Shown: one piece after another, positions 1 to 64,000 of the stretch
How positions within the stretch are numbered: the first letter of the stretch is position 1
Layout of the letters: the number at the start of each line of letters is the position of its first letter
DNA from: Candidatus Woesearchaeota archaeon
GTDB lineage: Archaea > Nanobdellota > Nanobdellia > Woesearchaeales > JABGXB01
DNA: 64,000 bases
Assembly (NCBI GenBank): GCA_018675975.1
Contig: JABGXB010000002.1
Coordinates: 442,098-506,097, forward strand
Direction: 5' to 3'
Made by a program: the position numbers and the translations under genes
The notes under the pieces: generated by a model
The model's input: the letters and a program-made list of their open reading frames with translations, nothing else
Databases searched by the model: none
Told to the model about the DNA's origin: nothing

Positions 1-2
1 TA

Positions 3-92
3 GATCAAAGTGATAAAAAAATAAGAATTCAAATTGATTATTCTGCTTTTGTTATTAGTCAAAATGAATTAACTTTTAATATTAATAACTAA
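3..92 (+). CDS. C-terminal end of an upstream secreted-type protein (partial)
   Basis: An open frame enters from the left edge and ends at TAA, giving 29 residues. The tail has alternating hydrophobic residues typical of a final beta strand (IRIQIDYSAFVIS, then LTFNINN). Its layout matches the end of the next gene (LELKATYDY, then SEQIKFLK), so the two genes are probably tandem paralogs of a secreted beta-sandwich protein. This is inference from a short tail; the rest of the gene lies outside the window. Confidence 0.5.
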   Translation, partial: DQSDKKIRIQIDYSAFVISQNELTFNINN

Positions 93-135
93 TTTTAATA
101 TAATAACTAATCTATTGGTTATTTAGTATTGCAGG

Positions 136-148
136 TAGTTTTATAAAT
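136..148 (+). promoter_or_regulatory. Archaeal TATA box for the 189-1217 gene
   Basis: TAGTTTTATAAAT matches the promoter word repeated through this window (also at 9071 and 40027). It lies about 40 nt before the ATG at 189, which has its own Shine-Dalgarno GGTGAT at 180-185. Confidence 0.6.
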
Positions 149-188
149 AATTTTTCTATATTAAAAGTATAATAAAAGTGGTGATTGA

Positions 189-1217
189 ATGAAATTTACT
201 AAAAGATTAATATTACTTGTATTGATTTTATTTATTTCAGTATTATATGGTTGTACTGAAACTACTAGTGAAAATACAAATATTGAAGCACAAAAAAGAT
301 TTGTTGGTGGATCAAGTGGTGTTGTTACTAGTGTATCAACAGATAAATCTAATAATTTAGTTGGTGTTGGTGAATCATTTTCTTATATGGTTGATGTTAA
401 AAATACTGGTGAATATGATTTACAAGCTAATGATTATATTGTTAAATTATTAATTCCTCAAGACCCTGGTGTTTTTGAAGGTGGTACTTATGGTGAATTA
501 ACATTAAATAATGAAAATGTAGCTTCTGGTACTGGTTTGAATCCTGATGGTAGTACGATACCAAATGGCGAATTTGAAATTAAAACAATACCATTAAAAT
601 GGGCAAGCGTTACTAAACCAGTTGATTATGATTTATCATATAGATATTGTTACAAATATGAAACTCGAGCAGATTCTATTTTATGTAAAAAATCAGATTT
701 ACAAGGTAGAATTTCTGATGATGAAAAAAATACAGGTTGTTCTTATCCTGAATTTGGTAGTAGTATATCACAAACAACTCATAATTCAAATGGACCAGTA
801 CAATTTTCAAATTTAGTTCAAACAATACAAAATGCAGATTCTATGAGATTTACATTTGATTTAAGTATTATTGGTGGCGGTAATGTAGGTCTTGCAGATC
901 AAGGTAGAGATGAATTAACTAGATGCGAATGGAGACCAAATGATGTTACAAGCGATAAGGTTACAGTAACAATTAAATCAGAAGCGGGATTAGTTGAATG
1001 TGATAATTTAAAACAATCAACTCATAGCACTGAAGGTAATTTAGATGTATTAGTTGGTATTGTTGAATTTAACGATGAATCTTCAACTTCTAAAAAAATC
1101 AGTTGTAAATATAAACCTGAAAATATTGGAAATGCGCATGATAATTTAGAATTGAAAGCAACATATGATTATGCTAAAACTGAAACATTATCAGAACAAA
1201 TTAAATTTTTAAAATAA
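189..1217 (+). CDS. Secreted lipoprotein-like beta-sandwich protein
   Basis: The 342-residue protein has a basic start and hydrophobic core (about residues 6-20) ending in a lipobox-like LYGC, so it is probably exported and perhaps lipid-anchored at Cys22. Near residues 55-80 the text resembles CARDB/Ig-like secreted domains (GESFSYMVDVKNTGEYDL). Several Cys in the body could form disulfides outside the cell. The start is set by GGTGAT 4 nt before ATG. It follows the partial paralog ending at 92. The function is unknown; a surface adhesin or S-layer-associated role is a guess. Confidence 0.75.
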   Translation: MKFTKRLILLVLILFISVLYGCTETTSENTNIEAQKRFVGGSSGVVTSVSTDKSNNLVGVGESFSYMVDVKNTGEYDLQANDYIVKLLIPQDPGVFEGGTYGELTLNNENVASGTGLNPDGSTIPNGEFEIKTIPLKWASVTKPVDYDLSYRYCYKYETRADSILCKKSDLQGRISDDEKNTGCSYPEFGSSISQTTHNSNGPVQFSNLVQTIQNADSMRFTFDLSIIGGGNVGLADQGRDELTRCEWRPNDVTSDKVTVTIKSEAGLVECDNLKQSTHSTEGNLDVLVGIVEFNDESSTSKKISCKYKPENIGNAHDNLELKATYDYAKTETLSEQIKFLK

Positions 1218-1232
1218 TTTTTTTTTTTTTTT
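1218..1232 (+). terminator. Oligo-T transcription terminator
   Basis: A run of 15 T directly after the TAA of the lipoprotein gene, the usual archaeal intrinsic terminator. It also separates this gene from the convergent coiled-coil gene. Confidence 0.6.
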
Positions 1233-1236
1233 AGAA

Positions 1237-2469
1237 TTAAGTTAATTTTTTTTCTATTATTTTTTCTATTGCATTAGCAGTATAATTTTCTTTTTCATCT
1301 AATTGATTTTTTAATAGTTTTATTTCATCTTCTAGATCAGAAATCAAATTATTTTTCATTTGAATTTGTAAATCTTTTCCATCTAGGTCAATATTAATCT
1401 TTTTTATTTCATCATTTTTTTTAATTTGACTAGATTCAAATAATGCTGGATAATATTTGTCCTTATCATCATTATTTTTTAATAATTGATGAACACTCTC
1501 AGATAATTTAGAAATGTGTGTATTTAAACCTCGAATTTTATCTTTTAATATTTTATTTTCTTCTTTTAATAATTCAATTATTTTAATTGTTTTTTCATGA
1601 TTATCAATTTCAACATCAAATTCTTTTTTTAAATTTTCATTTTCTCTCAAACCTTCTTGGATTTGTACATTTAATGTAATTTCATTATTTTCATAATTAT
1701 GAAATTTTTGTTCTAGTATTGATTTTTGTCTTTTTTCAATTTCTAAATCTTGAGACATAATTTCATTAATTTTTTTAAATTCTATTACTTTTTCATTTAA
1801 TTCTTTATTATTTTCATTTAATTCTTTATTTTTATTTAAAAAATTTTCAAATTTATACATTAAATCTTTATTTTTTATTACTAGTTCTTCATTTTCTTTT
1901 TGCTCTGTTTCAGTTTCTTCTTTACTTTTATTTATTTCTTGAGCACTATACTCTTCTTTTTTTTCCATTAAATCTATTATTTCTGCATTATTTTGAATTT
2001 TTGATAATTTTTTTCTTAATTCTTGATTTGTATTTAATTCTGATATTAATTGATTTTTAATTTCAAAATATTTTTCTTCAATTTTATTAATTATTATATT
2101 ATATTGCTTTTCTTCTTCTTTATCTAAATTTATTGTATCATTTAATTTATTAATATAATTTTTAATATTATGTTCATTTTCAATATCTTCTTTTTCTTTT
2201 TGTTTCTTTATAATTTCTAATTTTTTTATATTTGGAATTATTTCTTTTATTTTATTTAATATATTTGAATTTTTAGAATTTAGGATTTCTTTAATTTCAG
2301 ATTCTTCTTTATCTGCAAACATATCCTCAATTTCTTCTTTTTCTATTTTTTCCCCTTCATTTAAAAATCTTTTTTCAATTTCTTCTATTTCTTTTTCAAC
2401 TTCTTTATATTGATCCATTTCTTTTTTTTCTATTTCATTAGCAAGATCTTTATGGGTATTAAATTTCAT
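1237..2469 (-). CDS. Long coiled-coil protein
   Basis: The 410 residues are dominated by Glu, Lys, Asn, Leu and Ile with heptad-like spacing over nearly the whole length. There is no signal peptide, no membrane segment and no ATPase motif. Short breaks near residues 330-350 (DDKDKYYPALFESSQ) may separate two coils. It stands alone, divergent from the kinase-like gene at 2551. A structural or scaffolding role is plausible, but coiled coils of this sort cannot be assigned by sequence alone. Confidence 0.7.
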   Translation of the reverse strand: MKFNTHKDLANEIEKKEMDQYKEVEKEIEEIEKRFLNEGEKIEKEEIEDMFADKEESEIKEILNSKNSNILNKIKEIIPNIKKLEIIKKQKEKEDIENEHNIKNYINKLNDTINLDKEEEKQYNIIINKIEEKYFEIKNQLISELNTNQELRKKLSKIQNNAEIIDLMEKKEEYSAQEINKSKEETETEQKENEELVIKNKDLMYKFENFLNKNKELNENNKELNEKVIEFKKINEIMSQDLEIEKRQKSILEQKFHNYENNEITLNVQIQEGLRENENLKKEFDVEIDNHEKTIKIIELLKEENKILKDKIRGLNTHISKLSESVHQLLKNNDDKDKYYPALFESSQIKKNDEIKKINIDLDGKDLQIQMKNNLISDLEDEIKLLKNQLDEKENYTANAIEKIIEKKLT

Positions 2470-2550
2470 ATTTAATATAATTATTATTAACTTTATAAAT
2501 TTGTTTTTTATTACATAAGTGTTTTTAAATGAATAATTTATTTTTATTTT

Positions 2551-3195
2551 ATGAAGTTTGTTTTATATGGTAGGAAAGCATCAGGTAAAAATATAATTTC
2601 TGATATTTTAAAAACAATTTTAAAAAATGACCATAAAATTTTAGATTTTGGTAGTTTTTCAAGGGATCAAGTTAAAACAAATGGTGAATTTTCAGATTAT
2701 TTAAAAAATAATTTTGCTAAAACTGATGATGATGGTCAACCTAATTTTTTTGATGATATCAATTTTAGGATGAAAGCTGTAGAACTTTTTTATAATATAG
2801 GTGGATTTTCAGATGATACAATAAATATTGGTTTGCCGCGTTCAGTTGATCAATTAAAAGAAATATTAAAATTAAGATTAAATCCTCAAGATACATTTTA
2901 TATTTTTTTAAATGTACATGATCAAATTCAAAAAAAAAGATTAATTGAAAGATATAATGATGAGGGTATGAGAATTTGTGAAACAAATGTTCAAAAGACA
3001 TTAGATTTAGATAATATGTTTTTAAAATATTCTAAAGAATTTAAAAATTATGTAATTTCAAATGATTTACCTTATATTGAATTAAATACATCAGTTCAAA
3101 TTGATCAAAATGATTTTGAAAATATAAGTTTTAATAATTTAAAGCAAAAATTAATTGACAAATTGAGTGTATTTGATTTTATCGATTTGAAATAA
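2551..3195 (+). CDS. Adenylate kinase-like P-loop protein, diverged
   Basis: The protein is 214 residues, the size of adenylate kinase. The N-terminus has a P-loop-like GRKASGKN where the family has GxxxxGK(S/T); the last position is Asn. NIGLPRSVDQ stands where adenylate kinases have DGFPR, and RLIERYNDEG resembles the Arg-rich stretch before the lid. The fold is therefore probably that of an NMP kinase. The lost Ser/Thr, which normally binds Mg-nucleotide, argues for altered or weak catalysis. It sits 30 nt before a tyrosine phosphatase-like gene and may be co-transcribed. Confidence 0.6.
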   Translation: MKFVLYGRKASGKNIISDILKTILKNDHKILDFGSFSRDQVKTNGEFSDYLKNNFAKTDDDGQPNFFDDINFRMKAVELFYNIGGFSDDTINIGLPRSVDQLKEILKLRLNPQDTFYIFLNVHDQIQKKRLIERYNDEGMRICETNVQKTLDLDNMFLKYSKEFKNYVISNDLPYIELNTSVQIDQNDFENISFNNLKQKLIDKLSVFDFIDLK

Positions 3196-3225
3196 TTTTA
3201 TTAATCACCCATATTTTTTAAATTT

Positions 3226-3639
3226 ATGAAAATTTTATTTGTTTGTTTAGGGAATTATTGTAGAAGTCCAATAGCTCATGCAATAGCAAAACATATTTTT
3301 CCTAATTGGACTATTGATTCTTGTGCATTATCTCATTGTCATGAAGGTGAACAAATGCATATTAATAGTAGGAAAATATTAAAAAAACATGAAATGTTTT
3401 ATGATGTTATATCTAAACACATTTCAAAAGTTAATATTAAAAATTTTGATTTAGTATTATGTATGGATTTTTCAAATTATGTAAAATTAAATGGTTTGGG
3501 TATTAAATGTGAATATGTAACTTTTTTAAAAGATAATAGTGAAGTTGAAGATCCTTATGGTGAGAATGTTGAATTTTATGAACAAACATATAAAAAAATA
3601 TATAATTCTATTTTAGAACTTAAAAATTATAAAAATTAA
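3226..3639 (+). CDS. Low-molecular-weight protein tyrosine phosphatase family
   Basis: The 137 residues start with the family P-loop CLGNYCRSP (residues 7-15), a CX5R(S/T) phosphatase signature. The second signature is DPYG near residue 109, where Asp is the general acid. The length fits the LMW-PTP/arsenate reductase family. Predicted reaction: hydrolysis of phosphotyrosine or a related phosphoester through a Cys-phosphate intermediate. The true substrate is unknown. It lies 30 nt after the kinase-like gene. Its end overlaps the convergent rfcS by 4 nt. Confidence 0.85.
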   Translation: MKILFVCLGNYCRSPIAHAIAKHIFPNWTIDSCALSHCHEGEQMHINSRKILKKHEMFYDVISKHISKVNIKNFDLVLCMDFSNYVKLNGLGIKCEYVTFLKDNSEVEDPYGENVEFYEQTYKKIYNSILELKNYKN

Positions 3640-4598
3640 TTACAAATATATCCCATGTATGCCAATAATGCATTTAATTGTATATATTGGTCACTTCCTT
3701 CATTCAATCTAAATTCCGTTTCTCCACATTTATCAATTATTTTTAATATTTTCATTTTATCAATTTCTAATTTTAAAACTTCTTTTTGGATTTGTTTAAT
3801 TATATCATTTCCACTAAGGCCAGTTTTTAACATAATATCTAATAATACTCGTTTTGCCTCATAAAAATTAGCTTGAATTGCAAAAGATAATAATTCATTT
3901 AATTCTTTTGGTTTTGCAAGATTTGCCATTGAATATATAGTTTCTTTTGAAAATTTATTTTCTACACTACTAATTGTTTGCATAATATTTTCTAATTTTC
4001 TTGCATCTCCATTACTTATTTCAAATAATGCTTCTTTTTCTTCTTCATTTATTTCTAAATTTTCTTTTTTAGATATCACATCAATTAATTCAAATATATT
4101 TTCTTTTTCTAATGGTTGAAATTTAAATATTGTACATCTAGATTGTATTGGTTCTATTATTTTTGATACATAATTACAAGATAAAATAAATCTACATGTT
4201 AATGCATATGTTTCCATTGTACGTCTTAATGCTTGCTGAGCTTCTTTTGTAAGGGCGTCACACTCATCTAAATAAATAATTTTAAATGGAACATTATTAA
4301 TTGCTTTTGTTCTTGCAAAATCTTTTACTTTTGTTCTAATTACATCAATTCCTCTTTCATCACTAGCATTTAATTCTAAAAAGTTATAATTCCAATTATT
4401 TTCAAATAATTTTTTTGCAATAATTAATGAAGTTGTAGTTTTTCCAACTCCTGCTGGGCCTGAAAATAGTAAATGTGGCATAGTTTTATTTTTAACAAAT
4501 GCTTTTATTTTAGAAATTGTATTTTCTTGACCTTTAACGTCTTCAAAACTTTCAGGCCTATGTTTTTCTACCCAAATTGTGTGTTTATTTTCTCCCAT
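3636..4598 (-). CDS. rfcS: Replication factor C small subunit (clamp loader ATPase)
   Basis: AAA+ protein of 320 residues, the normal archaeal RFC-small length. Visible motifs are RFC box II WVEKHRP, Walker A GPAGVGKT (47-54), Walker B LDECD (110-114) and the SRC arginine-finger box (about 153-155), followed by the helical collar domain. RFC small subunits assemble with RFC large to load the PCNA clamp onto primed DNA. No large subunit is seen here. The gene runs towards the phosphatase gene and lies beside dut, a plausible replication/nucleotide neighbourhood. Confidence 0.95.
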   Translation of the reverse strand: MGENKHTIWVEKHRPESFEDVKGQENTISKIKAFVKNKTMPHLLFSGPAGVGKTTTSLIIAKKLFENNWNYNFLELNASDERGIDVIRTKVKDFARTKAINNVPFKIIYLDECDALTKEAQQALRRTMETYALTCRFILSCNYVSKIIEPIQSRCTIFKFQPLEKENIFELIDVISKKENLEINEEEKEALFEISNGDARKLENIMQTISSVENKFSKETIYSMANLAKPKELNELLSFAIQANFYEAKRVLLDIMLKTGLSGNDIIKQIQKEVLKLEIDKMKILKIIDKCGETEFRLNEGSDQYIQLNALLAYMGYICN

Positions 4599-4634
4599 AA
4601 CATAAGCACATTCAATTCATTTTTAAGTTTATTG

Positions 4635-5054
4635 TTAGAATCTACCAGTGGATCCAAAACCACCATCACTTCGTCCAGTTTCATTTAATTCTTCAACCAT
4701 TTCAATTTCTACTCTTTCGACTTTTTGAATTAAAATTTGAGCAATTTTTTCATATTTTTCAAATGTTTGGGTTTCTAATCCTATATTTATTAGACCAACC
4801 TTAATTTCTCCTCTATAATCTGCATCAATCACTCCACCCATTAAAGTTAATTTTCTTTTATTTGCAACTCCACTTTTATCCCATATTAAACCAACGTGAC
4901 CATTTGGAATTTCAAAACACACTTTTGTATCAATTAATGTATGTTGTCCCGGTTCGATAATTGTTTTTTCTCCGGCAAGTAAATCAATAGCTGCAGCATG
5001 TTCAGAATGATATTTTAAATCTGGCATATTTGGATCTAATGTTTTAATTCTCAT
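4635..5054 (-). CDS. dut: dUTP diphosphatase (trimeric dUTPase)
   Basis: The 139 residues carry all five trimeric dUTPase motifs: HAAAIDL (motif 1), DKSGVA (2), GGVIDADYRGE (3, with the catalytic-water Asp), EKIAQILI (4) and the Gly-rich GRSDGGFGSTGR (5) at the C-terminus. The enzyme hydrolyses dUTP to dUMP and pyrophosphate, keeping uracil out of DNA and supplying dUMP. An ATATAT-type promoter lies about 25 nt before the ATG, consistent with leaderless transcription. It is divergent from the PRC-barrel gene. Confidence 0.95.
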   Translation of the reverse strand: MRIKTLDPNMPDLKYHSEHAAAIDLLAGEKTIIEPGQHTLIDTKVCFEIPNGHVGLIWDKSGVANKRKLTLMGGVIDADYRGEIKVGLINIGLETQTFEKYEKIAQILIQKVERVEIEMVEELNETGRSDGGFGSTGRF

Positions 5055-5154
5055 ATCTTTTTTTGAATATATAGTTTTTATAAGGGTAATGCTTTTGAAA
5101 TTACGATAATTTTATAAATAATTTTCAAGCTATGTAATTATCAAGAGGTATTAT

Positions 5155-5415
5155 ATGGAAGACGAAAAAAGATTATCTAAATCATTACTTGGAAAAACAG
5201 TTGTTTCTGAAACTGGTAAAATTTTTGGAGATGTTGGTGATTTAGTTTTTGAAACTTCATCAGGTGAAATTATGCACGTTGTATTATCCAATCCTGCTAC
5301 TCATGCATTAAAATTAGATTTAGAAAAAGATAAATCTGGAAATATTCTTATTCCTTTTACTGCTGTACTTGCAATTGCAGATTATTTAGTTATTCGTGAA
5401 GAAGATATAATTTAA
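5155..5415 (+). CDS. PRC-barrel domain protein
   Basis: The 86 residues form a single PRC-barrel: LLGKTVVSETGKIFGDVGDL near residues 10-30 is the classic opening strand pair, and the segment ends with an acidic IREEDI. Small stand-alone PRC-barrel proteins are common in archaea. They are thought to act in RNA processing or, as shown for CdpB-type proteins in haloarchaea, in cell division. Which applies here cannot be told. A GAGGT ribosome site lies about 10 nt before ATG, with a TTTATAAAT promoter at about 5111. Confidence 0.8.
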   Translation: MEDEKRLSKSLLGKTVVSETGKIFGDVGDLVFETSSGEIMHVVLSNPATHALKLDLEKDKSGNILIPFTAVLAIADYLVIREEDII

Positions 5416-5422
5416 TTATGTA

Positions 5423-6418
5423 TTAATTATATGTAATAATTTTTTCTTTTAAATTTTTAATTTCATTATCAATATCTATATTTTTATTTATATTATTTAC
5501 ATTAACTTCAATTTGATTTGTAAATGAATTTAATTTAGAATTAGCTTTTACTTCAACCAAATCTCCTTTGATGGTTTCTAATTCATATGTGATTGCATCA
5601 ATATCTTCTTTTAAATTTACTATTTCTTCATCTGTTTTTCCAATTAATTTACAAACTTGTTCTCTAAAAAATGTTGCTCTTATGGTTTCTGTTCCGTCAT
5701 CTAATATTGTAGTAATTACATATGCTATTTTAGGTTTTACTTCTCCATGCACTTCACATTGAAATTTATCTTGAACTAATTTTGCTCTTTTATTACATTC
5801 TGGGCAAATTTCAAAAAACTTTATTGGAAAAATATTTACAATATTTGCCTTAATTTGAACTTTTTGATTTTCTTCTTTTATTTGACTAATATTTACTTGT
5901 TTATAATTTGAAGATTTATTTTTTAATTCTTCAAAAGGTGGTATTGATTCATCTTCTGTTTTTGTAATAGTAGAATAATTTGAACAATGAATTTCTACTG
6001 AATTATTTCTATTTTCTTTTGCATAAGCATTTTGAATACTAATAATATCTCCTTCTTTTATATCTTCAATAGAATCAATTACCTCATTCCAAAGTACAAC
6101 CCTAGTTTTTATATTATTATTTGCACACCAAAGTGATTTTACTCTTCCTTTATTTTCTTCTTTATTAAATTCAATAGTATCATACATATTTAAAATTCTC
6201 AAATTAATATTTATATTTTTCATTCCAGGAATTATCTTATCTGTAATTAATGCACTTCTATTTAATTCTACACCTAATGAATTTGCAATAATAAAAATAG
6301 CACCTTCTTTTGAAATTAAACCATCTAAATCTTCGATTTTCTTTTCTATTTTTTTTTCAACTTCTTCTTTTGAAATATTTTTTTCTGCACATATTTTTTC
6401 TATATATTTATCTATCAC
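5423..6418 (-). CDS. rpa: Replication protein A, single-stranded DNA-binding OB-fold protein with zinc finger
   Basis: The 331 residues have an N-terminal helical region, an OB-fold around residues 65-140 (KSLWCANNN, TRVVLW, KEGDIISI), and a second OB-like part holding a zinc finger C-P-E-C...C-E-V-H (C205, C208, C221, H224). This is the layout of euryarchaeal RPA subunits, which coat single-stranded DNA during replication and repair. The start is GTG, preceded by TTTTATAAAA about 25 nt upstream, so it is probably leaderless. It is divergent from radA across a short control region with repeats. Confidence 0.88.
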   Translation of the reverse strand: MIDKYIEKICAEKNISKEEVEKKIEKKIEDLDGLISKEGAIFIIANSLGVELNRSALITDKIIPGMKNININLRILNMYDTIEFNKEENKGRVKSLWCANNNIKTRVVLWNEVIDSIEDIKEGDIISIQNAYAKENRNNSVEIHCSNYSTITKTEDESIPPFEELKNKSSNYKQVNISQIKEENQKVQIKANIVNIFPIKFFEICPECNKRAKLVQDKFQCEVHGEVKPKIAYVITTILDDGTETIRATFFREQVCKLIGKTDEEIVNLKEDIDAITYELETIKGDLVEVKANSKLNSFTNQIEVNVNNINKNIDIDNEIKNLKEKIITYN

Positions 6419-6485
6419 ATTTTGTGAAAAATTATCTTTTTTATAAAATATTCTTTCATTTTTTAACTATTGTTTTTAATAATAT

Positions 6486-6517
6486 ATTCTGTAGACTGGT
6501 CACTGGACATTCTGTAG
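6486..6517. repeat. Direct repeats between rpa and radA
   Basis: ATTCTGTAG occurs twice (6486-6494 and 6509-6517). Between the copies lies a second direct repeat, ACTGG-TC-ACTGG. The segment is much richer in GC than its surroundings and lies between the two divergent promoters. It may bind a regulator shared by the two repair/replication genes (inference). Confidence 0.4.
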
Positions 6518-6555
6518 TTTTTCTTATAAGTAATTTTTGCTTAGTTAATGTATGG

Positions 6556-6570
6556 CTTGAAAATTTCAAG
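6556..6570 (+). promoter_or_regulatory. Palindrome abutting the radA TATA box
   Basis: CTTGAAAATTTCAAG is a perfect 7-bp inverted repeat around one central base. It ends directly at TTAAATAC (6571-6578), the likely radA TATA element about 25 nt before the ATG at 6599. The position suits an operator or activator site. Confidence 0.5.
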
Positions 6571-6598
6571 TTAAATACTTAAATGGGTGATTATTTTT

Positions 6599-7681
6599 AT
6601 GACTAAAGCAAAAAAAAACTTTGATGATGATACTATAATGAATAATTTAATTAATAATGATAATAATACTGAAGATGATAATTCTTTAAATGAAGAATCT
6701 AATAAAGAATTTAATGAAGGGTCTGAAATTATTAAAAAGAAAACTAATTCAATTCCAACTATTTTTGAATTACCTGGTGTTGGTCCTGCCACTGCTGAAA
6801 AGCTTGAAGCTAGTGGTTTTTCTGATGTCATGAGCATTGCTGTTGCAACTCCATCTCAAATAGTAGATGCCACTGGTATTGGTGAAGCTGCTGCAAGAAA
6901 AATAATCAAATCTGCACGTGATTTATTAGATATGGGTTTTGAGAGTGGTCTTGTTGTTCTTGAAAAAAGAAAAAGTGTAGAAAAAATATCTCTTGGTTGT
7001 TCTTCTTTTGACAATTTATTAGAGGGTGGTTTTGAAACTGGTTCAATAGTTGAATGTTTTGGTGAATTTGGTTCTAGTAAAACTCAAATTGGTCATCTAT
7101 TGGCTGTTAATTGTCAAAAATTAGCTGATGATGCTGTTGCAATTTATATTGATACTGAAAATACATTTAGGCCTGAGCGTATAATTCAATTTGCAAAAGG
7201 TTCTGGATTGGATCCTGACAAAGTTTTAGCAAATATTAGAGTAGCAAAAGCATATAATAGTGATCATCAAATGTTATTAGCTGAAAAAGTTAGTGATTTA
7301 ATTAAAGATAAAAATTTAAATGTAAAAGTAGTCATTATTGATTCTTTAATGGCACATTTTAGAGCTGAGTTTATTGGTCGTGGTTCTTTATCTGAACGTC
7401 AACAAAAATTAAATAAGCATATGAGTGTATTATCTAAATTAGCTGATACTCACAATTGTTGTGTTTATGTAACAAATCAAGTTATGTCTAAGCCTGATAC
7501 TTTCTTTGGTGATCCTACACAAGCAGTTGGTGGTCATATAGTTGCACACGCATCTACCTTTAGATTATATTTGAGAAAAGGAAGAAAGGGTGCTCGTGTT
7601 GCAAAATTAATTGATGCTCCAAATTTACCTGATTCTGAATGTTCTTATTTTGTTGAAGAATCTGGTTTAAGAGACGCATAA
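6599..7681 (+). CDS. radA: RadA recombinase
   Basis: This is the archaeal RecA/Rad51 strand-exchange ATPase. After an acidic N-terminal tail (about 45 residues) comes the helix-hairpin-helix domain (ELPGVGPATAEKL, then ATGIGEAAARKI). The ATPase core follows, with Walker A GEFGSSKT (155-162) and Walker B VVIIDSL. The start is set at the ATG preceded by GGTGAT 8 nt upstream; an in-frame GTG at 6587 overlaps that ribosome site and is rejected. Oddity: Walker A has Ser where GKT normally has Gly. All other regions look intact, so activity is likely. A T-rich stretch follows the stop. Confidence 0.95.
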   Translation: MTKAKKNFDDDTIMNNLINNDNNTEDDNSLNEESNKEFNEGSEIIKKKTNSIPTIFELPGVGPATAEKLEASGFSDVMSIAVATPSQIVDATGIGEAAARKIIKSARDLLDMGFESGLVVLEKRKSVEKISLGCSSFDNLLEGGFETGSIVECFGEFGSSKTQIGHLLAVNCQKLADDAVAIYIDTENTFRPERIIQFAKGSGLDPDKVLANIRVAKAYNSDHQMLLAEKVSDLIKDKNLNVKVVIIDSLMAHFRAEFIGRGSLSERQQKLNKHMSVLSKLADTHNCCVYVTNQVMSKPDTFFGDPTQAVGGHIVAHASTFRLYLRKGRKGARVAKLIDAPNLPDSECSYFVEESGLRDA

Positions 7682-7709
7682 TTTTTTTATTTTATAATCT
7701 TTTTTTAAA

Positions 7710-8336
7710 TTAATTATCTAATAATGCTTTTTGACAAAGTTCTTCTGGGAACGCACAATCTTCTTTTTTTTTATCAAGTTTAAATGGTTCAACTTCTGAA
7801 TTTGGCCATGTAAATCTTGGTTGAAAATCATGAATTAAATATAGAACTGCTCCAGTTAATTGATGATTATTTATTGAAGTTAAATAGTCTGCTAATCTAT
7901 TTGTTGCATTTACAAATTCTTGATATTCTCCTCCACCTTTTTTCATCCTCATTTTTAATATTGAATTATATGTGGATGGGGACGTTTCAAATAATCTTAA
8001 TTTACTTTTTGTACTTTCAAGTGTCATAGTCTGAAATGATTGTGCTTGGCTATGCAAATATTCTGCAAGATCACAAATATTAAATTCACTATCTTCTCTA
8101 GTTTGTTTAATTGACTTACCAATTAATTTTGAATTAACACCAAATAAATGTAATTTATATCTGTCAATATTTTGACCTAATGAAAAATTTAATTGGGATG
8201 CTTCTTCATCTTCAAGAATTCCTATTTTTTTCATTACATCTCTTTCATTAGTAATTAATTCTTTTATTTCATTTCTTAAAAATAAATAATTTTCTAAACC
8301 TTTTAATTGTGTTAAATAATATAATTCATTTTCCAT
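7710..8336 (-). CDS. Conserved-looking hypothetical cytoplasmic protein
   Basis: The 208 residues are mostly helical with no signal peptide and no recognised motif. The C-terminal third (QPRFTWPNSEVEPF) contains Trp and Pro unlike a coiled coil, so a folded domain is likely. An ATATATAAAAC promoter stands about 25 nt before the ATG, implying its own leaderless transcript rather than co-transcription with rps2. I cannot assign a function. Confidence 0.7.
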   Translation of the reverse strand: MENELYYLTQLKGLENYLFLRNEIKELITNERDVMKKIGILEDEEASQLNFSLGQNIDRYKLHLFGVNSKLIGKSIKQTREDSEFNICDLAEYLHSQAQSFQTMTLESTKSKLRLFETSPSTYNSILKMRMKKGGGEYQEFVNATNRLADYLTSINNHQLTGAVLYLIHDFQPRFTWPNSEVEPFKLDKKKEDCAFPEELCQKALLDN

Positions 8337-8402
8337 AAATAGTTTTTAGAGTTTTGTTTTATATATTTTTATATGATTTTATTTATATTTAGAAATATCT
8401 TA

Positions 8403-9008
8403 TTATAAATCAACAAAGTCTTCTATTTTATATTTGAAGTCTTCTTCTTTTTCAATTAATTTTTTTTCAATCATATATTGTCTTGCAATTAAGAAGTAAA
8501 CTAAATTTAATGATTTTCTACCTTTATTATTACAAGGTATTGCAAAATCTAATTTATTGTGGGTATTATTTGAATCAATTAAACCCATAATTAATATTCC
8601 ATTTTTATATGCATCATTAATTATATTTTTATCTAACCAAGTATCTGATGTAAATATAATTTTAGATTCAGTATAATTTTTTAAATTTGTATTTGTTAAT
8701 AATCCAGGAGGATATCTTCCTGTAATAATATTCATTCCAGTAACTTTTGAAAGTAAATTTAATCCTTTCCAACCACTTTCACGTCTACATACAACATAAA
8801 TTTCTTTTGGTTCAAATTGTGCCAATAGTTTTGCACCTAATTTTATTCTTTCATCAATTTTATCTAGATTTAATACTGCAAGACCTTCTGGTCTTATTTT
8901 ATGAATGTAGGGTTTCATTGCTTTAGTTTTAAAAGTAGTTCCTATATGAATTCCTGTTTGTAAATATGTTTCTGTATTTATTAAATAATTTTCAGTTCCT
9001 TCAGTCAT
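8403..9008 (-). CDS. rps2: 30S ribosomal protein S2 (archaeal uS2)
   Basis: The 201 residues match archaeal uS2 throughout: TGIHIGTTFKTKAM at the start, then IRPEGLAVLNLDKIDERI, AQFEPKEIYVVCRRESG, a GRYPPGLLTN loop, the IDSNN segment and IPCNNKGRKSLNLVYFLIARQ. The ATG at 9008 with AGGG upstream is preferred to an in-frame TTG 18 nt earlier. uS2 binds late at the head/body junction of the small subunit. Here the gene stands alone, divergent from the beta-helix membrane protein. Confidence 0.93.
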   Translation of the reverse strand: MTEGTENYLINTETYLQTGIHIGTTFKTKAMKPYIHKIRPEGLAVLNLDKIDERIKLGAKLLAQFEPKEIYVVCRRESGWKGLNLLSKVTGMNIITGRYPPGLLTNTNLKNYTESKIIFTSDTWLDKNIINDAYKNGILIMGLIDSNNTHNKLDFAIPCNNKGRKSLNLVYFLIARQYMIEKKLIEKEEDFKYKIEDFVDL

Positions 9009-9038
9009 TATTAACCCTATTTGCAAGATTTTCTTTTC

Positions 9039-9083
9039 ATTTATAAAACTATTTATATTTTATTTGTCAGTAGTTTTATAAAT
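9039..9083. promoter_or_regulatory. Symmetric divergent promoter pair (rps2 and beta-helix gene)
   Basis: A 13-bp perfect inverted repeat, ATTTATAAAACTA (9039-9051) and TAGTTTTATAAAT (9071-9083), separated by 19 nt. Each arm is one copy of the local TATA element pointing outwards, one to rps2 (about 31 nt to ATG) and one to the TTG at 9117. Confidence 0.65.
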
Positions 9084-9116
9084 CAAATTATGTTATTTTG
9101 CTCTAAGGGGTGAATA

Positions 9117-10253
9117 TTGAATAAATACTTATTATTTATTTTGTTAATAATATTTTGTTTTTCTTTTGCTAATGGTAAATTTATTGTTGATGAGAGTATA
9201 TATTTTGATCAAAATTTAGATGAATCATTTTATGCATTTGGAAATAATGTTGATATTTATTCTAATATTTCTGGTTCTTTAATAATTGCGGGTGGTACTG
9301 TAAATATTAATGATGGTTCTTATATTAAAAATAAACATACTACTATACTTGCTGATAATGTAAAAATTGATGGTGATTTGAGTGGGGATGTTTTTATTAT
9401 TGCAAGTAGTGTTTATATTTCAAAAAATGCTTTCTTTAATAGTGATGTAAGAATTACTGCTGCAAATGTTTATTTTTCTGGTGATGCTCGTCATTTAAGT
9501 GTAAATACAAATAAATTAACTTTAGATGGTAGGGTGCGAGGTGATTTATTTGTTAATACTAAATCTATTGAATCTGATAAAAATACTTTAGTTGAAGGGA
9601 CTTTCACACTTTCTGCCGATTACTATAATAAAAATGCTGGTACTTTTAGAAATGGTATTTTGGGTTTTAATAAAAACAAAAAATTTGATATTGGGTTGCA
9701 AGGTTTAAAAAATGCAATTTCTCTTTTAATTTTTGGATTATTTATTATTTGGTTTGCAAGTAAAACTAAAAAAAGTTTACAAAAAATATATGATTATGAT
9801 TTAACTCGTTCTTTTTTATATGGTATGATAACTTTAATTGCATTGCCAATAGTAATTTTATTATTATTTTTTACAGGTCTTTCAAGTATTTTATCATTAT
9901 TATTTTCTGGTATTTTTTTATTATTATTGATTATTGGATATTTTTTAGGTACATTAAGATTAGGTTATGAATTTTTAAAAAGAACTAATGTGGTTAGTAA
10001 TGATGTATTTAATTTATTTATTGGTGTTTTAATTTTATTTTTATTTAGCATAATTCCTTTTATCGGTGGTATTGTTTCAATAATTGTAATTATTTGTGGT
10101 ATTGGTATTGCAAAAAAAATATTGTTAAATGTTTATTATGGAACTCCAATTTTTGTAAATAAAAAGAAAACGATAAAAAAAATAGTTAAAAAAAAAGTAT
10201 CAAAGAAAGTTAAAAAAACAAAAGTTAAGTCTAAAAAATCTAAAATAAATTAA
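9117..10253 (+). CDS. Exported bactofilin-like beta-helix membrane protein
   Basis: A signal peptide (residues 1-20, ending FANG) is followed by about 150 residues of short repeating strands (DGDLSGDVFIIASSVYIS, DGRVRGDLFVNT), typical of bactofilin-like/polymer-forming right-handed beta helices. Next come about five membrane helices (from about residue 195) and a Lys-rich cytoplasmic tail. Such proteins occur widely in bacteria and archaea and are thought to form or anchor surface polymers. The start is TTG with GGGGTGA 4 nt upstream. Its end overlaps radB by 4 nt. Confidence 0.75.
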   Translation: MNKYLLFILLIIFCFSFANGKFIVDESIYFDQNLDESFYAFGNNVDIYSNISGSLIIAGGTVNINDGSYIKNKHTTILADNVKIDGDLSGDVFIIASSVYISKNAFFNSDVRITAANVYFSGDARHLSVNTNKLTLDGRVRGDLFVNTKSIESDKNTLVEGTFTLSADYYNKNAGTFRNGILGFNKNKKFDIGLQGLKNAISLLIFGLFIIWFASKTKKSLQKIYDYDLTRSFLYGMITLIALPIVILLLFFTGLSSILSLLFSGIFLLLLIIGYFLGTLRLGYEFLKRTNVVSNDVFNLFIGVLILFLFSIIPFIGGIVSIIVIICGIGIAKKILLNVYYGTPIFVNKKKTIKKIVKKKVSKKVKKTKVKSKKSKIN

Positions 10254-11053
10254 TAAAAATCAGATTTACTTATTTTTCTTTTAATGTCATAATATTCTAA
10301 TGATGAGCTATCTATTTCTTTTATTCCTTTATTACATATTTCAAAATATTCTGATTTTCCTTCGGGTATGAATCTATTTTTTATTATAGATACTTTTCTA
10401 ATTCGATTTAAATGTTCATAATCATCAATTGGCTTTACTATTTTTAATTCCATTAATGCTTTTGATGTATATTTTAATATGTCTCCACCAACCATATTTA
10501 CAGTTTCTTTTTTTTCAAAATTAGCATAAACTTGATTTGTTAGCACTACTGGAATGTTTAAAATTCTTGCTATATCGGTTAATATTCCAATTTGTTTTGC
10601 AAGCATTTGATTTATTAAAGGTATATTTTTATTCTTTGCCATTTCAAGTCTATATAAATATACAATTGAATCAACTAAAATTATTCCAATATTTTTTTCT
10701 TTTAATTTTGAAATCATATCATTAATATTTGAAAAAACATTATTTTGCATATTAAATGAAGTTGGTTTGAATAAATATGTATTAGATAAAATTGTTTCGT
10801 AATTTTCACTATTTATTTGTTTTAATCTTTCTAAACTTAAACCACCTTCTGTATCTACATAAATTACTTTTTGTCCATTATTAATTACTTGATTTAATAG
10901 CATAAGACAAAAATTTGTTTTTCCGGATCCTGAAGGGCCATAAAACGTAGTAATAATGTCTTTTTCAATACCACCACCTAAAAAATTATTTAATAAAATA
11001 TTACCAGTATTTAATTTTTCTTGTTTAAGATTTTTTAAATCAATAAGCTCCAT
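10250..11053 (-). CDS. radB: RadB recombinase paralog
   Basis: The 267-residue RecA-family ATPase lacks the N-terminal helix-hairpin-helix domain of RadA, the hallmark of RadB. Walker A is GPSGSGKT (39-46), Walker B is GIILVDSIV, and VLTNQVY marks the L2/sensor region. RadB is a euryarchaeal recombination mediator that assists RadA rather than exchanging strands itself. The length is slightly above the usual 220-240 because of a C-terminal tail. It is divergent from the GT-C genes at 11106. Confidence 0.88.
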   Translation of the reverse strand: MELIDLKNLKQEKLNTGNILLNNFLGGGIEKDIITTFYGPSGSGKTNFCLMLLNQVINNGQKVIYVDTEGGLSLERLKQINSENYETILSNTYLFKPTSFNMQNNVFSNINDMISKLKEKNIGIILVDSIVYLYRLEMAKNKNIPLINQMLAKQIGILTDIARILNIPVVLTNQVYANFEKKETVNMVGGDILKYTSKALMELKIVKPIDDYEHLNRIRKVSIIKNRFIPEGKSEYFEICNKGIKEIDSSSLEYYDIKRKISKSDFY

Positions 11054-11105
11054 ATTTGTAAAAAGTGATAAAGCTTAAAAGTTATAGTGTTTTCGTTTAT
11101 TTGTT

Positions 11106-12581
11106 GTGAAAATATCTGACTCAAAATATATAAGCCATTGGCTATTTTTTATTATGATTTTTGTATTTCTTTTTAGAATGTATTTTAGTTATGGTATATT
11201 TGGATTTAATGATGATTTTAGTTATAAAACTGTATTTAATATAGAACAAATAATTAGTGATCCTTTAAACATGCAATTTAATTTATATTATTATTTACTT
11301 AGTTTCTTTTATTATTTATTTCCATTTTTTTTAACTTTAAAAATTATAAATAATATAATTGCAGTTTTAATTATTTTATTGAATTATAAAATTGCAAAAT
11401 ATATTACTAATGAAGAAAATAGTAGTTTATTGGTTGCATTAATAAGTGGATTTATTCCTATTTTTGTAATTGAAACATTTAATAGTTTAAATTCTTTTAA
11501 TTTATTTTTATTTTTATTTGTTTTTCAAATATATAATTTTATTAGTTTTAAAAATAAATATAATATTCATTTTTACTTATTTATTTTAATTACAATTATT
11601 TTACCTTTTGTAAGCCCATTATCAATACTTTTAGCATTTTCACTTTTGCTTTTTTTAGCTTTGGCATTTATTGAAGGTTTAGATGTTGTAAAACATAAAG
11701 TAGATTTAATAATATTTACTTCAATTTATTTAATATGGGCACAATTTTTAATTTATAAAAATTTATTTTTAAATTTTGGTCCTGATGTAATTTATCAAAA
11801 TATTCCAAATTCTTTAATTGAAAATTATTTTATTGATACTAGTTTAAGGAGTATGATTTTTGAAATTGGTTTTATTCCATTAGTATTTGGAATTTTTATT
11901 ATTTACTTTTTTATTTTTAAAAAACAAAGATTTTTACTTAGTTTATTTCCATTTTTTTTAGTCTTTTTATTTTTGATTTTTTTTAGATTAATTTCATTAA
12001 AAATAGGTTTAATTTTAATTGGTGAATTATTTGTACTTATATTTATGTTTTTTTTCAAATTAGCATTAGATTGGATTAAAAATTCAAAATTTGATAGGGT
12101 GTGGTATGTGTTTTTATTATGTTTCTTTTTTATATTTTTATTTAGTTCATATATTCCAATTCAGTCACAATTAATAGAAATATCCCATGATAAAGAAATT
12201 GAAAATAATGAATATTTATATGAATTTATTAAAGAAAATTTGAAAGGTAAAAAAATATTAGCTGATTATAAATATGGTTTTTTTATACAATCAGTAGGTG
12301 CAATCTCAATGTTAGATCAAGATTTTTATAAACTTAAAAATTCTCAAAAAATATTGACAGATATTAAAATATTTTATTCCTTTACAAGTTCAGTATCATC
12401 TTTGAGAATACTTGAAAAATATGATGTTGATTATTTTTTAATAAATAAAAATATATTAAAAAGTTATGGTCAGGAAAGTTTTAAAATTGAAAATGATTTA
12501 TGTTTTAAAGATACAAAGAGTTTTGTAAAAATATATGATGATGGCTTTAATCAAATATATAAGGGGAATTGTTTACTATGA
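11106..12581 (+). CDS. Multi-pass GT-C-like membrane protein, first of a paralogous pair
   Basis: The 491-residue protein has about ten hydrophobic helices and a C-terminal soluble domain of about 120 residues. An acidic pair in the first outer loop (GFNDDFSY, about residues 34-41) is where GT-C glycosyltransferases and oligosaccharyltransferases hold their catalytic/metal Asp. The C-terminal domain contains LEKYDVDYFLINK, which recurs in the next gene. GTG start. It overlaps the next gene by ATGA, so the two are co-translated. It may glycosylate surface proteins of the adjacent operon (inference); the substrate is unknown. Confidence 0.65.
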   Translation: MKISDSKYISHWLFFIMIFVFLFRMYFSYGIFGFNDDFSYKTVFNIEQIISDPLNMQFNLYYYLLSFFYYLFPFFLTLKIINNIIAVLIILLNYKIAKYITNEENSSLLVALISGFIPIFVIETFNSLNSFNLFLFLFVFQIYNFISFKNKYNIHFYLFILITIILPFVSPLSILLAFSLLLFLALAFIEGLDVVKHKVDLIIFTSIYLIWAQFLIYKNLFLNFGPDVIYQNIPNSLIENYFIDTSLRSMIFEIGFIPLVFGIFIIYFFIFKKQRFLLSLFPFFLVFLFLIFFRLISLKIGLILIGELFVLIFMFFFKLALDWIKNSKFDRVWYVFLLCFFFIFLFSSYIPIQSQLIEISHDKEIENNEYLYEFIKENLKGKKILADYKYGFFIQSVGAISMLDQDFYKLKNSQKILTDIKIFYSFTSSVSSLRILEKYDVDYFLINKNILKSYGQESFKIENDLCFKDTKSFVKIYDDGFNQIYKGNCLL

Positions 12582-14137
12582 GTGAGAAAATATTTAGATT
12601 TTTGAATATGGATTATTCTAAATTATCGAAAAAAACAATCTTATTAGTTTCATATACAATTTTATTAATGGTATTAATTTTTTGGTTTAATTTTAAGGGT
12701 GTAGACAATATTATAATTAATAGTGAATCTACATTAAATAATTTTGAATCTGTTAAATTAATTGGTGAAGATAGTTTAACTTTTGGATCAAAATATTATG
12801 GATTTGGCTTAGAAAATTTATTTAATTCTTATATTAGTAAATATATAGATAATTATTTAATATTAATTATTTATTTTCTGATTTTTGGATTGACACTATT
12901 CATATTATATGATTTTTTAATTAAAAATTATGTTAGTAAAGATATTATTTTTTTGTTTTTTACATTTTTTTCTATAAGTCCTATTGTATTATATAATTTA
13001 TTTTCTTTAAATGAATCTATAATTTCTTTTTTTCTTTTTTCCTTAATTTTATATTTAGATAATTTATATAGAAATACTAATTCAATTTGGTATTTGATTC
13101 TTTACTTTCTTTTACTTATTTTTATATTACCGTTTTTAACTTTATTTAATTCTTTAATTTTTTATTTATTTTATTTATGTTATCTATTTTCATTAAGAGA
13201 TCAAAAAAAATTATTTTATATTTTTTATATATTGAGTATTGTAATATTTTTATATGTTTTAAGTGAATATATTGTCTTTTTTGGTTTAGCTAATTTATTT
13301 GTATTTCATAATATTTCATTTTTTGAATTTTTACAATCTTTAATAAGTGATTTTGGTGCGAAATTTGGAGTAAATATTTTCTTTTTTATATTATCTTTTG
13401 TTGGTATATATAAATTATGGATTATTAAATACAAATTAAGATTTATGTATGTTTTTTTTGTTTTTTTAATATTATTTCATATTTTTTTTAATCCATTTAA
13501 TAATTTTTATTCGAGTTTATTTATTTGTCTTTTTGGTGCAGTTGGATATATTATTTTTAAAAATAGGCATTGGTCTAATTTGAATATTAAGTCATTTACA
13601 CTTTTATTATTATTTTGTGGATTATTATTTTCGACAATATCATTTTATGTTAGATTACCGAGTTTTGATATAAATGAGGATCAAATTGCATTTTTGAAAG
13701 GTATAGATGAAATTGAATATATTAATATTGAAGATGGTAATATTAAAAATTCTTTTTTAAATAAAAAAGATGGGATTTTTTCTGATGCTACAATATTATC
13801 TCATCCAAAATATTCAAATTTTATTAAATTTTATAATGGTAAGGTATTGGCTGATTTAAATGATATTAGAATTAAATCTATTGATTCTGCTGATGATCAA
13901 ATTGATTTGTTGATGACTCAAAATATAAATTTTGCATTGAAATTAATTAAAAAATATGATATTGATTTTGTTTTAGTATCAAAAGATATGGAAAATGGAG
14001 ATCTTTGGTATTATAGAACTGATGGTTTACAATTATTTTTTAATGAAAAGTTTAGGGGTGAAAAACTTTTTGATTTAGTTTGGTTTAATGCCGACTATAA
14101 ATTATATAGAGTTGAAAAATTATTTTTTCTTGAATAA
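12578..14137 (+). CDS. Multi-pass GT-C-like membrane protein, second paralog
   Basis: The 519 residues show the same architecture as the preceding gene: about ten to eleven membrane helices then a soluble C-terminal domain with IKKYDIDFVLVSK, aligning with the sister's LEKYDVDYFLINK. The first loop is less clearly acidic (GEDSLTFGSKYYG). The start is the ATG at 12578 in the ATGA overlap, with AAGGGGA 10 nt upstream; the in-frame TTG at 12569 is too close to that site. A glycosyltransferase or membrane partner of the first protein is likely. Confidence 0.6.
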   Translation: MSEKIFRFLNMDYSKLSKKTILLVSYTILLMVLIFWFNFKGVDNIIINSESTLNNFESVKLIGEDSLTFGSKYYGFGLENLFNSYISKYIDNYLILIIYFLIFGLTLFILYDFLIKNYVSKDIIFLFFTFFSISPIVLYNLFSLNESIISFFLFSLILYLDNLYRNTNSIWYLILYFLLLIFILPFLTLFNSLIFYLFYLCYLFSLRDQKKLFYIFYILSIVIFLYVLSEYIVFFGLANLFVFHNISFFEFLQSLISDFGAKFGVNIFFFILSFVGIYKLWIIKYKLRFMYVFFVFLILFHIFFNPFNNFYSSLFICLFGAVGYIIFKNRHWSNLNIKSFTLLLLFCGLLFSTISFYVRLPSFDINEDQIAFLKGIDEIEYINIEDGNIKNSFLNKKDGIFSDATILSHPKYSNFIKFYNGKVLADLNDIRIKSIDSADDQIDLLMTQNINFALKLIKKYDIDFVLVSKDMENGDLWYYRTDGLQLFFNEKFRGEKLFDLVWFNADYKLYRVEKLFFLE

Positions 14138-14148
14138 TTTGAGTATAA

Positions 14149-14158
14149 TTTTATAAAT
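14149..14158 (+). promoter_or_regulatory. Promoter of the pseudopilin-like operon
   Basis: TTTTATAAAT lies 22-31 nt before the ATG at 14180, right after the GT-C gene stop. The genes to 22230 then follow with very short gaps or overlaps; a second TATA-like TTTAAAAG at about 16624 may give an internal promoter. Confidence 0.6.
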
Positions 14159-14179
14159 GTGCTTTTTTATAAATAAAAT

Positions 14180-14281
14180 ATGAAAAAAGGTGATATTGAT
14201 AGTACTACTGTCTATATTATAATTACATTAATTTGTTTTATATTAGTTTCAGTTTATTTTGCAACTGTTTTATTAACATGA
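14180..14281 (+). CDS. 33-residue membrane peptide with MKKG start
   Basis: A small gene with start, stop and context: it begins MKKGDIDSTTVYIIITLICF, has one hydrophobic segment (about residues 11-32) and ends at TGA inside an ATGA overlap with the next gene. The TATA box is 22-31 nt upstream, so it is probably the leaderless first gene of the operon. The K-K-G head followed by a single helix resembles a class III (pilin-type) signal peptide with almost no mature domain. A membrane-embedded minor pilin or assembly peptide is one possibility. Confidence 0.6.
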   Translation: MKKGDIDSTTVYIIITLICFILVSVYFATVLLT

Positions 14282-15252
14282 AAAAAGGTCTTATTGAATT
14301 TACGCGTGCAACTATAATTTTATTAGTGGTTTTTTTTTTATTACTTGGACTGATGTATCAATTTTCTACTTTAGCGGAAAAGCAATCCAAAATTGAAAAA
14401 TGTAAATATATAATCAGTCAAATGAGATCAATTGCTGAGAGTTCATTTGGTTTTGAGAAAATGACTAATTCACTTTTGAGAACTTTAATTGATATTTCCA
14501 ATATTATGAAAGATTCATGTGTTACATATGAAAGTGAGTTGGGTGAACCTTTAATCGAAGATAAAAAATATTATGATAAATTAGATGATTCTTTTTCAAA
14601 CTGTGCAAATATTTATTATAATAATAAAAATCCATTTTTTAAACTTCCTACAAAATTATCTTATGTAACTGATGGTAAAAAAGATATTTATGGTTCAACT
14701 TTTTGTATTGTTTGTGAAGATATTAATTTGCCAAAGGAAATTGAATTTGATCATTTAGATTATTATAAACACAGAGATTCATTAAGTTCTAAGTCAAAAG
14801 GTGTAAGTAAAAATTTTAATTATATTGGAAAATTTCATGAAAATAAATATACTAGTGATTTTTTGAGTATACAACCTATTACCTTTACTCAAATAAAACG
14901 TATTTATGATAATGAAAATGATGTTAAAAGTAATTTGAATTTACTTGATCAAAAAGTATTAAATTCATGGACTATTAAAAATTTAAATTTTTTTAATGAT
15001 GAATTTTCTAAACAGAGTTTTAATGAAAAAGATAGTATTTCACTTGTACTTTTATTTAGTGATTTTAATTTAGATGCATCCAATGATGCCCCAATTATGG
15101 CAGTTTTACCTAAGCGTAAAACTTATTATAGATATTTACCTTCATCAGATTATAAGGAAAAATTAATTGACAATATTGATTTACAAAATTCACAAATTGA
15201 AAGTGATTTGTATGTGCCTTGTACACGATTTAAAACCGAATCACTTAATTAA
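14278..15252 (+). CDS. Pseudopilin-like membrane-anchored protein with CxxC
   Basis: The 324-residue protein starts MKKGLIEFTRATIILLVVFF with one N-terminal helix (about 10-30), then an outer domain. Cysteines include an FCIVC (C-x2-C) motif, also seen as ICAIC in the next gene, suggesting related disulfide or metal-binding folds. The ATG sits in the ATGA overlap; a longer in-frame start at 14233 would run through the preceding peptide gene and is rejected. It was not recognised beyond its anchor type. An outer-face component of the operon's surface machine is plausible. Confidence 0.65.
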   Translation: MKKGLIEFTRATIILLVVFFLLLGLMYQFSTLAEKQSKIEKCKYIISQMRSIAESSFGFEKMTNSLLRTLIDISNIMKDSCVTYESELGEPLIEDKKYYDKLDDSFSNCANIYYNNKNPFFKLPTKLSYVTDGKKDIYGSTFCIVCEDINLPKEIEFDHLDYYKHRDSLSSKSKGVSKNFNYIGKFHENKYTSDFLSIQPITFTQIKRIYDNENDVKSNLNLLDQKVLNSWTIKNLNFFNDEFSKQSFNEKDSISLVLLFSDFNLDASNDAPIMAVLPKRKTYYRYLPSSDYKEKLIDNIDLQNSQIESDLYVPCTRFKTESLN

Positions 15253-15257
15253 AAAAA

Positions 15258-16109
15258 ATGGATCTCGAAAAACAAAGATTAATTGGTATAATTTTATCAA
15301 TAGTATTTTTAGTTTTAACTACGTTTTTGATTACAAATACTTTTAATGAATTTAATAAAATTGATGATAATTTAATTTGTAAGCAATCCATATTACTAAA
15401 CTCTAAACTTGAAAAATTAACTGGGAGGGAAGTTAAATATGAATGTAAATCTGAAATAAATGATGTAACAAAATTAAATCAAGAAGAAACTTTTGATTTT
15501 ATTTCAAATGAAATGAAACAATGTAATAGTTTATTTGACTATGGTAAATCTAATATTTTTCCAAATGCACCTAGTGGTAAAACAATTTGTGCTATTTGTT
15601 CATATAATAAAATTAATTTAAATCATGATTATTCAAAATTTGATGATTTTGTTTTTAAAAATAATAGGTTTAAGAATATTTTTGGAATTGAACATTATAA
15701 TAATAATAAACAATTAAATTTTTTTAATTTAAAATTAAAAGATGAAAATATGGCTATGATTGTTAAATTTACAAAAGTAAGTGATGATTTTGCTGATGTT
15801 GCTGGCGAGGGAGTATTAAACTATGTAAGTAAAAATGTTGCAGTAAAATCATTAATTGGTGCATTTCCGGGTTTAGTTTTAATGACTTTTTCAGCGCTTT
15901 CTCCAGACCCCATTTCAAAACTTGCTCTTAGTGGTGAGGTTGCATTAATTGGTGCTGGTGCAATTTCTGGTGCGGGTTATGGTATAATTCAATCAATTGA
16001 TAATATAGTAAATTCAAAGGAAATATTTTTTACCACAATTTTTATAGGTGATTTAGATATTAGTAAATTATCTTCAAAAGAAATTGGATGTGATAAGGTG
16101 ATTTTTTGA
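15258..16109 (+). CDS. Membrane-anchored CxxC protein with C-terminal hydrophobic hairpin
   Basis: The 283 residues have one N-terminal helix (about 7-27), a Cys-containing outer domain with TICAIC near residue 115, and a Gly/Ala-rich hydrophobic stretch (about 200-240; FPGLVLMTF, GEVALIGAGAISGAGYG) that could be one or two membrane helices. The spacing of an upstream Cys before the C-x2-C parallels the preceding gene, so they may be paralogs. It starts 5 nt after that gene. Its TGA overlaps the TTG of the next small gene. Confidence 0.65.
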   Translation: MDLEKQRLIGIILSIVFLVLTTFLITNTFNEFNKIDDNLICKQSILLNSKLEKLTGREVKYECKSEINDVTKLNQEETFDFISNEMKQCNSLFDYGKSNIFPNAPSGKTICAICSYNKINLNHDYSKFDDFVFKNNRFKNIFGIEHYNNNKQLNFFNLKLKDENMAMIVKFTKVSDDFADVAGEGVLNYVSKNVAVKSLIGAFPGLVLMTFSALSPDPISKLALSGEVALIGAGAISGAGYGIIQSIDNIVNSKEIFFTTIFIGDLDISKLSSKEIGCDKVIF

Positions 16110-16255
16110 AAAAAGGTGATTTTGAAATTAATACTCTTGGTATGTGGATTTTAGCAATTATTTTTTTATTTATTGGTCTTAGTTTAACAGTTGTATTATT
16201 AAAAGAAAATGGATCGAATTTGATTTTAAATTTCTTTTCAATTTTTGGTGGATAA
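16106..16255 (+). CDS. 49-residue MKKG membrane peptide (TTG start)
   Basis: A TTG start within the preceding stop (TTGA), with AAGGTGAT about 5 nt upstream, opens a frame of 49 residues ending one base before the next ATG. It begins MKKGDFEINTLGMWILAIIF, with one helix (about 13-32). The K-K-G head, single helix and tight coupling match the 33-residue peptide at 14180. The strong ribosome site and seamless spacing are the evidence that it is real. It is probably a second tiny pilin-like subunit. Confidence 0.6.
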   Translation: MKKGDFEINTLGMWILAIIFLFIGLSLTVVLLKENGSNLILNFFSIFGG

Positions 16256-16609
16256 ATGAATTTAGGAAAGATTGCATCAATTATTTTAGTTATTTTAGCA
16301 TTATTTGCAACTTTTGGTATTTTTTATAGTTTTTACAATCCATTAAAAATTGAATGTATAGGTGGAGAATTTAGAGATGAATGTAAATCTAAAGAAGAAA
16401 TAATTGCTTTAGATGGTGAAAATTCTAAAGAAACAATTACATCTTATACTGATATATTTAAAAGTGATGGGCGACCAATAATGCCTGAAACAGATAAAGA
16501 AATTGAACGAAATGTTGATGATTTTTGTAATCAATTAAAAAAAGAAGGTAAAGAATTACATCCCTCTTGTGATGATGAAAATAAAGGAAAATCTAAAATA
16601 TTTAAATAG
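16256..16609 (+). CDS. Small membrane-anchored protein of the pseudopilin operon
   Basis: The 117 residues start with a short head (MNLGKIAS) and one helix (about 6-27), then a hydrophilic domain with four Cys (IECIGGEFRDEC, FCNQL, PSC) that could form two disulfides outside the cell. It begins immediately after the preceding stop. No known family was recognised. Confidence 0.6.
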   Translation: MNLGKIASIILVILALFATFGIFYSFYNPLKIECIGGEFRDECKSKEEIIALDGENSKETITSYTDIFKSDGRPIMPETDKEIERNVDDFCNQLKKEGKELHPSCDDENKGKSKIFK

Positions 16610-16663
16610 AAATAATAGAAATCTTTAAAAGATAAAAAGCTACAAAAAAGATAGGTGATATTA

Positions 16664-16930
16664 ATGAAAAAAGGTCAAGGACTTTCAATGAATATGATAG
16701 TTATCGCAATAATTGCTATTTTGGTACTGGTAATTATTTCAGTTATTTTTACAGGAAATTTAGGTAAAACAAAAGCAAAACTTGCTGATTGTTCAACAAA
16801 AGGTGGTCAATGTATGACTAAAAGTGAGTGTAATGAATTACAAGGTATTTCAGATCCTACGACGGCATGTAGTGTTGATACTGCGGTTTGTTGTTTAGGT
16901 GGAAATGAGCCAGCTAGTGAATCGCAATAA
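16664..16930 (+). CDS. Class III signal peptide protein, six-cysteine mini-pilin
   Basis: The 88 residues start MKKGQGLSMNMIVIAIIAIL. This is the archaeal class III/prepilin signature: K-K-G followed by Q-x-x-S and a hydrophobic helix, normally cleaved after Gly by a prepilin peptidase. The mature part is tiny and holds six Cys (43, 50, 56, 69, 76, 77) ending in a CC pair, like a knotted disulfide-rich head. The start is set by GGTGAT 4 nt before ATG. An internal TATA-like TTTAAAAG at about 16624 may raise its expression, so it could be a major subunit. Confidence 0.75.
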   Translation: MKKGQGLSMNMIVIAIIAILVLVIISVIFTGNLGKTKAKLADCSTKGGQCMTKSECNELQGISDPTTACSVDTAVCCLGGNEPASESQ

Positions 16931-16946
16931 TTTTTTATATTTGAAA

Positions 16947-17216
16947 ATGAATAAAAAAGCAAGTGGAATGTCAATTGAATTGGTTGCCATTTCAATTTTA
17001 GTTTTACTTGCTCTTGCCGTCATGGCTTGGATTTTTGTTAGTCAATCAAGTGGTACTAGTAAAACTTTAACTAGTATTTCTAATTCTACAGGAATAAATG
17101 TTTGTGTAAAATATCCTTTGCCAAAAATACCAAAATGTCAAGAGTGTTTAGAAAAGAAGGTTGAAGAACAAAAAAAATGTCTTGAAGATTTAGGTAATTA
17201 TCATATTTCTCAATAG
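16947..17216 (+). CDS. Class III signal peptide protein, four-cysteine mini-pilin
   Basis: The 89 residues start MNKKASGMSIELVAISILVL. The K-K-A-S-G head, the Met-Ser and Glu near the expected +5 position and the following helix are typical of archaeal type IV pilins. The outer part has a Ser/Thr-rich linker then Cys 53, 64, 67 and 78 in a short helical tail. An upstream in-frame start at 16899 lies inside the previous gene and is rejected. It is likely a sister subunit of the six-Cys protein. Confidence 0.72.
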   Translation: MNKKASGMSIELVAISILVLLALAVMAWIFVSQSSGTSKTLTSISNSTGINVCVKYPLPKIPKCQECLEKKVEEQKKCLEDLGNYHISQ

Positions 17217-17250
17217 ATATATTTAAAATTTAGATTGATAAAAATATTAT

Positions 17251-17841
17251 ATGGAAAATAAATCTTTGGGTTTAATTATTGGTATTATTATTGCGATTTT
17301 TGGATTAACCTTTGTTTTATATAAAATAGTATTTCCTTTATTTTCTACTACAAATGTTAATTTAAATTATATTGTAGATCAATTTGATGAAGCAATTGAA
17401 AGTGATTTATTATTGCATGGGTGTAGTTTACAAATTCCTTTGTATAATGAAGAATCTATATTATTATTTACTAAAACTATGAATAAAATTATTTATGGTG
17501 ATGGGAATGTGATTGCAAAACCATCGAAATTTATGAATAAAAATATAATTTGTGCTTGTGATGATGTATCTGTAGATATTGTTTGTCAAAATAGTTTATT
17601 ATGTAGGGAGATTGAATATGTACCTAAACCGTTTCAAAATACTAAATATTATGATCCTAAAGCAAAATATTATTTTTCTTCAAAAACAGAATTGTCAAAA
17701 AAACATGATCTTTTTCCTTTTGTGAATATGATGTATTATTTAAGACTTCAAGATTCTGAATTGGAGATTTATCCTATATTTGGCTTAAGTTCTAATAAAA
17801 TTCAAGAAGTATATGATTTAGATCGGTGTATTATTAATTAA
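17251..17841 (+). CDS. Membrane-anchored Cys-containing operon protein
   Basis: The 196 residues have a short MENKS head and one helix (about 7-30), then an outer domain with IICACDD near residue 99, NSLLC, and a Tyr/Lys-rich end. It may belong to the same Cys-domain group as the 14278 and 15258 products. A TATA-like TTTAAAAT lies about 30 nt upstream, but the gap to the previous gene is only 34 nt. No recognised function. Confidence 0.6.
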   Translation: MENKSLGLIIGIIIAIFGLTFVLYKIVFPLFSTTNVNLNYIVDQFDEAIESDLLLHGCSLQIPLYNEESILLFTKTMNKIIYGDGNVIAKPSKFMNKNIICACDDVSVDIVCQNSLLCREIEYVPKPFQNTKYYDPKAKYYFSSKTELSKKHDLFPFVNMMYYLRLQDSELEIYPIFGLSSNKIQEVYDLDRCIIN

Positions 17842-17883
17842 TAAATTATTAAATTTATAAATGTCATTTCATTTATTCTTAAT

Positions 17884-18582
17884 ATGAATTCAAAAGGGGA
17901 TGGTGAAATACTTAGTTTACAAGTTATTTTATTATTAGTTTTAGTTATTGGTATATCAGTTTATTTGTTTTTTTTATTTAATTCATTAAATAATTTAAAT
18001 TATATTTATGATGAAATGGATTTTGAGAATAATTTTTTGGCTATTCATATGCTGTCAAGTCAAAATGATGGTTTTTTTGTATTGGATTATAATAGAAAAT
18101 CTAATTATTCTTTTAATAATGAATATTTTACTAAACGATCTGCGGCTATAACGAATAGGCCTTTATTTTTTAATTCAAAAATAAATAATTTTGATTTTAG
18201 TATGGATAATATTAAATTATTATTTAAATCACAAAAAATATTAAATTTTAATTCGGATGAGTGTCAAAGAGATTTTTTTCCACAAAACGTTAAATTATTG
18301 TTTGATTTTGATGATTCGGATTGGTCTAAACAATTTATGGATAATATAAAAAAATTATTTGAAAATAAAGATATTATTATAGATGAAAGTTCGAATTTTA
18401 AAATTAATTTTATTTTTTCTGATAATAATGAAGTTAAAATTAATTCTAATACAAATAAATATTTTTGTGATATTTATACTGTTAAAGAACAAAATTATAA
18501 TATTGTATTTAATTTAAAAAATAATGATGATTCAAGTTATGCTAAAATTTTAGAGTTTATGGAGGAAATTCGAATTGAATAA
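17884..18582 (+). CDS. Pseudopilin-like protein, MNSKGDGE start
   Basis: The 232 residues start MNSKGDGEILSLQVILLLVL: a K-G head, Glu at about the fifth mature position and a helix, the pattern of type IV pilins and pseudopilins. The outer domain is long, Asn/Asp-rich and has only two Cys. Its end overlaps the next TTG start by 8 nt. Together with the two following genes it forms a set with near-identical heads (N-K-G). Confidence 0.62.
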   Translation: MNSKGDGEILSLQVILLLVLVIGISVYLFFLFNSLNNLNYIYDEMDFENNFLAIHMLSSQNDGFFVLDYNRKSNYSFNNEYFTKRSAAITNRPLFFNSKINNFDFSMDNIKLLFKSQKILNFNSDECQRDFFPQNVKLLFDFDDSDWSKQFMDNIKKLFENKDIIIDESSNFKINFIFSDNNEVKINSNTNKYFCDIYTVKEQNYNIVFNLKNNDDSSYAKILEFMEEIRIE

Positions 18583-19063
18583 AAAGGGTGAGGGGTATAA
18601 TCCAATTTTTTGGATGATAATTATTATTTTTACTATAATAGTTGTAACTTTATCCAATATATTATTATTTAATATGAAAAATATTAGTTTAGATATGACT
18701 AAATCTGAAGTAAATGTAATTGAATTTAAATTATTAAACTCATTTTTGATGACTGATTCAAATAATCTAAATTATAATAATTTTAATCAAAATTATATGA
18801 ATACTTATTTTAATATTGATGAGAGAAATGATTTTTCTGCTAAAATTATATTAAAAATAATGAAAAATAATGAATTATTAGAAACTAAAATATTATATTT
18901 TAATAAGGATAAATATGATAGAGATATTATCCGAATCGATTCTAGTGGGAGTGGGAGTAAAAAAATAATTTCAAAAAAAAGACAAATCCCTATTGAAAAT
19001 TATAAATTTGGAAATTTTATGGGTCTTGTTGAAATGCAATTTTTGGTGAATAATTATGAATAA
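18575..19063 (+). CDS. Pseudopilin-like protein, MNKKGEGY start
   Basis: The 162 residues have the head MNKKGEGYNPIFWMIIIIFT then one helix to about residue 31 and a beta-rich hydrophilic domain. The start is TTG, with GGAGGA 8 nt upstream inside the previous gene. There are no Cys. The K-K-G head and 8-nt overlaps on both sides indicate translational coupling. Its size is similar to minor pseudopilins; no specific family was recognised. Confidence 0.62.
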   Translation: MNKKGEGYNPIFWMIIIIFTIIVVTLSNILLFNMKNISLDMTKSEVNVIEFKLLNSFLMTDSNNLNYNNFNQNYMNTYFNIDERNDFSAKIILKIMKNNELLETKILYFNKDKYDRDIIRIDSSGSGSKKIISKKRQIPIENYKFGNFMGLVEMQFLVNNYE

Positions 19064-19673
19064 TAAGGGTGTACTTGAATATTTTACATGGGGCGTTTAT
19101 TTACTTATTATTTTTATAATATTTTTGTCTGCTTCTATAATTTTAACTTTTGTAATTGAAGATGAACAAAAAATAATTAAGAAATCTGACAGTTTATATT
19201 TTAATGATGTAATTAATGAATGGAATAGGGCTTATTCTGATTTTGGAAATACTAATTATGATGATGTGAATGCATATTTGTCAAAAGCTTATATCAATAG
19301 TGATATTGATATGTCTAAAAAAATGCAAGATAATATATTTTATGAATATGAAAATGAAATTAATATCGATAATATAAAAAATGAATTTAATAATTATTTT
19401 AGTGCTATTGATTTCAATTACACTTTAATTGTTAATGTTCCAGATTTTTCGGCCATAGCTAAAAATAAAAATATTAATGAACGAAAAAGAAGTGTATTGT
19501 TTTGTTTTATTTTAGAGAGTGAAAATTTTAGATGTTCACCATTTGTTAAACAGAGTTATTTAAATGGAGTGGAAAATATAATTTATTCAAAAACGGTAAA
19601 ACATTATGTTTTATTTGAAAATGATCCTATTGAATATGAGGTAATATATGAAATTATTGAAAAGAAAAGCTGA
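19056..19673 (+). CDS. Pseudopilin-like protein, MNNKGVLE start
   Basis: The 205 residues start MNNKGVLEYFTWGVYLLIIF with one helix to about residue 33 and an outer domain with a Cys pair (LFCFILES, FRC) near residues 150-165. It overlaps the previous gene by 8 nt and the SLT gene by 26 nt, so it is tightly coupled to the SLT protein. GGTGA lies 7 nt before the ATG. Confidence 0.62.
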   Translation: MNNKGVLEYFTWGVYLLIIFIIFLSASIILTFVIEDEQKIIKKSDSLYFNDVINEWNRAYSDFGNTNYDDVNAYLSKAYINSDIDMSKKMQDNIFYEYENEINIDNIKNEFNNYFSAIDFNYTLIVNVPDFSAIAKNKNINERKRSVLFCFILESENFRCSPFVKQSYLNGVENIIYSKTVKHYVLFENDPIEYEVIYEIIEKKS

Positions 19674-22230
19674 CGGTAATTTTTATTATGTATTTTTAAC
19701 TGTATTTTTTATTTTGTCAGTTTTATTTGCATTTACTACTTTGTTAAATAATATTAATGAAATACAAAAAACTGAATATTTGCCTTTTGTAAATTCTGCT
19801 AAATTATTATTAGATAAATATAATAATAATAAATTTGAAAAAACTAATGTAATAAATATAAATTCTCAAAATTCAATTTTAGATTTTTATACAAATGAAA
19901 TTTATTTAAATAATTGTGATAAAATAGATTATGCTATTATTGGTGAATATTGTGATTTTAATAATAATTTAAATTTTTATTATAGGAATAAATTGTCTAA
20001 TTTTGGTAATATTAAACAAAATGAGGAAAATTTAATTATTGATTCTTTTTTAGATAAACCTACTGTTCAAGTAATTGGTGGTAGTGATGATATTAAAACT
20101 TTTATTTTAGATCCTAAAAATAATATTAAACCGCGAATGATTTCTAAACTAAAGTCATTTAATAAAAAATTAAAAAATAGTGATGACTTTGATAAATTAA
20201 ATAGATTTCTTTTAATGGTAAAAAATGAATTATTAAAAAATCCTATTGATGGCTTTGATGAGTATGATATTATGGGTTTGATTAGTCAAGAAAGTGATTT
20301 TAGATCTAATATATATAGATGTGAAAAAAGCATTTTAGATAAATATAAGTCTGGTTCATATAGTTCATTAATTAATAATTGTGATAGTTGTGAAAAACAA
20401 ATTAGTGAATTTAAATTATCTTTAATTAAAAGTGGTGGTTTAAAGGATTGTCCTGCTATTGCATCATCAGGTGGTTTAACTCAAGTTTTACTTCCAACTG
20501 CACGTGGTTATGATAAATCTTTTGAGTTTGAAGATTTTTTTATACCATCTAAATCTATTGCAATAGGTATTACTGCATTAAAATCAATGAAAAAATCTGT
20601 TGGTGTTGATGATAAAAATTCTGTTTTTGTTGCATATAATGGTGGTCCTACAAGACTTAGAAATTTAAAATCTAAATTTAATGGTGAATTTAAATTAAAT
20701 AATTATTTTAATGAATATACTAATACATTTAAATTAACTTTGCCAATTTCATATGCAATAAGAGTGAGTTTGCAATCATTAATGATTAAAGATTTATTTG
20801 AAAATGGAAAATTAGAATCTTTTGATTATTATTTAGATTTGTTTTTAAATACAAATAATAATTTAAAAATGTCAAAAATGTCTGATGGTAATATTTCTTA
20901 TTTTTATAATAATCAATTAAGTAATGAAATTGTTGATTTATCCAAAAAATTTAATTTTAATAATAATTGTCAAATAGATGGATCGGAAGAAAAAATAAAA
21001 GACTGTATTAAAAAAATTGACAATTTTAATGTTTATAGTTATGAATTAAATGATAATATTGATTTTTATAATAATTATTATAGTAATTTAAATAATTGTT
21101 ATTTTGATTTCAATATTAATAATGAAAATTTACAAAAATATAATATTAATACGGGTTTATATGAATTAATAATCAATGAACCTAGTTTTATTGAACCCAA
21201 TTTAAAGTATAGTGTGAATAGAATTTATTTTGAGTCAACTGATGGTGGCTCAAGGAAATTATATATTAAAGATGGTGTTCCAAGAATAATCAATTCTGAT
21301 GATAATTTAATTAAATGTAATAGTTTTTCAAATTTTGTTTTATTAAATGGTACATTTAAGCATTCATTTAATTCTTTTAATATTAAAAAGAAATTCAAGG
21401 GATATGTGGATTTGGGTAAATCTAGTTCTAATTATGGTCTTGAAATTGATATTATGAATGTAAAAGGTACTAATAAATATGGTGCAATTAGATTTGATTT
21501 ATTTGATGATTTACCACACTCTATTCAATTGAAATCTAATAAAAAATCAGCCGATTTTAAATTAAATGATTTTGAATATATTAATTATAATGATTTAAAA
21601 AATACTTTAAAAAATAATTTTCCTTTTTTTAATAATGGTTTAATTTATTTTAATAATAATATAAAAGTTGATTATGATGATACAATATTTGTTTATTTAG
21701 ATGAAAATAAATTATACTATAACTTGGCAGATGACTATTATTATTTAATTTTTAATTTAAATGATTATAATTTAAATAATATTGAAAAATTATTTTTAAA
21801 TTTTAAAAATATAAATGATGAGGTTAAACCCATTACAGAATTTATATTATCAAATGTTGGTGTAACTTCAATATTAAAGCAAGTATTAGTTGAAGAAATT
21901 ATTATTGATGGTCATATTAATTATAGATTTTTATTAAATTTAGGTTCTAATTCTTGGGATAATAATCAAGTCTATGGGGATGTGAATTCAATTGAAATGG
22001 TTAAAAGAAATTTTAATACTGTGGAAATGCCTGATTTATTTAAAAAAATAAATTCTAAAATAAATGATTTAATTAATTTGGAAAATGAATTAATTGAAAC
22101 TAAAAAAGTAAATTTTAATAAAATTCAAGATGGGGTTTATGAAGTTATTTTAAAAGATTTTAATTATAATTCTGCCATTGGTTTTAAAATAGATAATAAT
22201 CCATATATTTTTATGTTTGATTTTAGATAG
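19648..22230 (+). CDS. Membrane-anchored protein with lytic transglycosylase (SLT) domain
   Basis: The 860 residues begin with a pilin-like basic/Gly head (KRKADGNF) and one helix (about 10-32). Residues about 180-340 show the SLT/GH23 motifs in order: ISQESDFRS with catalytic Glu215, SSGGLTQVLLPTARG (273-287, family G-L-M-Q...P-x-T-A) and AYNGGP (329-334, family AYN-x-G). An insertion of roughly 60 residues with a C-D-S-C pair separates the first two. The last 500 residues are Asn-rich and unrecognised. The family cleaves peptidoglycan glycan strands, which archaea lack, so the target may be another cell's wall, or the domain may be repurposed. It ends the operon. Confidence 0.72.
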   Translation: MKLLKRKADGNFYYVFLTVFFILSVLFAFTTLLNNINEIQKTEYLPFVNSAKLLLDKYNNNKFEKTNVININSQNSILDFYTNEIYLNNCDKIDYAIIGEYCDFNNNLNFYYRNKLSNFGNIKQNEENLIIDSFLDKPTVQVIGGSDDIKTFILDPKNNIKPRMISKLKSFNKKLKNSDDFDKLNRFLLMVKNELLKNPIDGFDEYDIMGLISQESDFRSNIYRCEKSILDKYKSGSYSSLINNCDSCEKQISEFKLSLIKSGGLKDCPAIASSGGLTQVLLPTARGYDKSFEFEDFFIPSKSIAIGITALKSMKKSVGVDDKNSVFVAYNGGPTRLRNLKSKFNGEFKLNNYFNEYTNTFKLTLPISYAIRVSLQSLMIKDLFENGKLESFDYYLDLFLNTNNNLKMSKMSDGNISYFYNNQLSNEIVDLSKKFNFNNNCQIDGSEEKIKDCIKKIDNFNVYSYELNDNIDFYNNYYSNLNNCYFDFNINNENLQKYNINTGLYELIINEPSFIEPNLKYSVNRIYFESTDGGSRKLYIKDGVPRIINSDDNLIKCNSFSNFVLLNGTFKHSFNSFNIKKKFKGYVDLGKSSSNYGLEIDIMNVKGTNKYGAIRFDLFDDLPHSIQLKSNKKSADFKLNDFEYINYNDLKNTLKNNFPFFNNGLIYFNNNIKVDYDDTIFVYLDENKLYYNLADDYYYLIFNLNDYNLNNIEKLFLNFKNINDEVKPITEFILSNVGVTSILKQVLVEEIIIDGHINYRFLLNLGSNSWDNNQVYGDVNSIEMVKRNFNTVEMPDLFKKINSKINDLINLENELIETKKVNFNKIQDGVYEVILKDFNYNSAIGFKIDNNPYIFMFDFR

Positions 22231-22271
22231 TTTTAGCATATATTTTTAAATATGTTTTTTTAGTTTATTTT

Positions 22272-23957
22272 ATGGATTATAAAATAAAAATTGTTGAGTT
22301 GTTAAAAAATTGTGGTTTTGATATTAATGTTGATTTAATTACTATACCTCCAAATAAAAAGTTTGGTGATTTTTCTTGTCCTATGTTTTCATTTGCAAAG
22401 GAGTTAAAAAAAAGTCCAAATCAAATTGCTCAAGATTTATGTTCAAAACTGTCTGATTCAAATTTTGAAAAAATTGTTAGTGAAGGGCCATATTTGAATT
22501 TTTATATTAATAGAAAAGAATTTATTAAAGATGCAATTAATAAAATTTTAAATAGACAATTTGATTATTTAATTAGAGAGGATTTGAAAAAAATAATGGT
22601 TGAATATATTTCACCAAATTCAAATAAGCCTTTACATATTGGTCATTTGCGAAATTTACTTTTAGGTCAGTTATATTCTAAATTATTAAAAAAAGTGGGA
22701 AACGAAGTTGTTGAGACTTGTTTAATTAATGATCGTGGACTTCATATTTGTAAATCAATGGTTGCATATAAAAAATTTGGAAATGATATTGAACCTGATA
22801 TAAAAGGAGATCATTTTGTGGGGAATTATTATATTGAATTTGAAAAACAATTAAAGGAAGATCCAGATTTAATTGAAGAAGCTAATCAAATGTTAATTGA
22901 TTGGGAAAATGATAATTTAGAAGTTAAACAATTATGGAGAAAAATGAATGATTGGTCTGAGTCTGGTCAAAAAGAAACGTGGCAAAAATTTGGTATAAAT
23001 TTTAATCAAATATATTATGAGTCACAAATGTATAAATTTGGAAAAGAAATTGTTGAAGAGGGTATTAAAAAAGGTGTCTTTAAAGAGGATGATGGTGTGA
23101 TAATTGCTGATTTGTCTGATTATAATTTAGATATTATTGTAGCAATTCGTGCAAATGGTACAAGTTTGTATTTAGTTCAAGATTTATATTTGGCAATATT
23201 AAAAGTAAAAGAATATTCAATAGATTCTTCAGTTTATGTTATTGGAAAAGAACAAGATCATTATATGCGACAATTATTTAAAATTCTAGAATTATTGGGT
23301 TTTGATTGGGCAAAAAATCTTTATCATTTATCTTATGGTCATATTGAATTAAAATCGGGTCGTATGAAGAGTAGAGAAGGAAAAATTGTTGAAACTGATG
23401 ATTTATTAAAAGAAATAACTGATTTAATTTCTGTGCAATTAGTTGAAAGAAATTCAAATTACTCTAGTGATGAATTAGATTATTTATCAAAAAATATTGC
23501 GATGGCTGCAATAAGATATTATATATTAAAATTTGATAATAAAAAAGATTTTACTTATGATGAAGAAAGTAGTTTGCGTTTTGATGGGGATACTGGTGTA
23601 TATTTATTATATACTTATGCAAGAATTAATTCTATTATAGATAAAATTAATTGTGAATTTAATTTTGATAATATTAATTTAAATTTATTTGAACATGATA
23701 TTGAGTTTGAATTAATTGAAAAATTAAGTAATATTGATGAAGTTGTAAAAGAAGCAACAAAAAAGCATAAGCTTTCATATTTATGTAATTATTTTATGGA
23801 TTTAGCTCAAACATTTAATACCTATTATTCACAGGTACAAATACTTGATGGTAATGATGATAGACAGAAAACAAAATATGTTTTTTTAAAATGTATTTTG
23901 ATTGTATTTGAAGAATTATTTGATTTATTATCAATAAAGCCACTTAAAAATATTTAA
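22272..23957 (+). CDS. argS: Arginine--tRNA ligase
   Basis: Class I aminoacyl-tRNA synthetase, 561 residues. It has the N-terminal Add-1-like domain, SPNSNKPLHIGHLRN holding the HIGH motif, the GRMKSREGK segment in the place of KMSKS, and the C-terminal helical anticodon-binding domain (TYARINSI...). The enzyme charges tRNA-Arg and, unusually for the class, needs the tRNA for activation. A TTTTTAAATA-type promoter lies about 25 nt before the ATG. Its end overlaps the DUF192 gene by 14 nt. Confidence 0.95.
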   Translation: MDYKIKIVELLKNCGFDINVDLITIPPNKKFGDFSCPMFSFAKELKKSPNQIAQDLCSKLSDSNFEKIVSEGPYLNFYINRKEFIKDAINKILNRQFDYLIREDLKKIMVEYISPNSNKPLHIGHLRNLLLGQLYSKLLKKVGNEVVETCLINDRGLHICKSMVAYKKFGNDIEPDIKGDHFVGNYYIEFEKQLKEDPDLIEEANQMLIDWENDNLEVKQLWRKMNDWSESGQKETWQKFGINFNQIYYESQMYKFGKEIVEEGIKKGVFKEDDGVIIADLSDYNLDIIVAIRANGTSLYLVQDLYLAILKVKEYSIDSSVYVIGKEQDHYMRQLFKILELLGFDWAKNLYHLSYGHIELKSGRMKSREGKIVETDDLLKEITDLISVQLVERNSNYSSDELDYLSKNIAMAAIRYYILKFDNKKDFTYDEESSLRFDGDTGVYLLYTYARINSIIDKINCEFNFDNINLNLFEHDIEFELIEKLSNIDEVVKEATKKHKLSYLCNYFMDLAQTFNTYYSQVQILDGNDDRQKTKYVFLKCILIVFEELFDLLSIKPLKNI

Positions 23958-24270
23958 TTGATTTTATTTTTTTAAATTGTCTATATTTTTTATATAGTGG
24001 TATTTCAATTATTTTATTTGTATTTTTGGGTATTTTTTTAAAAGAAATGAATGGATATAGTATTTTTTGTTCTATTATTTTATTTTCTTTATCTAAAAAT
24101 ATTATATTAATTTTGTAGAATACGAAAAACATGTGTACTAAATCATATGTTTTTATATTATTAAATAAAATTGGCCGGGGGTTTATTTGAAACATTAAAC
24201 CAATTGCATTTTGTAAAACATTTTTGCTATTTTTACATATAATTGTTTGATTATTTAATTTTATTTTCAT
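23944..24270 (-). CDS. DUF192 family protein
   Basis: The 108 residues show the DUF192 hallmarks in order: AIGLMFQ, then YDLVHMFFVFYKINIIFLDKE (family H-x-F-F-M...I-D-V-x-F-L-D) and ILYPFISFK. There is no signal peptide, so unlike many bacterial relatives it is cytoplasmic. The biochemical function of DUF192 is not known. It overlaps argS convergently. Confidence 0.75.
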   Translation of the reverse strand: MKIKLNNQTIICKNSKNVLQNAIGLMFQINPRPILFNNIKTYDLVHMFFVFYKINIIFLDKENKIIEQKILYPFISFKKIPKNTNKIIEIPLYKKYRQFKKIKSIKYF

Positions 24271-24373
24271 TTTATCTTTAATTTACAATTTTATTGAAAT
24301 CTTTTTAGTTTAATTAATTTTTTTTTGATTTATTTATAATTATTATTTTTAAGTTTTAATTTATATATATATT

Positions 24374-25522
24374 ATGAAAAAAATAATTTTTATATTTTTT
24401 ATAATACTTACTGCTTCATTTGTTTTTTCTTTTTATTTTCAGAATGAAGTTACATTGGATAGTGATTTTGAAATATTAGATGTTTTTTTTTGTCCTCATG
24501 ATTATTGTGGTAAAAAATTAATTTCTTTTATCAATATGGCAAATAAATCATTATATTGTGCATTTTATGATATTGATGATAAATATATAATTAATTCTAT
24601 AATAAATAAAAGTAATGAAATTGATGTTTCAATTTTAGTTGATAAATCTAATGACATTGAGTTTTTTAAAAAAATTGATCAAAATGGTTTAATGCATCAT
24701 AAATTTTGTTTAATTGATGATGAATATGTATTTGTTGGTTCATATAATCCTACAATAAATGGTGCATATAAAAATAATAATAATATTATTATTTTAAAAG
24801 GAAAGTCTGCCTATGATGAATATTATAATGAATTTTTAAGATTAAATGGACTTGATTATAAATATAAATCTAAATTTATTAAATTTAATAGACATATTTA
24901 TGAAACATTATATAATAAAATTAAAAGTGCAAATAAAAGTATAAAAATAGCGGCATTTACTTTTACAGATCCTGATTTGGCTGATTTAATTATTGAAAAG
25001 CATTTGAGTGGTATTGATGTAAAAATATTGTTGGAAAAACGCCAAATTTCAAAATGGTCTCAATATGAACGTTTTTTAAAATATGATATTGTAAAAAAAG
25101 ATTTTAATAAAAACAATATGCATAATAAATTTTTTATAATTGATGATAAACTTGTAATTACTGGGTCATATAATCCCACTAGAAATGCTAAAAATAGAAA
25201 TAGTGAAAATATAATTATTATAGACGATCAAAAATACATAAATGACTTCATTAGTGAATTTAATTTCTTATATAATCCAAATAATTATGGTGTGAATTAT
25301 ACTCTTTTAAAAAACAAAAATTATATTTTATATATTGATATAAATTTTAATAAAACAATTATTAAAAAAATAATTTTAAATGATAAATATAATTATACTA
25401 GAGTTTATTTTGAAAATGATTTTTTTCTTATAAAAAATAATAAAAATTATTTTGATTTAATTGATAGTAATAATTATGTCATTAAAAGAATAAGTAAAAA
25501 AGAATATTATGAATTAATTTAA
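24374..25522 (+). CDS. Secreted phospholipase D-like protein, two HKD motifs
   Basis: The 382 residues have a signal peptide (1-20) and two PLD half-domains: HHKFCLID (H108, K110, D115) followed by GSYNPT, and HNKFFIID (H250, K252, D257) followed by GSYNPT. Both catalytic triads are complete, so it should cleave or transfer phosphodiesters, in lipids or nucleic acid, outside the cell. About 80 residues after the second motif form an unrecognised tail. A small FFCPHDYC Cys pair near residue 40 may form a disulfide. Its end overlaps the 25519 gene by 4 nt. Confidence 0.85.
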   Translation: MKKIIFIFFIILTASFVFSFYFQNEVTLDSDFEILDVFFCPHDYCGKKLISFINMANKSLYCAFYDIDDKYIINSIINKSNEIDVSILVDKSNDIEFFKKIDQNGLMHHKFCLIDDEYVFVGSYNPTINGAYKNNNNIIILKGKSAYDEYYNEFLRLNGLDYKYKSKFIKFNRHIYETLYNKIKSANKSIKIAAFTFTDPDLADLIIEKHLSGIDVKILLEKRQISKWSQYERFLKYDIVKKDFNKNNMHNKFFIIDDKLVITGSYNPTRNAKNRNSENIIIIDDQKYINDFISEFNFLYNPNNYGVNYTLLKNKNYILYIDINFNKTIIKKIILNDKYNYTRVYFENDFFLIKNNKNYFDLIDSNNYVIKRISKKEYYELI

Positions 25523-26055
25523 ATCATTTCATTTATTATATCTTGGCTTTTTTTTGTTGCTAATTCTATACCAGGATATTTATTTTCTAATTTTTCTAAA
25601 AATGTTTTTAGGATTTCAAAATCTGATTTTTTTATTTTAAAATTATTCATAAATATTTTATCTAATTCATCTATATTTACGTTTTGTAATTCTAATTCTT
25701 TATTACTTACATTTTCAAATAGAAATATAATATTATCAAATTCAATCTTTTTATTTAAAATAAAATGTGAAAGTAAAATAATGTCTTTGTAAAATGCACT
25801 TAGTGGATATATAATTTTTTCTTTTGTTTTATTTAACTCATTTTTTCCAATTATTTTTAATTCTGATTTTTTATTATTAATTATAATTTTTTTAATTAAA
25901 TCCGTGGCATAATCATCTATTTTAAAATCTGTTTTCAAATACAATAATTTAGTTTTATCTTTTATTGTTTTTTTTACTCTTTTGTATATGTGGTTTTTTA
26001 AATTATTTGAGTTAACTATTTTATTATCTTCTTGACCAATTATGTTTAATTTCAT
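25519..26055 (-). CDS. Hypothetical cytoplasmic protein
   Basis: The 178 residues are Lys/Ile/Asn-rich, with alternating helix and strand but no recognised motif. The ATG at 26055 is preferred over an in-frame TTG at 26067, because TATAAATAC stands about 25 nt upstream, consistent with a leaderless start. I cannot assign a function. Confidence 0.6.
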   Translation of the reverse strand: MKLNIIGQEDNKIVNSNNLKNHIYKRVKKTIKDKTKLLYLKTDFKIDDYATDLIKKIIINNKKSELKIIGKNELNKTKEKIIYPLSAFYKDIILLSHFILNKKIEFDNIIFLFENVSNKELELQNVNIDELDKIFMNNFKIKKSDFEILKTFLEKLENKYPGIELATKKSQDIINEMI

Positions 26056-26243
26056 ATTATTGATCAATTTAGAGTATTTATATAATTATTCTTCTGTATT
26101 ATGCTATGTTATAATGCTATATTAGTGGATTTGATTTTGTTTAAATTTGTTTATGAATTAAAAATATATAATCTAATATATTAATTTTGTATTGATTTTA
26201 TTTTTAAATACATTAATATATTTAATTTTTGGTATTTCACCTC

Positions 26244-26272
26244 TTTCCCGGATGAGTTATTCATTCGGGAAA
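26244..26272. repeat. 13-bp hairpin/palindrome upstream of the M42 gene
   Basis: TTTCCCGGATGAG and TTCATTCGGGAAA pair over 13 positions (two G-T) around a 3-nt loop. The element is GC-rich in an AT-rich gap of 249 nt (26056-26304) and sits just before TATTTTTAAATT, the probable TATA box of the gene at 26305. No known transcript from either side ends here, so an operator or small structured RNA is more likely than a terminator. The rest of the gap shows only AT-rich sequence with ATGCTAT repeats near 26100-26120. Confidence 0.55.
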
Positions 26273-26304
26273 TATTTTTAAATTAAAACATTCATTTTTT
26301 TGTA

Positions 26305-27324
26305 ATGAGATTAATATTAGAAAAATTAAAAGAATATTTAGATATTCCTGCTGTAACTAACTTTTCTGAGCCATTTTTAAAATATTTATATAAGGATTTT
26401 TCTAAATTTTCTGATTATGAATTAATTTTATCAAAAAATCTTTTAGTAGTTAGAAAAAAAGAAAATAGGTCAAATAAATTTTTTTCTGCACATATTGATA
26501 GGCTTGGTTTAGTTTTAAGTTCAAAAGGGGTTGAACATTCTAATTTTTGGGGTAAACGAGAATATAATATTAAAATTGAAACTGGTCTTGAAATTTTTGA
26601 TAGAATGGCTATTGCATTTAATGAAGAGCATTTTATTCCATATAATGAAATTTATGATGAACTTCGAAAATATACTAATGTAAAAGTTAAATATGTAAAA
26701 ACTGATTTTGTTAAGTATTTTATGGAATTTATTTTTTATAATAATAATGATAATTTTAAAGGTAAAAAAAATTTAGCATTTATGTTAGAAAATAACTTTT
26801 TTTTTGATGGTAAATTTATTGGTGGGCAAATTGATAATGCAATTTCAGTTGCTTGTTTATATAAATTAATAAAAGATGGTTTTGATGGGACGGTATTATT
26901 TACTTGTCGTGAGGAAATTGGTTTGAGTTGGAAATATATTGAAGAATATTTTAAAGAGGAAAATTTGAATGTAAAAAATTTAATTGTTTTAGATACAACA
27001 CCATATCCTAGTTCATCTGATTTTGAAAATGGTAAAATTATATTTAGGCGTGCTGATTCTAATGGTAAATTTAATATTGCATTTATTGATAAATTAAAAG
27101 CATATGCAAAAGATCAAGAAATACCTTATGCAATTAAAGTTCCAAGAGGAAAAACCGAATTAGGCAGATTAGTTGAATTTACGAATGGCAATTTTAATGG
27201 TGCAACAATTCAAATTCCTTCAACTAATTATCATTCAAATAAAGAGATGACAAATGTAAAATGTTTAAAAAACTATTATAAGTTTATTAAATTAATAAGT
27301 AATAAAGAAGAATTGTTTCATTAA
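26305..27324 (+). CDS. M42-family aminopeptidase-like metalloprotein
   Basis: The 339 residues fit M42 peptidases in length and motif order: SAHIDRLG (His63, Asp65 metal ligands), GGQIDNAIS (bridging Asp), CREEIG (catalytic and ligand Glu pair), LDTTP (Asp) and PSTNYHSNKEM (His). These cobalt/zinc enzymes trim peptides, often as dodecamers, in the cytoplasm. Substitutions around the motifs (IDRLG where the family has DE) suggest a diverged substrate. A TATA box about 27 nt before the ATG follows the hairpin. Confidence 0.75.
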   Translation: MRLILEKLKEYLDIPAVTNFSEPFLKYLYKDFSKFSDYELILSKNLLVVRKKENRSNKFFSAHIDRLGLVLSSKGVEHSNFWGKREYNIKIETGLEIFDRMAIAFNEEHFIPYNEIYDELRKYTNVKVKYVKTDFVKYFMEFIFYNNNDNFKGKKNLAFMLENNFFFDGKFIGGQIDNAISVACLYKLIKDGFDGTVLFTCREEIGLSWKYIEEYFKEENLNVKNLIVLDTTPYPSSSDFENGKIIFRRADSNGKFNIAFIDKLKAYAKDQEIPYAIKVPRGKTELGRLVEFTNGNFNGATIQIPSTNYHSNKEMTNVKCLKNYYKFIKLISNKEELFH

Positions 27325-27374
27325 TATGATTTGATTATAATTATTTTTATAAATTAAATAATTTTTTTACATTT

Positions 27375-28112
27375 ATGGCTTTACACATATTAGATTCGAA
27401 TCCTTCTGATGATTATTTAAACCCAGGTATTAAACCTTGTTTTGAACATAATTTGGATGAGTTAAAAAAAATGTATGATCCAACTCAAGGCAGAGATAAT
27501 GTAAAATCTATTTTAGATAGTGATCCTTATAAAAATATTATTGCAATGGGGGTTAGAGTTTTTCCTTTAATGGAAGCTTTTTATGATGTTAAATGTGACG
27601 AACCTTTAGAATTTTTTAAAACAAATCTTTTTGGATTCATGATTAGTAAAATTTCCAGAGGAAAATTTAATTTTGATTTACATTCAAATGTTAACGATAC
27701 TGATTCTGGTTTAATTGGAAAATTATTAACAAATCATATAAAAGATTGGTTAGTTGAAAATAAAGGTGGTTATTTTTCTGCGCCTGCTCCAAGATTAACT
27801 GAATTAGTTATTCCTGATGATAAGGATGAGGCTTCAAAAATATTTCAAAGTTTAGAAACGAACCATTTATTGCTTTCTTCACATGCTTATGGTACTTTTA
27901 GAGGTTGGATAAGTTCAGCGGGCATTTATGGTATGAATGTAGATGAGGAAAGCCATAACCCTAGGAGAATAGAATTTTGTAGTTTGAGCTCAACCAATTT
28001 AATTATTGATTCGAGAATGGGGATTTATGCTGGAAGTGGTAGGTCTTTTGATGCTAAATATGAAGTGCGATTATATAAATATCCAGAAGTAGAAAAAACA
28101 GTTGACTATTAA
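27375..28112 (+). CDS. Hypothetical protein
   Basis: The 245 residues have no signal peptide and mixed composition with many Pro and Gly (SAPAPRLTELVIPDD, HAYGTFRGWISSAGIYG), so it is probably globular. Three Cys, no recognised motif. TTTTTATAAAT lies about 30 nt upstream, so it likely has its own promoter. Confidence 0.6.
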   Translation: MALHILDSNPSDDYLNPGIKPCFEHNLDELKKMYDPTQGRDNVKSILDSDPYKNIIAMGVRVFPLMEAFYDVKCDEPLEFFKTNLFGFMISKISRGKFNFDLHSNVNDTDSGLIGKLLTNHIKDWLVENKGGYFSAPAPRLTELVIPDDKDEASKIFQSLETNHLLLSSHAYGTFRGWISSAGIYGMNVDEESHNPRRIEFCSLSSTNLIIDSRMGIYAGSGRSFDAKYEVRLYKYPEVEKTVDY

Positions 28113-28146
28113 TATATTTTATAAGTTTTAATTATATTTTTTTTTT

Positions 28147-28665
28147 ATGAAATTTAATAAAACTTTAATTAATTTAGGACTATTATTTTGCTTATATTCT
28201 ACACCAAATTCTAATGATGATAATAATCCATTTAATGTTCCTGAAAATCATTATTATGATAAAATTACAATTCGGTCAAATCATAAAATTCAAAATTTTT
28301 GTTATGTTGACTTTAATATTGATACTGGTGAATATGATGCAGTAGCTCCTTTAAGTTTAAATGGTTTGAAGGGTCCTTTAATGCAAGTTGATTTTAATTT
28401 GTGTATTAATTATAAATCAATTAGAAATAATGGTTTTGGATATTCTGTAGTTCGAGAAAATTATAATTGGCATAAAAAAATGAGACCTAGGCATTCTACA
28501 ACTTTAATTAATTTGCCCTTTACTGTTTTTAATAATATATTGAAATTTTCTACAAGTACAATAACTAATATTGGTTATTATTCTCTTGATATGGCTGTGG
28601 GAAATACTTTTAAAGTGGCTGATTTTACTACTAATACAGTTGGGGGTATTATTAATTTAAAATGA
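28147..28665 (+). CDS. Hypothetical protein with possible signal peptide
   Basis: The 172 residues start MKFNKTLINLGLLFCLYSTPN, a weak signal peptide or lipobox-like end (LLFC). The rest is a mixed, His/Asn-containing domain that I cannot place. It overlaps the cyclophilin gene by ATGA, so both are likely translated from one transcript; TTTTATAAG at about 28118 may be the promoter. Confidence 0.55.
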   Translation: MKFNKTLINLGLLFCLYSTPNSNDDNNPFNVPENHYYDKITIRSNHKIQNFCYVDFNIDTGEYDAVAPLSLNGLKGPLMQVDFNLCINYKSIRNNGFGYSVVRENYNWHKKMRPRHSTTLINLPFTVFNNILKFSTSTITNIGYYSLDMAVGNTFKVADFTTNTVGGIINLK

Positions 28666-29117
28666 TGATTGCAATTTTTGAAACAAATGTGGGAACTTTT
28701 AAAATAGAACTTTTTGATAAAACAATGCCTTTAACTATTGGTAATTTTAAACGATTAGTTGATCAAGGTTTTTATGATGGGTTAATTTTTCATAGAATTA
28801 TAAAAGATTTTATGATTCAAGGTGGATGTCCAATTGGAGATGGAACTGGTGATCCTGGTTATACTATACCTGATGAATTTACGCCAAATAATAGAAATAT
28901 CAAAGGTACAATTAGTATGGCAAATGCTGGTCCGAATACTGGTGGCTCTCAATTTTTTATTAATGTTGTTGATAATAATTATTTAGATGGTAATCATCCT
29001 GTTTTTGGAAAAGTAATTGATGGTGCAGATATAGTTGATAAAATAAGTAAAATTGAAGTTGACTCTAGTGATAGGCCAATTAATAAAGTAATTATAAATA
29101 AAATAACAATTGAATGA
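28662..29117 (+). CDS. Peptidyl-prolyl cis-trans isomerase, cyclophilin type
   Basis: A minimal cyclophilin of 151 residues. The active-site stretch FHRIIKDFMIQGGCP (Arg, Phe, Met, Gln), then SMANAGPNTGGSQFFI and HPVFGKVIDG, are all intact. It catalyses prolyl isomerisation in protein folding; no export signal, so cytoplasmic. Two adjacent ATGs leave the start uncertain by one residue; the first lies in the ATGA overlap with the preceding gene. Confidence 0.95.
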   Translation: MMIAIFETNVGTFKIELFDKTMPLTIGNFKRLVDQGFYDGLIFHRIIKDFMIQGGCPIGDGTGDPGYTIPDEFTPNNRNIKGTISMANAGPNTGGSQFFINVVDNNYLDGNHPVFGKVIDGADIVDKISKIEVDSSDRPINKVIINKITIE

Positions 29118-29172
29118 TTTATTATCAACTTTTATAAATTAATTAAAGTAAATATTCTTAGAGGTGTGATGT

Positions 29173-31416
29173 TTGAATAAATTAGTTTTATGGGCAAAAG
29201 ATGTAAATAAATCAATGGTTGATATTGTTGGTGGAAAATCTGCAAATTTGGGTGAATTATATAATATTGATATACCAATTCCTGATTGTTTTTTTTTAAC
29301 TGCTCAGTCTTATGAATATTTTATTAAAGAAAATAATTTGTGGCCAAGAATAAAAAACATTTTAGATTTAATTGATTATTCATCTCCAAAATCATTGGAT
29401 GTTGCTAGTAATAATATATCAAAATTAATTTTAAATACTCCTGTTCCAATTAATATTAAAAAAACAATAATTAAAAATTATAATTTAATGAGTGAAAAAT
29501 TTGTTGCGGTTAGAAGTAGTGCGACGGCTGAAGATTTGCCTGAAGCAAGTTTTGCGGGTCAACAAGCTACTTTCTTAAATGTTAAGGGTGAACTTGAAGT
29601 TGTAGATGCAGTTTTAAATTGTTGGGCTTCTCTTTTTACTGCACGGGCAATATATTATAGACATAAAAATAATTTTGATCATTCAAAAGTTTATATTGCT
29701 GTAGTTGTTCAAAATATGGTTAATAGTAGAAGAAGTGGAATTTGTTTTACTAATAATCCTGCAAATAGTAATTCGCAAGAAATTGTTGTTGAAGCTGGTT
29801 TTGGTTTGGGTGAAACTATTGTTAGTGGTTCAGTTAGTCCTGATACATATGTATTAAATGGAAATAGTTTTGAAATTTTATCAAAACATATTGGAAATCA
29901 AGAATATGCTTTAATACGGAATGATGATGGTGGTAATGATAAATTAAATTTAAATGATAAAGAAAAAAATAGTCAAAAATTATTAGATGAGGAAATTGTA
30001 AATTTAGCTGAATTAGCTAAAAAAATAGAAAGACATTATGGTAAACCACAAGATATTGAATTTGCTTTTAATGATAAACAATTATATATTGTTCAATCTA
30101 GGGCAATTACTACAATTAAAAAAAATAAAACTGATGTGGAAAATAAAATCAATGCAGAATCAATTTTAAAAGGGCTTGCAACAAGTCCAGGTATTGTTAG
30201 TGGTAGGGTTGTTTTTGTTAAAAATTTAGATGATCTTGAGAAAATAAAAAAAGGGGATGTTCTAGTTACAAAAATGACTACGCCGGATATGGTTCCTGCG
30301 ATGGAAAAATCTGTGGGTATTGTTACTGATGAAGGTGGTTTAACTTGTCATGCTGCAATTGTATCTCGTGAATTGGGTGTTCCAAGTGTTGTTGGTACTA
30401 AAAATGCAACTTCAATTTTAAAAGAAAATGATTTGATTACAATTGATGGGAATACTGGATTAATTTATATGGGTAATTTTGTTAAGGATATTGATGCAAA
30501 TAAAAACAAAAATGAAACTGAGAGAATTATTGGTAAAACAAAAACTAAAATTAAATTAATTGTGGATATTCCTTCAACTGCAAAAACAAAAAGTAAATTA
30601 TTAAGTGATGGTGTTGGTCTTATTAGGGCTGAATTTTTTATTAGTCAAAGTGGGGTTCATCCGATTCATTATATTAAGAGTGGTTTGGATAAATATTCTC
30701 AAATAATTTATTCAGGACTTAAAGAAATTGCTGAAGCATTTAAACCAAGACCTGTTTGGTTTAGGACTAGTGATTTGAGAAGTGATGAATATAGAGGTCT
30801 TAAAGATGGGGATAAAATTCATACAGAAGATAATCCTATGATGGGTGAACATGGAATTAGATTTTCTTTAGCACATCCTGATTTATTAAAAGCAGAATTT
30901 ATTGGAATTAAAAAATTAATTGATGAGGGATATAAAAATATTGGTGTTATGTTACCTTTTATTATTCGTAGTGAGGAATTTACAGCTTCTAAAAAAATTG
31001 CTGAGTCTATTGGTTTAAAACCTAATGTTGATTTTAAATTAGGTATTATGTGTGAAACTCCTGGATCTGTATGGATTATGGAAGATATAATTCGTCAAGG
31101 TGCTAGTTTTATTTCTTTTGGTACTAATGATTTAACTCAATTAACTTTAGGTATTGATAGAAATAATCAAAATATTGCTCAATTATTTAATGAACTTCAT
31201 CCCGCGGTGGTTGGTCAAATTGAAAAAGTAATTAAAATTGCAAATAATTATGGTGTTGAAACAAGTATATGTGGACAGGCTGGATCAAATCCTGAAATGG
31301 CTGAAAAATTAGTTAAGTTGGGAATTAATAGTATTAGTGTTAATAGCGATTCTTTTTACAAAGTAAAAAATACTGTTTTTAAAGTCGAACAAAAAATAAA
31401 TGATTCTAATAAATAA
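29173..31416 (+). CDS. ppsA: Phosphoenolpyruvate synthase (pyruvate, water dikinase)
   Basis: The 747 residues hold the three expected domains. The N-terminal ATP-grasp is VAVRSSATAEDLPEASFAGQ, with IEFAF before it ends. The swivelling phosphohistidine domain has GGLTCHAAIVSRELGVP with His393. The C-terminal TIM-barrel has GTNDLTQLTLGIDRN and SICGQAG. It converts pyruvate, ATP and water to PEP, AMP and phosphate, or runs in reverse as a glycolytic ATP source. The start is TTG with GAGGTG about 5 nt upstream; TTTTATAAAT lies further up. Confidence 0.95.
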   Translation: MNKLVLWAKDVNKSMVDIVGGKSANLGELYNIDIPIPDCFFLTAQSYEYFIKENNLWPRIKNILDLIDYSSPKSLDVASNNISKLILNTPVPINIKKTIIKNYNLMSEKFVAVRSSATAEDLPEASFAGQQATFLNVKGELEVVDAVLNCWASLFTARAIYYRHKNNFDHSKVYIAVVVQNMVNSRRSGICFTNNPANSNSQEIVVEAGFGLGETIVSGSVSPDTYVLNGNSFEILSKHIGNQEYALIRNDDGGNDKLNLNDKEKNSQKLLDEEIVNLAELAKKIERHYGKPQDIEFAFNDKQLYIVQSRAITTIKKNKTDVENKINAESILKGLATSPGIVSGRVVFVKNLDDLEKIKKGDVLVTKMTTPDMVPAMEKSVGIVTDEGGLTCHAAIVSRELGVPSVVGTKNATSILKENDLITIDGNTGLIYMGNFVKDIDANKNKNETERIIGKTKTKIKLIVDIPSTAKTKSKLLSDGVGLIRAEFFISQSGVHPIHYIKSGLDKYSQIIYSGLKEIAEAFKPRPVWFRTSDLRSDEYRGLKDGDKIHTEDNPMMGEHGIRFSLAHPDLLKAEFIGIKKLIDEGYKNIGVMLPFIIRSEEFTASKKIAESIGLKPNVDFKLGIMCETPGSVWIMEDIIRQGASFISFGTNDLTQLTLGIDRNNQNIAQLFNELHPAVVGQIEKVIKIANNYGVETSICGQAGSNPEMAEKLVKLGINSISVNSDSFYKVKNTVFKVEQKINDSNK

Positions 31417-31453
31417 TATAAAATTATATAAATGAATTTAGTTGATTAACTGT

Positions 31454-32044
31454 ATGTATATTTTTAATTCAAATTATAAATTTTCACAATTACATTTTAG
31501 AAGTTTGGGGTCTGAGAATATAGAAAAAAAAATATCTGTAATATCGGATGTTTCTTGGCTTAATATTTTTGGAGATAGTTTTAATGGATTAGATTATTTT
31601 GCAAATCGTGAACGAAGTTCATATGATTTAAATGAATTTGAAAATCATAAAGGTGAGAGTTGTGGTTTGGGCGATGTTATTATTTCTCCTTTTAAAACTG
31701 ATTTACCTGATTTATCTTTAAAATTAACTACTAGAGAAACAGAGAGTTTTGATTTTAAAATATCTTATTTGGATTATAGAAAATTATTATTTTTTAGTGA
31801 TTCAAACGTTCTTTTGGATTTAGTTTTAAAGCCAGTAATTTCTTATATTTTTCAAAATGATGTTTTAGCAGTTTTGTATGATAGAAGAGTGGAACTGTTG
31901 AATAAGTTGGATAAACTTGAATTGGGTTTTAAAGAGACAGAGAAAATTAATAATTTTGAATCATCTTCGGAGTATTGGATTAGGGATTTATCATCAAAAT
32001 CTTTTATTAGATGTGGTGGGGATAAACCATTTAATGATTTTTAA
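31454..32044 (+). CDS. Hypothetical protein
   Basis: The 196 residues have no signal peptide or membrane helix; mixed alpha/beta composition with two Cys near each other only by chance. The ATG at 31454 is chosen because TTATATAAAT lies about 27 nt upstream; an in-frame TTG at 31442 would be too close to it. Not recognised. Confidence 0.5.
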   Translation: MYIFNSNYKFSQLHFRSLGSENIEKKISVISDVSWLNIFGDSFNGLDYFANRERSSYDLNEFENHKGESCGLGDVIISPFKTDLPDLSLKLTTRETESFDFKISYLDYRKLLFFSDSNVLLDLVLKPVISYIFQNDVLAVLYDRRVELLNKLDKLELGFKETEKINNFESSSEYWIRDLSSKSFIRCGGDKPFNDF

Positions 32045-32141
32045 TTTTTTATAATATATTTTATGATATACTCTTTATTATAACCTAATATTGTTGTTTA
32101 CATATGTTTAAATATTTGTTTATATTATAGTATTTAAGTAA

Positions 32142-34571
32142 ATGGTAAATATTCAATTTGTTCCTTATGATTCTTTTACTAAAGTAATTGATAATAAAAC
32201 TTGTTTTTTTATTACTGCTAAAACTTTAGATAGAAAAAGATTGATTTTAAATATTGATATGAACCCTTATTTTTTTTTATGTGTGAATGATGAACATATG
32301 AATTCTTTTGAGAATTTAATTCTTCCTAATTTAAAAAAGTTTAGTCAAATTATTGATGGTATTGAATTTAATATTGTAGATGTTAAAAAAACAGATTTTA
32401 AAAATAATTGTGGTGTTAATTATACTACTTTTAAAATTGAGATTAATAGGTTATTAAAATTAAATAAATTTTCTAATTTAATTTTAGATTATTTAAAAGA
32501 TAAGGGTGTTGATTCTTCTATTATTTTTGAAAATATTAAATTAAAAGATATTATTTTTAATGAAAAGAATATAATTCCTTTTAAATTATATGAAGGTGAT
32601 TGTGAAGTTATAGATGATTTGAAATTTAAATTATTTAGATGTGATTTTGTTTTAAATTTAAAAAATTGTGATTTAATTAGAAACTTAGATAATTCTGAAA
32701 TTGATTATGCAATTAATATTTTATATTTAGATTTTGTTTTTAAAAATGCAACGATTTTTGATCAAAATAATCCTTTATTATTAATTTCTTGTCATATAAG
32801 AAAGTTTACAAAAATTTTTCAATGGAAAATTCCAAATTTAAAAAATTGTGATTTTTGTGAAAGTGAGAGTAATATGTTTGAACAATTTTCTGATTTTTTA
32901 AATAAAATTAAACCGGATATTATAATAATAAATGATAATGATAATAAATTAAATTTATTTAATAATAGAAGTGATCGATATGGACAAAAATATTCTTTTT
33001 ATTATGATTTAAATGATTCGAATTTTAAAATAAATAATAAAAAAGGTTTAATTTTATTGGATTCTAAACGATTTCATAATAAGTTGCATTTATTTTCAAA
33101 TGTGAATTATAAAAATTTATATTATAAATTTTTTAGGGTGAAGTTTGACCCAATTTCAAAAGAATATATTTCTTCTATGTTATTGAATAAACGTGATGAA
33201 AATATTTTTTATATTATTGAGGAAAATAATAAATCTCATTATAATTTTTTTATTAATTTTTATTTGCAAATAGTAAAGGATTTGTGTGAGGAAATTTTAT
33301 GTGGTTTAGATTTTTTATCATTTTCGGATAGGGGTACTATTTTAAAATATTATCTAAATAATAAATATAGGCAAAATAAATATATTTTAAATAATTTAAA
33401 TGTTATTGCTGATTCAGATAATTTATTTTATGATTTTGCTCAAAAGAATGGAATTAAAAATAATTTGTTTCAATTGGATTTGTCATTTATTTACTCAAAA
33501 TTAATTGCTGATAATAATATTTCTTTTAATAATGATAATAATATATCTTTAAATAAAATAATTTTGGACAATTTATTTAATGATATTAAAACAATATATA
33601 GTGATGAATTTAGTACTTTTTTATTTTCAAATGCGATGTCATCTTTTTTTAATTTAAAATTTGAAACCTTTAACTATGGGCGTCCAATTTTTTTTAAATA
33701 TTTAACGAAATTATTTTTATATAATAATGTTGGTAAATTTATTTATTCTTTAATTGAGGATAAAGATGAATTTGATTGTGCTTTAATTGATTTTATAAGG
33801 ACTTTTTTGAGTAAAATTTCAGGTTCAAATTTTGAATTGATTTCTTTTAATAAAACGTTAATGTATTTACAAAACTCATCTTTGATTGAATTAAATGAAT
33901 CGGCCAAGGATACTTATTTAAAATTAAATGAATTTTTATTGGATATTTCTATTTTATTAAAGGAAATAAATATAATACATTTATTTTGTAATTTTAATTT
34001 TTTTATAACTAATTATATTTTTGATAATAATCGTATTTTTGGATTGGATTTTGATTTACTTCTTTATGGAAATATTAAAAAAAATATTAAAATTCTTGAG
34101 GTGATAAATAAACGAATTGCTTTTATTTTATTGGATTATGATTATTATAATGAAATAAACAGTTATTTTAATAATATGGATTTTTATAAGGAACATAATT
34201 TTTCTATTGATTTTAAAAAATCTGAGAAATTAAATTCGATCAATTTTTATAAAAATACGATTTTGACTCAAATGAATAATAATAAAATTGATTTTAATTT
34301 ATTATTGTCTAAAAGAAAAATTAATATGTCTTCTTCGGATTTTTTAATTGATTTTAAAAATAATAAGTTGTCAGATTTTTATGATGGCGAGTCTATAATT
34401 TATTTAGTTATGTTTGAAAAAACTGAAACTGGTTTGATTAGTAAAAAAATAATAATTAATGATCCTTTTGAATTTAAAGAAAAATTAAATCCTAATTATA
34501 ATATTAATATTCATTATTATTATATTATTGTAAATAAATATTTTGATTCAGTTATCAATTTATTAAAATAA
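32142..34571 (+). CDS. Highly diverged family-B DNA polymerase-like protein
   Basis: The 809 residues follow PolB order. The exonuclease region has YLDFVFKN (D197, but Val for the Glu of DIE) and PDIIIINDNDNKLN (258-271, the Exo II place but lacking Asp). The linker has CEEILCGLDFLSFSDRGTI. Motif A is LDLSFIYSKLI with D446. The motif B place is SNAMSSFFN (496-504), where K-x3-N-S-x-Y-G should be, followed by GR (513-514). Motif C is GLDFDL with D636 and D638. Next come NKRIAF for KKRYA and LLSKRK plus a HYYYIIVNKYF end as in the thumb. Proofreading is probably lost and synthesis doubtful. Similar inactivated PolB paralogs are known in archaea. Confidence 0.7.
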   Translation: MVNIQFVPYDSFTKVIDNKTCFFITAKTLDRKRLILNIDMNPYFFLCVNDEHMNSFENLILPNLKKFSQIIDGIEFNIVDVKKTDFKNNCGVNYTTFKIEINRLLKLNKFSNLILDYLKDKGVDSSIIFENIKLKDIIFNEKNIIPFKLYEGDCEVIDDLKFKLFRCDFVLNLKNCDLIRNLDNSEIDYAINILYLDFVFKNATIFDQNNPLLLISCHIRKFTKIFQWKIPNLKNCDFCESESNMFEQFSDFLNKIKPDIIIINDNDNKLNLFNNRSDRYGQKYSFYYDLNDSNFKINNKKGLILLDSKRFHNKLHLFSNVNYKNLYYKFFRVKFDPISKEYISSMLLNKRDENIFYIIEENNKSHYNFFINFYLQIVKDLCEEILCGLDFLSFSDRGTILKYYLNNKYRQNKYILNNLNVIADSDNLFYDFAQKNGIKNNLFQLDLSFIYSKLIADNNISFNNDNNISLNKIILDNLFNDIKTIYSDEFSTFLFSNAMSSFFNLKFETFNYGRPIFFKYLTKLFLYNNVGKFIYSLIEDKDEFDCALIDFIRTFLSKISGSNFELISFNKTLMYLQNSSLIELNESAKDTYLKLNEFLLDISILLKEINIIHLFCNFNFFITNYIFDNNRIFGLDFDLLLYGNIKKNIKILEVINKRIAFILLDYDYYNEINSYFNNMDFYKEHNFSIDFKKSEKLNSINFYKNTILTQMNNNKIDFNLLLSKRKINMSSSDFLIDFKNNKLSDFYDGESIIYLVMFEKTETGLISKKIIINDPFEFKEKLNPNYNINIHYYYIIVNKYFDSVINLLK

Positions 34572-34599
34572 GAAATAAAATTAAATAAAAAATAAAAAT

Positions 34600-35364
34600 T
34601 TAAAGTGCTTTTCTTAATTCTTCACTTTTCATTATTGCAATGTCAAACATTTTGTCAATGTCGTCAAGTGTAATTGAACTATTTCCGCCTTTTTGAACTG
34701 AGCATATTTTTTGATCTGGTAATATTCCAACAGTTAATCTATCATCTAATGCTTCTTCTTCTTCTTTTGTTGGATCAGTAATATAATAATTTCCAATTCT
34801 TACCACTGTTACGGGTACTGGTTCAACATTTATTGGTAATCCAATATCACTTTTAGCATCAAAATCAATGTCATCTCCATTAATTACTGGGAATCTACAA
34901 TTTTTTATTGCTGCAATTGCTGCAAGTCCACATGCATCCATTAAGTTTCCTGAGTCATTTATTGAAACAATATCAATCGAAACTTGCCAAACTTTTCCAT
35001 TTTTTAGTACTAATTTTTTAGTGTCAATTGCTTTTCCTTCTCTAATTCCTCTATCAACTACTCTTGCAAGTTCTATTGCTTTAAATTTTGGTGGTCCCAT
35101 TTCATAATCTTCTCCTGATAATGGTATTAATTCAACATTAACCATCAATGTACCTTCGTCAGGTGAATCAGAATATGGTTCTACTGGTGTTAATTTAATT
35201 CCTGCAATTACTTGAGTTTTTCCAATATTAACTTTTGCTGAACCCATTGCAGTTTCTATTACGTCATATTCAACTTTAACTTCTCTAAATTCAACCGGCC
35301 CTCTGCCATCAAATCTTGCATTTTGATTTAATAAATTATTTATGTATTTTTTATTATAACTCAT
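34600..35364 (-). CDS. rrp42: Exosome complex subunit Rrp42
   Basis: RNase PH-fold protein, 254 residues. Family text includes NARFDGRGPVEFREV, ETAMGSAKVNIGKTQVIAGIK and SINDSGNLMDACGLAAIAA. Rrp42 lacks the catalytic acidic cluster and pairs with Rrp41 to build the hexameric ring. It overlaps rrp41 by 4 nt and is the last gene of the operon running leftwards from 38601. Confidence 0.95.
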   Translation of the reverse strand: MSYNKKYINNLLNQNARFDGRGPVEFREVKVEYDVIETAMGSAKVNIGKTQVIAGIKLTPVEPYSDSPDEGTLMVNVELIPLSGEDYEMGPPKFKAIELARVVDRGIREGKAIDTKKLVLKNGKVWQVSIDIVSINDSGNLMDACGLAAIAAIKNCRFPVINGDDIDFDAKSDIGLPINVEPVPVTVVRIGNYYITDPTKEEEEALDDRLTVGILPDQKICSVQKGGNSSITLDDIDKMFDIAIMKSEELRKAL

Positions 35365-36068
35365 TTTTTATTCCCCGCTACTTCGTATCTTTCTTTTATT
35401 GCTTTTACCATAATTTCTTTTATGTGTTCTGCTGCAGGTTTTACTTTTGTTAATGCTTCCATTAACTCGTCTTTTGAAATTACACCATCTACTTGAAGTA
35501 ATGTAATTTCTCCTGTGCTTGGTAATATTGCACATGGTACATCTACTCCATGTTCATCGCTGTCTTCGATATAATCTAAATCAACAATAAGTTTATCTTT
35601 ATATTTTCCAACTCCAACTGCAACTGGTAAATCTAACATGTCTAAACCCGCTTCAGCAAGTGCCATTGATGCTGCACAAAGTCCTGCACATCTAGTTCCT
35701 GCATCTGCCTGTATGATTTCAATAAATACATCTATTACAGTTCCTGGGAATTTTTTTAAATTAACAACTTTATGTAGTGCTTGAGATGTAACTTCACTTA
35801 TTTCTTTACTTCTTCTATTACCACCAGGTCTAATTCTATCAGAACCACTTCCTGAAAATGGCATCATATTATAATTACATCTAAGTACTGCTTCTTTTGG
35901 ATTTTGTAAAAATTTTAAATGTAAATTTTTAGGTCCATAAACTGCCGCAATTGCAACAGTTTTTCCAATTTTAAACATTGCTGATCCATTTGCATTAGGA
36001 ACGACATTTACTTTTGCTTCGCAAGATCTTAATTCATCTGCTTTTCTTCCACTTGGTCTTGCTGTCAT
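35361..36068 (-). CDS. rrp41: Exosome complex catalytic subunit Rrp41
   Basis: RNase PH-fold subunit of 235 residues. The family start RPSGRKADELRSCEAKV and the active-site region DLDYIEDSDEHGVDVPCAI (acidic residues plus the phosphate-binding Arg region GGNRR) are intact. It degrades RNA 3' to 5' with phosphate and can add tails in reverse. Placed between rrp4 and rrp42 with 1-4 nt spacing, as in most archaea. Confidence 0.96.
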   Translation of the reverse strand: MTARPSGRKADELRSCEAKVNVVPNANGSAMFKIGKTVAIAAVYGPKNLHLKFLQNPKEAVLRCNYNMMPFSGSGSDRIRPGGNRRSKEISEVTSQALHKVVNLKKFPGTVIDVFIEIIQADAGTRCAGLCAASMALAEAGLDMLDLPVAVGVGKYKDKLIVDLDYIEDSDEHGVDVPCAILPSTGEITLLQVDGVISKDELMEALTKVKPAAEHIKEIMVKAIKERYEVAGNKK

Positions 36069-36069
36069 T

Positions 36070-36798
36070 TTATTGTTCCTCCTTTATTTCTTCTTCGTTT
36101 TCTTTACTTTTTAATTCACCATAAATACTTACGAAATGTTCTTTTATTCTTTCAGTTAATCCTTGTGTATGACTTTCTTCTTCAATTTTTCTTATTGCTT
36201 GTGATGCAATTAATTCATTTTCAGCTTCTCCTTGAATCCAAACAATTCCATTTTGTCCAACAATTAATCTGCAATTTGTGTATTGTTTAATTAATTGTAT
36301 CATGGAACCACCTTTTCCTATAATTCTTGGAACTTTAAAACTACCAACTTTAATTATTCTTCCATTGTGTAATCTTCTAAGTCCTGGTCCCTTTAAACTG
36401 ATGTCAACTAAATTTTGTCCAACAAGATTAACAACTTTACATGCGATATAATCTCCTGTATTTAATATTGCTTTAAGGTCTGCACCTTTAGGAATAAATT
36501 CATTTGTTGCTTCTTTTAATGAAAGAACTGCTGAATATGCTGAATTAGTTTGTACTCTCCATCCGGATATTAGTATTTCTGTAATCTGACATATTATTGT
36601 ATCTCCAATTTTTGGAAAATATTTTCCATTAATGTGAATCAACTTTATTGTTTTATCATGTAAATTTACAATTCCAACTCTATTCGCTAGAACTTTATCA
36701 TCCATTTTTCTTGTACCATAACTTGCTATATATTCATCACCTTCTGCAAGTACTTCTCCTGGTACGGCTATTTTTTTATCTTCTGTTAATAAACCCAT
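36070..36798 (-). CDS. rrp4: Exosome RNA-binding cap subunit Rrp4
   Basis: The 242 residues have an N-terminal domain (PGEVLAEGDEYIASYGTR), a central S1 domain (KIGDTIICQITEI) and a KH domain with GKGGSMIQLIKQYTNC. Rrp4 forms the trimeric cap that guides RNA to the Rrp41/42 ring and favours A-rich substrates. An acidic C-terminal tail follows. One nt separates it from SBDS and from rrp41. Confidence 0.95.
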   Translation of the reverse strand: MGLLTEDKKIAVPGEVLAEGDEYIASYGTRKMDDKVLANRVGIVNLHDKTIKLIHINGKYFPKIGDTIICQITEILISGWRVQTNSAYSAVLSLKEATNEFIPKGADLKAILNTGDYIACKVVNLVGQNLVDISLKGPGLRRLHNGRIIKVGSFKVPRIIGKGGSMIQLIKQYTNCRLIVGQNGIVWIQGEAENELIASQAIRKIEEESHTQGLTERIKEHFVSIYGELKSKENEEEIKEEQ

Positions 36799-36799
36799 T

Positions 36800-37498
36800 T
36801 TATTTCTCCTTTATTTCATATGAAACGCTACCGTGCGTTAATTCATTTAGTTTTGAGTGCAACTCTTCTGACTTACCTGCTGGAACTTTTACTTTAATTA
36901 AAACATTTCCCTGATCATCCCACAATTGAGATGCATTAGGATAATTATTTTTTATAATTCCTATTGCTTTACTTGAGTATTGATGAGCGATTCTAATTTC
37001 AACTTCAAAAATTTCAAATTTAATTGGAATCAATGTTTTTATTTTTTTAATTATTTGTTCAATTTGAATTTCGTCAGTTTCATGTTCATTTATTTTTATA
37101 TTTAATTCTTTAAAACATAATTCAATTCTCTGTCTTGGTATTGGAAGTTTTGTTTGTCCATCAATTGAGTTGGATACAATAGTACCAATTATTTTATTTG
37201 TTTTTTCTTCTAATAATGTTTTTTTATGATTTGCAGTTATTTGAATGTCTCCTTTTTTTATTATTTCAATTGCGATTTCTTCTATATTTGAAGTTCCAAA
37301 TGTTTCAACAAATTTTGATTCAGTAGCTAAAAACCCTTTTTTTGCATCGGAAAAAATTTTATAATCTGCAATTATATCTGCTAGATCAACATTATCTCCT
37401 TGTCTTAATTTTAATGCGTTTTGACAGTCAACTAATACTTCAAAACAGTCTCCATTTTTTTTTAATTTTGCAATTATTGCTTTATCTACTGATACCAT
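36800..37498 (-). CDS. SBDS/Sdo1 ribosome maturation factor
   Basis: The 232 residues cover the three SBDS domains: the FYSH domain with DIIADYKIFSDAKKG, the helical middle (EIAIEIIKKGDIQI, PIPRQRIE) and the ferredoxin-like C-terminus (EIRIAHQYSSKAIG). SBDS helps release the anti-association factor aIF6/eIF6 from large subunits. It is a standard member of the archaeal proteasome-exosome operon, here one nt from rrp4 and directly abutting psmA. Confidence 0.95.
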   Translation of the reverse strand: MVSVDKAIIAKLKKNGDCFEVLVDCQNALKLRQGDNVDLADIIADYKIFSDAKKGFLATESKFVETFGTSNIEEIAIEIIKKGDIQITANHKKTLLEEKTNKIIGTIVSNSIDGQTKLPIPRQRIELCFKELNIKINEHETDEIQIEQIIKKIKTLIPIKFEIFEVEIRIAHQYSSKAIGIIKNNYPNASQLWDDQGNVLIKVKVPAGKSEELHSKLNELTHGSVSYEIKEK

Positions 37499-38215
37499 TT
37501 AAAATCCTATTTTTTTTAAATCATTTTTTCCCATTAATACAAATTTTTTATTTTCCTTTTCAACTATTCCAACTTCCATTCTTTCTAAACTAAATTCTTT
37601 TTCTAAAAATAATTTCATTGCTTTTATTCCTAATTTAATTCCTTCATTAATTGAAATATTTTCTTTGTATTCTTTTGTTAAAAATTCTTTAATCGTTTGT
37701 TCTCCTTCACCAATTACGCATGCTTTATATTCATTGTATATTCCACTTGGCTCTGTAATAAATAATCTTGCTCCTGTTGAATCAATTCCACCATAAATTA
37801 TACTAATTCCAAATGGTCTTATTCCACCTGATTGCGTAGTATATTGTTTTAAATTTGCAGTGTCTTTTACAATGTTTAAAATATCAATATCAGTATCGTA
37901 AGTTAATTTATTTTGTTGTGCTTTCATTTGTGATCTTTCAATTAATACTCTTCCATCACTTGTGATTCCAGCAGTTGCTGCCATTATGTGTGTATCAATT
38001 TCGTGTATTTTATCTACTGATGAGCTAATTTTTAATTTATCTACTACCCTTTTGTCTGCTACAATAACAATACCGTCTTTACATAAAAGACCTATTGCGG
38101 ATGTTCCATTTTTAACACATTTGTCTGCATATTCTACTTGTAGTAATCTCCCTTCTGGAGAGAATGTTGTAATTGCTCTATCATATCCCATTATTTGATG
38201 TTGTAAAGGTTGCAT
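37499..38215 (-). CDS. psmA: Proteasome alpha subunit
   Basis: The 238 residues begin with the alpha-type N-terminus, GYDRAITTFSPEGRLLQVEYA, and keep GTSAIGLLCKDGIVIVADKR and the GGIRPFGISIIYGG segment. Alpha subunits form the gating rings of the 20S proteasome and have no catalytic Thr. AGGTGA lies 6 nt before the ATG. It sits between rnp2 and SBDS, the usual archaeal order. Confidence 0.96.
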   Translation of the reverse strand: MQPLQHQIMGYDRAITTFSPEGRLLQVEYADKCVKNGTSAIGLLCKDGIVIVADKRVVDKLKISSSVDKIHEIDTHIMAATAGITSDGRVLIERSQMKAQQNKLTYDTDIDILNIVKDTANLKQYTTQSGGIRPFGISIIYGGIDSTGARLFITEPSGIYNEYKACVIGEGEQTIKEFLTKEYKENISINEGIKLGIKAMKLFLEKEFSLERMEVGIVEKENKKFVLMGKNDLKKIGF

Positions 38216-38232
38216 TTTTTCACCTGTTTTTT

Positions 38233-38601
38233 TTATTTTATATTTTTTGACACATTTTCTTTTTTTAAATCTGTCAATATTTTATTTAATACACCACTTG
38301 TTTTAGTGGAATGTATTATTATTGGTTCACTATTTACTTTTTTTATTGTACTTGCAATTGTTTTAATAAAATTTAAATATTTAGTATTTGTTTTTACTAC
38401 AATATTACTTTTATCTGATAATTTTTTAATTATTTGAAATCCACTCATATTTAATCCAAATAATCCGATTATTTTTAATATAGAATTTTTAAATTCAATA
38501 ATAATTTGATCTAAATTTATTTTGTTTTTTGATAATATTTTAAATAAAATGTATCTTTTTTTAATTCTCAGGCTTGGTTTTAATATTTTTATCTTTTGCA
38601 T
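38233..38601 (-). CDS. rnp2: RNase P protein component 2 (Pop5 family)
   Basis: The 122 residues contain LRIKKRYILFKI near the start (Pop5 K-R-Y-I-x-F), a middle GLFGLNMSGFQIIKK and SEPIIIHSTKTSGVLNKI, where the family has the S-G-T segment. Pop5 pairs with Rpp30 to activate RNase P RNA cleavage of pre-tRNA leaders. Its position as first gene before psmA is the conserved archaeal order and strengthens the call. Divergence is substantial. A CTTAAATTAA TATA-like box lies about 25 nt upstream. Confidence 0.78.
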   Translation of the reverse strand: MQKIKILKPSLRIKKRYILFKILSKNKINLDQIIIEFKNSILKIIGLFGLNMSGFQIIKKLSDKSNIVVKTNTKYLNFIKTIASTIKKVNSEPIIIHSTKTSGVLNKILTDLKKENVSKNIK

Positions 38602-38706
38602 TTTTATAACAATGTTTTTCTTAATTTAAGGTTTTTTTGCCTATGGAAAAAATCCTTCCTTCTTCTCTCACTTATATCTCTTAGAATAGGAATTAATATA
38701 TAAAGT

Positions 38707-38720
38707 TTACTTATAAGTAA
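38707..38720. repeat. 14-bp perfect palindrome before the exosome/proteasome operon
   Basis: TTACTTATAAGTAA reads the same on both strands. It lies in the gap between the 38730 gene's stop and the rnp2 start, about 105 nt upstream of the latter. It could be an operator or mark the end of the neighbouring transcript; AT-rich palindromes also arise by chance. Confidence 0.3.
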
Positions 38721-38729
38721 TATATAGTT

Positions 38730-39947
38730 TTATTGTGATTTAAACCATTTTGAGGCTTTTATGCCTTTTTGACCAATATATGAGCCTACTTTTTCTGTTT
38801 CTAATTGGTCTGTTAATACATAAAATAATTTCATATCGCTAATTACATAAACTCCTGGTTGAAATAGTTTATTTTCAAATACATCTATTTCATGCATTGG
38901 TTGTCCACAAAATGTTGTGTGGAATGCTGTTGCTGAATTAACGCCTGATGTTCCAAATACTTTATTTGGATATCTAGATAAAAATCCCATTAAATAATTT
39001 GGAAAATCAAAAAATTCACAACCCCTCATTAATAATGAATCAGGGAATTTTGCTCTAAATTTGCCATTTTCTATTTTTAATTCTTCAAAATAATCTGATG
39101 ATTGATATTGAAATCCGTCGCTATTGTAAATTTTAAATAAATCAACTGTTAATGCCTCTTCCCTTCTTGCTCTTAATGCAACTGTTTCTCCTTCATTTCC
39201 TCTAAGGTCTACATAAGTTAATACATTATTTGGTTGTTCAATTGATCTTGGATCTGTGATGTCATCTTCCATTTTTTTTTTAATCCAGTCTTCGGATTGA
39301 TATAATTTATTTAATTCAAAAAGATCCATTGGGCTTAAAATATTATGTCCTAAAAACCCTTGAGTTACATTTAGTGTTGGATAAATTATGGTATTAAAAT
39401 CTTTTGAGTGTATTTTTACCCATATTTTTTTTTTATTTTCATCTTTATTTTCAAATGATACAAAATCTAATTGTCCACTATAGTCTGCTAATGCCTCTAC
39501 TTGTATAAATGATCTTGCAAACCCGCTTTTTCCTGAGAATATTAAATATTTTGGTCCGTGAAATTTTTTTTCTTTTGGATCTGTAATCTGACTATCTACT
39601 GATATGTCTAATTGACAATAAACTATTCTGTTATTTGGAATTTCAAGTGTACCATCTAAATTTATTTTTGAAAATCCGCCACTACTTTCAATTATTTCTT
39701 CTATTGTTTGATTTGGACTTGGATAAATTCTATATTCGGGACTATTTGACATATATGCTTTTCCTGCTTTTAAAACAAAATCAAAACCATTTTTTGCTAT
39801 TTGTTTTTTTAAATTTAGATTTCCAGAATCACTTTTTAATAAACCTTGATCTATAAAACTCTTTAGAACGTGGTTTCCTAAAATATAACCTAATTGTTTT
39901 GGTATTTTTTCTTCTTCTCCATTTTTGAAAATATTAATTAATGGCAT
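38730..39947 (-). CDS. Tandem dCTP deaminase/dUTPase-fold protein (tentative)
   Basis: The 405 residues resemble the double-domain DCD layout. It opens with GYILGNHVLKSFIDQGLL, then GFDFVLKAGKAY (family S-x-D-x-R-L-G). Domain one has LEIPNNRIVYCQLD, FSGKSGFARS and ADYSGQLDFVSFEN (family SS-x-A-R then D-x-G-x-x-G-x-L-x-L-E). A second copy after about residue 290 has FPDSLLMRGCEFFDFP, FCGQPMHEIDVFE and FQPGVYVISDMKL. The superfamily handles dCTP/dUTP. Motifs are loose, so the activity may be lost or changed. It lies upstream of, and separate from, the exosome operon. Confidence 0.5.
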   Translation of the reverse strand: MPLINIFKNGEEEKIPKQLGYILGNHVLKSFIDQGLLKSDSGNLNLKKQIAKNGFDFVLKAGKAYMSNSPEYRIYPSPNQTIEEIIESSGGFSKINLDGTLEIPNNRIVYCQLDISVDSQITDPKEKKFHGPKYLIFSGKSGFARSFIQVEALADYSGQLDFVSFENKDENKKKIWVKIHSKDFNTIIYPTLNVTQGFLGHNILSPMDLFELNKLYQSEDWIKKKMEDDITDPRSIEQPNNVLTYVDLRGNEGETVALRARREEALTVDLFKIYNSDGFQYQSSDYFEELKIENGKFRAKFPDSLLMRGCEFFDFPNYLMGFLSRYPNKVFGTSGVNSATAFHTTFCGQPMHEIDVFENKLFQPGVYVISDMKLFYVLTDQLETEKVGSYIGQKGIKASKWFKSQ

Positions 39948-40026
39948 AATTTAATTCTTTTAAGATCATTTAAATATATATATTATTTTTTATTATGTAT
40001 TTTTAATTTTATATTTTATTATTAAT

Positions 40027-40039
40027 TAGTTTTATAAAT
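40027..40039 (+). promoter_or_regulatory. Promoter of the ABCE1 gene
   Basis: TAGTTTTATAAAT with its centre about 26 nt before the ATG at 40060 and no ribosome site between, implying a leaderless mRNA. Identical in sequence to the elements at 136 and 9071. Confidence 0.65.
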
Positions 40040-40059
40040 GTGTATTTTGACTCCTAATT

Positions 40060-41835
40060 ATGGTAAGAATCGCTATTGTTGATAAGGAAAAATGTAGGGC
40101 TCCTACTGATTGTAATTATATTTGTATGCCTGTTTGTCCTATTAATAAAACTGGCGGGGAGTGTATTACAAAAGATGCACTTACAAATAAAATTAATATT
40201 GTTGAAGAAACGTGCATTGGTTGTAATATTTGTGTTCATAAATGTCCATTTAATGCAATTCAAATAATTAATTTACCTGAAATGATTAATAATATTCCAA
40301 TTCATAGATATAGTGAAAATGGTTTTGCTCTTTTTGGTTTACCTGTTCCTTCTTTTGGTAAGGTAATAGGTGTCCTTGGTAAAAATGGGATTGGTAAATC
40401 TACTGCAATAAAAATTCTTTCTGGTTTAATTAAACCAAATTTAGGTGAAGTTGGTACTGAAGCGGAAGTTTCAAAAATTATTAATTATTTTAAAGGTACT
40501 CCCGCCCATAAATATTTTGAAGATTTAAATTCGAGTAAAGTTACTGTTTCATATAAGCCTCAACAAGTTGAGTTAATTCCTGATCAATTTGATGGTACTG
40601 TTATTGATTTATTAAATAAAGTTAATGAAAATGATAAATTAAATTTATTAATTGATAAATTGGATTTAACTAATATTTTAAATAGAACATTAAAACAAAT
40701 TTCTGGTGGTGAGTTACAAAGAGTTGCTATTGCTGCTACTTTATTGAAAAAAGCTAATGTGTATATTTTTGATGAGCCGACTAGTTATTTAGATATTAAA
40801 CAAAGAATTAAAGTTAGTGATTTAATTCGTGATTTATGTACTGAAGATATTGCAATTCTTGTAATTGAACATGATTTAATTGCATTGGATTATATGACAG
40901 ATTTAATTTACATAATGTATGGTACTTCTTCTGCTTATGGTATTTTAAGTAGTGTGAAGTCAACTAAAGAGGGAATTAATGTTTATTTGTCTGGTTATAT
41001 TAAAGAAAATAATATGAGATTTAGAGATCATTCCATTAAATTTGAAAATTCTGCTCAAGAGGGATTACCAAAATTAGGTAATGTAATTGATTGGGATAAT
41101 ATTGATATTGAATTGGGTGATTTTAAACTTAAGGCCGAGAGCGGTGAAATTCTTAAAAGTAATTTATATGGTATTCTGGGTGAAAATGGTATTGGTAAAT
41201 CTACTTTTATGAGAGCTTTAGTTGGTGATGTGAAATTATCAAAAGGTAAAATAAATGGTAAAATAAAAGTTTCATATAAGCCACAATATCTTAATAGTGA
41301 TAGTTCAATTAATGTACTTGAATTATTAACTGATCAAATTGAACAATTTGGTTCACAAGAGTGGGAATATAATTATGAAATTCCTCTTGACTTAAAATCA
41401 TTATATGATAAAAAATTAAATGAATTATCTGGTGGTGAATTACAAAGACTATCAATTTCAATTTGTCTTGCAAAAGATGCAGACATATATTTACTTGATG
41501 AGCCTAGTAGTTATTTGGATGTTGAGCAAAGATTAGTTACAAGTAGATTAATTAAAGACAGATTAATTTCTATGGGTAAAACTGTATTAGTTATTGATCA
41601 CGATTTATTATTTGTAGATTATTTATGTAAAAGTATAATTATTTTTGACGGTATTCCATCTAAACAAGGTGAAATTCAAAGTCCATTATTTATGTCTGAA
41701 GGTATGAATGAATTTCTAAAAATATTAGATATAACCTTTAGGCGAGATGAAGAAAATAATAGGCCAAGAATAAATAAAAGAAATAGCGTATTAGATAAAA
41801 AACAAAGAGCAGAAGGGAATTTCTATTTTATTTGA
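40060..41835 (+). CDS. abce1: Ribosome recycling ATPase ABCE1/Rli1
   Basis: The 591 residues hold an N-terminal ferredoxin-like domain with two 4Fe-4S clusters (Cys 12, 18, 22, 26 and 52, 55, 58, 62), then two ABC domains. NBD1 has GKNGIGKST, signature SGGELQRVAI, Walker B YIFDEPTSYLD and switch EHD. NBD2 has GENGIGKST, SGGELQRLSI, DEPSSYLD and IDHD. It splits ribosomes after termination with aRF1. All key residues are present. Its stop overlaps the end of the interrupted gene on the other strand. Confidence 0.97.
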   Translation: MVRIAIVDKEKCRAPTDCNYICMPVCPINKTGGECITKDALTNKINIVEETCIGCNICVHKCPFNAIQIINLPEMINNIPIHRYSENGFALFGLPVPSFGKVIGVLGKNGIGKSTAIKILSGLIKPNLGEVGTEAEVSKIINYFKGTPAHKYFEDLNSSKVTVSYKPQQVELIPDQFDGTVIDLLNKVNENDKLNLLIDKLDLTNILNRTLKQISGGELQRVAIAATLLKKANVYIFDEPTSYLDIKQRIKVSDLIRDLCTEDIAILVIEHDLIALDYMTDLIYIMYGTSSAYGILSSVKSTKEGINVYLSGYIKENNMRFRDHSIKFENSAQEGLPKLGNVIDWDNIDIELGDFKLKAESGEILKSNLYGILGENGIGKSTFMRALVGDVKLSKGKINGKIKVSYKPQYLNSDSSINVLELLTDQIEQFGSQEWEYNYEIPLDLKSLYDKKLNELSGGELQRLSISICLAKDADIYLLDEPSSYLDVEQRLVTSRLIKDRLISMGKTVLVIDHDLLFVDYLCKSIIIFDGIPSKQGEIQSPLFMSEGMNEFLKILDITFRRDEENNRPRINKRNSVLDKKQRAEGNFYFI

Positions 41836-42418
41836 GTAAATCATTAATTTTTTTATATAATTTATTATTATTATTTAATTGTAAAATTTGATATTTGAAG
41901 TCAATACTAAATAATTCATTTTTTAATAACTCAAGTATTTCTAAAAACATTTTTTCGAAATTAATTTTATTTTTTTTAAAAATTATTTTTTTGTGATTTA
42001 TTTTATCAAATACAATTTTTTCTTTTTTTGTAAAATTTCTATTTACTTTTACATTAATATGGGGTGATTTCTTCCCTTCATTTGTTTTAAAGTCTAAAAC
42101 GATATTAAATATTGTTTTTTCTATTATTATATTAAAAAAACAAACCCTACTGTCTTTTTCAAGTTTTTCAATCCCTGGACATTCAATATCAATATTTTTT
42201 TAATCAATTATTTCTATTAAAAAATTTTGAACTTCGTTTGAGTGTCTAGTATATATAATGTTTGAAGAAAAATCAAAAATTGTATTCTTATGTATTTCAT
42301 TTAATTCTCTAAATTTATGTCCAAAATCTTTTTTGATAATTTTAATATTTGGATTGACTCTGGATGTTTCTATTGACATATTTTCTGTATTTGCTTTACA
42401 TTTTATTAAACTTTGCAA
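41828..42418 (-). pseudogene. Hypothetical gene interrupted by an in-frame TAA
   Basis: One minus-strand frame runs 197 codons but has TAA at codon 73 (42200-42202). The first part is 72 residues and ends QNFLIEIID. The second is 123 residues, starts KNIDIECPGIEKLE, and looks fully protein-like (KSPHINVKVNRNF, then a helical end) but has no start codon near its beginning. The stop lies in a T-A-A-A-A-A-A-A run. The explanation could be a recent nonsense mutation, a sequence error, or readthrough. I recognise no family. The start is TTG at 42418 or ATG at 42379. Confidence 0.55.
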
Positions 42419-42456
42419 ACCCTTAGCTTTTTAAATAAAAAAAATCACATTGTTTT

Positions 42457-43200
42457 ATGTTTTATAAAAAAGTATTATTTGATAAGAAAACGGACAAACG
42501 ATGGTTAGTCTCAAATTTAGATTCTGAGTATTCATGTAGCCATGGTTCAGTTTCAATTGAAGATTTAAATAAATCTTCTGGTTTAATAAAAACTAATACT
42601 GGATATGAATTATTTATTTGGGATGCTAATTTTTATGATAATTTCAGCAAATTAAAACGAGGTCCTGCATTAATTATTTCAAAAGATATTGGAGCAATTG
42701 TTATACATACTCTACCTAAACAAAATGGTGTTATTGTTGACGGTGGTTCTGGTTGTGGTGCTCTTGCTTGTTCAATGGGTTATTTATTTCCAAATGCAAA
42801 TATTTTTTCTTATGATAATAGAGAAGAACATATTAAAATTGCAAATAAAAATAAACAACAATTAGATATTAGTAATGTTGAATTTATTCATGGGGATTTG
42901 CAAAGTGATATTAAACAAAATGAAATAGATTTGTTAACTGTTGATATGCCTAATCCAGAACTGATTTTAAATTCAGCTAGTAAAAAATTAAATACTGGTT
43001 GTTTTATGGTTTGTTATTTGCCATGCATTACACAAGTTCAAACTTTAGTTGAAAGTCTAAATGATTTTGATTGTTTTTATCATCAAAAAACTATTGAACT
43101 TACTGAGCGAGAATGGAATGTTGAAGGTAAAAAGGTTAGACCAAAACCAGTTAGTATTGGTCATACTGCTTTTTTAGTTTTTATTAAAAAAATAAAATGA
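42457..43200 (+). CDS. trmI: tRNA (adenine-58-N1)-methyltransferase TrmI
   Basis: The 247 residues have a small N-terminal barrel, then the Rossmann methyltransferase with SAM motif I VDGGSGCGALACSM. The diagnostic TrmI C-terminus, ELTEREWNVEGKKVRPKP followed by IGHTAFLVFIKK, is also present. It makes m1A58 (and in some archaea m1A57) in the T-loop of tRNA, acting as a tetramer. Its stop overlaps the start of the next gene by 4 nt. A tRNA gene lies nearby but is probably unrelated. Confidence 0.92.
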   Translation: MFYKKVLFDKKTDKRWLVSNLDSEYSCSHGSVSIEDLNKSSGLIKTNTGYELFIWDANFYDNFSKLKRGPALIISKDIGAIVIHTLPKQNGVIVDGGSGCGALACSMGYLFPNANIFSYDNREEHIKIANKNKQQLDISNVEFIHGDLQSDIKQNEIDLLTVDMPNPELILNSASKKLNTGCFMVCYLPCITQVQTLVESLNDFDCFYHQKTIELTEREWNVEGKKVRPKPVSIGHTAFLVFIKKIK

Positions 43201-43706
43201 AACTTAATGTTATTAATAAAAAAAAATATAATCCTTGTATTATGACAGGGTATAATTGTTTTGGTTGTTGTTCTGTTAATTTAACAAATATTAAAGAAGT
43301 AGAATGTGGTATTGATAAAAATACTAAAGAGTATTCTGAATTTAAAAATAATAATAAAGGTTTTAGAGATAGGTATGGAAAAGATGAATTAGACAAAAGT
43401 GGAATTTGTTTAAATTTAATTAGAAAAAATGATATTAATGAAAATGGTGTTTGTGCCATTTATCCTAAAGACAATACTGATGATTTGAGATTTGGTTATT
43501 GTAGTACTACATTTGAATGTGTAACTTTTATAAAAATACAAAATTGGAATGAAAAAAAAGTAAGTTTATTTAATTTTTTTATTAAGGAATTATTTGAACA
43601 AAATAAGTTGAACAAATTATCTTTTTCAAATGAAATGTATAATAATACGATTATAGATAAATTTGAATTATGGTTAAAAATAAATAATGAGAGAGATGGG
43701 ATTTGA
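43197..43706 (+). CDS. Cys-cluster protein resembling the YkgJ zinc/iron-chelating family
   Basis: The 169 residues contain C-I-M-T-G-Y-N-C-F-G-C-C, later GICLNLI, GVCAIYP and FGYCSTTFEC. This matches the order seen in YkgJ/UPF0153 proteins (clustered C-x2-CC, then C-x-L and C-x-I-Y-x-x-R-P...C-R), although the RP-x-x-CR end is altered. The function of that family is not established; metal binding is inferred from the Cys. It is coupled to trmI by ATGA. The last six codons lie within the tRNA-Leu gene on the other strand. Confidence 0.6.
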   Translation: MKLNVINKKKYNPCIMTGYNCFGCCSVNLTNIKEVECGIDKNTKEYSEFKNNNKGFRDRYGKDELDKSGICLNLIRKNDINENGVCAIYPKDNTDDLRFGYCSTTFECVTFIKIQNWNEKKVSLFNFFIKELFEQNKLNKLSFSNEMYNNTIIDKFELWLKINNERDGI

Positions 43707-43770
43707 ACCCACGAACCCGAAGGACTGGATTTTGAGTCCAGCGCATTTGACCAGGCTTTGCTACTCTCTC
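43688..43770 (-). tRNA. tRNA-Leu, anticodon CAA
   Basis: On the minus strand the acceptor stem GAGAGAG (43764-43770) pairs with CTCTCTC (43689-43695), with A as discriminator. The anticodon stem is CTGGA/TCCAG with loop CTCAAAA, giving anticodon CAA, which reads UUG. A long variable arm (CC-TTC-GG core) marks a class II tRNA, as expected for Leu. The T arm is GTGGG-TTCAAAT-CCCAT. No intron; CCA is not encoded. TTTAAAAAG at about 43798 may be its promoter. Confidence 0.93.
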
Positions 43771-43864
43771 GCGTATTAAATCAGAAAATTAATTCTTTTT
43801 AAATATATGTATATGTATACTTAAATATCTAAATATTTAAAATATGTTTTTTTTGTAAAATATT

Positions 43865-44575
43865 ATGAGAGTTACAAATATTGAATTAATTAAAATTGAT
43901 TGTCTTATTAGACATTCTTTGATTAATTATTCTAAATTTCATGATCGTAGATTAGAATTTGGTCTTTTTAATACAATGCAATATACTCCTGATGGACCAT
44001 ATACTGCAAAAACAACTGTGCCGGTTTCTTTTGATGGGAAAAATATTGGTGATATGAATATTATTGGTTTTAGTCCGTTTGATGGGACTGGTAATGATAG
44101 TTCTTATAATTTAAATCAAATAGATTTTGGTAAATTTAAAACGGACAATTATGATTTAAATTCATTAATTCCACGATCAAAACAAGATATTATTTGTGAG
44201 GGATATTTTCCTCTTTTTTCAATAAAGCAAAATGGAGATCATTTTTTTCATTTAACACAATTAAAAGAATTATTACTTAAAAAAAATGGTGATGAAAAAT
44301 ATAGTATAATTCCTAATTTTATGTTAGGTCCTGATAAAAAAACATTAGATTTGATTCTTTCTGGTGCAAGATCCCCAAAGCCAAGGGTATATTTTACAAC
44401 AGTTGATATAAATGGCATTGGAAGATTTGGTGATCCGCATTCTGTTTGTAGAACTTCTTCATTAGAAAAATATTTGCAAGTTGGTGGTTTTTTATCCATA
44501 AAAGATAAATGTAATCCCTTACTAAAATTAGCAAAAGAAAAATGGATATTGCCAAAAATGAAAAGGATGAGATAA
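43865..44575 (+). CDS. Hypothetical protein
   Basis: The 236 residues are rich in Phe, Asp, Gly and Pro (FSPFDGTGNDSSY, RSPKPRVYFTTVD), probably a globular mixed fold in the cytoplasm, with four scattered Cys. AAATATTTAAAATATG lies about 25 nt upstream, a TATA-like leaderless promoter. Its end abuts the coiled-coil module on the other strand without a gap. Not recognised. Confidence 0.6.
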   Translation: MRVTNIELIKIDCLIRHSLINYSKFHDRRLEFGLFNTMQYTPDGPYTAKTTVPVSFDGKNIGDMNIIGFSPFDGTGNDSSYNLNQIDFGKFKTDNYDLNSLIPRSKQDIICEGYFPLFSIKQNGDHFFHLTQLKELLLKKNGDEKYSIIPNFMLGPDKKTLDLILSGARSPKPRVYFTTVDINGIGRFGDPHSVCRTSSLEKYLQVGGFLSIKDKCNPLLKLAKEKWILPKMKRMR

Positions 44576-44998
44576 TTATCTTCCTAAATTTTTTAATTTA
44601 GATTCAATATCATCTAATTCATTTTCTAAATCATTTAGATTTGTTTTTTTACTTTCATGTATATTTAATTGAGCTTCAGTATTTTTTTTTGTAGCTCTTT
44701 TAGAAATAGGTTTTTTTCTAATTGTGTGTTTATCTTCTTGTTTAGTAGTTTTTCTTTTTTCATTATATTGAAAATGTGTTTCTATTTTTGGTAATTCTTT
44801 TTTTAAATTTTCAATCAAATAATTAATGTCTTCAACTAATTTTTTTAATTCAATTATTTTTGTTATTTTTTGTGATCTTTTAGATTTTATCAATTCTATT
44901 CTTTGTAATATTTTAATTGTACCTTTTGTAGATTCTAAAATATTACGTCTTAATAATTGATGATCTTCTATTCCAACATAATAATCTGATTTTTTCAT
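44576..44998 (-). CDS. Coiled-coil module protein C
   Basis: The 140 residues start MKKSDYYVGIEDHQLLRRNI. A helical coiled coil (about 18-75) ends in KKELPKIE, then comes a Lys/Thr-rich disordered linker and a short C-terminal coil (LENELDDIESKLKNLG). No enzyme motif and no membrane helix. It is third in a tight operon (2 nt after the 72-residue gene). A structural partner of the two upstream proteins is likely. Confidence 0.65.
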   Translation of the reverse strand: MKKSDYYVGIEDHQLLRRNILESTKGTIKILQRIELIKSKRSQKITKIIELKKLVEDINYLIENLKKELPKIETHFQYNEKRKTTKQEDKHTIRKKPISKRATKKNTEAQLNIHESKKTNLNDLENELDDIESKLKNLGR

Positions 44999-45000
44999 TT

Positions 45001-45219
45001 TTAATTATTGAATAATATACTTTCACTTGTTTCAACTTTTTCTTCAATTTCTTCAATTTCGCTAAGCCATAATTCAATTTCACTATCTTCTTCTGCTTTT
45101 AAATTATTTATTTGATCGATTGTTGATTTTGCTTGATCTAATTTTGATCTAATTACGCTTATTATATCTACAATATCTTTATAGTCATCTATTTTGACAT
45201 AAATTGGTACATCTTTCAT
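45001..45219 (-). CDS. Coiled-coil module protein B (single repeat domain)
   Basis: The 72 residues form one helical-pair domain: VPIYVKIDDYKDIVDIIS at the start, an AEEDSEIELW turn and an end at SILF. It aligns end to end with the last 67 residues of the neighbouring gene (PIFIETKDHEKMIKDLES, DQEDSKI, KVVFE). AGGTGA lies 7 nt before the ATG, inside the previous gene. Unknown function. Confidence 0.7.
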   Translation of the reverse strand: MKDVPIYVKIDDYKDIVDIISVIRSKLDQAKSTIDQINNLKAEEDSEIELWLSEIEEIEEKVETSESILFNN

Positions 45220-45224
45220 TTATT

Positions 45225-45779
45225 TCACCTTATTTCAAAAACAACTTTATCAATATAAAGTAATTTTTTTTGTAATTCTTCACATGTGCTTGCAAGTTTA
45301 TTTATTTTTGAATCTTCTTGATCTTTTATGTGTATTATTGAATTAAATTTAGATTCAATTACAGCCACATTTTTATTAATTGATTCTAAATCTTTAATCA
45401 TTTTTTCATGATCTTTAGTTTCAATAAAAATGGGCTCTACATTATTTCTATTATATTTTTTTTCTCTTTCTTTTAATTTTATGTTTTCTTCAATTTTTGA
45501 AAATAATTGTTCATTATTATTTATACTTTTTTGTGGAATGTCATGATTAACTGGAATTTGATTGTGTATTGGTTCATTATTTACAATATTTTGTGTATTG
45601 TGTTTAAATGAATTTAAATCTTGATTTGTATTTGTGTGATTGAAATCTTGAATTAATTCTTTATTTCTATTTTCGATATTATTTATGTCGGGTTCAACTT
45701 TTTCAAGACCTATCTTTCCAAAGTGAAAATTATTTTTAGATTCATTACTATTAGAACTTAAAACTGGTGCCTCTGGCAT
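45225..45779 (-). CDS. Coiled-coil module protein A with C-terminal repeat domain
   Basis: From the ATG the protein has 184 residues: an Asn/Gln-rich disordered N-terminal half and a C-terminal domain matching the 72-residue neighbour. The same frame stays open 24 codons upstream (to 45851) and reads IGFLDFLGKKNQDKELSEKD. This looks like a true N-terminus but has no usable start in frame. A TTG with a GAGG site lies one base out of frame across an A5 run, so the real start is probably there (see findings). Confidence 0.6.
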   Translation of the reverse strand: MPEAPVLSSNSNESKNNFHFGKIGLEKVEPDINNIENRNKELIQDFNHTNTNQDLNSFKHNTQNIVNNEPIHNQIPVNHDIPQKSINNNEQLFSKIEENIKLKEREKKYNRNNVEPIFIETKDHEKMIKDLESINKNVAVIESKFNSIIHIKDQEDSKINKLASTCEELQKKLLYIDKVVFEIR

Positions 45780-45977
45780 AGTTTCTAATAAATCCTTTTC
45801 ACTAAGTTCCTTGTCTTGATTCTTTTTGCCCAGAAAATCTAGAAATCCGATTTTTCAACCTCTTTTTTTTATTTTTTTTGTATATTTCTATTATTGTATG
45901 TAATCTTTTTAAATCTTATGTAAAGATTTCAATTTTATATCAACAATCTATATTTAAACCAAATGTATATTAACCAT

Positions 45978-47138
45978 ATGAAATTAAAAATAATATTAAT
46001 AATGGTGGCTATTTTTTTATCATTTTTACATATTAATGCATTAAATATAAGTAGTTCAAATTTTACTATTTTAAATAATAAATTGATTTTAGATGATTTT
46101 GAATTTGAAAATTTAAATTTAATTATAAAAAATAATACTTTTTTATTTGTAGAAACCTGTACTTATGCCCCTAGAATTAATGAAACATTTATTTGTATTA
46201 AAAATAAAAATATAAGTATTAGATATTTTAATTTGACTGAAACGATTGTTAATAATACAAATATAACTTATAATAATAATTTGAGTAATGATAATATTAG
46301 TAATAATATTCAAATAAATGTTTCAAATAATTCTAATTTGACAAATATAAGTATAAATAAAACAAATATTTTAATGAATGAATATTATGATTTTAATAAT
46401 AAAATTGTATATGAAATAAATATTTCTAATAATACAATTGATAAAAATGGAATTTATATTAATTTGAGTATAATAAATTATTTTGATATAAATAAAAATA
46501 TTGATTTAATTTATTATTTTTATAGACATTCTCAAAAATATTCTAAAGTTTATGATAAATCATTTATTGTAAATAGTCGGAATATTACTAAGATCTCTTT
46601 TAATTTATTTCCTGAAAGTATAAAAAATGATAATTTTAATTTGAAAATTAAATTAAAAAAAAGTGAACTTAAGACATTTAAGGAATTTAAATATGATATT
46701 TTTTTTATTAATAATTCAATTAAAGAAAATGATATTGATGAATTGGTGAACGTGTATATTCAAAATGATAGTAATGAAAATAAAATACAAATTAATGATA
46801 TAAATGAAATTAAGATAATTAATAATTCAAATAATTATAGTGAATTAAGTTCTTTTTTTGAGGAATATGGTGAAAATATAGAATTTATGGATGGTAATAA
46901 AATAAAATTAAAAAATAATGATATACTTTTAAATGAATTTAATCAAGTTATGCCATTATTAATGCAAAAATTTGAAATAGATGATAAATTAAATTCTAAA
47001 ATTAATTTAATGGATTTAGTTGAATCTAAAAAAAATATACAGTCTTTTATTTCATATAAGGTCATTATTGTGGGTTCTTTTTTAATTCTATTATTGAATT
47101 TTTTTGGTTTATTTAAAAAGAAATTTTTTGATTTTTAA
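45978..47138 (+). CDS. Exported, Asn-rich membrane-anchored surface protein
   Basis: The 386 residues have a signal peptide (about 1-22), an extracellular region packed with N-x-S/T sequons (NISNN, NVSNNSNLTNIS-type stretches around residues 75-150), and a C-terminal membrane helix (VIIVGSFLILLLNFFGLF) with a short Lys-rich tail. This topology and glycosylation-site density fit a surface glycoprotein. The ATG at 45978 is chosen because TATATTTAAACC ends about 20 nt upstream; the ATG at 45963 would be too close. Specific function unknown. Confidence 0.68.
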   Translation: MKLKIILIMVAIFLSFLHINALNISSSNFTILNNKLILDDFEFENLNLIIKNNTFLFVETCTYAPRINETFICIKNKNISIRYFNLTETIVNNTNITYNNNLSNDNISNNIQINVSNNSNLTNISINKTNILMNEYYDFNNKIVYEINISNNTIDKNGIYINLSIINYFDINKNIDLIYYFYRHSQKYSKVYDKSFIVNSRNITKISFNLFPESIKNDNFNLKIKLKKSELKTFKEFKYDIFFINNSIKENDIDELVNVYIQNDSNENKIQINDINEIKIINNSNNYSELSSFFEEYGENIEFMDGNKIKLKNNDILLNEFNQVMPLLMQKFEIDDKLNSKINLMDLVESKKNIQSFISYKVIIVGSFLILLLNFFGLFKKKFFDF

Positions 47139-47213
47139 ATGAATCTCATTTATAAATAAAAAATGTAAATTTTATCTCATTAAACTTATAAATTGAGTGT
47201 TTTTTGAAACAAT

Positions 47214-47675
47214 ATGGTTGATAGATTAGATAAAGACACAATTGAAAATTATTATTCTAAGGGATATTTACATATTCGATCTACTGTTACAATTATTGGT
47301 AGACCAAAAGAACATATAGAGGACACTTTGAGTAAATATTTAGAAAAGTTATTTGAAGATAATTCTATTGTATCTGTTCAAGTAGATTTATTTGAAGCAA
47401 AAGAAAGTGAAACAAATGATGGTTTTTATGAATGTTTTGCAGAGTTTGAAGCATTATTTGAAACTTTAGATAAGGTAACTCAATTTGTTATGAATTATTT
47501 GCCTGGTACAATTGAATTTATTTATCCTCAAAAATTAGAATTTTCAAATTTAGATGTGAATACGATGTTTACTAATTTATTACTTAAATTTCATCAAGTT
47601 GATAGGGCATTAAAAGTACAAATACTAGAAAATAAAAAATTAAAAAAAGAGGCCAATATTGAAGAACAAAATTGA
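47214..47675 (+). CDS. Hypothetical protein upstream of scpB
   Basis: The 153 residues are alpha/beta: STVTIIGRPKEHIEDTLSKY, SVQVDLFEAKESE, then YPQKLEF and a helical C-terminal tail. No signal peptide. It overlaps scpB by 17 nt, so they are translationally coupled and may work together in chromosome organisation (inference). TTATAAATTGAG lies about 25 nt before the ATG. Not recognised as a named family. Confidence 0.65.
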   Translation: MVDRLDKDTIENYYSKGYLHIRSTVTIIGRPKEHIEDTLSKYLEKLFEDNSIVSVQVDLFEAKESETNDGFYECFAEFEALFETLDKVTQFVMNYLPGTIEFIYPQKLEFSNLDVNTMFTNLLLKFHQVDRALKVQILENKKLKKEANIEEQN

Positions 47676-48477
47676 GGCGATTTTATTTGCTAGAGGTAAG
47701 ATTGTATCTATTGATGAATTAAAACTGTTATTAGATTCAGATGCAAGGCAAATTAATAAAGTAATTTCTCAATTACAAAAAGAGTATGATGCTCGAGATA
47801 CTAGTTTACAAATATTAAAATATCAAAATGGGTTTAAATTATCAGTTAAGTCAGATTATTTTGATTTAGTAAAAAATCTTATGCCTGAAACTGAAATGCC
47901 AAAAGCAGTAATTGAAACATTAGCAATCGTGGCTTGGAAACATCCAAAAATAACTCAATCCGAAATTATTCATATTCGTTCATCAAATGCTTATGATCAT
48001 TTAAAATATTTAGAAAAAAAAGGTTTTATTAAAAGAGAGCCTGAGGGTAAATCTAAACGTATTATTTTAACTAGTAAATTTTTTAATTATTTTGATATTG
48101 ATGATTTAAAAGCATTTCAAGAAAATTTGAATAAATATGATGAATTAGAAGATGCTTATAATAAAAAAATAAATGAAGTAAAAGATGAAGAATTAAAAAT
48201 TAAAACTTATAATAATTTAGTTAAAAAAGTTTTAAATGAAGAATCAAAAAAAATAGATAATTTGAAAAATAAAGATATGGATGATGTTTTAGATAAAGAA
48301 GAAGAAGATTTAAAATTAAAAGGTGTACAAGTTAAATTGGATGATTCTAAATCAATAGATTCGGAATTTTTATCAAAAAAAATAAATGAAGAACTTGAAA
48401 AAGAATATGTTGAATTAGAAATTAAAAAGAAAGAACTTCAAAAAGAATTTGACGAATTAGACGAGAAGAAAGAATAA
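47659..48477 (+). CDS. scpB: Segregation and condensation protein ScpB
   Basis: The first about 155 residues form the two winged helices of ScpB: KIEAILFARGKIVSIDEL, FKLSVKSDYFDLV, AVIETLAIVAWKHPKITQSEI and LEKKGFIKREPEGKSKR. ScpB binds ScpA and SMC to form condensin. No scpA or smc lies in the window. About 110 further residues form a charged coiled coil, longer than most ScpB. Start TTG with AGAGG about 7 nt upstream. It lies 10 nt before gyrA, grouping two chromosome-structure genes. Confidence 0.88.
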   Translation: MKNKIEAILFARGKIVSIDELKLLLDSDARQINKVISQLQKEYDARDTSLQILKYQNGFKLSVKSDYFDLVKNLMPETEMPKAVIETLAIVAWKHPKITQSEIIHIRSSNAYDHLKYLEKKGFIKREPEGKSKRIILTSKFFNYFDIDDLKAFQENLNKYDELEDAYNKKINEVKDEELKIKTYNNLVKKVLNEESKKIDNLKNKDMDDVLDKEEEDLKLKGVQVKLDDSKSIDSEFLSKKINEELEKEYVELEIKKKELQKEFDELDEKKE

Positions 48478-48487
48478 GTGTGATATT

Positions 48488-51205
48488 ATGGAAGAACCTT
48501 TTGCTAAAGAAATATTAGAATGTGATATCAATCATGAAGTAAAAACTGCATTTATGTCCTATGCAATGAGTGTTATTGTTTCAAGGGCATTACCTGATTT
48601 TAGGGATGGTTTGAAACCAGTTCATAGACGTATAATTTATAGTATGAATCAAAATAATTTATTGTATAATAAATCATTTACTAAATGTGCAAGAATTATA
48701 GGGGAAGTTATGGGGCATTATCATCCTCATGGTGATATGGCAATTTATGATTCTTTAGTAAGAATGGCACAAGAATTTTCTTTGCGTTATATGTTAGTTG
48801 ATGGTCAAGGTAATTTTGGTTCTGTTGATGGGGATTCTGCTGCTGCTTATAGATATACGGAAGCTCGACTTAAGAAAATTACGTCTAATTTAATTGAAGA
48901 TTTAAATAAAAATACAGTTGATTTTAAATTTAATTATGATGGTAAAGAAAAAGAACCAGTAGTTTTACCTGCTAAATTTCCAAATTTATTATTTAATGGT
49001 TCAACTGGTATAGCTGTAGGGATGGCAACCAATATTCCGCCTCATAATTCTACAGAAATTTTAAATGCATTAATTGCATTAATAGAAAATCCTGATTTGG
49101 ATGTTGAAAAATTATTTGAAATTGTTAAAGGTCCTGATTTTCCAACTGGTGGTATTATTTGTGGTGTGAGTGGAATTAGAAGTTATTTTTTAACAGGTAA
49201 GGGTAAAGTTATAATTAGATCAAAAACTAGAATTGAAGAAAAGAACGGTCGTGAAATTATTATTGTTGATGAAATACCTTATATGGTAAACAAAGCAAAT
49301 ATGTTAATGGCTATTGTTGATTTAATTAAGGATAAAAGAATTGATGGTATCTCTGATATTAGAGATGAGTCAAATCGAAATGGAGTTAGAATTATTATTG
49401 AAATTAAAAAAGGTGCAGAAGCTGCAGTTGTTTTAAATAAATTATTTTTATTATCTAGATTACAAGTTAGTTTTTCTGTTAATATGTTGGGTTTGAAAGA
49501 TCAAATCCCTTGTGTTTTAAATTTACCTCAAGTTTTAATGAATTTTAATAATTTTAGATTTGAAGTTGTAACTAGAAGAACTCAATTTGAATTGGATGAA
49601 TGTTTAGCTAAGCTTCATCTTGTAAGGGGATTAAAAATTGCAGTTGATGATATTGATGCAGTTATTGAATTAATTAAATCATCAAGTAATTATAATGATG
49701 CTTTAGTTAAATTAATGGATAAATATGGGTTAGATGAAATTCAAACTAAGGCAATATTGGATATGAAAATTAGTAAACTTACTGGTCTTGAAGTTGAAAA
49801 ATTACAGCGTGAATTAGAGGAACTTGAAATTCTTAGTGAAAAATTACGTTTTATTTTAGAGCATAAAGAAGAAATATATAAAATAATTAAAGAAGAATAT
49901 TTAGAAATATTAAATAAATTTGGTGATGAGAGAAAAAGTGAAATTAGTTATGAAGAACTTGGTGATTTTTTAGATGAAGATTTAATTAAAAAAGAAAAAG
50001 TTGTAATAACAATTTCTAAAAGTGGTTATGTTAAAAGAATTCCTTTAAATACATATAAAATACAAAAACGTGGTGGTAAAGGAGTTATTGGTGCAACTAC
50101 TCGTGAAGAGGATGTAATTGATCAAATGTATGTTTGTAATAGTAATGATAATTTATTATTATTTACTGATACTGGAAAAATTCATTGGTTAAAAGCATTT
50201 CATGTGCCTGAAGCAACTCGTACTGCAAAAGGTAGGGCTGTTGTAAATTTAGTTAGATTGGCGCCAAATGAAATTGTAACGAGTTCAATTATGGTAAGTG
50301 ATTTTGATCCTAATAAGAATTTGATTTTTTCAACTAAATCTGGATTATTAAAGAAAACATCATTAAAGTATTATTCCAAACCGCGTTCTGGTGGAATTAC
50401 AGCTATTAATTTAATGCCTAATGATAGTGTTGTTAAAGTATTATTAACTGATGGGAGTGATAAACTATTACTTGCAAGTCGAAATGGTTTAGCTGTTAAG
50501 TGTAAAGAATCTGATGTGCGTTCTGTTGGAAGAAATAGTAAAGGTGTTCGTGGTATTAGATTAAATTCACATGATTATGTTGTAGATTTTATGAAAGTTT
50601 CTGATGATCAAGATATCTTAACTATAACTGAAAATGGTTATGGTAAAAGAACTAAGTCTACAGATTATAGATTAATTAATCGTGGTGGTAAGGGTGTAAT
50701 TAATATAGTAACATCACCACGAAATGGTAATGTGTGTGCAGTTCGTCCAATTAATGGTGATGAATCTATACTTTTAATTTCTAAAAATGGTATACTTATT
50801 GGGGTTAAAGCCTCTGATGTTTCAACAATTGGAAGAAATACTCAGGGTGTAAGGATTATGAAATTATCTCAAGGTGATGTTTGTATATCAGTTACAAGTT
50901 TTAAAAATGAGGATGAGAATATGGATGAAAATTTAAATATAGATGACACTAATGTTGAATTTAGTAGTGAGAGTGAAGACACTAATGTTGATGTAGAAGT
51001 AAAAGATAATGAATTAGAGTTAGATGAAAATGATAAGATAGTTAGAGATGAAGATTTTAATCAACATCATGCACATTCTGAAAATATTGAGAGTGGCGAT
51101 AAAAAATCAGATGACTCTGAAACTAGTAGTGATGATCAAAATTATTCTGCAGAAGACGAAGAAAGTTTTGATGAATCAAATATGGATCGAGAAAACGAGA
51201 GATAA
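48488..51205 (+). CDS. gyrA: DNA gyrase subunit A
   Basis: The 905 residues contain the breakage-reunion core (SYAMSVIVSRALPDFRDGLK, HYHPHGD, AAAYRYTEARL with catalytic Tyr123) and the six-bladed C-terminal DNA-wrapping domain. The GyrA box is QKRGGKGV (526-533), which separates gyrase A from topoisomerase IV. A very acidic tail of about 100 residues follows. With GyrB it introduces negative supercoils using ATP. gyrB is not in the window. Archaeal gyrases are regarded as bacterial acquisitions. GTGATATT precedes the ATG. Confidence 0.95.
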   Translation: MEEPFAKEILECDINHEVKTAFMSYAMSVIVSRALPDFRDGLKPVHRRIIYSMNQNNLLYNKSFTKCARIIGEVMGHYHPHGDMAIYDSLVRMAQEFSLRYMLVDGQGNFGSVDGDSAAAYRYTEARLKKITSNLIEDLNKNTVDFKFNYDGKEKEPVVLPAKFPNLLFNGSTGIAVGMATNIPPHNSTEILNALIALIENPDLDVEKLFEIVKGPDFPTGGIICGVSGIRSYFLTGKGKVIIRSKTRIEEKNGREIIIVDEIPYMVNKANMLMAIVDLIKDKRIDGISDIRDESNRNGVRIIIEIKKGAEAAVVLNKLFLLSRLQVSFSVNMLGLKDQIPCVLNLPQVLMNFNNFRFEVVTRRTQFELDECLAKLHLVRGLKIAVDDIDAVIELIKSSSNYNDALVKLMDKYGLDEIQTKAILDMKISKLTGLEVEKLQRELEELEILSEKLRFILEHKEEIYKIIKEEYLEILNKFGDERKSEISYEELGDFLDEDLIKKEKVVITISKSGYVKRIPLNTYKIQKRGGKGVIGATTREEDVIDQMYVCNSNDNLLLFTDTGKIHWLKAFHVPEATRTAKGRAVVNLVRLAPNEIVTSSIMVSDFDPNKNLIFSTKSGLLKKTSLKYYSKPRSGGITAINLMPNDSVVKVLLTDGSDKLLLASRNGLAVKCKESDVRSVGRNSKGVRGIRLNSHDYVVDFMKVSDDQDILTITENGYGKRTKSTDYRLINRGGKGVINIVTSPRNGNVCAVRPINGDESILLISKNGILIGVKASDVSTIGRNTQGVRIMKLSQGDVCISVTSFKNEDENMDENLNIDDTNVEFSSESEDTNVDVEVKDNELELDENDKIVRDEDFNQHHAHSENIESGDKKSDDSETSSDDQNYSAEDEESFDESNMDRENER

Positions 51206-51206
51206 T

Positions 51207-51251
51207 AATTTTTTTATTATTTATATTTTTTTATAATAATTTTTATAAGTT
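51207..51251 (+). repeat. Promoter repeat, copy 1
   Basis: AT-rich stretch almost identical to 52625-52669 (a T-run, then ATTATTTATATTTTTTTA and TTTTTATAAG). The TTTTTATAAG end is the TATA element for the gene at 51287, which also has GGTGAT at 51276. Confidence 0.6.
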
Positions 51252-51286
51252 AAATTATTATTATTATTTTATTATGGTGATATTTT

Positions 51287-52627
51287 TTGACTAAACATAC
51301 TGGGCCTGTTTTACATAGGGATTATAATTCTACTGTTAATTTTTTATCAAGTTTATATGGTACTGATTTATTTGGTTTAAATATTGGACAAATTAATAGT
51401 TTGTCAGAATTATATGAGCAAAACCCATTAGCTAAAAGTTCTATTTTAAAATTTAATGGTCTTAGGGGTAAAATAATTAAACCCATTTCTTTGGAAGATC
51501 AATTATCTGTGAGTGAGGTAGATTTTAAACATTTTGTTGATAATTCTAATGGCTTATATGATTTTTTAGAAATATTAGAAAGTGAATATGATCATGAACT
51601 TACTAATAACTGTGGTACTTCAAATTTAATGAGTTATTCAAAATTAAGTGATTTAATAAAACCTAAAAATTCAAAAATAGTTTTTTCTATTTTAGGTTAT
51701 TTACATAATTTAAATAGAACTGGCCATGATTTTACTGTTGACCCATTTGTAATTATTAGTTCACTTGATTCTCATTTAAGAGAATTTGAGCCAGTTAAGG
51801 AAAAATATTATGATCTTTTAATAGAATTAAAAATTGAAAAACAGCATAAAAATTTAGAATTACCTGAATACAAAAAAGTTTTACAATTTGATGGAAAATC
51901 TAAAAATATTAATTTATTTTTTGATCAGATAACAAGTTTAGGTTATATTGTTAATCGATGTGTTAATGTTTTTGAAAATGTTTGTGAGGTTTTAGATCCA
52001 AAATATTTGTCATTATTGAATGTATTAAATCAAACTAATTTTGATTTATCTACTACAAAAACTCCTTCAAGATTTACGAATTCAGCATTTCGTTTTTTAA
52101 AATACATGGGTGATATTGATGGTTTTGAAAATTTTCTAACAAAGTTATCAGATTATTCATTTGTTGATACGAATTATGCTTTTGATGGATTAAATATTAC
52201 TTCTTTTGAAAATATGAATTTTGAAAAAACTATTGAGTTTTGTGAAATTGCAAAAAGTTTAAATTCAAAACCAATATCTTTTAAAACTTTATTTGAAAAT
52301 AATAAAAATATTTCTAGATTTGTTGATGAACAAGATTTAATTAAAGAAATATTTTCTGTATTTGAATATGATGATAATTTAAATAATTTTATTTTAAATT
52401 ATATGGGATTTATTTGTGATGATTTTCAAAATTATAAAACGATGTTATTTGAAATACGTGATAAAACTGGTAAAAAAATTAAAATGGATTTTATTAGAAA
52501 TTCAAATGTGAGTACATTTTTTCAAGATTATGATTCTGGAGATCAAAATGCTAAAGATGAACTTATTGAAAACTTTAAACATTTTTATTCTGATGATATA
52601 GCTCATGAGGATTTGAGTTTAAATTAA
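51287..52627 (+). CDS. Hypothetical protein, tandem paralog 1
   Basis: The 446-residue helical protein has no signal peptide, membrane segment or recognised motif. It shares with the next gene, in the same order, FLSSLYG/FLEKTYG, KFNGLRG/KINGLKG, PISLEDQL/PFSLDDHL and a RTGHDF/KDGHNF element near residue 145, so the two arose by duplication. Start TTG, 6 nt after GGTGAT. The conserved blocks suggest a folded protein with shared function, possibly lineage-specific. Confidence 0.6.
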   Translation: MTKHTGPVLHRDYNSTVNFLSSLYGTDLFGLNIGQINSLSELYEQNPLAKSSILKFNGLRGKIIKPISLEDQLSVSEVDFKHFVDNSNGLYDFLEILESEYDHELTNNCGTSNLMSYSKLSDLIKPKNSKIVFSILGYLHNLNRTGHDFTVDPFVIISSLDSHLREFEPVKEKYYDLLIELKIEKQHKNLELPEYKKVLQFDGKSKNINLFFDQITSLGYIVNRCVNVFENVCEVLDPKYLSLLNVLNQTNFDLSTTKTPSRFTNSAFRFLKYMGDIDGFENFLTKLSDYSFVDTNYAFDGLNITSFENMNFEKTIEFCEIAKSLNSKPISFKTLFENNKNISRFVDEQDLIKEIFSVFEYDDNLNNFILNYMGFICDDFQNYKTMLFEIRDKTGKKIKMDFIRNSNVSTFFQDYDSGDQNAKDELIENFKHFYSDDIAHEDLSLN

Positions 52628-52669
52628 TTTTTTATTATTTATATTTTTTTACAATAGTTTTTATAAGTA
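52625..52669 (+). repeat. Promoter repeat, copy 2
   Basis: Second copy of the AT-rich stretch at 51207-51251, again ending in TTTTTATAAG about 25 nt before a gene start (52689). The duplication of the paralogous genes included their promoter. Confidence 0.6.
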
Positions 52670-52688
52670 ATTTTTTATTTTATTTTAT

Positions 52689-54104
52689 ATGTCTTTAGAA
52701 ACAGAAGTTGTAAGTTCAGAAACTCTTGGGGGTACTTTTAATCAGACTTATTCCTTTCTAGAGAAAACTTATGGTAAAGGTGTTTCTAAATTAAGAGTGG
52801 ATAATATTTTAAAAATTGATTCATTATATAATAGATATCCACAACTTAAAAAAAAAATTACTAAAATTAATGGTTTGAAAGGGTTAATGGCTGAACCTTT
52901 TTCTTTAGATGATCATCTTTTAAGAGAGGGAGAATCTATTGATAATTTTAATTGTTTTTTTGAAAATATTTATGGTTTTTTAGAAAAAATTGAATCTGAT
53001 TATAAGGATGTAATTGATAATTCTAAAAATCCTGTTTCAATTATGGATAATCCTTTTAACTTTGCTCATTCAAATGCTAAAGAAAGGTCAGATATTATTT
53101 TTTCAGTTTTAGATTATGTGAAAAAAGTAAATAAAGATGGACATAATTTTAAAATTAATCTTTCCACTCTGGTTAGTGATTTTAATTCATTAGTTGCACT
53201 TAATGATAGGAAAGAACAAATTTATAATACTATTATTGAATTAGGTGTTTCAAAAGAATATAATATTTTTTACTTGGGTGATTATAATAAATTATTAACA
53301 TATAAAGATAAAGCAGAGAAAATTTCAACTTTTATTTCTCATGCCAAGAGTTTGGATTATAAAATTGAATCTTGTTTTGATACTTTGGATGATGTGTATG
53401 GTATAGTGGATTCTAATTGTATTCCTTTATTGACTACATTAAGGGGATGTGATATTGGAATTTCAGAAGACAGATCTGATTCCGACTCCCGGGATATGAA
53501 TAAAAACTTTTTTTATGTTTTAAAAAAAATGACTCAGAAACAAGGTTTTGAATCTTTATTATCTTATATGCAAAAATTACCTTTTTTAAAAACAGATATG
53601 ACTTTTTCTAGAGTTAACGGTGAGGGTTGGTTAGAGAGCTTTAATGTTGAAGCAACATTAGATTTTTGTAAATTTGCTGAACAATATGGTGCCAAAAATT
53701 TAAGTTTTAAAAGTTTATTTTTTTATAATGGCTTTGTTGAAGTATTTTCAGAACATAAAAATAATATTATTAAAATGTTAGATTGTTATGATTTTGATAA
53801 AAATTTAAGTGGATATTTACAATCTGCTGAATGTTTAAATTATACTTTTGGTATTTATGATGATGATAAATTTAATTATGAAAAATCATTAGGTTTTATT
53901 ATTAGAGATATTTGTAAAAAGACTAATAGAAAATTTAAATCAAAATTTGGTTCTGGAATGACTATGTTTTTAAATTTTATAGATGAATTTTCACCTTTTA
54001 CAAAAAATTATGAGGTTGAAGAATTTATTGATTTTTTAAATAAAAATGCAGAAAAAGAGGGTGTTATTACATATAATGATGTTGATTCTTTTAAAAAACA
54101 TTAA
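52689..54104 (+). CDS. Hypothetical protein, tandem paralog 2
   Basis: The 471 residues are the diverged duplicate of the preceding gene, with the same block order (KINGLKGLMAEPFSLDDHL near 60-80, KKVNKDGHNFKINLS near 150) and a similar ending of helices. Leaderless start: TATA about 25 nt upstream and no ribosome site, unlike copy 1. The end overlaps the THUMP methyltransferase gene by 4 nt convergently. Function unknown. Confidence 0.6.
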   Translation: MSLETEVVSSETLGGTFNQTYSFLEKTYGKGVSKLRVDNILKIDSLYNRYPQLKKKITKINGLKGLMAEPFSLDDHLLREGESIDNFNCFFENIYGFLEKIESDYKDVIDNSKNPVSIMDNPFNFAHSNAKERSDIIFSVLDYVKKVNKDGHNFKINLSTLVSDFNSLVALNDRKEQIYNTIIELGVSKEYNIFYLGDYNKLLTYKDKAEKISTFISHAKSLDYKIESCFDTLDDVYGIVDSNCIPLLTTLRGCDIGISEDRSDSDSRDMNKNFFYVLKKMTQKQGFESLLSYMQKLPFLKTDMTFSRVNGEGWLESFNVEATLDFCKFAEQYGAKNLSFKSLFFYNGFVEVFSEHKNNIIKMLDCYDFDKNLSGYLQSAECLNYTFGIYDDDKFNYEKSLGFIIRDICKKTNRKFKSKFGSGMTMFLNFIDEFSPFTKNYEVEEFIDFLNKNAEKEGVITYNDVDSFKKH

Positions 54105-55240
54105 ACTCTTTTATATTTAATTATTGTATTGGTTTCTTTTCCAATTATTATTTCATGTTTACTTTCAATTTTAAAGCCAATGGGTTCTAAATAATATCTG
54201 TCTGATTTTAATATTAATACTAATTTACTTTGTTTATTTTTTTTTAATAAGTAGTCAATTCTAATCCAAAAGTTTTCTATTTTTTTCCCAATTTTATCAC
54301 TTTCTGTTTTTTTAAATGAAATGTTTGGTTGTGTGATTATATAGTCAAATAAATGTTCTTCATATTTTATATCGATATCATTGAATAATATTTTTGTGAA
54401 TTTTATTGGTTTTAGGCCCATTACTTTTGCATTTTTTTGTGAATATAATACATTTTTTATTGCACTGTCATGGCCTATGAATTTGGTTTTTAATTCTTTT
54501 AAATTGTCAAGTGAAATAATATATTCTAATATATTAAAATCAAATAATTCTTTGATTTTTAAAATACCAAATATATTCTTTCTATAATAATTTGTTGACA
54601 TTTCTTTTTGTGATAATGCTGATTCTATTAATGTTATTCCTGTATCACAAAAAGGGTCTAATATTGTTTTATTTGAAATCTTTTTTTCATTTTCAATTAA
54701 AATTTGATATGCGGCATATGCAATATTTCCTTTTAGTGAATTAATTGAATTGTGTAATTTATATTCTCTTTTTGATAAATCTATTTCTGAAAAATCAATT
54801 CCTACCATAAAAATTGTTTTGTCAATATATCCATAAAAATTAATGGTGGGATTAGATAAATTTACTTTTATATTATATTTGGTACATATTTTTGTTCCAA
54901 TTTCTCTTTCTAAGTCTTGTTTTTTATAATTTTCATTTTTTGAAATAAACTTAGTTGCCATTGATTGAGTTTCTAAATTAAGTTTTTTTATTATTGAAAA
55001 TTCAGAATCATTAATTTCAAAAGAGTTTTCAAAATCACTTAATTTTATTTTTGTTAAGACTAATCCAATTTTAAAGAATGATTTTGATAAATATATTAAT
55101 TTAATTATTTGTTTATAGTTTTCTACTTTAAAAATTAAACAATTATTTAAAGTTTCAATTTTATCTGTATTTAAAAGAGATTTTATTTCATCTATGGCAA
55201 AACGTTCCATGCCATTACTTATTATTCCAAATGCTTTCAT
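54101..55240 (-). CDS. THUMP-domain RNA methyltransferase-like protein with degenerate motifs
   Basis: The 379 residues show a THUMP-type N-terminal half (to about 150), then a KREYKLHNSINSLKG linker, SAM motif I as ILDPFCDTGITLIESA (family D-P-F-C-G-S-G-T) and motif IV as YIITQPNIS, where N-P-P-Y/F is normal. The Trm14/TrmN/RlmL group makes m2G in tRNA or rRNA using that motif. Loss of N-P-P argues that catalysis is lost or altered, while RNA binding may remain. Directly abuts topA with no gap; probably co-transcribed. Confidence 0.75.
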   Translation of the reverse strand: MKAFGIISNGMERFAIDEIKSLLNTDKIETLNNCLIFKVENYKQIIKLIYLSKSFFKIGLVLTKIKLSDFENSFEINDSEFSIIKKLNLETQSMATKFISKNENYKKQDLEREIGTKICTKYNIKVNLSNPTINFYGYIDKTIFMVGIDFSEIDLSKREYKLHNSINSLKGNIAYAAYQILIENEKKISNKTILDPFCDTGITLIESALSQKEMSTNYYRKNIFGILKIKELFDFNILEYIISLDNLKELKTKFIGHDSAIKNVLYSQKNAKVMGLKPIKFTKILFNDIDIKYEEHLFDYIITQPNISFKKTESDKIGKKIENFWIRIDYLLKKNKQSKLVLILKSDRYYLEPIGFKIESKHEIIIGKETNTIIKYKRV

Positions 55241-57451
55241 TTATGCTAGTATCTCATTTCTATTATTATTGTTATTAGATTTCATTATATTTTTACATTT
55301 GGGATAATTATTACAACCATAAAATGTTCCATAAATTCCTTTTCTTTTAATCATGATTCCATCTTTACACTTATTGCATGCACTTCCTTCAATTTCATCT
55401 TTTTCATTTTCTTCTGATTCTTCTTTTCCTGGACATTCTTTATTTATACATAAAATTTGTTCGATTTTTCTTCCTTTTTTATTTGCTAATTTAATAAGTG
55501 GATAATTATCATGTTCACAAACTTTGTCTGTAGATATTATTTTTTTTCCACTAGGTATACTAATTGTAGTTTTACATTCTGGATAACTATTACATGCAAT
55601 AAATTCTCCAAATTTTCCTTTTCTCAAGGATAATTGTCCCATTTGACATTTTGGACATAATCCATAAGTATTTTTTTCATTTAATGCAATAATATTGGCT
55701 TGATAGATTTCTTTTCCAATTTCTTTTTCTTTTTTAATAAATTCTTCACAAACTTTTTTAATTATTTTTTTTGTTTCGTCTAATACACTTTCATATTGAA
55801 TTTTTTTGTCATATATTTTTTGCATATCTTCTTCTAATTTTCTAGTCATTTCTATACTTAAGATTTCAGGACAATATTTTTCTAATGTTTCAACTATTTT
55901 TTGTCCAAGTTTTGTAACTTCAATTGATTTACTATCTAAATATTTTCTTTGAAATAATTGTTGTAAAATTACGGATCTTGTTTGTTTAGTTCCGATATTA
56001 TTTTTTTCAAGTGCACTTATTATGCTAGCTTCAGTATATCTTTTTGGTGGTTTAGTTTCTTTATCTTCTTTTATTGTTTTTTTATTTATTACGATTTCAT
56101 TTTTTTTTATATCTGGTAAAGTAACTTCTTCTAATTTTAAATGTGGTCTGTATAATTCATACCATCCTTCTTCAACTGTTCTTGTTCCTTTTAATATGAA
56201 TGGTTCTTTTTCAAAATCTACTGTAACTGTCATTGTTTCTCGCGTAGCATCGCTTCCAAATACTGCAAAAAACCTTTTTACAATTAAATCATATACTTTT
56301 AATAATCTTTTATCTTCAGTACCTGGTAATATACCTGTTGGATATATTGCCGGGTGTGCAGGATCATCTTTTTTTCCTTCAGTTGGTTTCAAATCTGTAC
56401 TTAATACTTTTTTTGTTAATTCTAAATATTGTTTTGATCTTGCAAGTGCATTTAATATTTCTTTTAAATCTAAATCTTTTGGATATTTTTGTGAACTTGT
56501 TCTTGGATAACTTATCCATCCATTTGAATATAATTCTTGTGCAATTTTTAATGTATCTTTAGGTGGTATTGCAAATACTTTATTTACTTCTAATTGTAAT
56601 TGTGTAAAATCAAATGGAACTGGTGGTTTTACTTTGAATTTTTTTCTTGTTATGTCTGTAACTTTACCGTCTTTTTTATTTACTTTATTAAATATTTCTT
56701 TAGCTCTTTTCTCTTCTTTGAATTTTTTTTCTTTATGTTCTAATTCTATATTATTTTTATTAATTTCACCTTGAATTTTTATTTCATGATATGGTTCTGG
56801 TATAAATACAGAAATTTCTTTTTCTCTTTCATTTAGAATTTTTAATGTTGGTCCTTGTACTCTACCTGATGACATTTGAATATGTTTTCCAGTAGCTGCT
56901 TTAATTGAACTTGTTAATGCTCTACTTATATTAATACCATAAAACCAATCTAGAAAATGTCTTGCAAGTCCTTGTTCTGCTTGACCCCAATTAAGTGTTT
57001 TTTCTTTATTTTCATATGATTTTTTTAATGTTGGTGCGGTAATTGCAGAATATTTCATTCTTTCTGCATCTTTTTTTTTACATGCATATTTTAATACATT
57101 ATATCCAATTATTTCTCCTTCAACATCATAATCGGTTGCAATTGTAAATTCGTCCGCTTCTTTTGCTAATTTTTTTACTGTCTCAATATATTTTCTAGTA
57201 TAATCTGCATCTTTATTAATTTCATAAATTGGTTTCCAATCACAATCAAAAATTGGATATTTATTTTTTACTTGGCTATTTAATACATATAAGTGACCTG
57301 CTGCAGCTGCTACTATGATTTCTTTATCTTTTATTTTTAGCCTATAATATGGAGTTCCCTTAAAATTTTCTTTTTTTGCTTTTCCACCTGATATTGCACC
57401 TGCTATTTTTTGTGCAACACTTGGTTTTTCAGCAATTATTAATTCAGTCAT
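55241..57451 (-). CDS. topA: DNA topoisomerase I (type IA)
   Basis: The 736 residues have an N-terminal Toprim (IIAEKPSVAQKIAGAI, DYDVEGEIIG), the core with catalytic Tyr315 in GWISYPRTSSQKYP, and three C-terminal Cys4 zinc ribbons (CPKC...CNSYPEC; CEHD...CINKEC; CNKC...CNNYPKC). It relaxes negatively supercoiled DNA through a single-strand break. No helicase domain, so it is not reverse gyrase, suggesting a non-hyperthermophile. It lies convergent to gyrA's neighbours and precedes the THUMP gene. Confidence 0.95.
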   Translation of the reverse strand: MTELIIAEKPSVAQKIAGAISGGKAKKENFKGTPYYRLKIKDKEIIVAAAAGHLYVLNSQVKNKYPIFDCDWKPIYEINKDADYTRKYIETVKKLAKEADEFTIATDYDVEGEIIGYNVLKYACKKKDAERMKYSAITAPTLKKSYENKEKTLNWGQAEQGLARHFLDWFYGINISRALTSSIKAATGKHIQMSSGRVQGPTLKILNEREKEISVFIPEPYHEIKIQGEINKNNIELEHKEKKFKEEKRAKEIFNKVNKKDGKVTDITRKKFKVKPPVPFDFTQLQLEVNKVFAIPPKDTLKIAQELYSNGWISYPRTSSQKYPKDLDLKEILNALARSKQYLELTKKVLSTDLKPTEGKKDDPAHPAIYPTGILPGTEDKRLLKVYDLIVKRFFAVFGSDATRETMTVTVDFEKEPFILKGTRTVEEGWYELYRPHLKLEEVTLPDIKKNEIVINKKTIKEDKETKPPKRYTEASIISALEKNNIGTKQTRSVILQQLFQRKYLDSKSIEVTKLGQKIVETLEKYCPEILSIEMTRKLEEDMQKIYDKKIQYESVLDETKKIIKKVCEEFIKKEKEIGKEIYQANIIALNEKNTYGLCPKCQMGQLSLRKGKFGEFIACNSYPECKTTISIPSGKKIISTDKVCEHDNYPLIKLANKKGRKIEQILCINKECPGKEESEENEKDEIEGSACNKCKDGIMIKRKGIYGTFYGCNNYPKCKNIMKSNNNNNRNEILA

Positions 57452-57544
57452 ATTTTTGTTAATTTTTTTTCTTTTTTAAATTTATTCAATTTTTAGCAAT
57501 ATTATAAGGATAATCTTTAAATATTGGACAAAAATCTTAATTTT

Positions 57545-59911
57545 ATGATGAATTTAAGAAAAATATGTTTTTTTTTAATATTAATTTTTGCTTGTAATTT
57601 TGTTTATGCAGATGAATCGGTTAATTTGCTTGCTGTTACTGAAATTGGTTTAAATAATCAATCTATTGGAACTTTGGCAAAAATGAAATTAAATGTTAAT
57701 AATGGGACTGGAAATATTTTTTTTAATACTTATCCTTTTTCGAGAGTAGATACGCAAATATCATCAAGAATTGCAAATAGTGTTGCTTGTAAATATATTT
57801 CTGATTGCAATCATTTTGATTATTACTATACTATTGACATTGATAGTTCATCAATTGGAGGGCCTAGTGCTGGTGCTGCAATTACTATTCTTACTATGTC
57901 AAAACTATTGAATCATGATATACATGATGATTTTGCAATAACTGGTACTATTAATAGTGGTGGTATTATTGGGCCTGTTGGTGGTATTGAAGAAAAAGTT
58001 AAGGCTGCAATAAATTCTGGTATGAAAAAAATTGTAATACCGTTTGGTGAAAATAAAATTAAAAAATTTAATGAAACAATGCCAAAATTATATTTTGATA
58101 ATGTAAAAGTTTTTTTTAAATCATATGAAAATTTTTTATTTTTTAAATCTAAATTAGAGAATGATTCTTTATTTGTATTAAACAATTCAAAACTTGATAA
58201 TTTTAAAAAATCATTTAATTATACTGATGTTACAATTGTATATTTAAATCATGTTGAGCCTATTTTTAAAATTGATTTTAAAACTGAAGTTAAGGAAACA
58301 GATCAATTTATTTCTTTTTTTAAAAAAAATTATAAGGCTCTTATAGAAGATTCAATTATTGAATATAAAGATGTTAAATTTGATTTTTATGTATATAATG
58401 ATAGTGTGAGTTTTAATAATATTTCAAATTTAAATGACTTAAGAAATGATTTTGATTATACTTTTGATTTAATTAAATTTGCTAATGAAAGTGGGGCTGA
58501 TTTAAGGACTTATGTTAATATTCTTGATGCATATGAATTTGCAACTGATTTAAATATTTTAAATGATACTTTATTTAATTTATCAATTTCAAACAAATAT
58601 AGTGATATTTTAAATATTCTTGCTGATGATTTATGTGGTGAATTTAATAATAATTTTAATGATTTTAATTTTGACAATTTAGACTATGAAAAATATAGTA
58701 AAATTGACTTCATATTTAAAGATAGAATGGATTTATTAAAAAATAATTCTTTAAAATTAAATGAGCTATTAAATTTAAAAAAGTATTATACTGCTGCGAG
58801 TATTTGTTTTTCAAATAGTATTGCTTTGGAATATATTAAATCAATTATTAATTATTCTAATGGTTTAAATGAATATTCTTATTATTTTAATGAATCTGAT
58901 ATACTTTTGAAAAATTATACAAATTATAAAATTGAAATAGATAATTTGAAAATTAATAGTTTAATTGATATTCAAACAATTGGTATAATAAAAAATAGAT
59001 TAATTGAAGTAAAGACTTATTTAGATTTTTTAACTCAAGATTCTTTTAATAAAACACCTGATGTTTATTTGTATAATTTGGCATTTGCTAAATATAGATT
59101 TAAAACTTCAAAGGCTTGGAAAGTTTTTTATAATACTGATAAAAATTTAAATTTAGATGATTCTGTTTTACAAACAAGTTGTAATTCAATTTTAGTTGAA
59201 GTTCAAGAACGATTTTCATATATTTCAACAATTTCTAATTTCCCTTTAAATGATTTAAAAAAAGAAGTTGACAATTTAAATAAATATTATTTTAGTGGTG
59301 ATTATGTTCAATGTATTTATGAGTCGGCAGTTTTGAAGGCAAGATTAGATAATGTTTTAACTTCTGGTGGTTTTAGTACTGATGATTTAATTGGTTTTTA
59401 TGAAATTAAAAAATCAATTGTTAAAAATAATTTAAATGCTCAATTAAATAGAGGTTATTTTCCTATTTTAGGATATAGTTATTTAGAATATGCAGATTAT
59501 TTAAAAAATGATTCAATAGGTCAAGCATTACATTTTTTATCTCTTTCACTTGAATTAAATAATATTGATATTTATTTGCCTTCTGATTTGAAAAGTAATG
59601 GTTTTTTAAAACCTGCAATTAATGGGACTTTTATTATGGACAATGGTGATTTAAATAATTCATTATATTTTAGTATTTTTTTGATTTTAACCTTATTAAC
59701 TTTTTCATTTTTTAGAAGAAATACTATTAATTTAAAATTAAATAATGAACAAAAAAAACAATTAGAAGAAAAAAATAATATTTTAGTTGTAAAGCCAGAG
59801 CATGATAATTTATTATTTAATGAAAAATTAAATAAAAAAATAAATACATTTTCAAATGATTTATTTGATGATAGTTTTAGAAAAAAATTATTTAAAAAGT
59901 TAAAAAAATAA
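57545..59911 (+). CDS. Secreted Lon-like (S16) protease, membrane-anchored
   Basis: The 788 residues have a signal peptide (1-21) and then an S16 domain. Ser108 lies in GGPSAGAAI, and Lys151 in EEKVKAA is 43 residues later, the same spacing as the Lon Ser/Lys dyad. There is no AAA+ domain. About 550 helical residues and a C-terminal membrane helix (about 705-725) with a Lys-rich tail follow. The protease therefore probably faces outside, cleaving surface proteins without ATP. ATG at 57545 with TTTAAATAT about 25 nt before it; the in-frame TTG at 57524 overlaps that box. Confidence 0.83.
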   Translation: MMNLRKICFFLILIFACNFVYADESVNLLAVTEIGLNNQSIGTLAKMKLNVNNGTGNIFFNTYPFSRVDTQISSRIANSVACKYISDCNHFDYYYTIDIDSSSIGGPSAGAAITILTMSKLLNHDIHDDFAITGTINSGGIIGPVGGIEEKVKAAINSGMKKIVIPFGENKIKKFNETMPKLYFDNVKVFFKSYENFLFFKSKLENDSLFVLNNSKLDNFKKSFNYTDVTIVYLNHVEPIFKIDFKTEVKETDQFISFFKKNYKALIEDSIIEYKDVKFDFYVYNDSVSFNNISNLNDLRNDFDYTFDLIKFANESGADLRTYVNILDAYEFATDLNILNDTLFNLSISNKYSDILNILADDLCGEFNNNFNDFNFDNLDYEKYSKIDFIFKDRMDLLKNNSLKLNELLNLKKYYTAASICFSNSIALEYIKSIINYSNGLNEYSYYFNESDILLKNYTNYKIEIDNLKINSLIDIQTIGIIKNRLIEVKTYLDFLTQDSFNKTPDVYLYNLAFAKYRFKTSKAWKVFYNTDKNLNLDDSVLQTSCNSILVEVQERFSYISTISNFPLNDLKKEVDNLNKYYFSGDYVQCIYESAVLKARLDNVLTSGGFSTDDLIGFYEIKKSIVKNNLNAQLNRGYFPILGYSYLEYADYLKNDSIGQALHFLSLSLELNNIDIYLPSDLKSNGFLKPAINGTFIMDNGDLNNSLYFSIFLILTLLTFSFFRRNTINLKLNNEQKKQLEEKNNILVVKPEHDNLLFNEKLNKKINTFSNDLFDDSFRKKLFKKLKK

Positions 59912-60556
59912 TTATTCAATTATTTTAGTAAATTCATGTTTTTCTAAAATTATGGTTTTTCTATCATCATCCCATGCCATATTTTCTAAATTGTCATGAT
60001 CTTTATTTTTTGCTTGTTTAATTGGTTTTATATTTTCAGTATAAAATTTATGGCTATTAGGTATATTGAAAAATGCACTTACTAAAAATGAAGATATTAG
60101 TAAAAGTCCATCAACTCCCAAATTATAGAGTATTTCAGTTCCTGATGATATGTTTTGATTTTGTAAATACTCCATTATACCAAACCCAATTACTGTTCTC
60201 AGACCATAACCTTCAAGTTTTATTTTTTCTTGATTTTGTAAATTCACAATTTCAGACATTTTATCTTGTTGATTTTGATTTAATAGTTGTTCATCTTCTA
60301 ATTCAGCGAATGATGTATCGATTGCGCTTGTTAATGTTATTTTATTTCCATAATTTGTACCCAAACCAGTTGATACTGCTGCATATACATCCGTTAATCC
60401 AGTTAGATAAAGTAAATAGAATGGTACTGTGTACACTGCTATATTTTTCAAATCATCCACTGTTTCTTTTGGATTGAATAGTGAACAAAGGGTTTGAAAT
60501 TTAGTTGGTTCTGTTATTTGTTGTTTAAATGCACATATTTTTTTATAACTTAACAT
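59912..60556 (-). CDS. Small integral membrane protein, unknown
   Basis: The 214 residues have one to two hydrophobic segments near residues 36-65 (IAVYTVPFYLLYLTGLTDVYAA) and two near 120-165 (IGFGIMEYL, LGVDGLLLISSFLVSAFF), and a charged C-terminal tail. A Gln/Glu-rich loop lies between. TTTTTATAAAT stands about 30 nt before the ATG. It directly abuts the Lon-like gene convergently. No family recognised. Confidence 0.6.
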   Translation of the reverse strand: MLSYKKICAFKQQITEPTKFQTLCSLFNPKETVDDLKNIAVYTVPFYLLYLTGLTDVYAAVSTGLGTNYGNKITLTSAIDTSFAELEDEQLLNQNQQDKMSEIVNLQNQEKIKLEGYGLRTVIGFGIMEYLQNQNISSGTEILYNLGVDGLLLISSFLVSAFFNIPNSHKFYTENIKPIKQAKNKDHDNLENMAWDDDRKTIILEKHEFTKIIE

Positions 60557-60606
60557 GACTTTTATTTTTTATTTGAATTTATAAAAATTATTGTGTTTTT
60601 ATACAT

Positions 60607-62034
60607 TTATTGAAAATTAATTTTTTCACATATCTTTTTTAGAATTTGATTATTAAAAATTATGTGACATGGTTCTATATTTTCTGTTTCATTATATCTT
60701 CGTTTTATATCAATTTGAATTCTTTCTAAATATGTCATATCATGTTTATGATTTTTATTTAATTTACAGTTTTTTTTTTTTCCTATTGCACTATATCCAT
60801 TTTTTGAATAGAATTTATATTTGTGACTTATGTTTTGTGCAAGTATCATAATATATCCTTCTTTAATGTGCATATCTATGTGATCTAAGTTTATTGTTGG
60901 TGCTACATTTATGTCAGATAAATAATTTACTTCAACCCATGTATTTGTTTTTAATGCACAATGTGTTATATTTTCAGATTTTGCAATATTAATTATTTTT
61001 AAAGATGTTGGATTTGAATTTCCTGAATTATTATCTATTTTTATTGTTGTGCTAATACTTATGATTAAAATTATTATTATTGATATTATTGCAATGTATT
61101 TATTTACATTAATATTTGATTTATTTTTAATTAATTCATTTATTCCATATGTACTATAATAAACAACTGGTAATATTAAATTAAATAAATATCTTTCAAC
61201 TTTTACTGGTACACTAAAATAGATATATAATTGTATTATGGTATATATTATTAAAATCCAATCAATTTTTTGTAATGGTTTTATTTTTATTTGTTTAATT
61301 CTTTTGTATATTCCATAAATTAAAAATGGAAATATTATATTAAATAAGATTAAAAAATTACTCCAACCCCATACAAATGGTAAATAATCTCTAAATTTTA
61401 CGTTTAATGCATAACCATTTGCAATACTGGTAAAAAAATTCCCATAATTTATATAATTAAAAATAAACCATGGTGCAATTATTATTGCAAATGTTATTAT
61501 ATTTTTTATTATGTTTTTCTTTCTATCAAAAAAAATAAAAATTGCATTATAGAGATTGGTATATTTACATAAAAAAGCTAATCCAAACATATATCCACTA
61601 TTTTTATTATTTAAGATTAATGTTATTGAAAATAATAATAGGGTTAATGATAATAATTCAGTTCCTTCTATTAATCCCATTAAAAGTGTAAATGGGTTTA
61701 ACATAAATGCATAAAATAATATTTCATTTAATTTTACTGTTTTTGAAAATTTATAACATGCAATTGCAAAAAGAGATGATATTAAAAATATATATATATA
61801 TTCAGCAAATTTACTTGCACCAAATATCATTAATGTAAATGGCATTAATGGTGCCCGATATGTTTCAAAATATTGTTCTAATCCTAACCAATATTTGGCA
61901 TTAATTACATAGGCCGCAAAATCCCAACCCATATATATGTAGTGATATAAAATAAAAAATATTGTAGAAATTATATATAATATTAAAAATTCTTTATTTT
62001 TGAGTATGTATTCTTTAATCTTATTATAACTCAT
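60607..62034 (-). CDS. GT-C family membrane glycosyltransferase-like protein
   Basis: The 475 residues have about ten membrane helices. The first outer loop has MGWDFAAYVINAKYWLG with the GT-C Asp, then YRAPLMPF, and later EGTELLSL and LCKYTN, as in the PMT/ArnT-like GT39/GT83 type. Such enzymes move sugars from polyprenyl-phosphate donors onto proteins or lipids on the outer face. The last about 120 residues are soluble. Its ATG overlaps the stop of the AbrB-PhoU gene, so the two are co-expressed. Confidence 0.75.
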   Translation of the reverse strand: MSYNKIKEYILKNKEFLILYIISTIFFILYHYIYMGWDFAAYVINAKYWLGLEQYFETYRAPLMPFTLMIFGASKFAEYIYIFLISSLFAIACYKFSKTVKLNEILFYAFMLNPFTLLMGLIEGTELLSLTLLLFSITLILNNKNSGYMFGLAFLCKYTNLYNAIFIFFDRKKNIIKNIITFAIIIAPWFIFNYINYGNFFTSIANGYALNVKFRDYLPFVWGWSNFLILFNIIFPFLIYGIYKRIKQIKIKPLQKIDWILIIYTIIQLYIYFSVPVKVERYLFNLILPVVYYSTYGINELIKNKSNINVNKYIAIISIIIILIISISTTIKIDNNSGNSNPTSLKIINIAKSENITHCALKTNTWVEVNYLSDINVAPTINLDHIDMHIKEGYIMILAQNISHKYKFYSKNGYSAIGKKKNCKLNKNHKHDMTYLERIQIDIKRRYNETENIEPCHIIFNNQILKKICEKINFQ

Positions 62035-62960
62035 TTTTTATTTTTGTCTTCAACACTATCTAACATTATTTTTGCGATATTTCTTATGTGGTCGACCATT
62101 TGTACCATGTGAATTGTACTTTCGGGTGTGTTTTTATTATTTATGATCATTTCATTGATTTCGTCTCTTTCACCCATTATAGTATTTGCCAATTCTTTAT
62201 TATTTGTAAAATATGCTTTCATTGTTTTTAAATAATATTCTTCAATTTTTAGGAAAGTATCTTGTAATTGTTTTGTTTTTTTCTTTTTAGAATCAATTTC
62301 TTTTGCTATTTTTTTTACAAAATCTGCAACATTTTCTAAATTTTTAGCCATCCACCATACTGATATGGTTTCTACTGAACTTAATTTATGTGGATTATTT
62401 GGATTTTCAAGTATTGATCTTATTAATCTTGATACTAAAAAATATAATTTGTCTACTTCATAATCTCTAAATTCTAGTGATTTTAATGTTGTTAAATCAT
62501 CATTTTTAAGATCAATTATCATACTTCTTGCAATCATATCCATTCTTCTTAATGTATTTGCAATTGAAAATTCATTTAAATTTAAATAATCTCTAGCAAC
62601 TAAACAACTATTTGTTTGTTCAGTTACTTCTAATGCTAAAAAATTTTGTAATATTTTTCTTATATCATCTAATTTTTCATTTAATTCTGTACCGTGAAAT
62701 CTAAATACATTATAATTATTAATATATGCTGAAATAGTAGCTCTTCTTAGATAGTTTATGTTTTTTTTATCTACATTAAAAGATATTTCTTTTACTTCTT
62801 CTCTGTCAACATTTTCTGTTGTAGATAATTCTAAACAATTTTTATTTGGTTTTAAAAATATTAAATCTCCTTTTTTTAAATTATTTGCTTTAATCCATTT
62901 TTTTGGTATTGAAACTGTGTATGTATCTGCACCAGTTTTAACCAATTTTCTTGTTTCCAT
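62031..62960 (-). CDS. AbrB-PhoU fusion regulator
   Basis: The 309 residues open with a SpoVT-AbrB DNA-binding domain (RKLVKTGADTYTVSIPKKW, LKKGDLIFLKP), followed by two PhoU-type three-helix repeats (about 95-190 and 205-300; RRMDMIARSMI, VDHIRNIAKIM). This fusion is common in archaea and is linked to phosphate-responsive control, although the role is little tested. AGGGG lies 8 nt before the ATG. A palindrome over its TATA box suggests self-regulation. It is translationally coupled to a membrane glycosyltransferase gene. Confidence 0.85.
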   Translation of the reverse strand: METRKLVKTGADTYTVSIPKKWIKANNLKKGDLIFLKPNKNCLELSTTENVDREEVKEISFNVDKKNINYLRRATISAYINNYNVFRFHGTELNEKLDDIRKILQNFLALEVTEQTNSCLVARDYLNLNEFSIANTLRRMDMIARSMIIDLKNDDLTTLKSLEFRDYEVDKLYFLVSRLIRSILENPNNPHKLSSVETISVWWMAKNLENVADFVKKIAKEIDSKKKKTKQLQDTFLKIEEYYLKTMKAYFTNNKELANTIMGERDEINEMIINNKNTPESTIHMVQMVDHIRNIAKIMLDSVEDKNKK

Positions 62961-62978
62961 TAAGACCCCTTTTCAAAT

Positions 62979-63009
62979 AACGTATTCTATATAAAATACG
63001 TTACGTATT
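62979..63009. promoter_or_regulatory. Palindromic operator spanning divergent promoters
   Basis: AACGTAT (62979-62985) and ATACGTT (62996-63002) form a perfect 7-bp inverted repeat around TTTATATAG, the TATA box of the AbrB-PhoU gene read on the minus strand. A further CGTAT half-site (63004-63008) forms ATACG-TTA-CGTAT with the second arm and touches GATATATAAAG, the TATA box of the gene at 63042. Three half-sites could control both promoters. Confidence 0.65.
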
Positions 63010-63041
63010 GATATATAAAGTTTTTTATTCTAATTAATTAT

Positions 63042-63446
63042 ATGAATTTATTAGATTGGGCTGAAGATTATTTTAGACATAGAGATTTAATTCTATGTCA
63101 AATAGAAACTATTGTAAAAAATAAAGATAATTTAATAATTAGACATAATGATGGAATAGTAAAAAAAATTTATATAACTGATTATATTAATAATTTTGAT
63201 TTTAGTTTAGATGGTGATGTAAATAATATTTTTGTTTTAAATAATAAAAAGAATTTAAATTTTTTAATAAATCACTGGGATGAATTATCTAAACATAAAA
63301 ATTTATCTTTTTATTTTATTAATCCGGATAGTTCTATTGATAAACTTTGGATTATTTCACCTTATATTCATTCTAAAATTTGTGAGCCTGATAATATTGA
63401 AAGAAGTTTAAATTCATTATTTTCATCTGTTTGTGAAATTAAATAG
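63042..63446 (+). CDS. Hypothetical protein sharing the AbrB-PhoU operator
   Basis: The 134 residues start MNLLDWAEDYFRHRDLIL. No signal peptide, mixed alpha/beta, with one WDELSKHKNLSFYFINPD segment that suggests a compact fold. ATATATAAAG lies about 25-30 nt before ATG, so it is probably leaderless. The divergent regulator gene and shared operator imply joint control. Its end overlaps the agmatinase-family gene by 8 nt. Function unknown. Confidence 0.65.
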   Translation: MNLLDWAEDYFRHRDLILCQIETIVKNKDNLIIRHNDGIVKKIYITDYINNFDFSLDGDVNNIFVLNNKKNLNFLINHWDELSKHKNLSFYFINPDSSIDKLWIISPYIHSKICEPDNIERSLNSLFSSVCEIK

Positions 63447-63999
63447 TTTTTTTATTTGATTCTATTAAACATAATAATTTAAAAATTAATTTTGCTGCTG
63501 AAAAATCAGAATAATGTTCTTGTTTATTACTTGAAAATTCCATAAAGTCAAGCCCAATTATATTTTTTTCTTTCAATATTTGTTTAAATAAGTTTATGGT
63601 GTATTGCCATTCAAGTCCATTTGGTTCTGGTGTTCCTGTATTTGGAAATATATGCGGGTCAAATCCATCTACGTCAATTGTTATGAATACATTTTTTTTT
63701 ATATTTGGTATTAATTTTTCAATTAATTTGGATATTGGCATTTGTTTTATTTCATGTGAAAAAATTGTACATATTTGATTATTATTTTTTACAAATTGAT
63801 GTATTTCTTTTGTAATTGATCTAATTCCTAATTGAATTATATTAATATTTTCAATTTCATTTATTCTTTTCATTACGCTTGCATGTGAATATTTATTATT
63901 ATTATAACTTTCATCAAGGTCCGTGTGGGCATCTATTTGTATGATTGTGAATTCATTATATTTTTCTTTTAATGCCCTTACTAATCCTAATGTTAGGCT
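63439..63999 (-). CDS. speB: Agmatinase/arginase-family ureohydrolase (N-terminus outside window)
   Basis: An open frame of 187 codons runs to the right edge, with the start missing. Metal-site motifs are QIDAHTDLDE (family D-A-H-x-D) and TIDVDGFDPHIFPNTGTPEPNG (D-x-D-x-x-D-P and the G-T-G-T-P-E-P-G-G segment), with SHASVM between. These are the Mn-binding residues of agmatinase, arginase and formiminoglutamase. Agmatinase is most likely in archaea, feeding polyamine synthesis, but the substrate cannot be fixed from this part. An internal ATG at 63873 is not the true start. Confidence 0.88.
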   Translation of the reverse strand, partial: SLTLGLVRALKEKYNEFTIIQIDAHTDLDESYNNNKYSHASVMKRINEIENINIIQLGIRSITKEIHQFVKNNNQICTIFSHEIKQMPISKLIEKLIPNIKKNVFITIDVDGFDPHIFPNTGTPEPNGLEWQYTINLFKQILKEKNIIGLDFMEFSSNKQEHYSDFSAAKLIFKLLCLIESNKKTI

Positions 64000-64000
64000 G

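Follow-up and report, generated by a model that had tools for sequence, protein, structure and literature searches.

A lytic transglycosylase domain on a prepilin-like protein in the terminal slot of a conserved pilin-like operon of Woesearchaeales, a slot also occupied by other peptidoglycan hydrolases

The window analysed here is the whole stretch of 64,000 nucleotides taken from a Candidatus Woesearchaeota archaeon (assembly GCA_018675975.1, contig JABGXB010000002.1, positions 442,098 to 506,097 of the forward strand). Between positions 14233 and 22230 it holds an operon of ten co-directional genes, several of them overlapping, the last of which encodes a protein with an SLT/GH23 (lytic transglycosylase) domain. 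The genes of the operon and the features of the terminal gene are the following:

14233-15252, + strand: first gene of the operon, pilin-like; translation probably begins at the internal MKKGLIEFTRA
15258-16109, + strand: membrane-anchored protein of 283 aa with a conserved Cys; homologues in loci L035, L045 and L049; no class III motif found
16256-16609, + strand: small membrane-anchored protein of 117 aa, which an iterated profile places among the small pilins; a class III motif was not detected
16655-16930, + strand: small pilin-like protein, signal KKG^QGLSMNMIVIAIIAILVLVIIS (profile grouping, motif scan)
16899-17216, + strand: small pilin-like protein (profile grouping, motif scan)
17251-17841, + strand: pilin-like protein of 196 aa; same-place homologues in L035, L041, L045 and L049
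17884-18582, + strand: pilin-like protein of 232 aa (class III-like signal, position)
18575-19063, + strand: marker pilin of 162 aa (profile; 215 of 288 genomes of the order, also other orders of the class)
19056-19673, + strand: pilin-like protein of 205 aa, slot +1 (class III-like signal; position kept in relatives)
19648-22230, + strand: terminal gene, 860 aa, with a pilin-like N-terminus, an SLT/GH23 domain and a tail of about 500 aa (ORF, Pfam, motif scan)
19648-19737, + strand: prepilin-like (class III) signal KRKA^DGNFYYVFLTVFFILSVLF at the N-terminus of the SLT protein, with its hydrophobic helix (motif scan)
20257-20676, + strand: SLT domain, residues 204-343 (Pfam PF01464, 31.3 bits)
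20290-20292, + strand: codon of the putative catalytic Glu215 (alignments)
20302-20469, + strand: Cys-containing insertion, residues 219-274, in the interval between ES and GGLTQ (alignments)

The archaeal origin of this DNA is clear because RPA- and RadA-type genes (5423-6418 and 6587-7681, apart from the pilin operon) and a three-gene cluster, which we recognise by sequence and take to be exosome subunits, are neighbours within the window. Bacterial contamination was ruled out, as the genome is complete in three contigs and the window is rich in archaeal genes.

Several other genes of the window deserve mention in their own right. Two large multi-TM proteins without a Pfam match are encoded immediately 5' of the operon (11106-14137, + strand), and a secreted-looking protein of the PLD family with two HKD-type motifs (PLDc_2) is encoded 3' of it (24374-25522, + strand). 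A protein encoded near the same operon in another genome (G011, L035:14142-15101) resembles this PLD protein by eye (FCPRDNC versus FCPHDYC). Farther away, the window encodes a membrane protein with a weak bactofilin-like match below the cut-off (9117-10253, + strand), the A subunit of a DNA gyrase/topoisomerase IV of 905 aa, here in an archaeal genome (48488-51205, + strand), and a protein in which a Lon_C protease domain is accompanied by a hydrophobic segment at the N-terminus and by a long additional region (57524-59911, + strand).

The terminal gene is an open reading frame with an ATG start which shares 26 nt with the preceding gene. In the Pfam scan of the 860-aa protein, residues 204-343 matched SLT (PF01464) with 31.3 bits (E=1.6e-7) against a curated cut-off of 21.3, and this is the only PF01464 match in the complete 1.03-Mb genome of the window (G000). 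The motif scan recovered the GH23/SLT motifs in the order that a preliminary description had read from the letters, namely E215 (in ISQESDF), GGLTQV (275) and AYNGGP (329), and in alignments E215/S216 coincide with the ES motif seen in other archaeal SLT proteins. Comparison of sequences confirms that the window protein carries a real GH23-type domain in which the catalytic motif is kept. The Cys-containing insertion and the long tail reported in the same description are also there: the insertion, which separates motifs I and II, comprises 56 residues with four Cys (C225, C245, C248 and C268), no Cys insertion being seen at the same place in the aligned relatives, and the tail of about 500 residues gives zero Pfam matches above cut-off. 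No wall-binding domain was found among the Pfam matches of the protein, a scan that remote domains of this kind could escape, and a sequence search of the whole protein against the PDB returned zero matches at E up to 10. One SLT relative (L145:3-1244, in G077) shows SS in place of ES, having lost the catalytic Glu, and is perhaps an inactive copy.

Structure models were built with AF2, with few homologues supplied (five or four per run). Residues 1-401 of the window protein were modelled with low confidence (pLDDT 48), that of the N-domain being very low; the best PDB match of this low-confidence model is the Pseudomonas Slt 6fc4, with a probability of 0.98 but E=0.22, and the helix predicted in it at 205-215 terminates at E215. 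In the model of the terminal protein of L231, one of five relatives recovered by contig search, the SLT core reached a pLDDT of about 80-89 at residues 280-380, with a poor N-domain; its PDB matches were mostly immunoglobulin/Fn3-like sandwiches, and no lytic transglycosylase appeared among the best 50. A lysozyme-like fold of the window SLT domain is weakly suggested by the first of these models.

The N-terminus of the SLT protein, KRKA^DGNFYYVFLTVFFILSVLFAF, fits a simple class III rule, defined as [KR][GAS] with a strongly hydrophobic segment after it. The archaeal membrane anchor proposed earlier is supported and is better worded as a prepilin-like class III signal. Signals of this kind occur in 7 of the 61 ORFs of at least 100 aa in the window, all seven, the SLT protein among them, lying inside the operon; within the operon, the motif is present in the SLT protein and in seven of the other nine genes. 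As the last gene of the operon, the SLT gene is indeed encoded together with pseudopilin-like genes, as had been noted. For three of the operon genes, homologues occupy the corresponding place in genomes of other families, three to five in number.

Conservation of the operon was followed with a profile of the marker pilin (18575-19063), which at E<=0.001 detects 215 of the 288 genomes of the order, almost always in a single copy, and at least 32 genomes from other orders within the class, with none outside the class among the matches listed. The layout around the marker is largely fixed, consisting of pilin-like genes, the marker, the slot +1 gene, the terminal protein and usually an RPA-type gene and RadA. 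The conserved terminal proteins begin with a hydrophobic helix, and about 100 of them share, by profile, an N-domain of about 200 aa. SLT domains occur in at least 162 of the 288 genomes, a lower bound as a few matches (for instance in G002) were missed, and they are not always within the pilin operon. A direct search of these 288 genomes with the window protein gave only matches at chance level, so that orthology is argued by synteny. Nor does the window protein match the profile of the common terminal N-domain, against which shuffled sequences score equally; homology between the two was dropped, the similarity being undetectable, and the placement by MAFFT of Cys90 and Cys102 on the two Cys that are invariant there was not counted as evidence. 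The putative place of the window protein among the terminal proteins is argued from position, SLT domain and signal alone.

A total of 105 loci were compared, the first 45 of which had been chosen partly on SLT presence or absence; the rates given here are those of the 60 loci chosen by marker match alone (L171-L230), in which the slot holds a hydrolase in 29 of 60 cases, and in 17 of 33 where the locus reaches the following RPA gene. The hydrolases found in the terminal slot of relatives are SLT, M23, NlpC/P60, M15/VanY, Amidase_2, Amidase_3, GH25 and M74. In 101 terminal proteins lacking SLT, Pfam recognises M23 in 17, NlpC/P60 in six, Amidase_2 in three and GH25 in two, together with the M15/VanY group, Amidase_3, M74, YkuD, glucosaminidase and others, and the terminal protein of one genome (G001) carries Amidase_2, M23 and SLT on one chain. 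Profiles for seven hydrolase types hit 66 of the 138 proteins of the terminal cassette; they also hit 5 of 350 pilin-like proteins encoded upstream, and none of 255 ORFs of the opposite strand. This comparison leans somewhat towards the slot, since terminal proteins served as seeds for several of the profiles, those for M23 and NlpC among them. The Pfam tallies and the whole-genome searches for SLT and M23 are independent of these home-made profiles, and in two single-contig genomes (G010 and G118) the sole above-cut-off M23 match genome-wide is in the terminal slot.

The folds that occupy the slot are unrelated, and their common denominator is peptidoglycan; this is the main argument that the substrate would be a bacterial wall and that the domain would not be a mere scaffold. 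Elsewhere in the class, in orders other than this one, terminal proteins are short and mostly lack a hydrolase, and in 2 of 20 loci (L251 and L252) SLT occupies a different pilin slot, which suggests that the hydrolase cargo is younger or less general than the putative filament itself. Given these short proteins and the roughly one half of loci in which no hydrolase is recognised, wall cutting is not the central role of such a filament.

Two further loci were observed in the course of this comparison. A terminal-cassette protein of 1477 aa (L189:5869-10299) combines metallophosphatase, GDSL, M15, M23 and NlpC/P60 regions, and three operon proteins of G013 (L051:15468-16850, 13067-14632 and 10519-12363) join pilin-like N-termini to cysteine-peptidase regions which are C39-like (Pfam) or, by eye, NlpC/CHAP-like.

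The genes expected for assembly are present in the window genome. It encodes one T2SSE-family ATPase (C3:385579, 775 aa), and the gene right after it encodes a platform-type protein of 745 aa with eight TM segments, which matches T2SSF at E=6.8e-4, below the cut-off, and has zero Pfam matches at E<=0.01 when scanned whole. These two genes are located elsewhere in the genome, apart from the pilin operon, and two A24 prepilin peptidases are also encoded. No Mur_ligase_M match was found in this genome; in seven others, a single match occurs in four, a number insufficient for making murein via the known pathway. Tandem five-TM proteins of about 180 aa were seen near the ATPase and platform genes in several genomes (L085:4903-6056, L086 and L089).

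In the reading that we favour, with a probability of about 0.6, a pilus-like machine presents a wall-cutting subunit to bacterial peptidoglycan, a location of this subunit at the tip being less probable. The class III signal would be cut by a prepilin peptidase, and the TadA/CpaF-like ATPase and the TadC-like platform would build a short filament from the pilins. The SLT protein, with its prepilin-like signal, may be inserted into or onto this filament, as a bulky hydrolase-bearing subunit at the tip or at the base. From there, the extracellular GH23-type part would cut the peptidoglycan of a contacted bacterium, and the opened wall would permit attachment, feeding or delivery. The earlier interpretation is partly supported as a whole: of the uses that it envisaged, the one against the walls of bacteria is plausible, whereas domestication as a mere scaffold is not supported. 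It is a tentative extension, to which we give slightly less than even odds, that exchangeable hydrolases at the terminal subunit of an archaeal pilus-type machine serve DPANN archaea in the contact-dependent breaching of bacterial walls, for predation or cross-domain host attachment.

The alternative that survives best, although unlikely, is that of a surface-anchored wall hydrolase with which the archaeon feeds on or scavenges murein from neighbouring bacteria or from dead ones, the signal serving only as an anchor and no filament being formed. The single N-terminal hydrophobic helix and the long tail without recognised domains would suit such an enzyme, and enzymes of this type are read as predation or scavenging tools in earlier reports (PMC9723730, PMC11537232). 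Against it stand the place of the gene in an operon where 8-10 pilin-like genes follow an order kept across the Woesearchaeales, and the presence of the ATPase, the platform-type gene and prepilin peptidases. An inactive, domesticated domain serving the pseudopilin machine as a structural scaffold, much as the preliminary description also considered, is improbable: the sequence of the window SLT diverges, a large insertion separates its motifs I and II, and the relative L145 lacks the Glu, but the window protein keeps E215, S216, G..Q and AYN, and a scaffold is hard to uphold because the same slot holds unrelated hydrolase folds with peptidoglycan as their common substrate. Still less probable is that the domain opens the archaeon's own envelope for passage of the filament, as lytic transglycosylases do for the bacterial type IV pili and secretion systems that they are well known to accompany, since the window genome is without a Mur ligase, murein is not known from archaeal envelopes, and the endopeptidases and amidases of the same slot require peptide cross-links or stem peptides.

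To our knowledge, little is known about the hosts of Woesearchaeota-type archaea or about the mechanisms of their interactions. A pilin operon ending in wall cutters of many folds offers a concrete molecular hypothesis in which bacteria are their targets, and proposes a function for a block of DPANN 'dark matter' genes. Moreover, the operon supplies enzymes that can be tested directly, with no need to culture the archaea. If the favoured reading is true, this would be a new use of type IV filaments, as carriers of wall hydrolases employed by one domain of life against another.

Among known systems, large tip pseudopilins of the GspK/PilX type are found in bacterial type II secretion and type IV pili. 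By analogy with these, the protein proposed here would be a bulky minor pilin that fits only at the filament tip; we know of no hydrolase cargo in GspK/PilX-like proteins.

Proteins with lytic transglycosylase domains from Woesearchaeota and Pacearchaeota, and their possible use against bacteria, appear in published work (PMC8204110, PMC9723730, PMC10936187). These include fam00969, the murein-like lytic transglycosylase proteins of Pacearchaeota and Woesearchaeota described by Castelle et al. 2021 (PMC8204110), and the GH23 enzymes of 'vampiristic' Woesearchaeota reported by Vigneron et al. 2022 (PMC9723730). With fam00969 compared by description only, both resemble the window protein in being large and extracellular, in holding a lytic transglycosylase domain and in coming from the same archaeal lineages. 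The L231 protein, from Woesearchaeota isolate bin.69 (a bin name shared with a 'vampiristic' MAG in PMC9723730, by name match only), is a GH23 protein in the identical operon slot. Unlike here, the enzyme is not tied to a pilin operon or to the swapping of hydrolases in one slot in what was seen of PMC8204110 and PMC9723730.

More recently, Strock et al. 2025 (PMC12352652) reported that archaeal peptidoglycan hydrolases, prominent in Nanoarchaeota, kill bacteria; the surprise at a GH23 domain in an archaeon, implied in the preliminary description, has been overtaken by the literature (PMC8204110, PMC9723730, PMC12352652). The enzymes of PMC12352652 are likewise wall hydrolases carried by murein-free archaea, but they are modular and were picked via their wall-binding domains, whereas the window protein has none that is recognised and is a pilin-like protein in a pilus-type operon. 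Type IV pilus loci of DPANN archaea have been described by Hamm et al. 2024 (PMC11291902), as pilin islands (PMC6393860) and in a survey (PMC4858521), and they share with the present system the pilin-like proteins and the CpaF/TadC genes, Woesearchaeota included. The loci of Hamm et al. (PMC11291902) encode CpaF, TadC and coiled-coil proteins, and wall-hydrolase pilin cargo was not found in the portion of that text consulted. No report found in the open-access journal literature searched puts these enzymes on pilin-like proteins or notes their swapping. The kind of enzyme is already known, and what is new is its setting as the terminal pilin-like subunit of a conserved operon in which peptidoglycan hydrolases are interchangeable.

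Follow-up and report, generated by a model that had tools for sequence, protein, structure and literature searches.

An open reading frame (ORF) in the window, by which we mean the whole 64,000-nucleotide stretch of a Candidatus Woesearchaeota genome analysed here, encodes what is, to judge from its sequence, a strongly diverged and apparently inactivated relative of the archaeal family-B DNA polymerase PolB3. It is the most degraded broken PolB3 copy seen in this study. In 193 genomes of the same order, losses in the PolB3 palm are confined to those that also encode a bacterial-type polymerase. Our preferred reading, which we hold to be probable though far from certain, is that the native PolB3, in the presence of a polymerase of the bacterial Pol II type, lost catalysis and has been retained in a non-catalytic role.

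The ORF (Table 1) is a single frame of 809 amino acids with an ATG start and no internal stop codon. With its base composition, stops would make up about 10% of random codons, which gives a probability of ~1e-39 for an open run of 809 codons, and the remaining five frames of the interval contain 43 to 180 stops. Its composition is strongly AT-driven, with GC content still ordered by codon position (0.23/0.18/0.11), and the protein is presumably made. Single-sequence phmmer searches gave weak matches to Thermococcales PolB (E 0.005), and BLAST against PolB3-type ORFs of the same order gave E values down to 5e-14 over the first ~300 residues. In profile-profile comparison, a PolB3-type profile of 26 related proteins (three of them broken) aligned with residues 1-464 (probability 98.5%, E 2.3e-15), in agreement with the family-B assignment made in an earlier note on this DNA, and residues 465-809 had no significant profile match by themselves. 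The profile of the Pol II-type group (B7) reached a probability of 9.6% over 36 columns. As the matches are to PolB3 and not to the Pol II type, the 809-residue protein is PolB3-derived, and as it is closest to PolB3 but has lost the catalytic motifs, we refer to it as a PolB3 derivative and not as a PolB3 enzyme. Pfam (no family at E values up to 10), NCBIfam, PHROGs and single-sequence PDB searches did not place it firmly; an NCBIfam dioxygenase match (E 0.0098, 49 residues) was judged to be due to chance, and viral contigs scanned with the protein yielded no relative. A recent duplication of the intact PolB of this genome was ruled out, the two not being close (the 9.6% above). Intact relatives do exist, which the earlier note had thought might expose a sequence error, but divergence extends along the whole length of an open frame and similar losses recur in other genomes, and sequence error was likewise ruled out.

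Table 1. Coordinates in the window of the PolB3-like gene and of the motif remnants in its product
Feature	Position	Strand	Evidence
Inactivated PolB3-like protein (predicted), 809 aa	32142..34571	+	ORF, BLAST, alignments, profile match
Best-preserved region, aa 1-310: N-terminal domain and exonuclease fold	32142..33071	+	pLDDT mostly 70-92; retained columns
Exo I remnant LDFVF, aa 196-200, with Asp197 but without the Glu	32727..32741	+	alignments
Exo II remnant, aa 259-272; Asp lost	32916..32957	+	alignments
Motif A remnant around D446, aa 443-455	33468..33506	+	alignments, model, profile match
Motif C, best placement, ISFNKTLM, aa 567-574; N570, T572	33840..33863	+	alignments, model; not significant alone
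GLDFDLL, aa 634-640; earlier taken for motif C; aligns with GAKKKYAL	34041..34061	+	alignment, model
Remnant of the thumb tail, YNINIHYYYIIVNKYF, aa 786-801; corresponds to YDxxYYINNQ and is not followed by a PCNA-box-like tail	34497..34544	+	alignments

PolB motifs are named and placed here by what we take to be standard usage. Alignments indicate that half of Exo I is kept, with the Glu replaced by V199, and that the Asp residues of Exo II and Exo III are both lost; the Exo II region reads IIIINDNDN and has no B7-type GW(N) signature. The exonuclease had been called ruined in the earlier note, which is correct for all but Asp197. In motif A, the D446 singled out earlier aligns with the Asp of DFRSLYP in both the alignments and the profile match, the SLYP having changed, and in a structure model it closes a strand (437-446) ahead of a helix (448-457), which confirms it as the motif A residue. 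Motif B was reported as gone; its N-S-x-Y-G is indeed lost, while the Lys is present in one alignment and absent in another. MAFFT places SNFELISFNKTLMYL on GFxVLYSDTDSxFL, such that the motif C site YSDTDSxF is replaced and N570 and T572 occupy both Asp positions. The same register is favoured by hhalign, not significantly (E 0.17), and a profile test of the placement over residues 530-700 found no register significant; the model has a strand-turn-strand at this site (565-571, 579-583). D636 and D638 had been proposed as the motif C acids, and this proposal falls, as their segment aligns with the thumb start and lies in a stretch modelled with a pLDDT of about 24-38. Near the C-terminus, HYYYIIVNKYF does align with a conserved thumb motif (MAFFT), as its thumb-like appearance had suggested. 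The loss of the polymerase and exonuclease motifs is well supported by these alignments.

A rearranged active site might in principle still sustain error-prone or template-independent synthesis, and archaeal PolB2, judged inactive from its sequence (PMC7544198) and later described as active in damage tolerance (PMC11791011), offers a precedent. D446 is compatible with such activity, but in the best alignment neither motif C position bears an acid, motif B and the Exo motifs are lost and the genome has an intact PolB, which leaves an active enzyme very unlikely. The terminal-transferase-like or translesion activity envisaged in the earlier note gains no support from these losses, and its description of the protein as an intermediate keeping the acids of motifs A and C does not hold, both motif C acids being gone. 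Such intermediates do occur elsewhere: in the PolB3 of genome G033, from the same order, the Asp of motif A and the Asp-x-Asp of motif C are still present, whereas motif B and the Asp of Exo II have disappeared.

The model of the window protein has a mean pLDDT of 59, being mostly 70-92 over residues 1-310, poor over 465-809 and very low at 607-694. It places D446 as expected for motif A and puts D636 and D638 in a low-confidence stretch. The best Foldseek matches were PolBs (E 5e-23), with TM-scores to the query of 0.47-0.61 among the 50 matches listed, and a VIA comparison with 5mdn gave a Z of 27 and an rmsd of 6.2 over 649 residues; because active PolB3 rows in the input alignment shaped the fold, these matches are weak evidence for a PolB fold. 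The broken copy of another genome (G150) has a predicted full PolB fold (pLDDT 87) and matched PolB3 crystal structures over its length. Conserved non-catalytic columns were counted per domain, using borders in L059 numbering set by hand from what we take to be the Pfu domain borders. The window protein keeps 11/22 of these in the N-terminal domain, 18/46 in the exonuclease, 6/25 and 7/33 in the two palm parts and 7/39 in the thumb, which leaves only 18-24% of those in the palm and thumb. Averaged over the broken copies, retention is lowest in the fingers (0.43) and the second palm part (0.40) and higher in the N-terminal domain (0.63), exonuclease (0.58) and thumb (0.56).

The source genome (1.03 Mb in three contigs, rated 100% complete) contains a single PolB above the Pfam cut-off, a protein of 942 residues with intact motifs (Exo I DIET, motif A DFKSLYP, motif C YGDTDS), whose nearest PDB entry is Escherichia coli Pol II (307 bits, compared to 164 bits for the best archaeal entry). 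It fits group B7 by these sequence features, a group described from Woesearchaeota and Pacearchaeota and nested in bacterial Pol II in the section of Kazlauskas et al. (2020, PMC7544198) that treats it. The large subunit of PolD was also found. The earlier note had asked whether a second, intact PolB or PolD is encoded, and both are present; together with the motif losses this agrees with its suggestion of an inactivated, perhaps structural, PolB. The intact B7 gene is adjoined by an ORF consisting largely of EEGSEGSD-like repeats (L003:6675-7022).

PolB3 genes were scored at 12 catalytic positions in the 193 genomes, and the B7 list was taken from a score table in which B7 and PolB3 were told apart by score. 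B7 is present in 85 genomes, PolB3 without B7 in 95, and neither was found in 13; most are draft assemblies, and absences can thus be gaps. In genomes without B7, the Asp of motif A, the Lys and Gly of motif B and the two Asp residues of motif C are kept in every PolB3 scorable in the palm (94/94 of the 95, a truncated gene in G153 being set aside). In genomes with B7, PolB3 was not found in 69/85 and found in 16. Eight of the latter, spread over seven families, have a broken palm (G000, the window's genome, G071, G044, G033, G150, G077, G124 and G146), the ORF of G146 ending early at 572 residues; four are intact (G004, G013, G014 and G094), two (G102 and G072) lack the Exo II Asp and are not fully covered in the palm, and one, G002, has a PolB3 piece with motif C. 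In the remaining genome (G063, locus L072), also with B7, PolB3 is exonuclease-dead with an intact palm, the Exo I Asp being replaced by Arg and the Exo III Asp lost. Leaving out G102, G072 and the G002 fragment, palms are broken or intact in 8 and 5 genomes with B7, as against 0 and 94 without (Fisher p 4e-9, with kinship ignored). Two further broken copies lie outside the census, in G202 and in G201, and everything indicates that G201 and G193 are one genome.

Several other features of these genes were noted in passing. The G002 piece (L191, G002:C61) is a C-terminal fragment directly upstream of the B7 gene, on the same strand and at a contig end. One PolB3 gene (L102:4878-8756) has an intein inside motif C, and two B7 genes (L176 and L177, in G192 and G135) have intein insertions, in all three cases with Pfam intein splicing and LAGLIDADG domains. 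In G100 (C69, C45) and G137 (C49, C80), B7 matches are split over contigs near the intein point of G135 and G192, which reflects either breaks between contigs or genes with split inteins. Yet another type of PolB (~680-880 residues), matching the PolB3 profile mainly in the palm and thumb, is encoded in G193 (L195), G041 (L194), G062:C8, G116:C4, G028:C53 and G026:C37.

What the broken copies retain bears on whether PolB3 is simply decaying after B7 took over, with the window copy as a functionless late stage. The absence of PolB3 from most B7 genomes indicates that the protein is dispensable for most B7-bearing lineages and is in keeping with decay, as is the early end of the G146 ORF. The window copy is also the most diverged in the tree, with an end branch of 6.4 changes per site, and is AT-driven. 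Broken copies from other genomes mostly retain the PHVAVA and YDxxYY motifs of the thumb; a four-cysteine CxCC...C motif found in 77/96 active PolB3 rows is kept in 10 of the 11 broken rows that cover it, the window protein being the exception, and a QxxLxx[FY] tail is kept, by eye, in eight of ten complete broken ends, being missing from the window protein and G071. We call this tail PCNA-box-like on the pattern that we assume for such boxes. Against decay, the 809 codons of the window copy are open at a composition where one random codon in ten is a stop, and its GC content is ordered by codon position. In the genus of G150 (g126) a full-length broken copy is kept in all three species, where seven other genomes of its family gave only B7-level or weaker matches. 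These three copies are 34-44% identical with dN of 0.52-0.69, and dS is at least 2.6 for two of the pairs and could not be computed for the other; the comparison points to purifying selection on the g126 copies, with dS saturated. The source genome is the only one of its family in the set, and the window copy thus has no close relative for such a test. On this balance we consider decay without function a rather unlikely account, and retention as a non-catalytic factor remains the reading that we prefer. AU tests did not reject one clade of dead copies (p-AU 0.455 and 0.824) on quick trees without bootstrap and with long branches; the inactivated copies may belong to a single ancient clade, though the long branches leave us unsure of this.

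Broken copies in G102 and G146 adjoin a class I tRNA synthetase, which we take to be IleRS, and the same cluster occurs at 10 of 15 active loci examined. The G193 copy lies beside a NYN-domain gene that also flanks active loci, and at the broken G071 locus there are an L16p/L10e ribosomal gene and an MscS-type gene, both of which also occur at the intact locus of G013. These neighbours shared with active loci place several broken genes at the native PolB3 site. The window copy has none of them, and no relevant cluster in common with the loci compared. Upstream of it are a PPDK-type gene and a 200-residue orphan ORF, and RNase PH-type, exosome, SBDS and proteasome genes are convergent to it. 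The orphan ORF (31442-32044 of the window), just upstream on the same strand, has no Pfam or PHROGs match.

The window protein resembles the PolB3 of Pyrococcus and Thermococcus (B3) in ancestry and length, in the domain order of its model and in the Asp of motif A, and differs in having neither the exonuclease and polymerase active sites nor the PCNA-box-like tail. Membership of PolB2 (Dpo2, B2), a known archaeal group with disrupted motifs, would account for the disruption of both the exonuclease and the polymerase motifs in a genome with a second PolB. However, the best matches are to PolB3 of the same order, the comparison with PolB2 being one of motif and neighbourhood features; PolB2 keeps one motif C Asp and adjoins iRadA and PPB2 genes (PMC4104785, PMC7544198, PMC11791011), whereas the window protein has no motif C Asp (by a placement not significant alone) and no RadA-family gene among ten neighbouring ORFs searched with Pfam. 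We regard PolB2 membership as highly improbable. Nor does the window protein belong to B7, which resembles instead the genome's intact PolB, given its low profile probability and lack of the Exo II signature. The C-terminal half of Pol epsilon, an inactive PolB module with a non-catalytic role in the account of PMC7544198, likewise pairs a dead module with an active PolB; here the dead module is a separate, PolB3-derived gene and its active counterpart resembles bacterial Pol II. No match to DUF1744, the inactive part of Pol epsilon, was found in the window protein with Pfam at E values up to 10, and the broken G146 copy (L190:3052-4767) has a weak match below the cut-off (20.7 vs 27 bits). 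That B7 and dead PolB3 make up a two-gene polymerase in the Woesearchaeota-like group, dead PolB3 being its DNA- and clamp-holding subunit and the pair a separately evolved counterpart of the active and inactive halves of Pol epsilon, is an extension that we find doubtful. Disrupted PolBs were already known as PolB2 and in Pol epsilon, and a search of the open-access literature, with subscription papers and preprints outside it, yielded no description of an inactivated PolB3 from this group, and such a protein appears to be unreported.

Under our preferred reading, of PolB3 kept as a non-catalytic factor, B-family DNA synthesis would be carried by the one intact B7 PolB, besides PolD. With the Pol II-type enzyme present PolB3 catalysis would have become dispensable, and the loss of PolB3 would then have followed acquisition of that enzyme, an order of events that we infer. 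The native PolB3 would have lost proofreading and polymerisation with its full-length frame kept, and some lineages may have retained the dead protein to hold DNA and/or other replication or repair proteins, the partner in other genomes probably being the PCNA clamp, bound via the kept binding-motif-like tail. The same pairing of B7 with dead PolB3 in several related archaea argues that the broken enzyme is probably kept for a non-copying job. Such a binding role is least supported for the window copy; with the clamp tail and four cysteines gone and the N-terminal and exonuclease-fold half best kept, any remaining contact would most likely be made via that half. Inactive polymerases retained in replication machines are already known from Pol epsilon, and the change from enzyme to scaffold is hard to watch. 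These related genomes show what would be several of its stages, namely intact PolB3, exonuclease-dead PolB3, loss of motif B, loss of all motifs and no gene found, and among the 193 genomes the losses occur only with the bacterial-type polymerase, which makes the order of loss and the parts retained directly testable.
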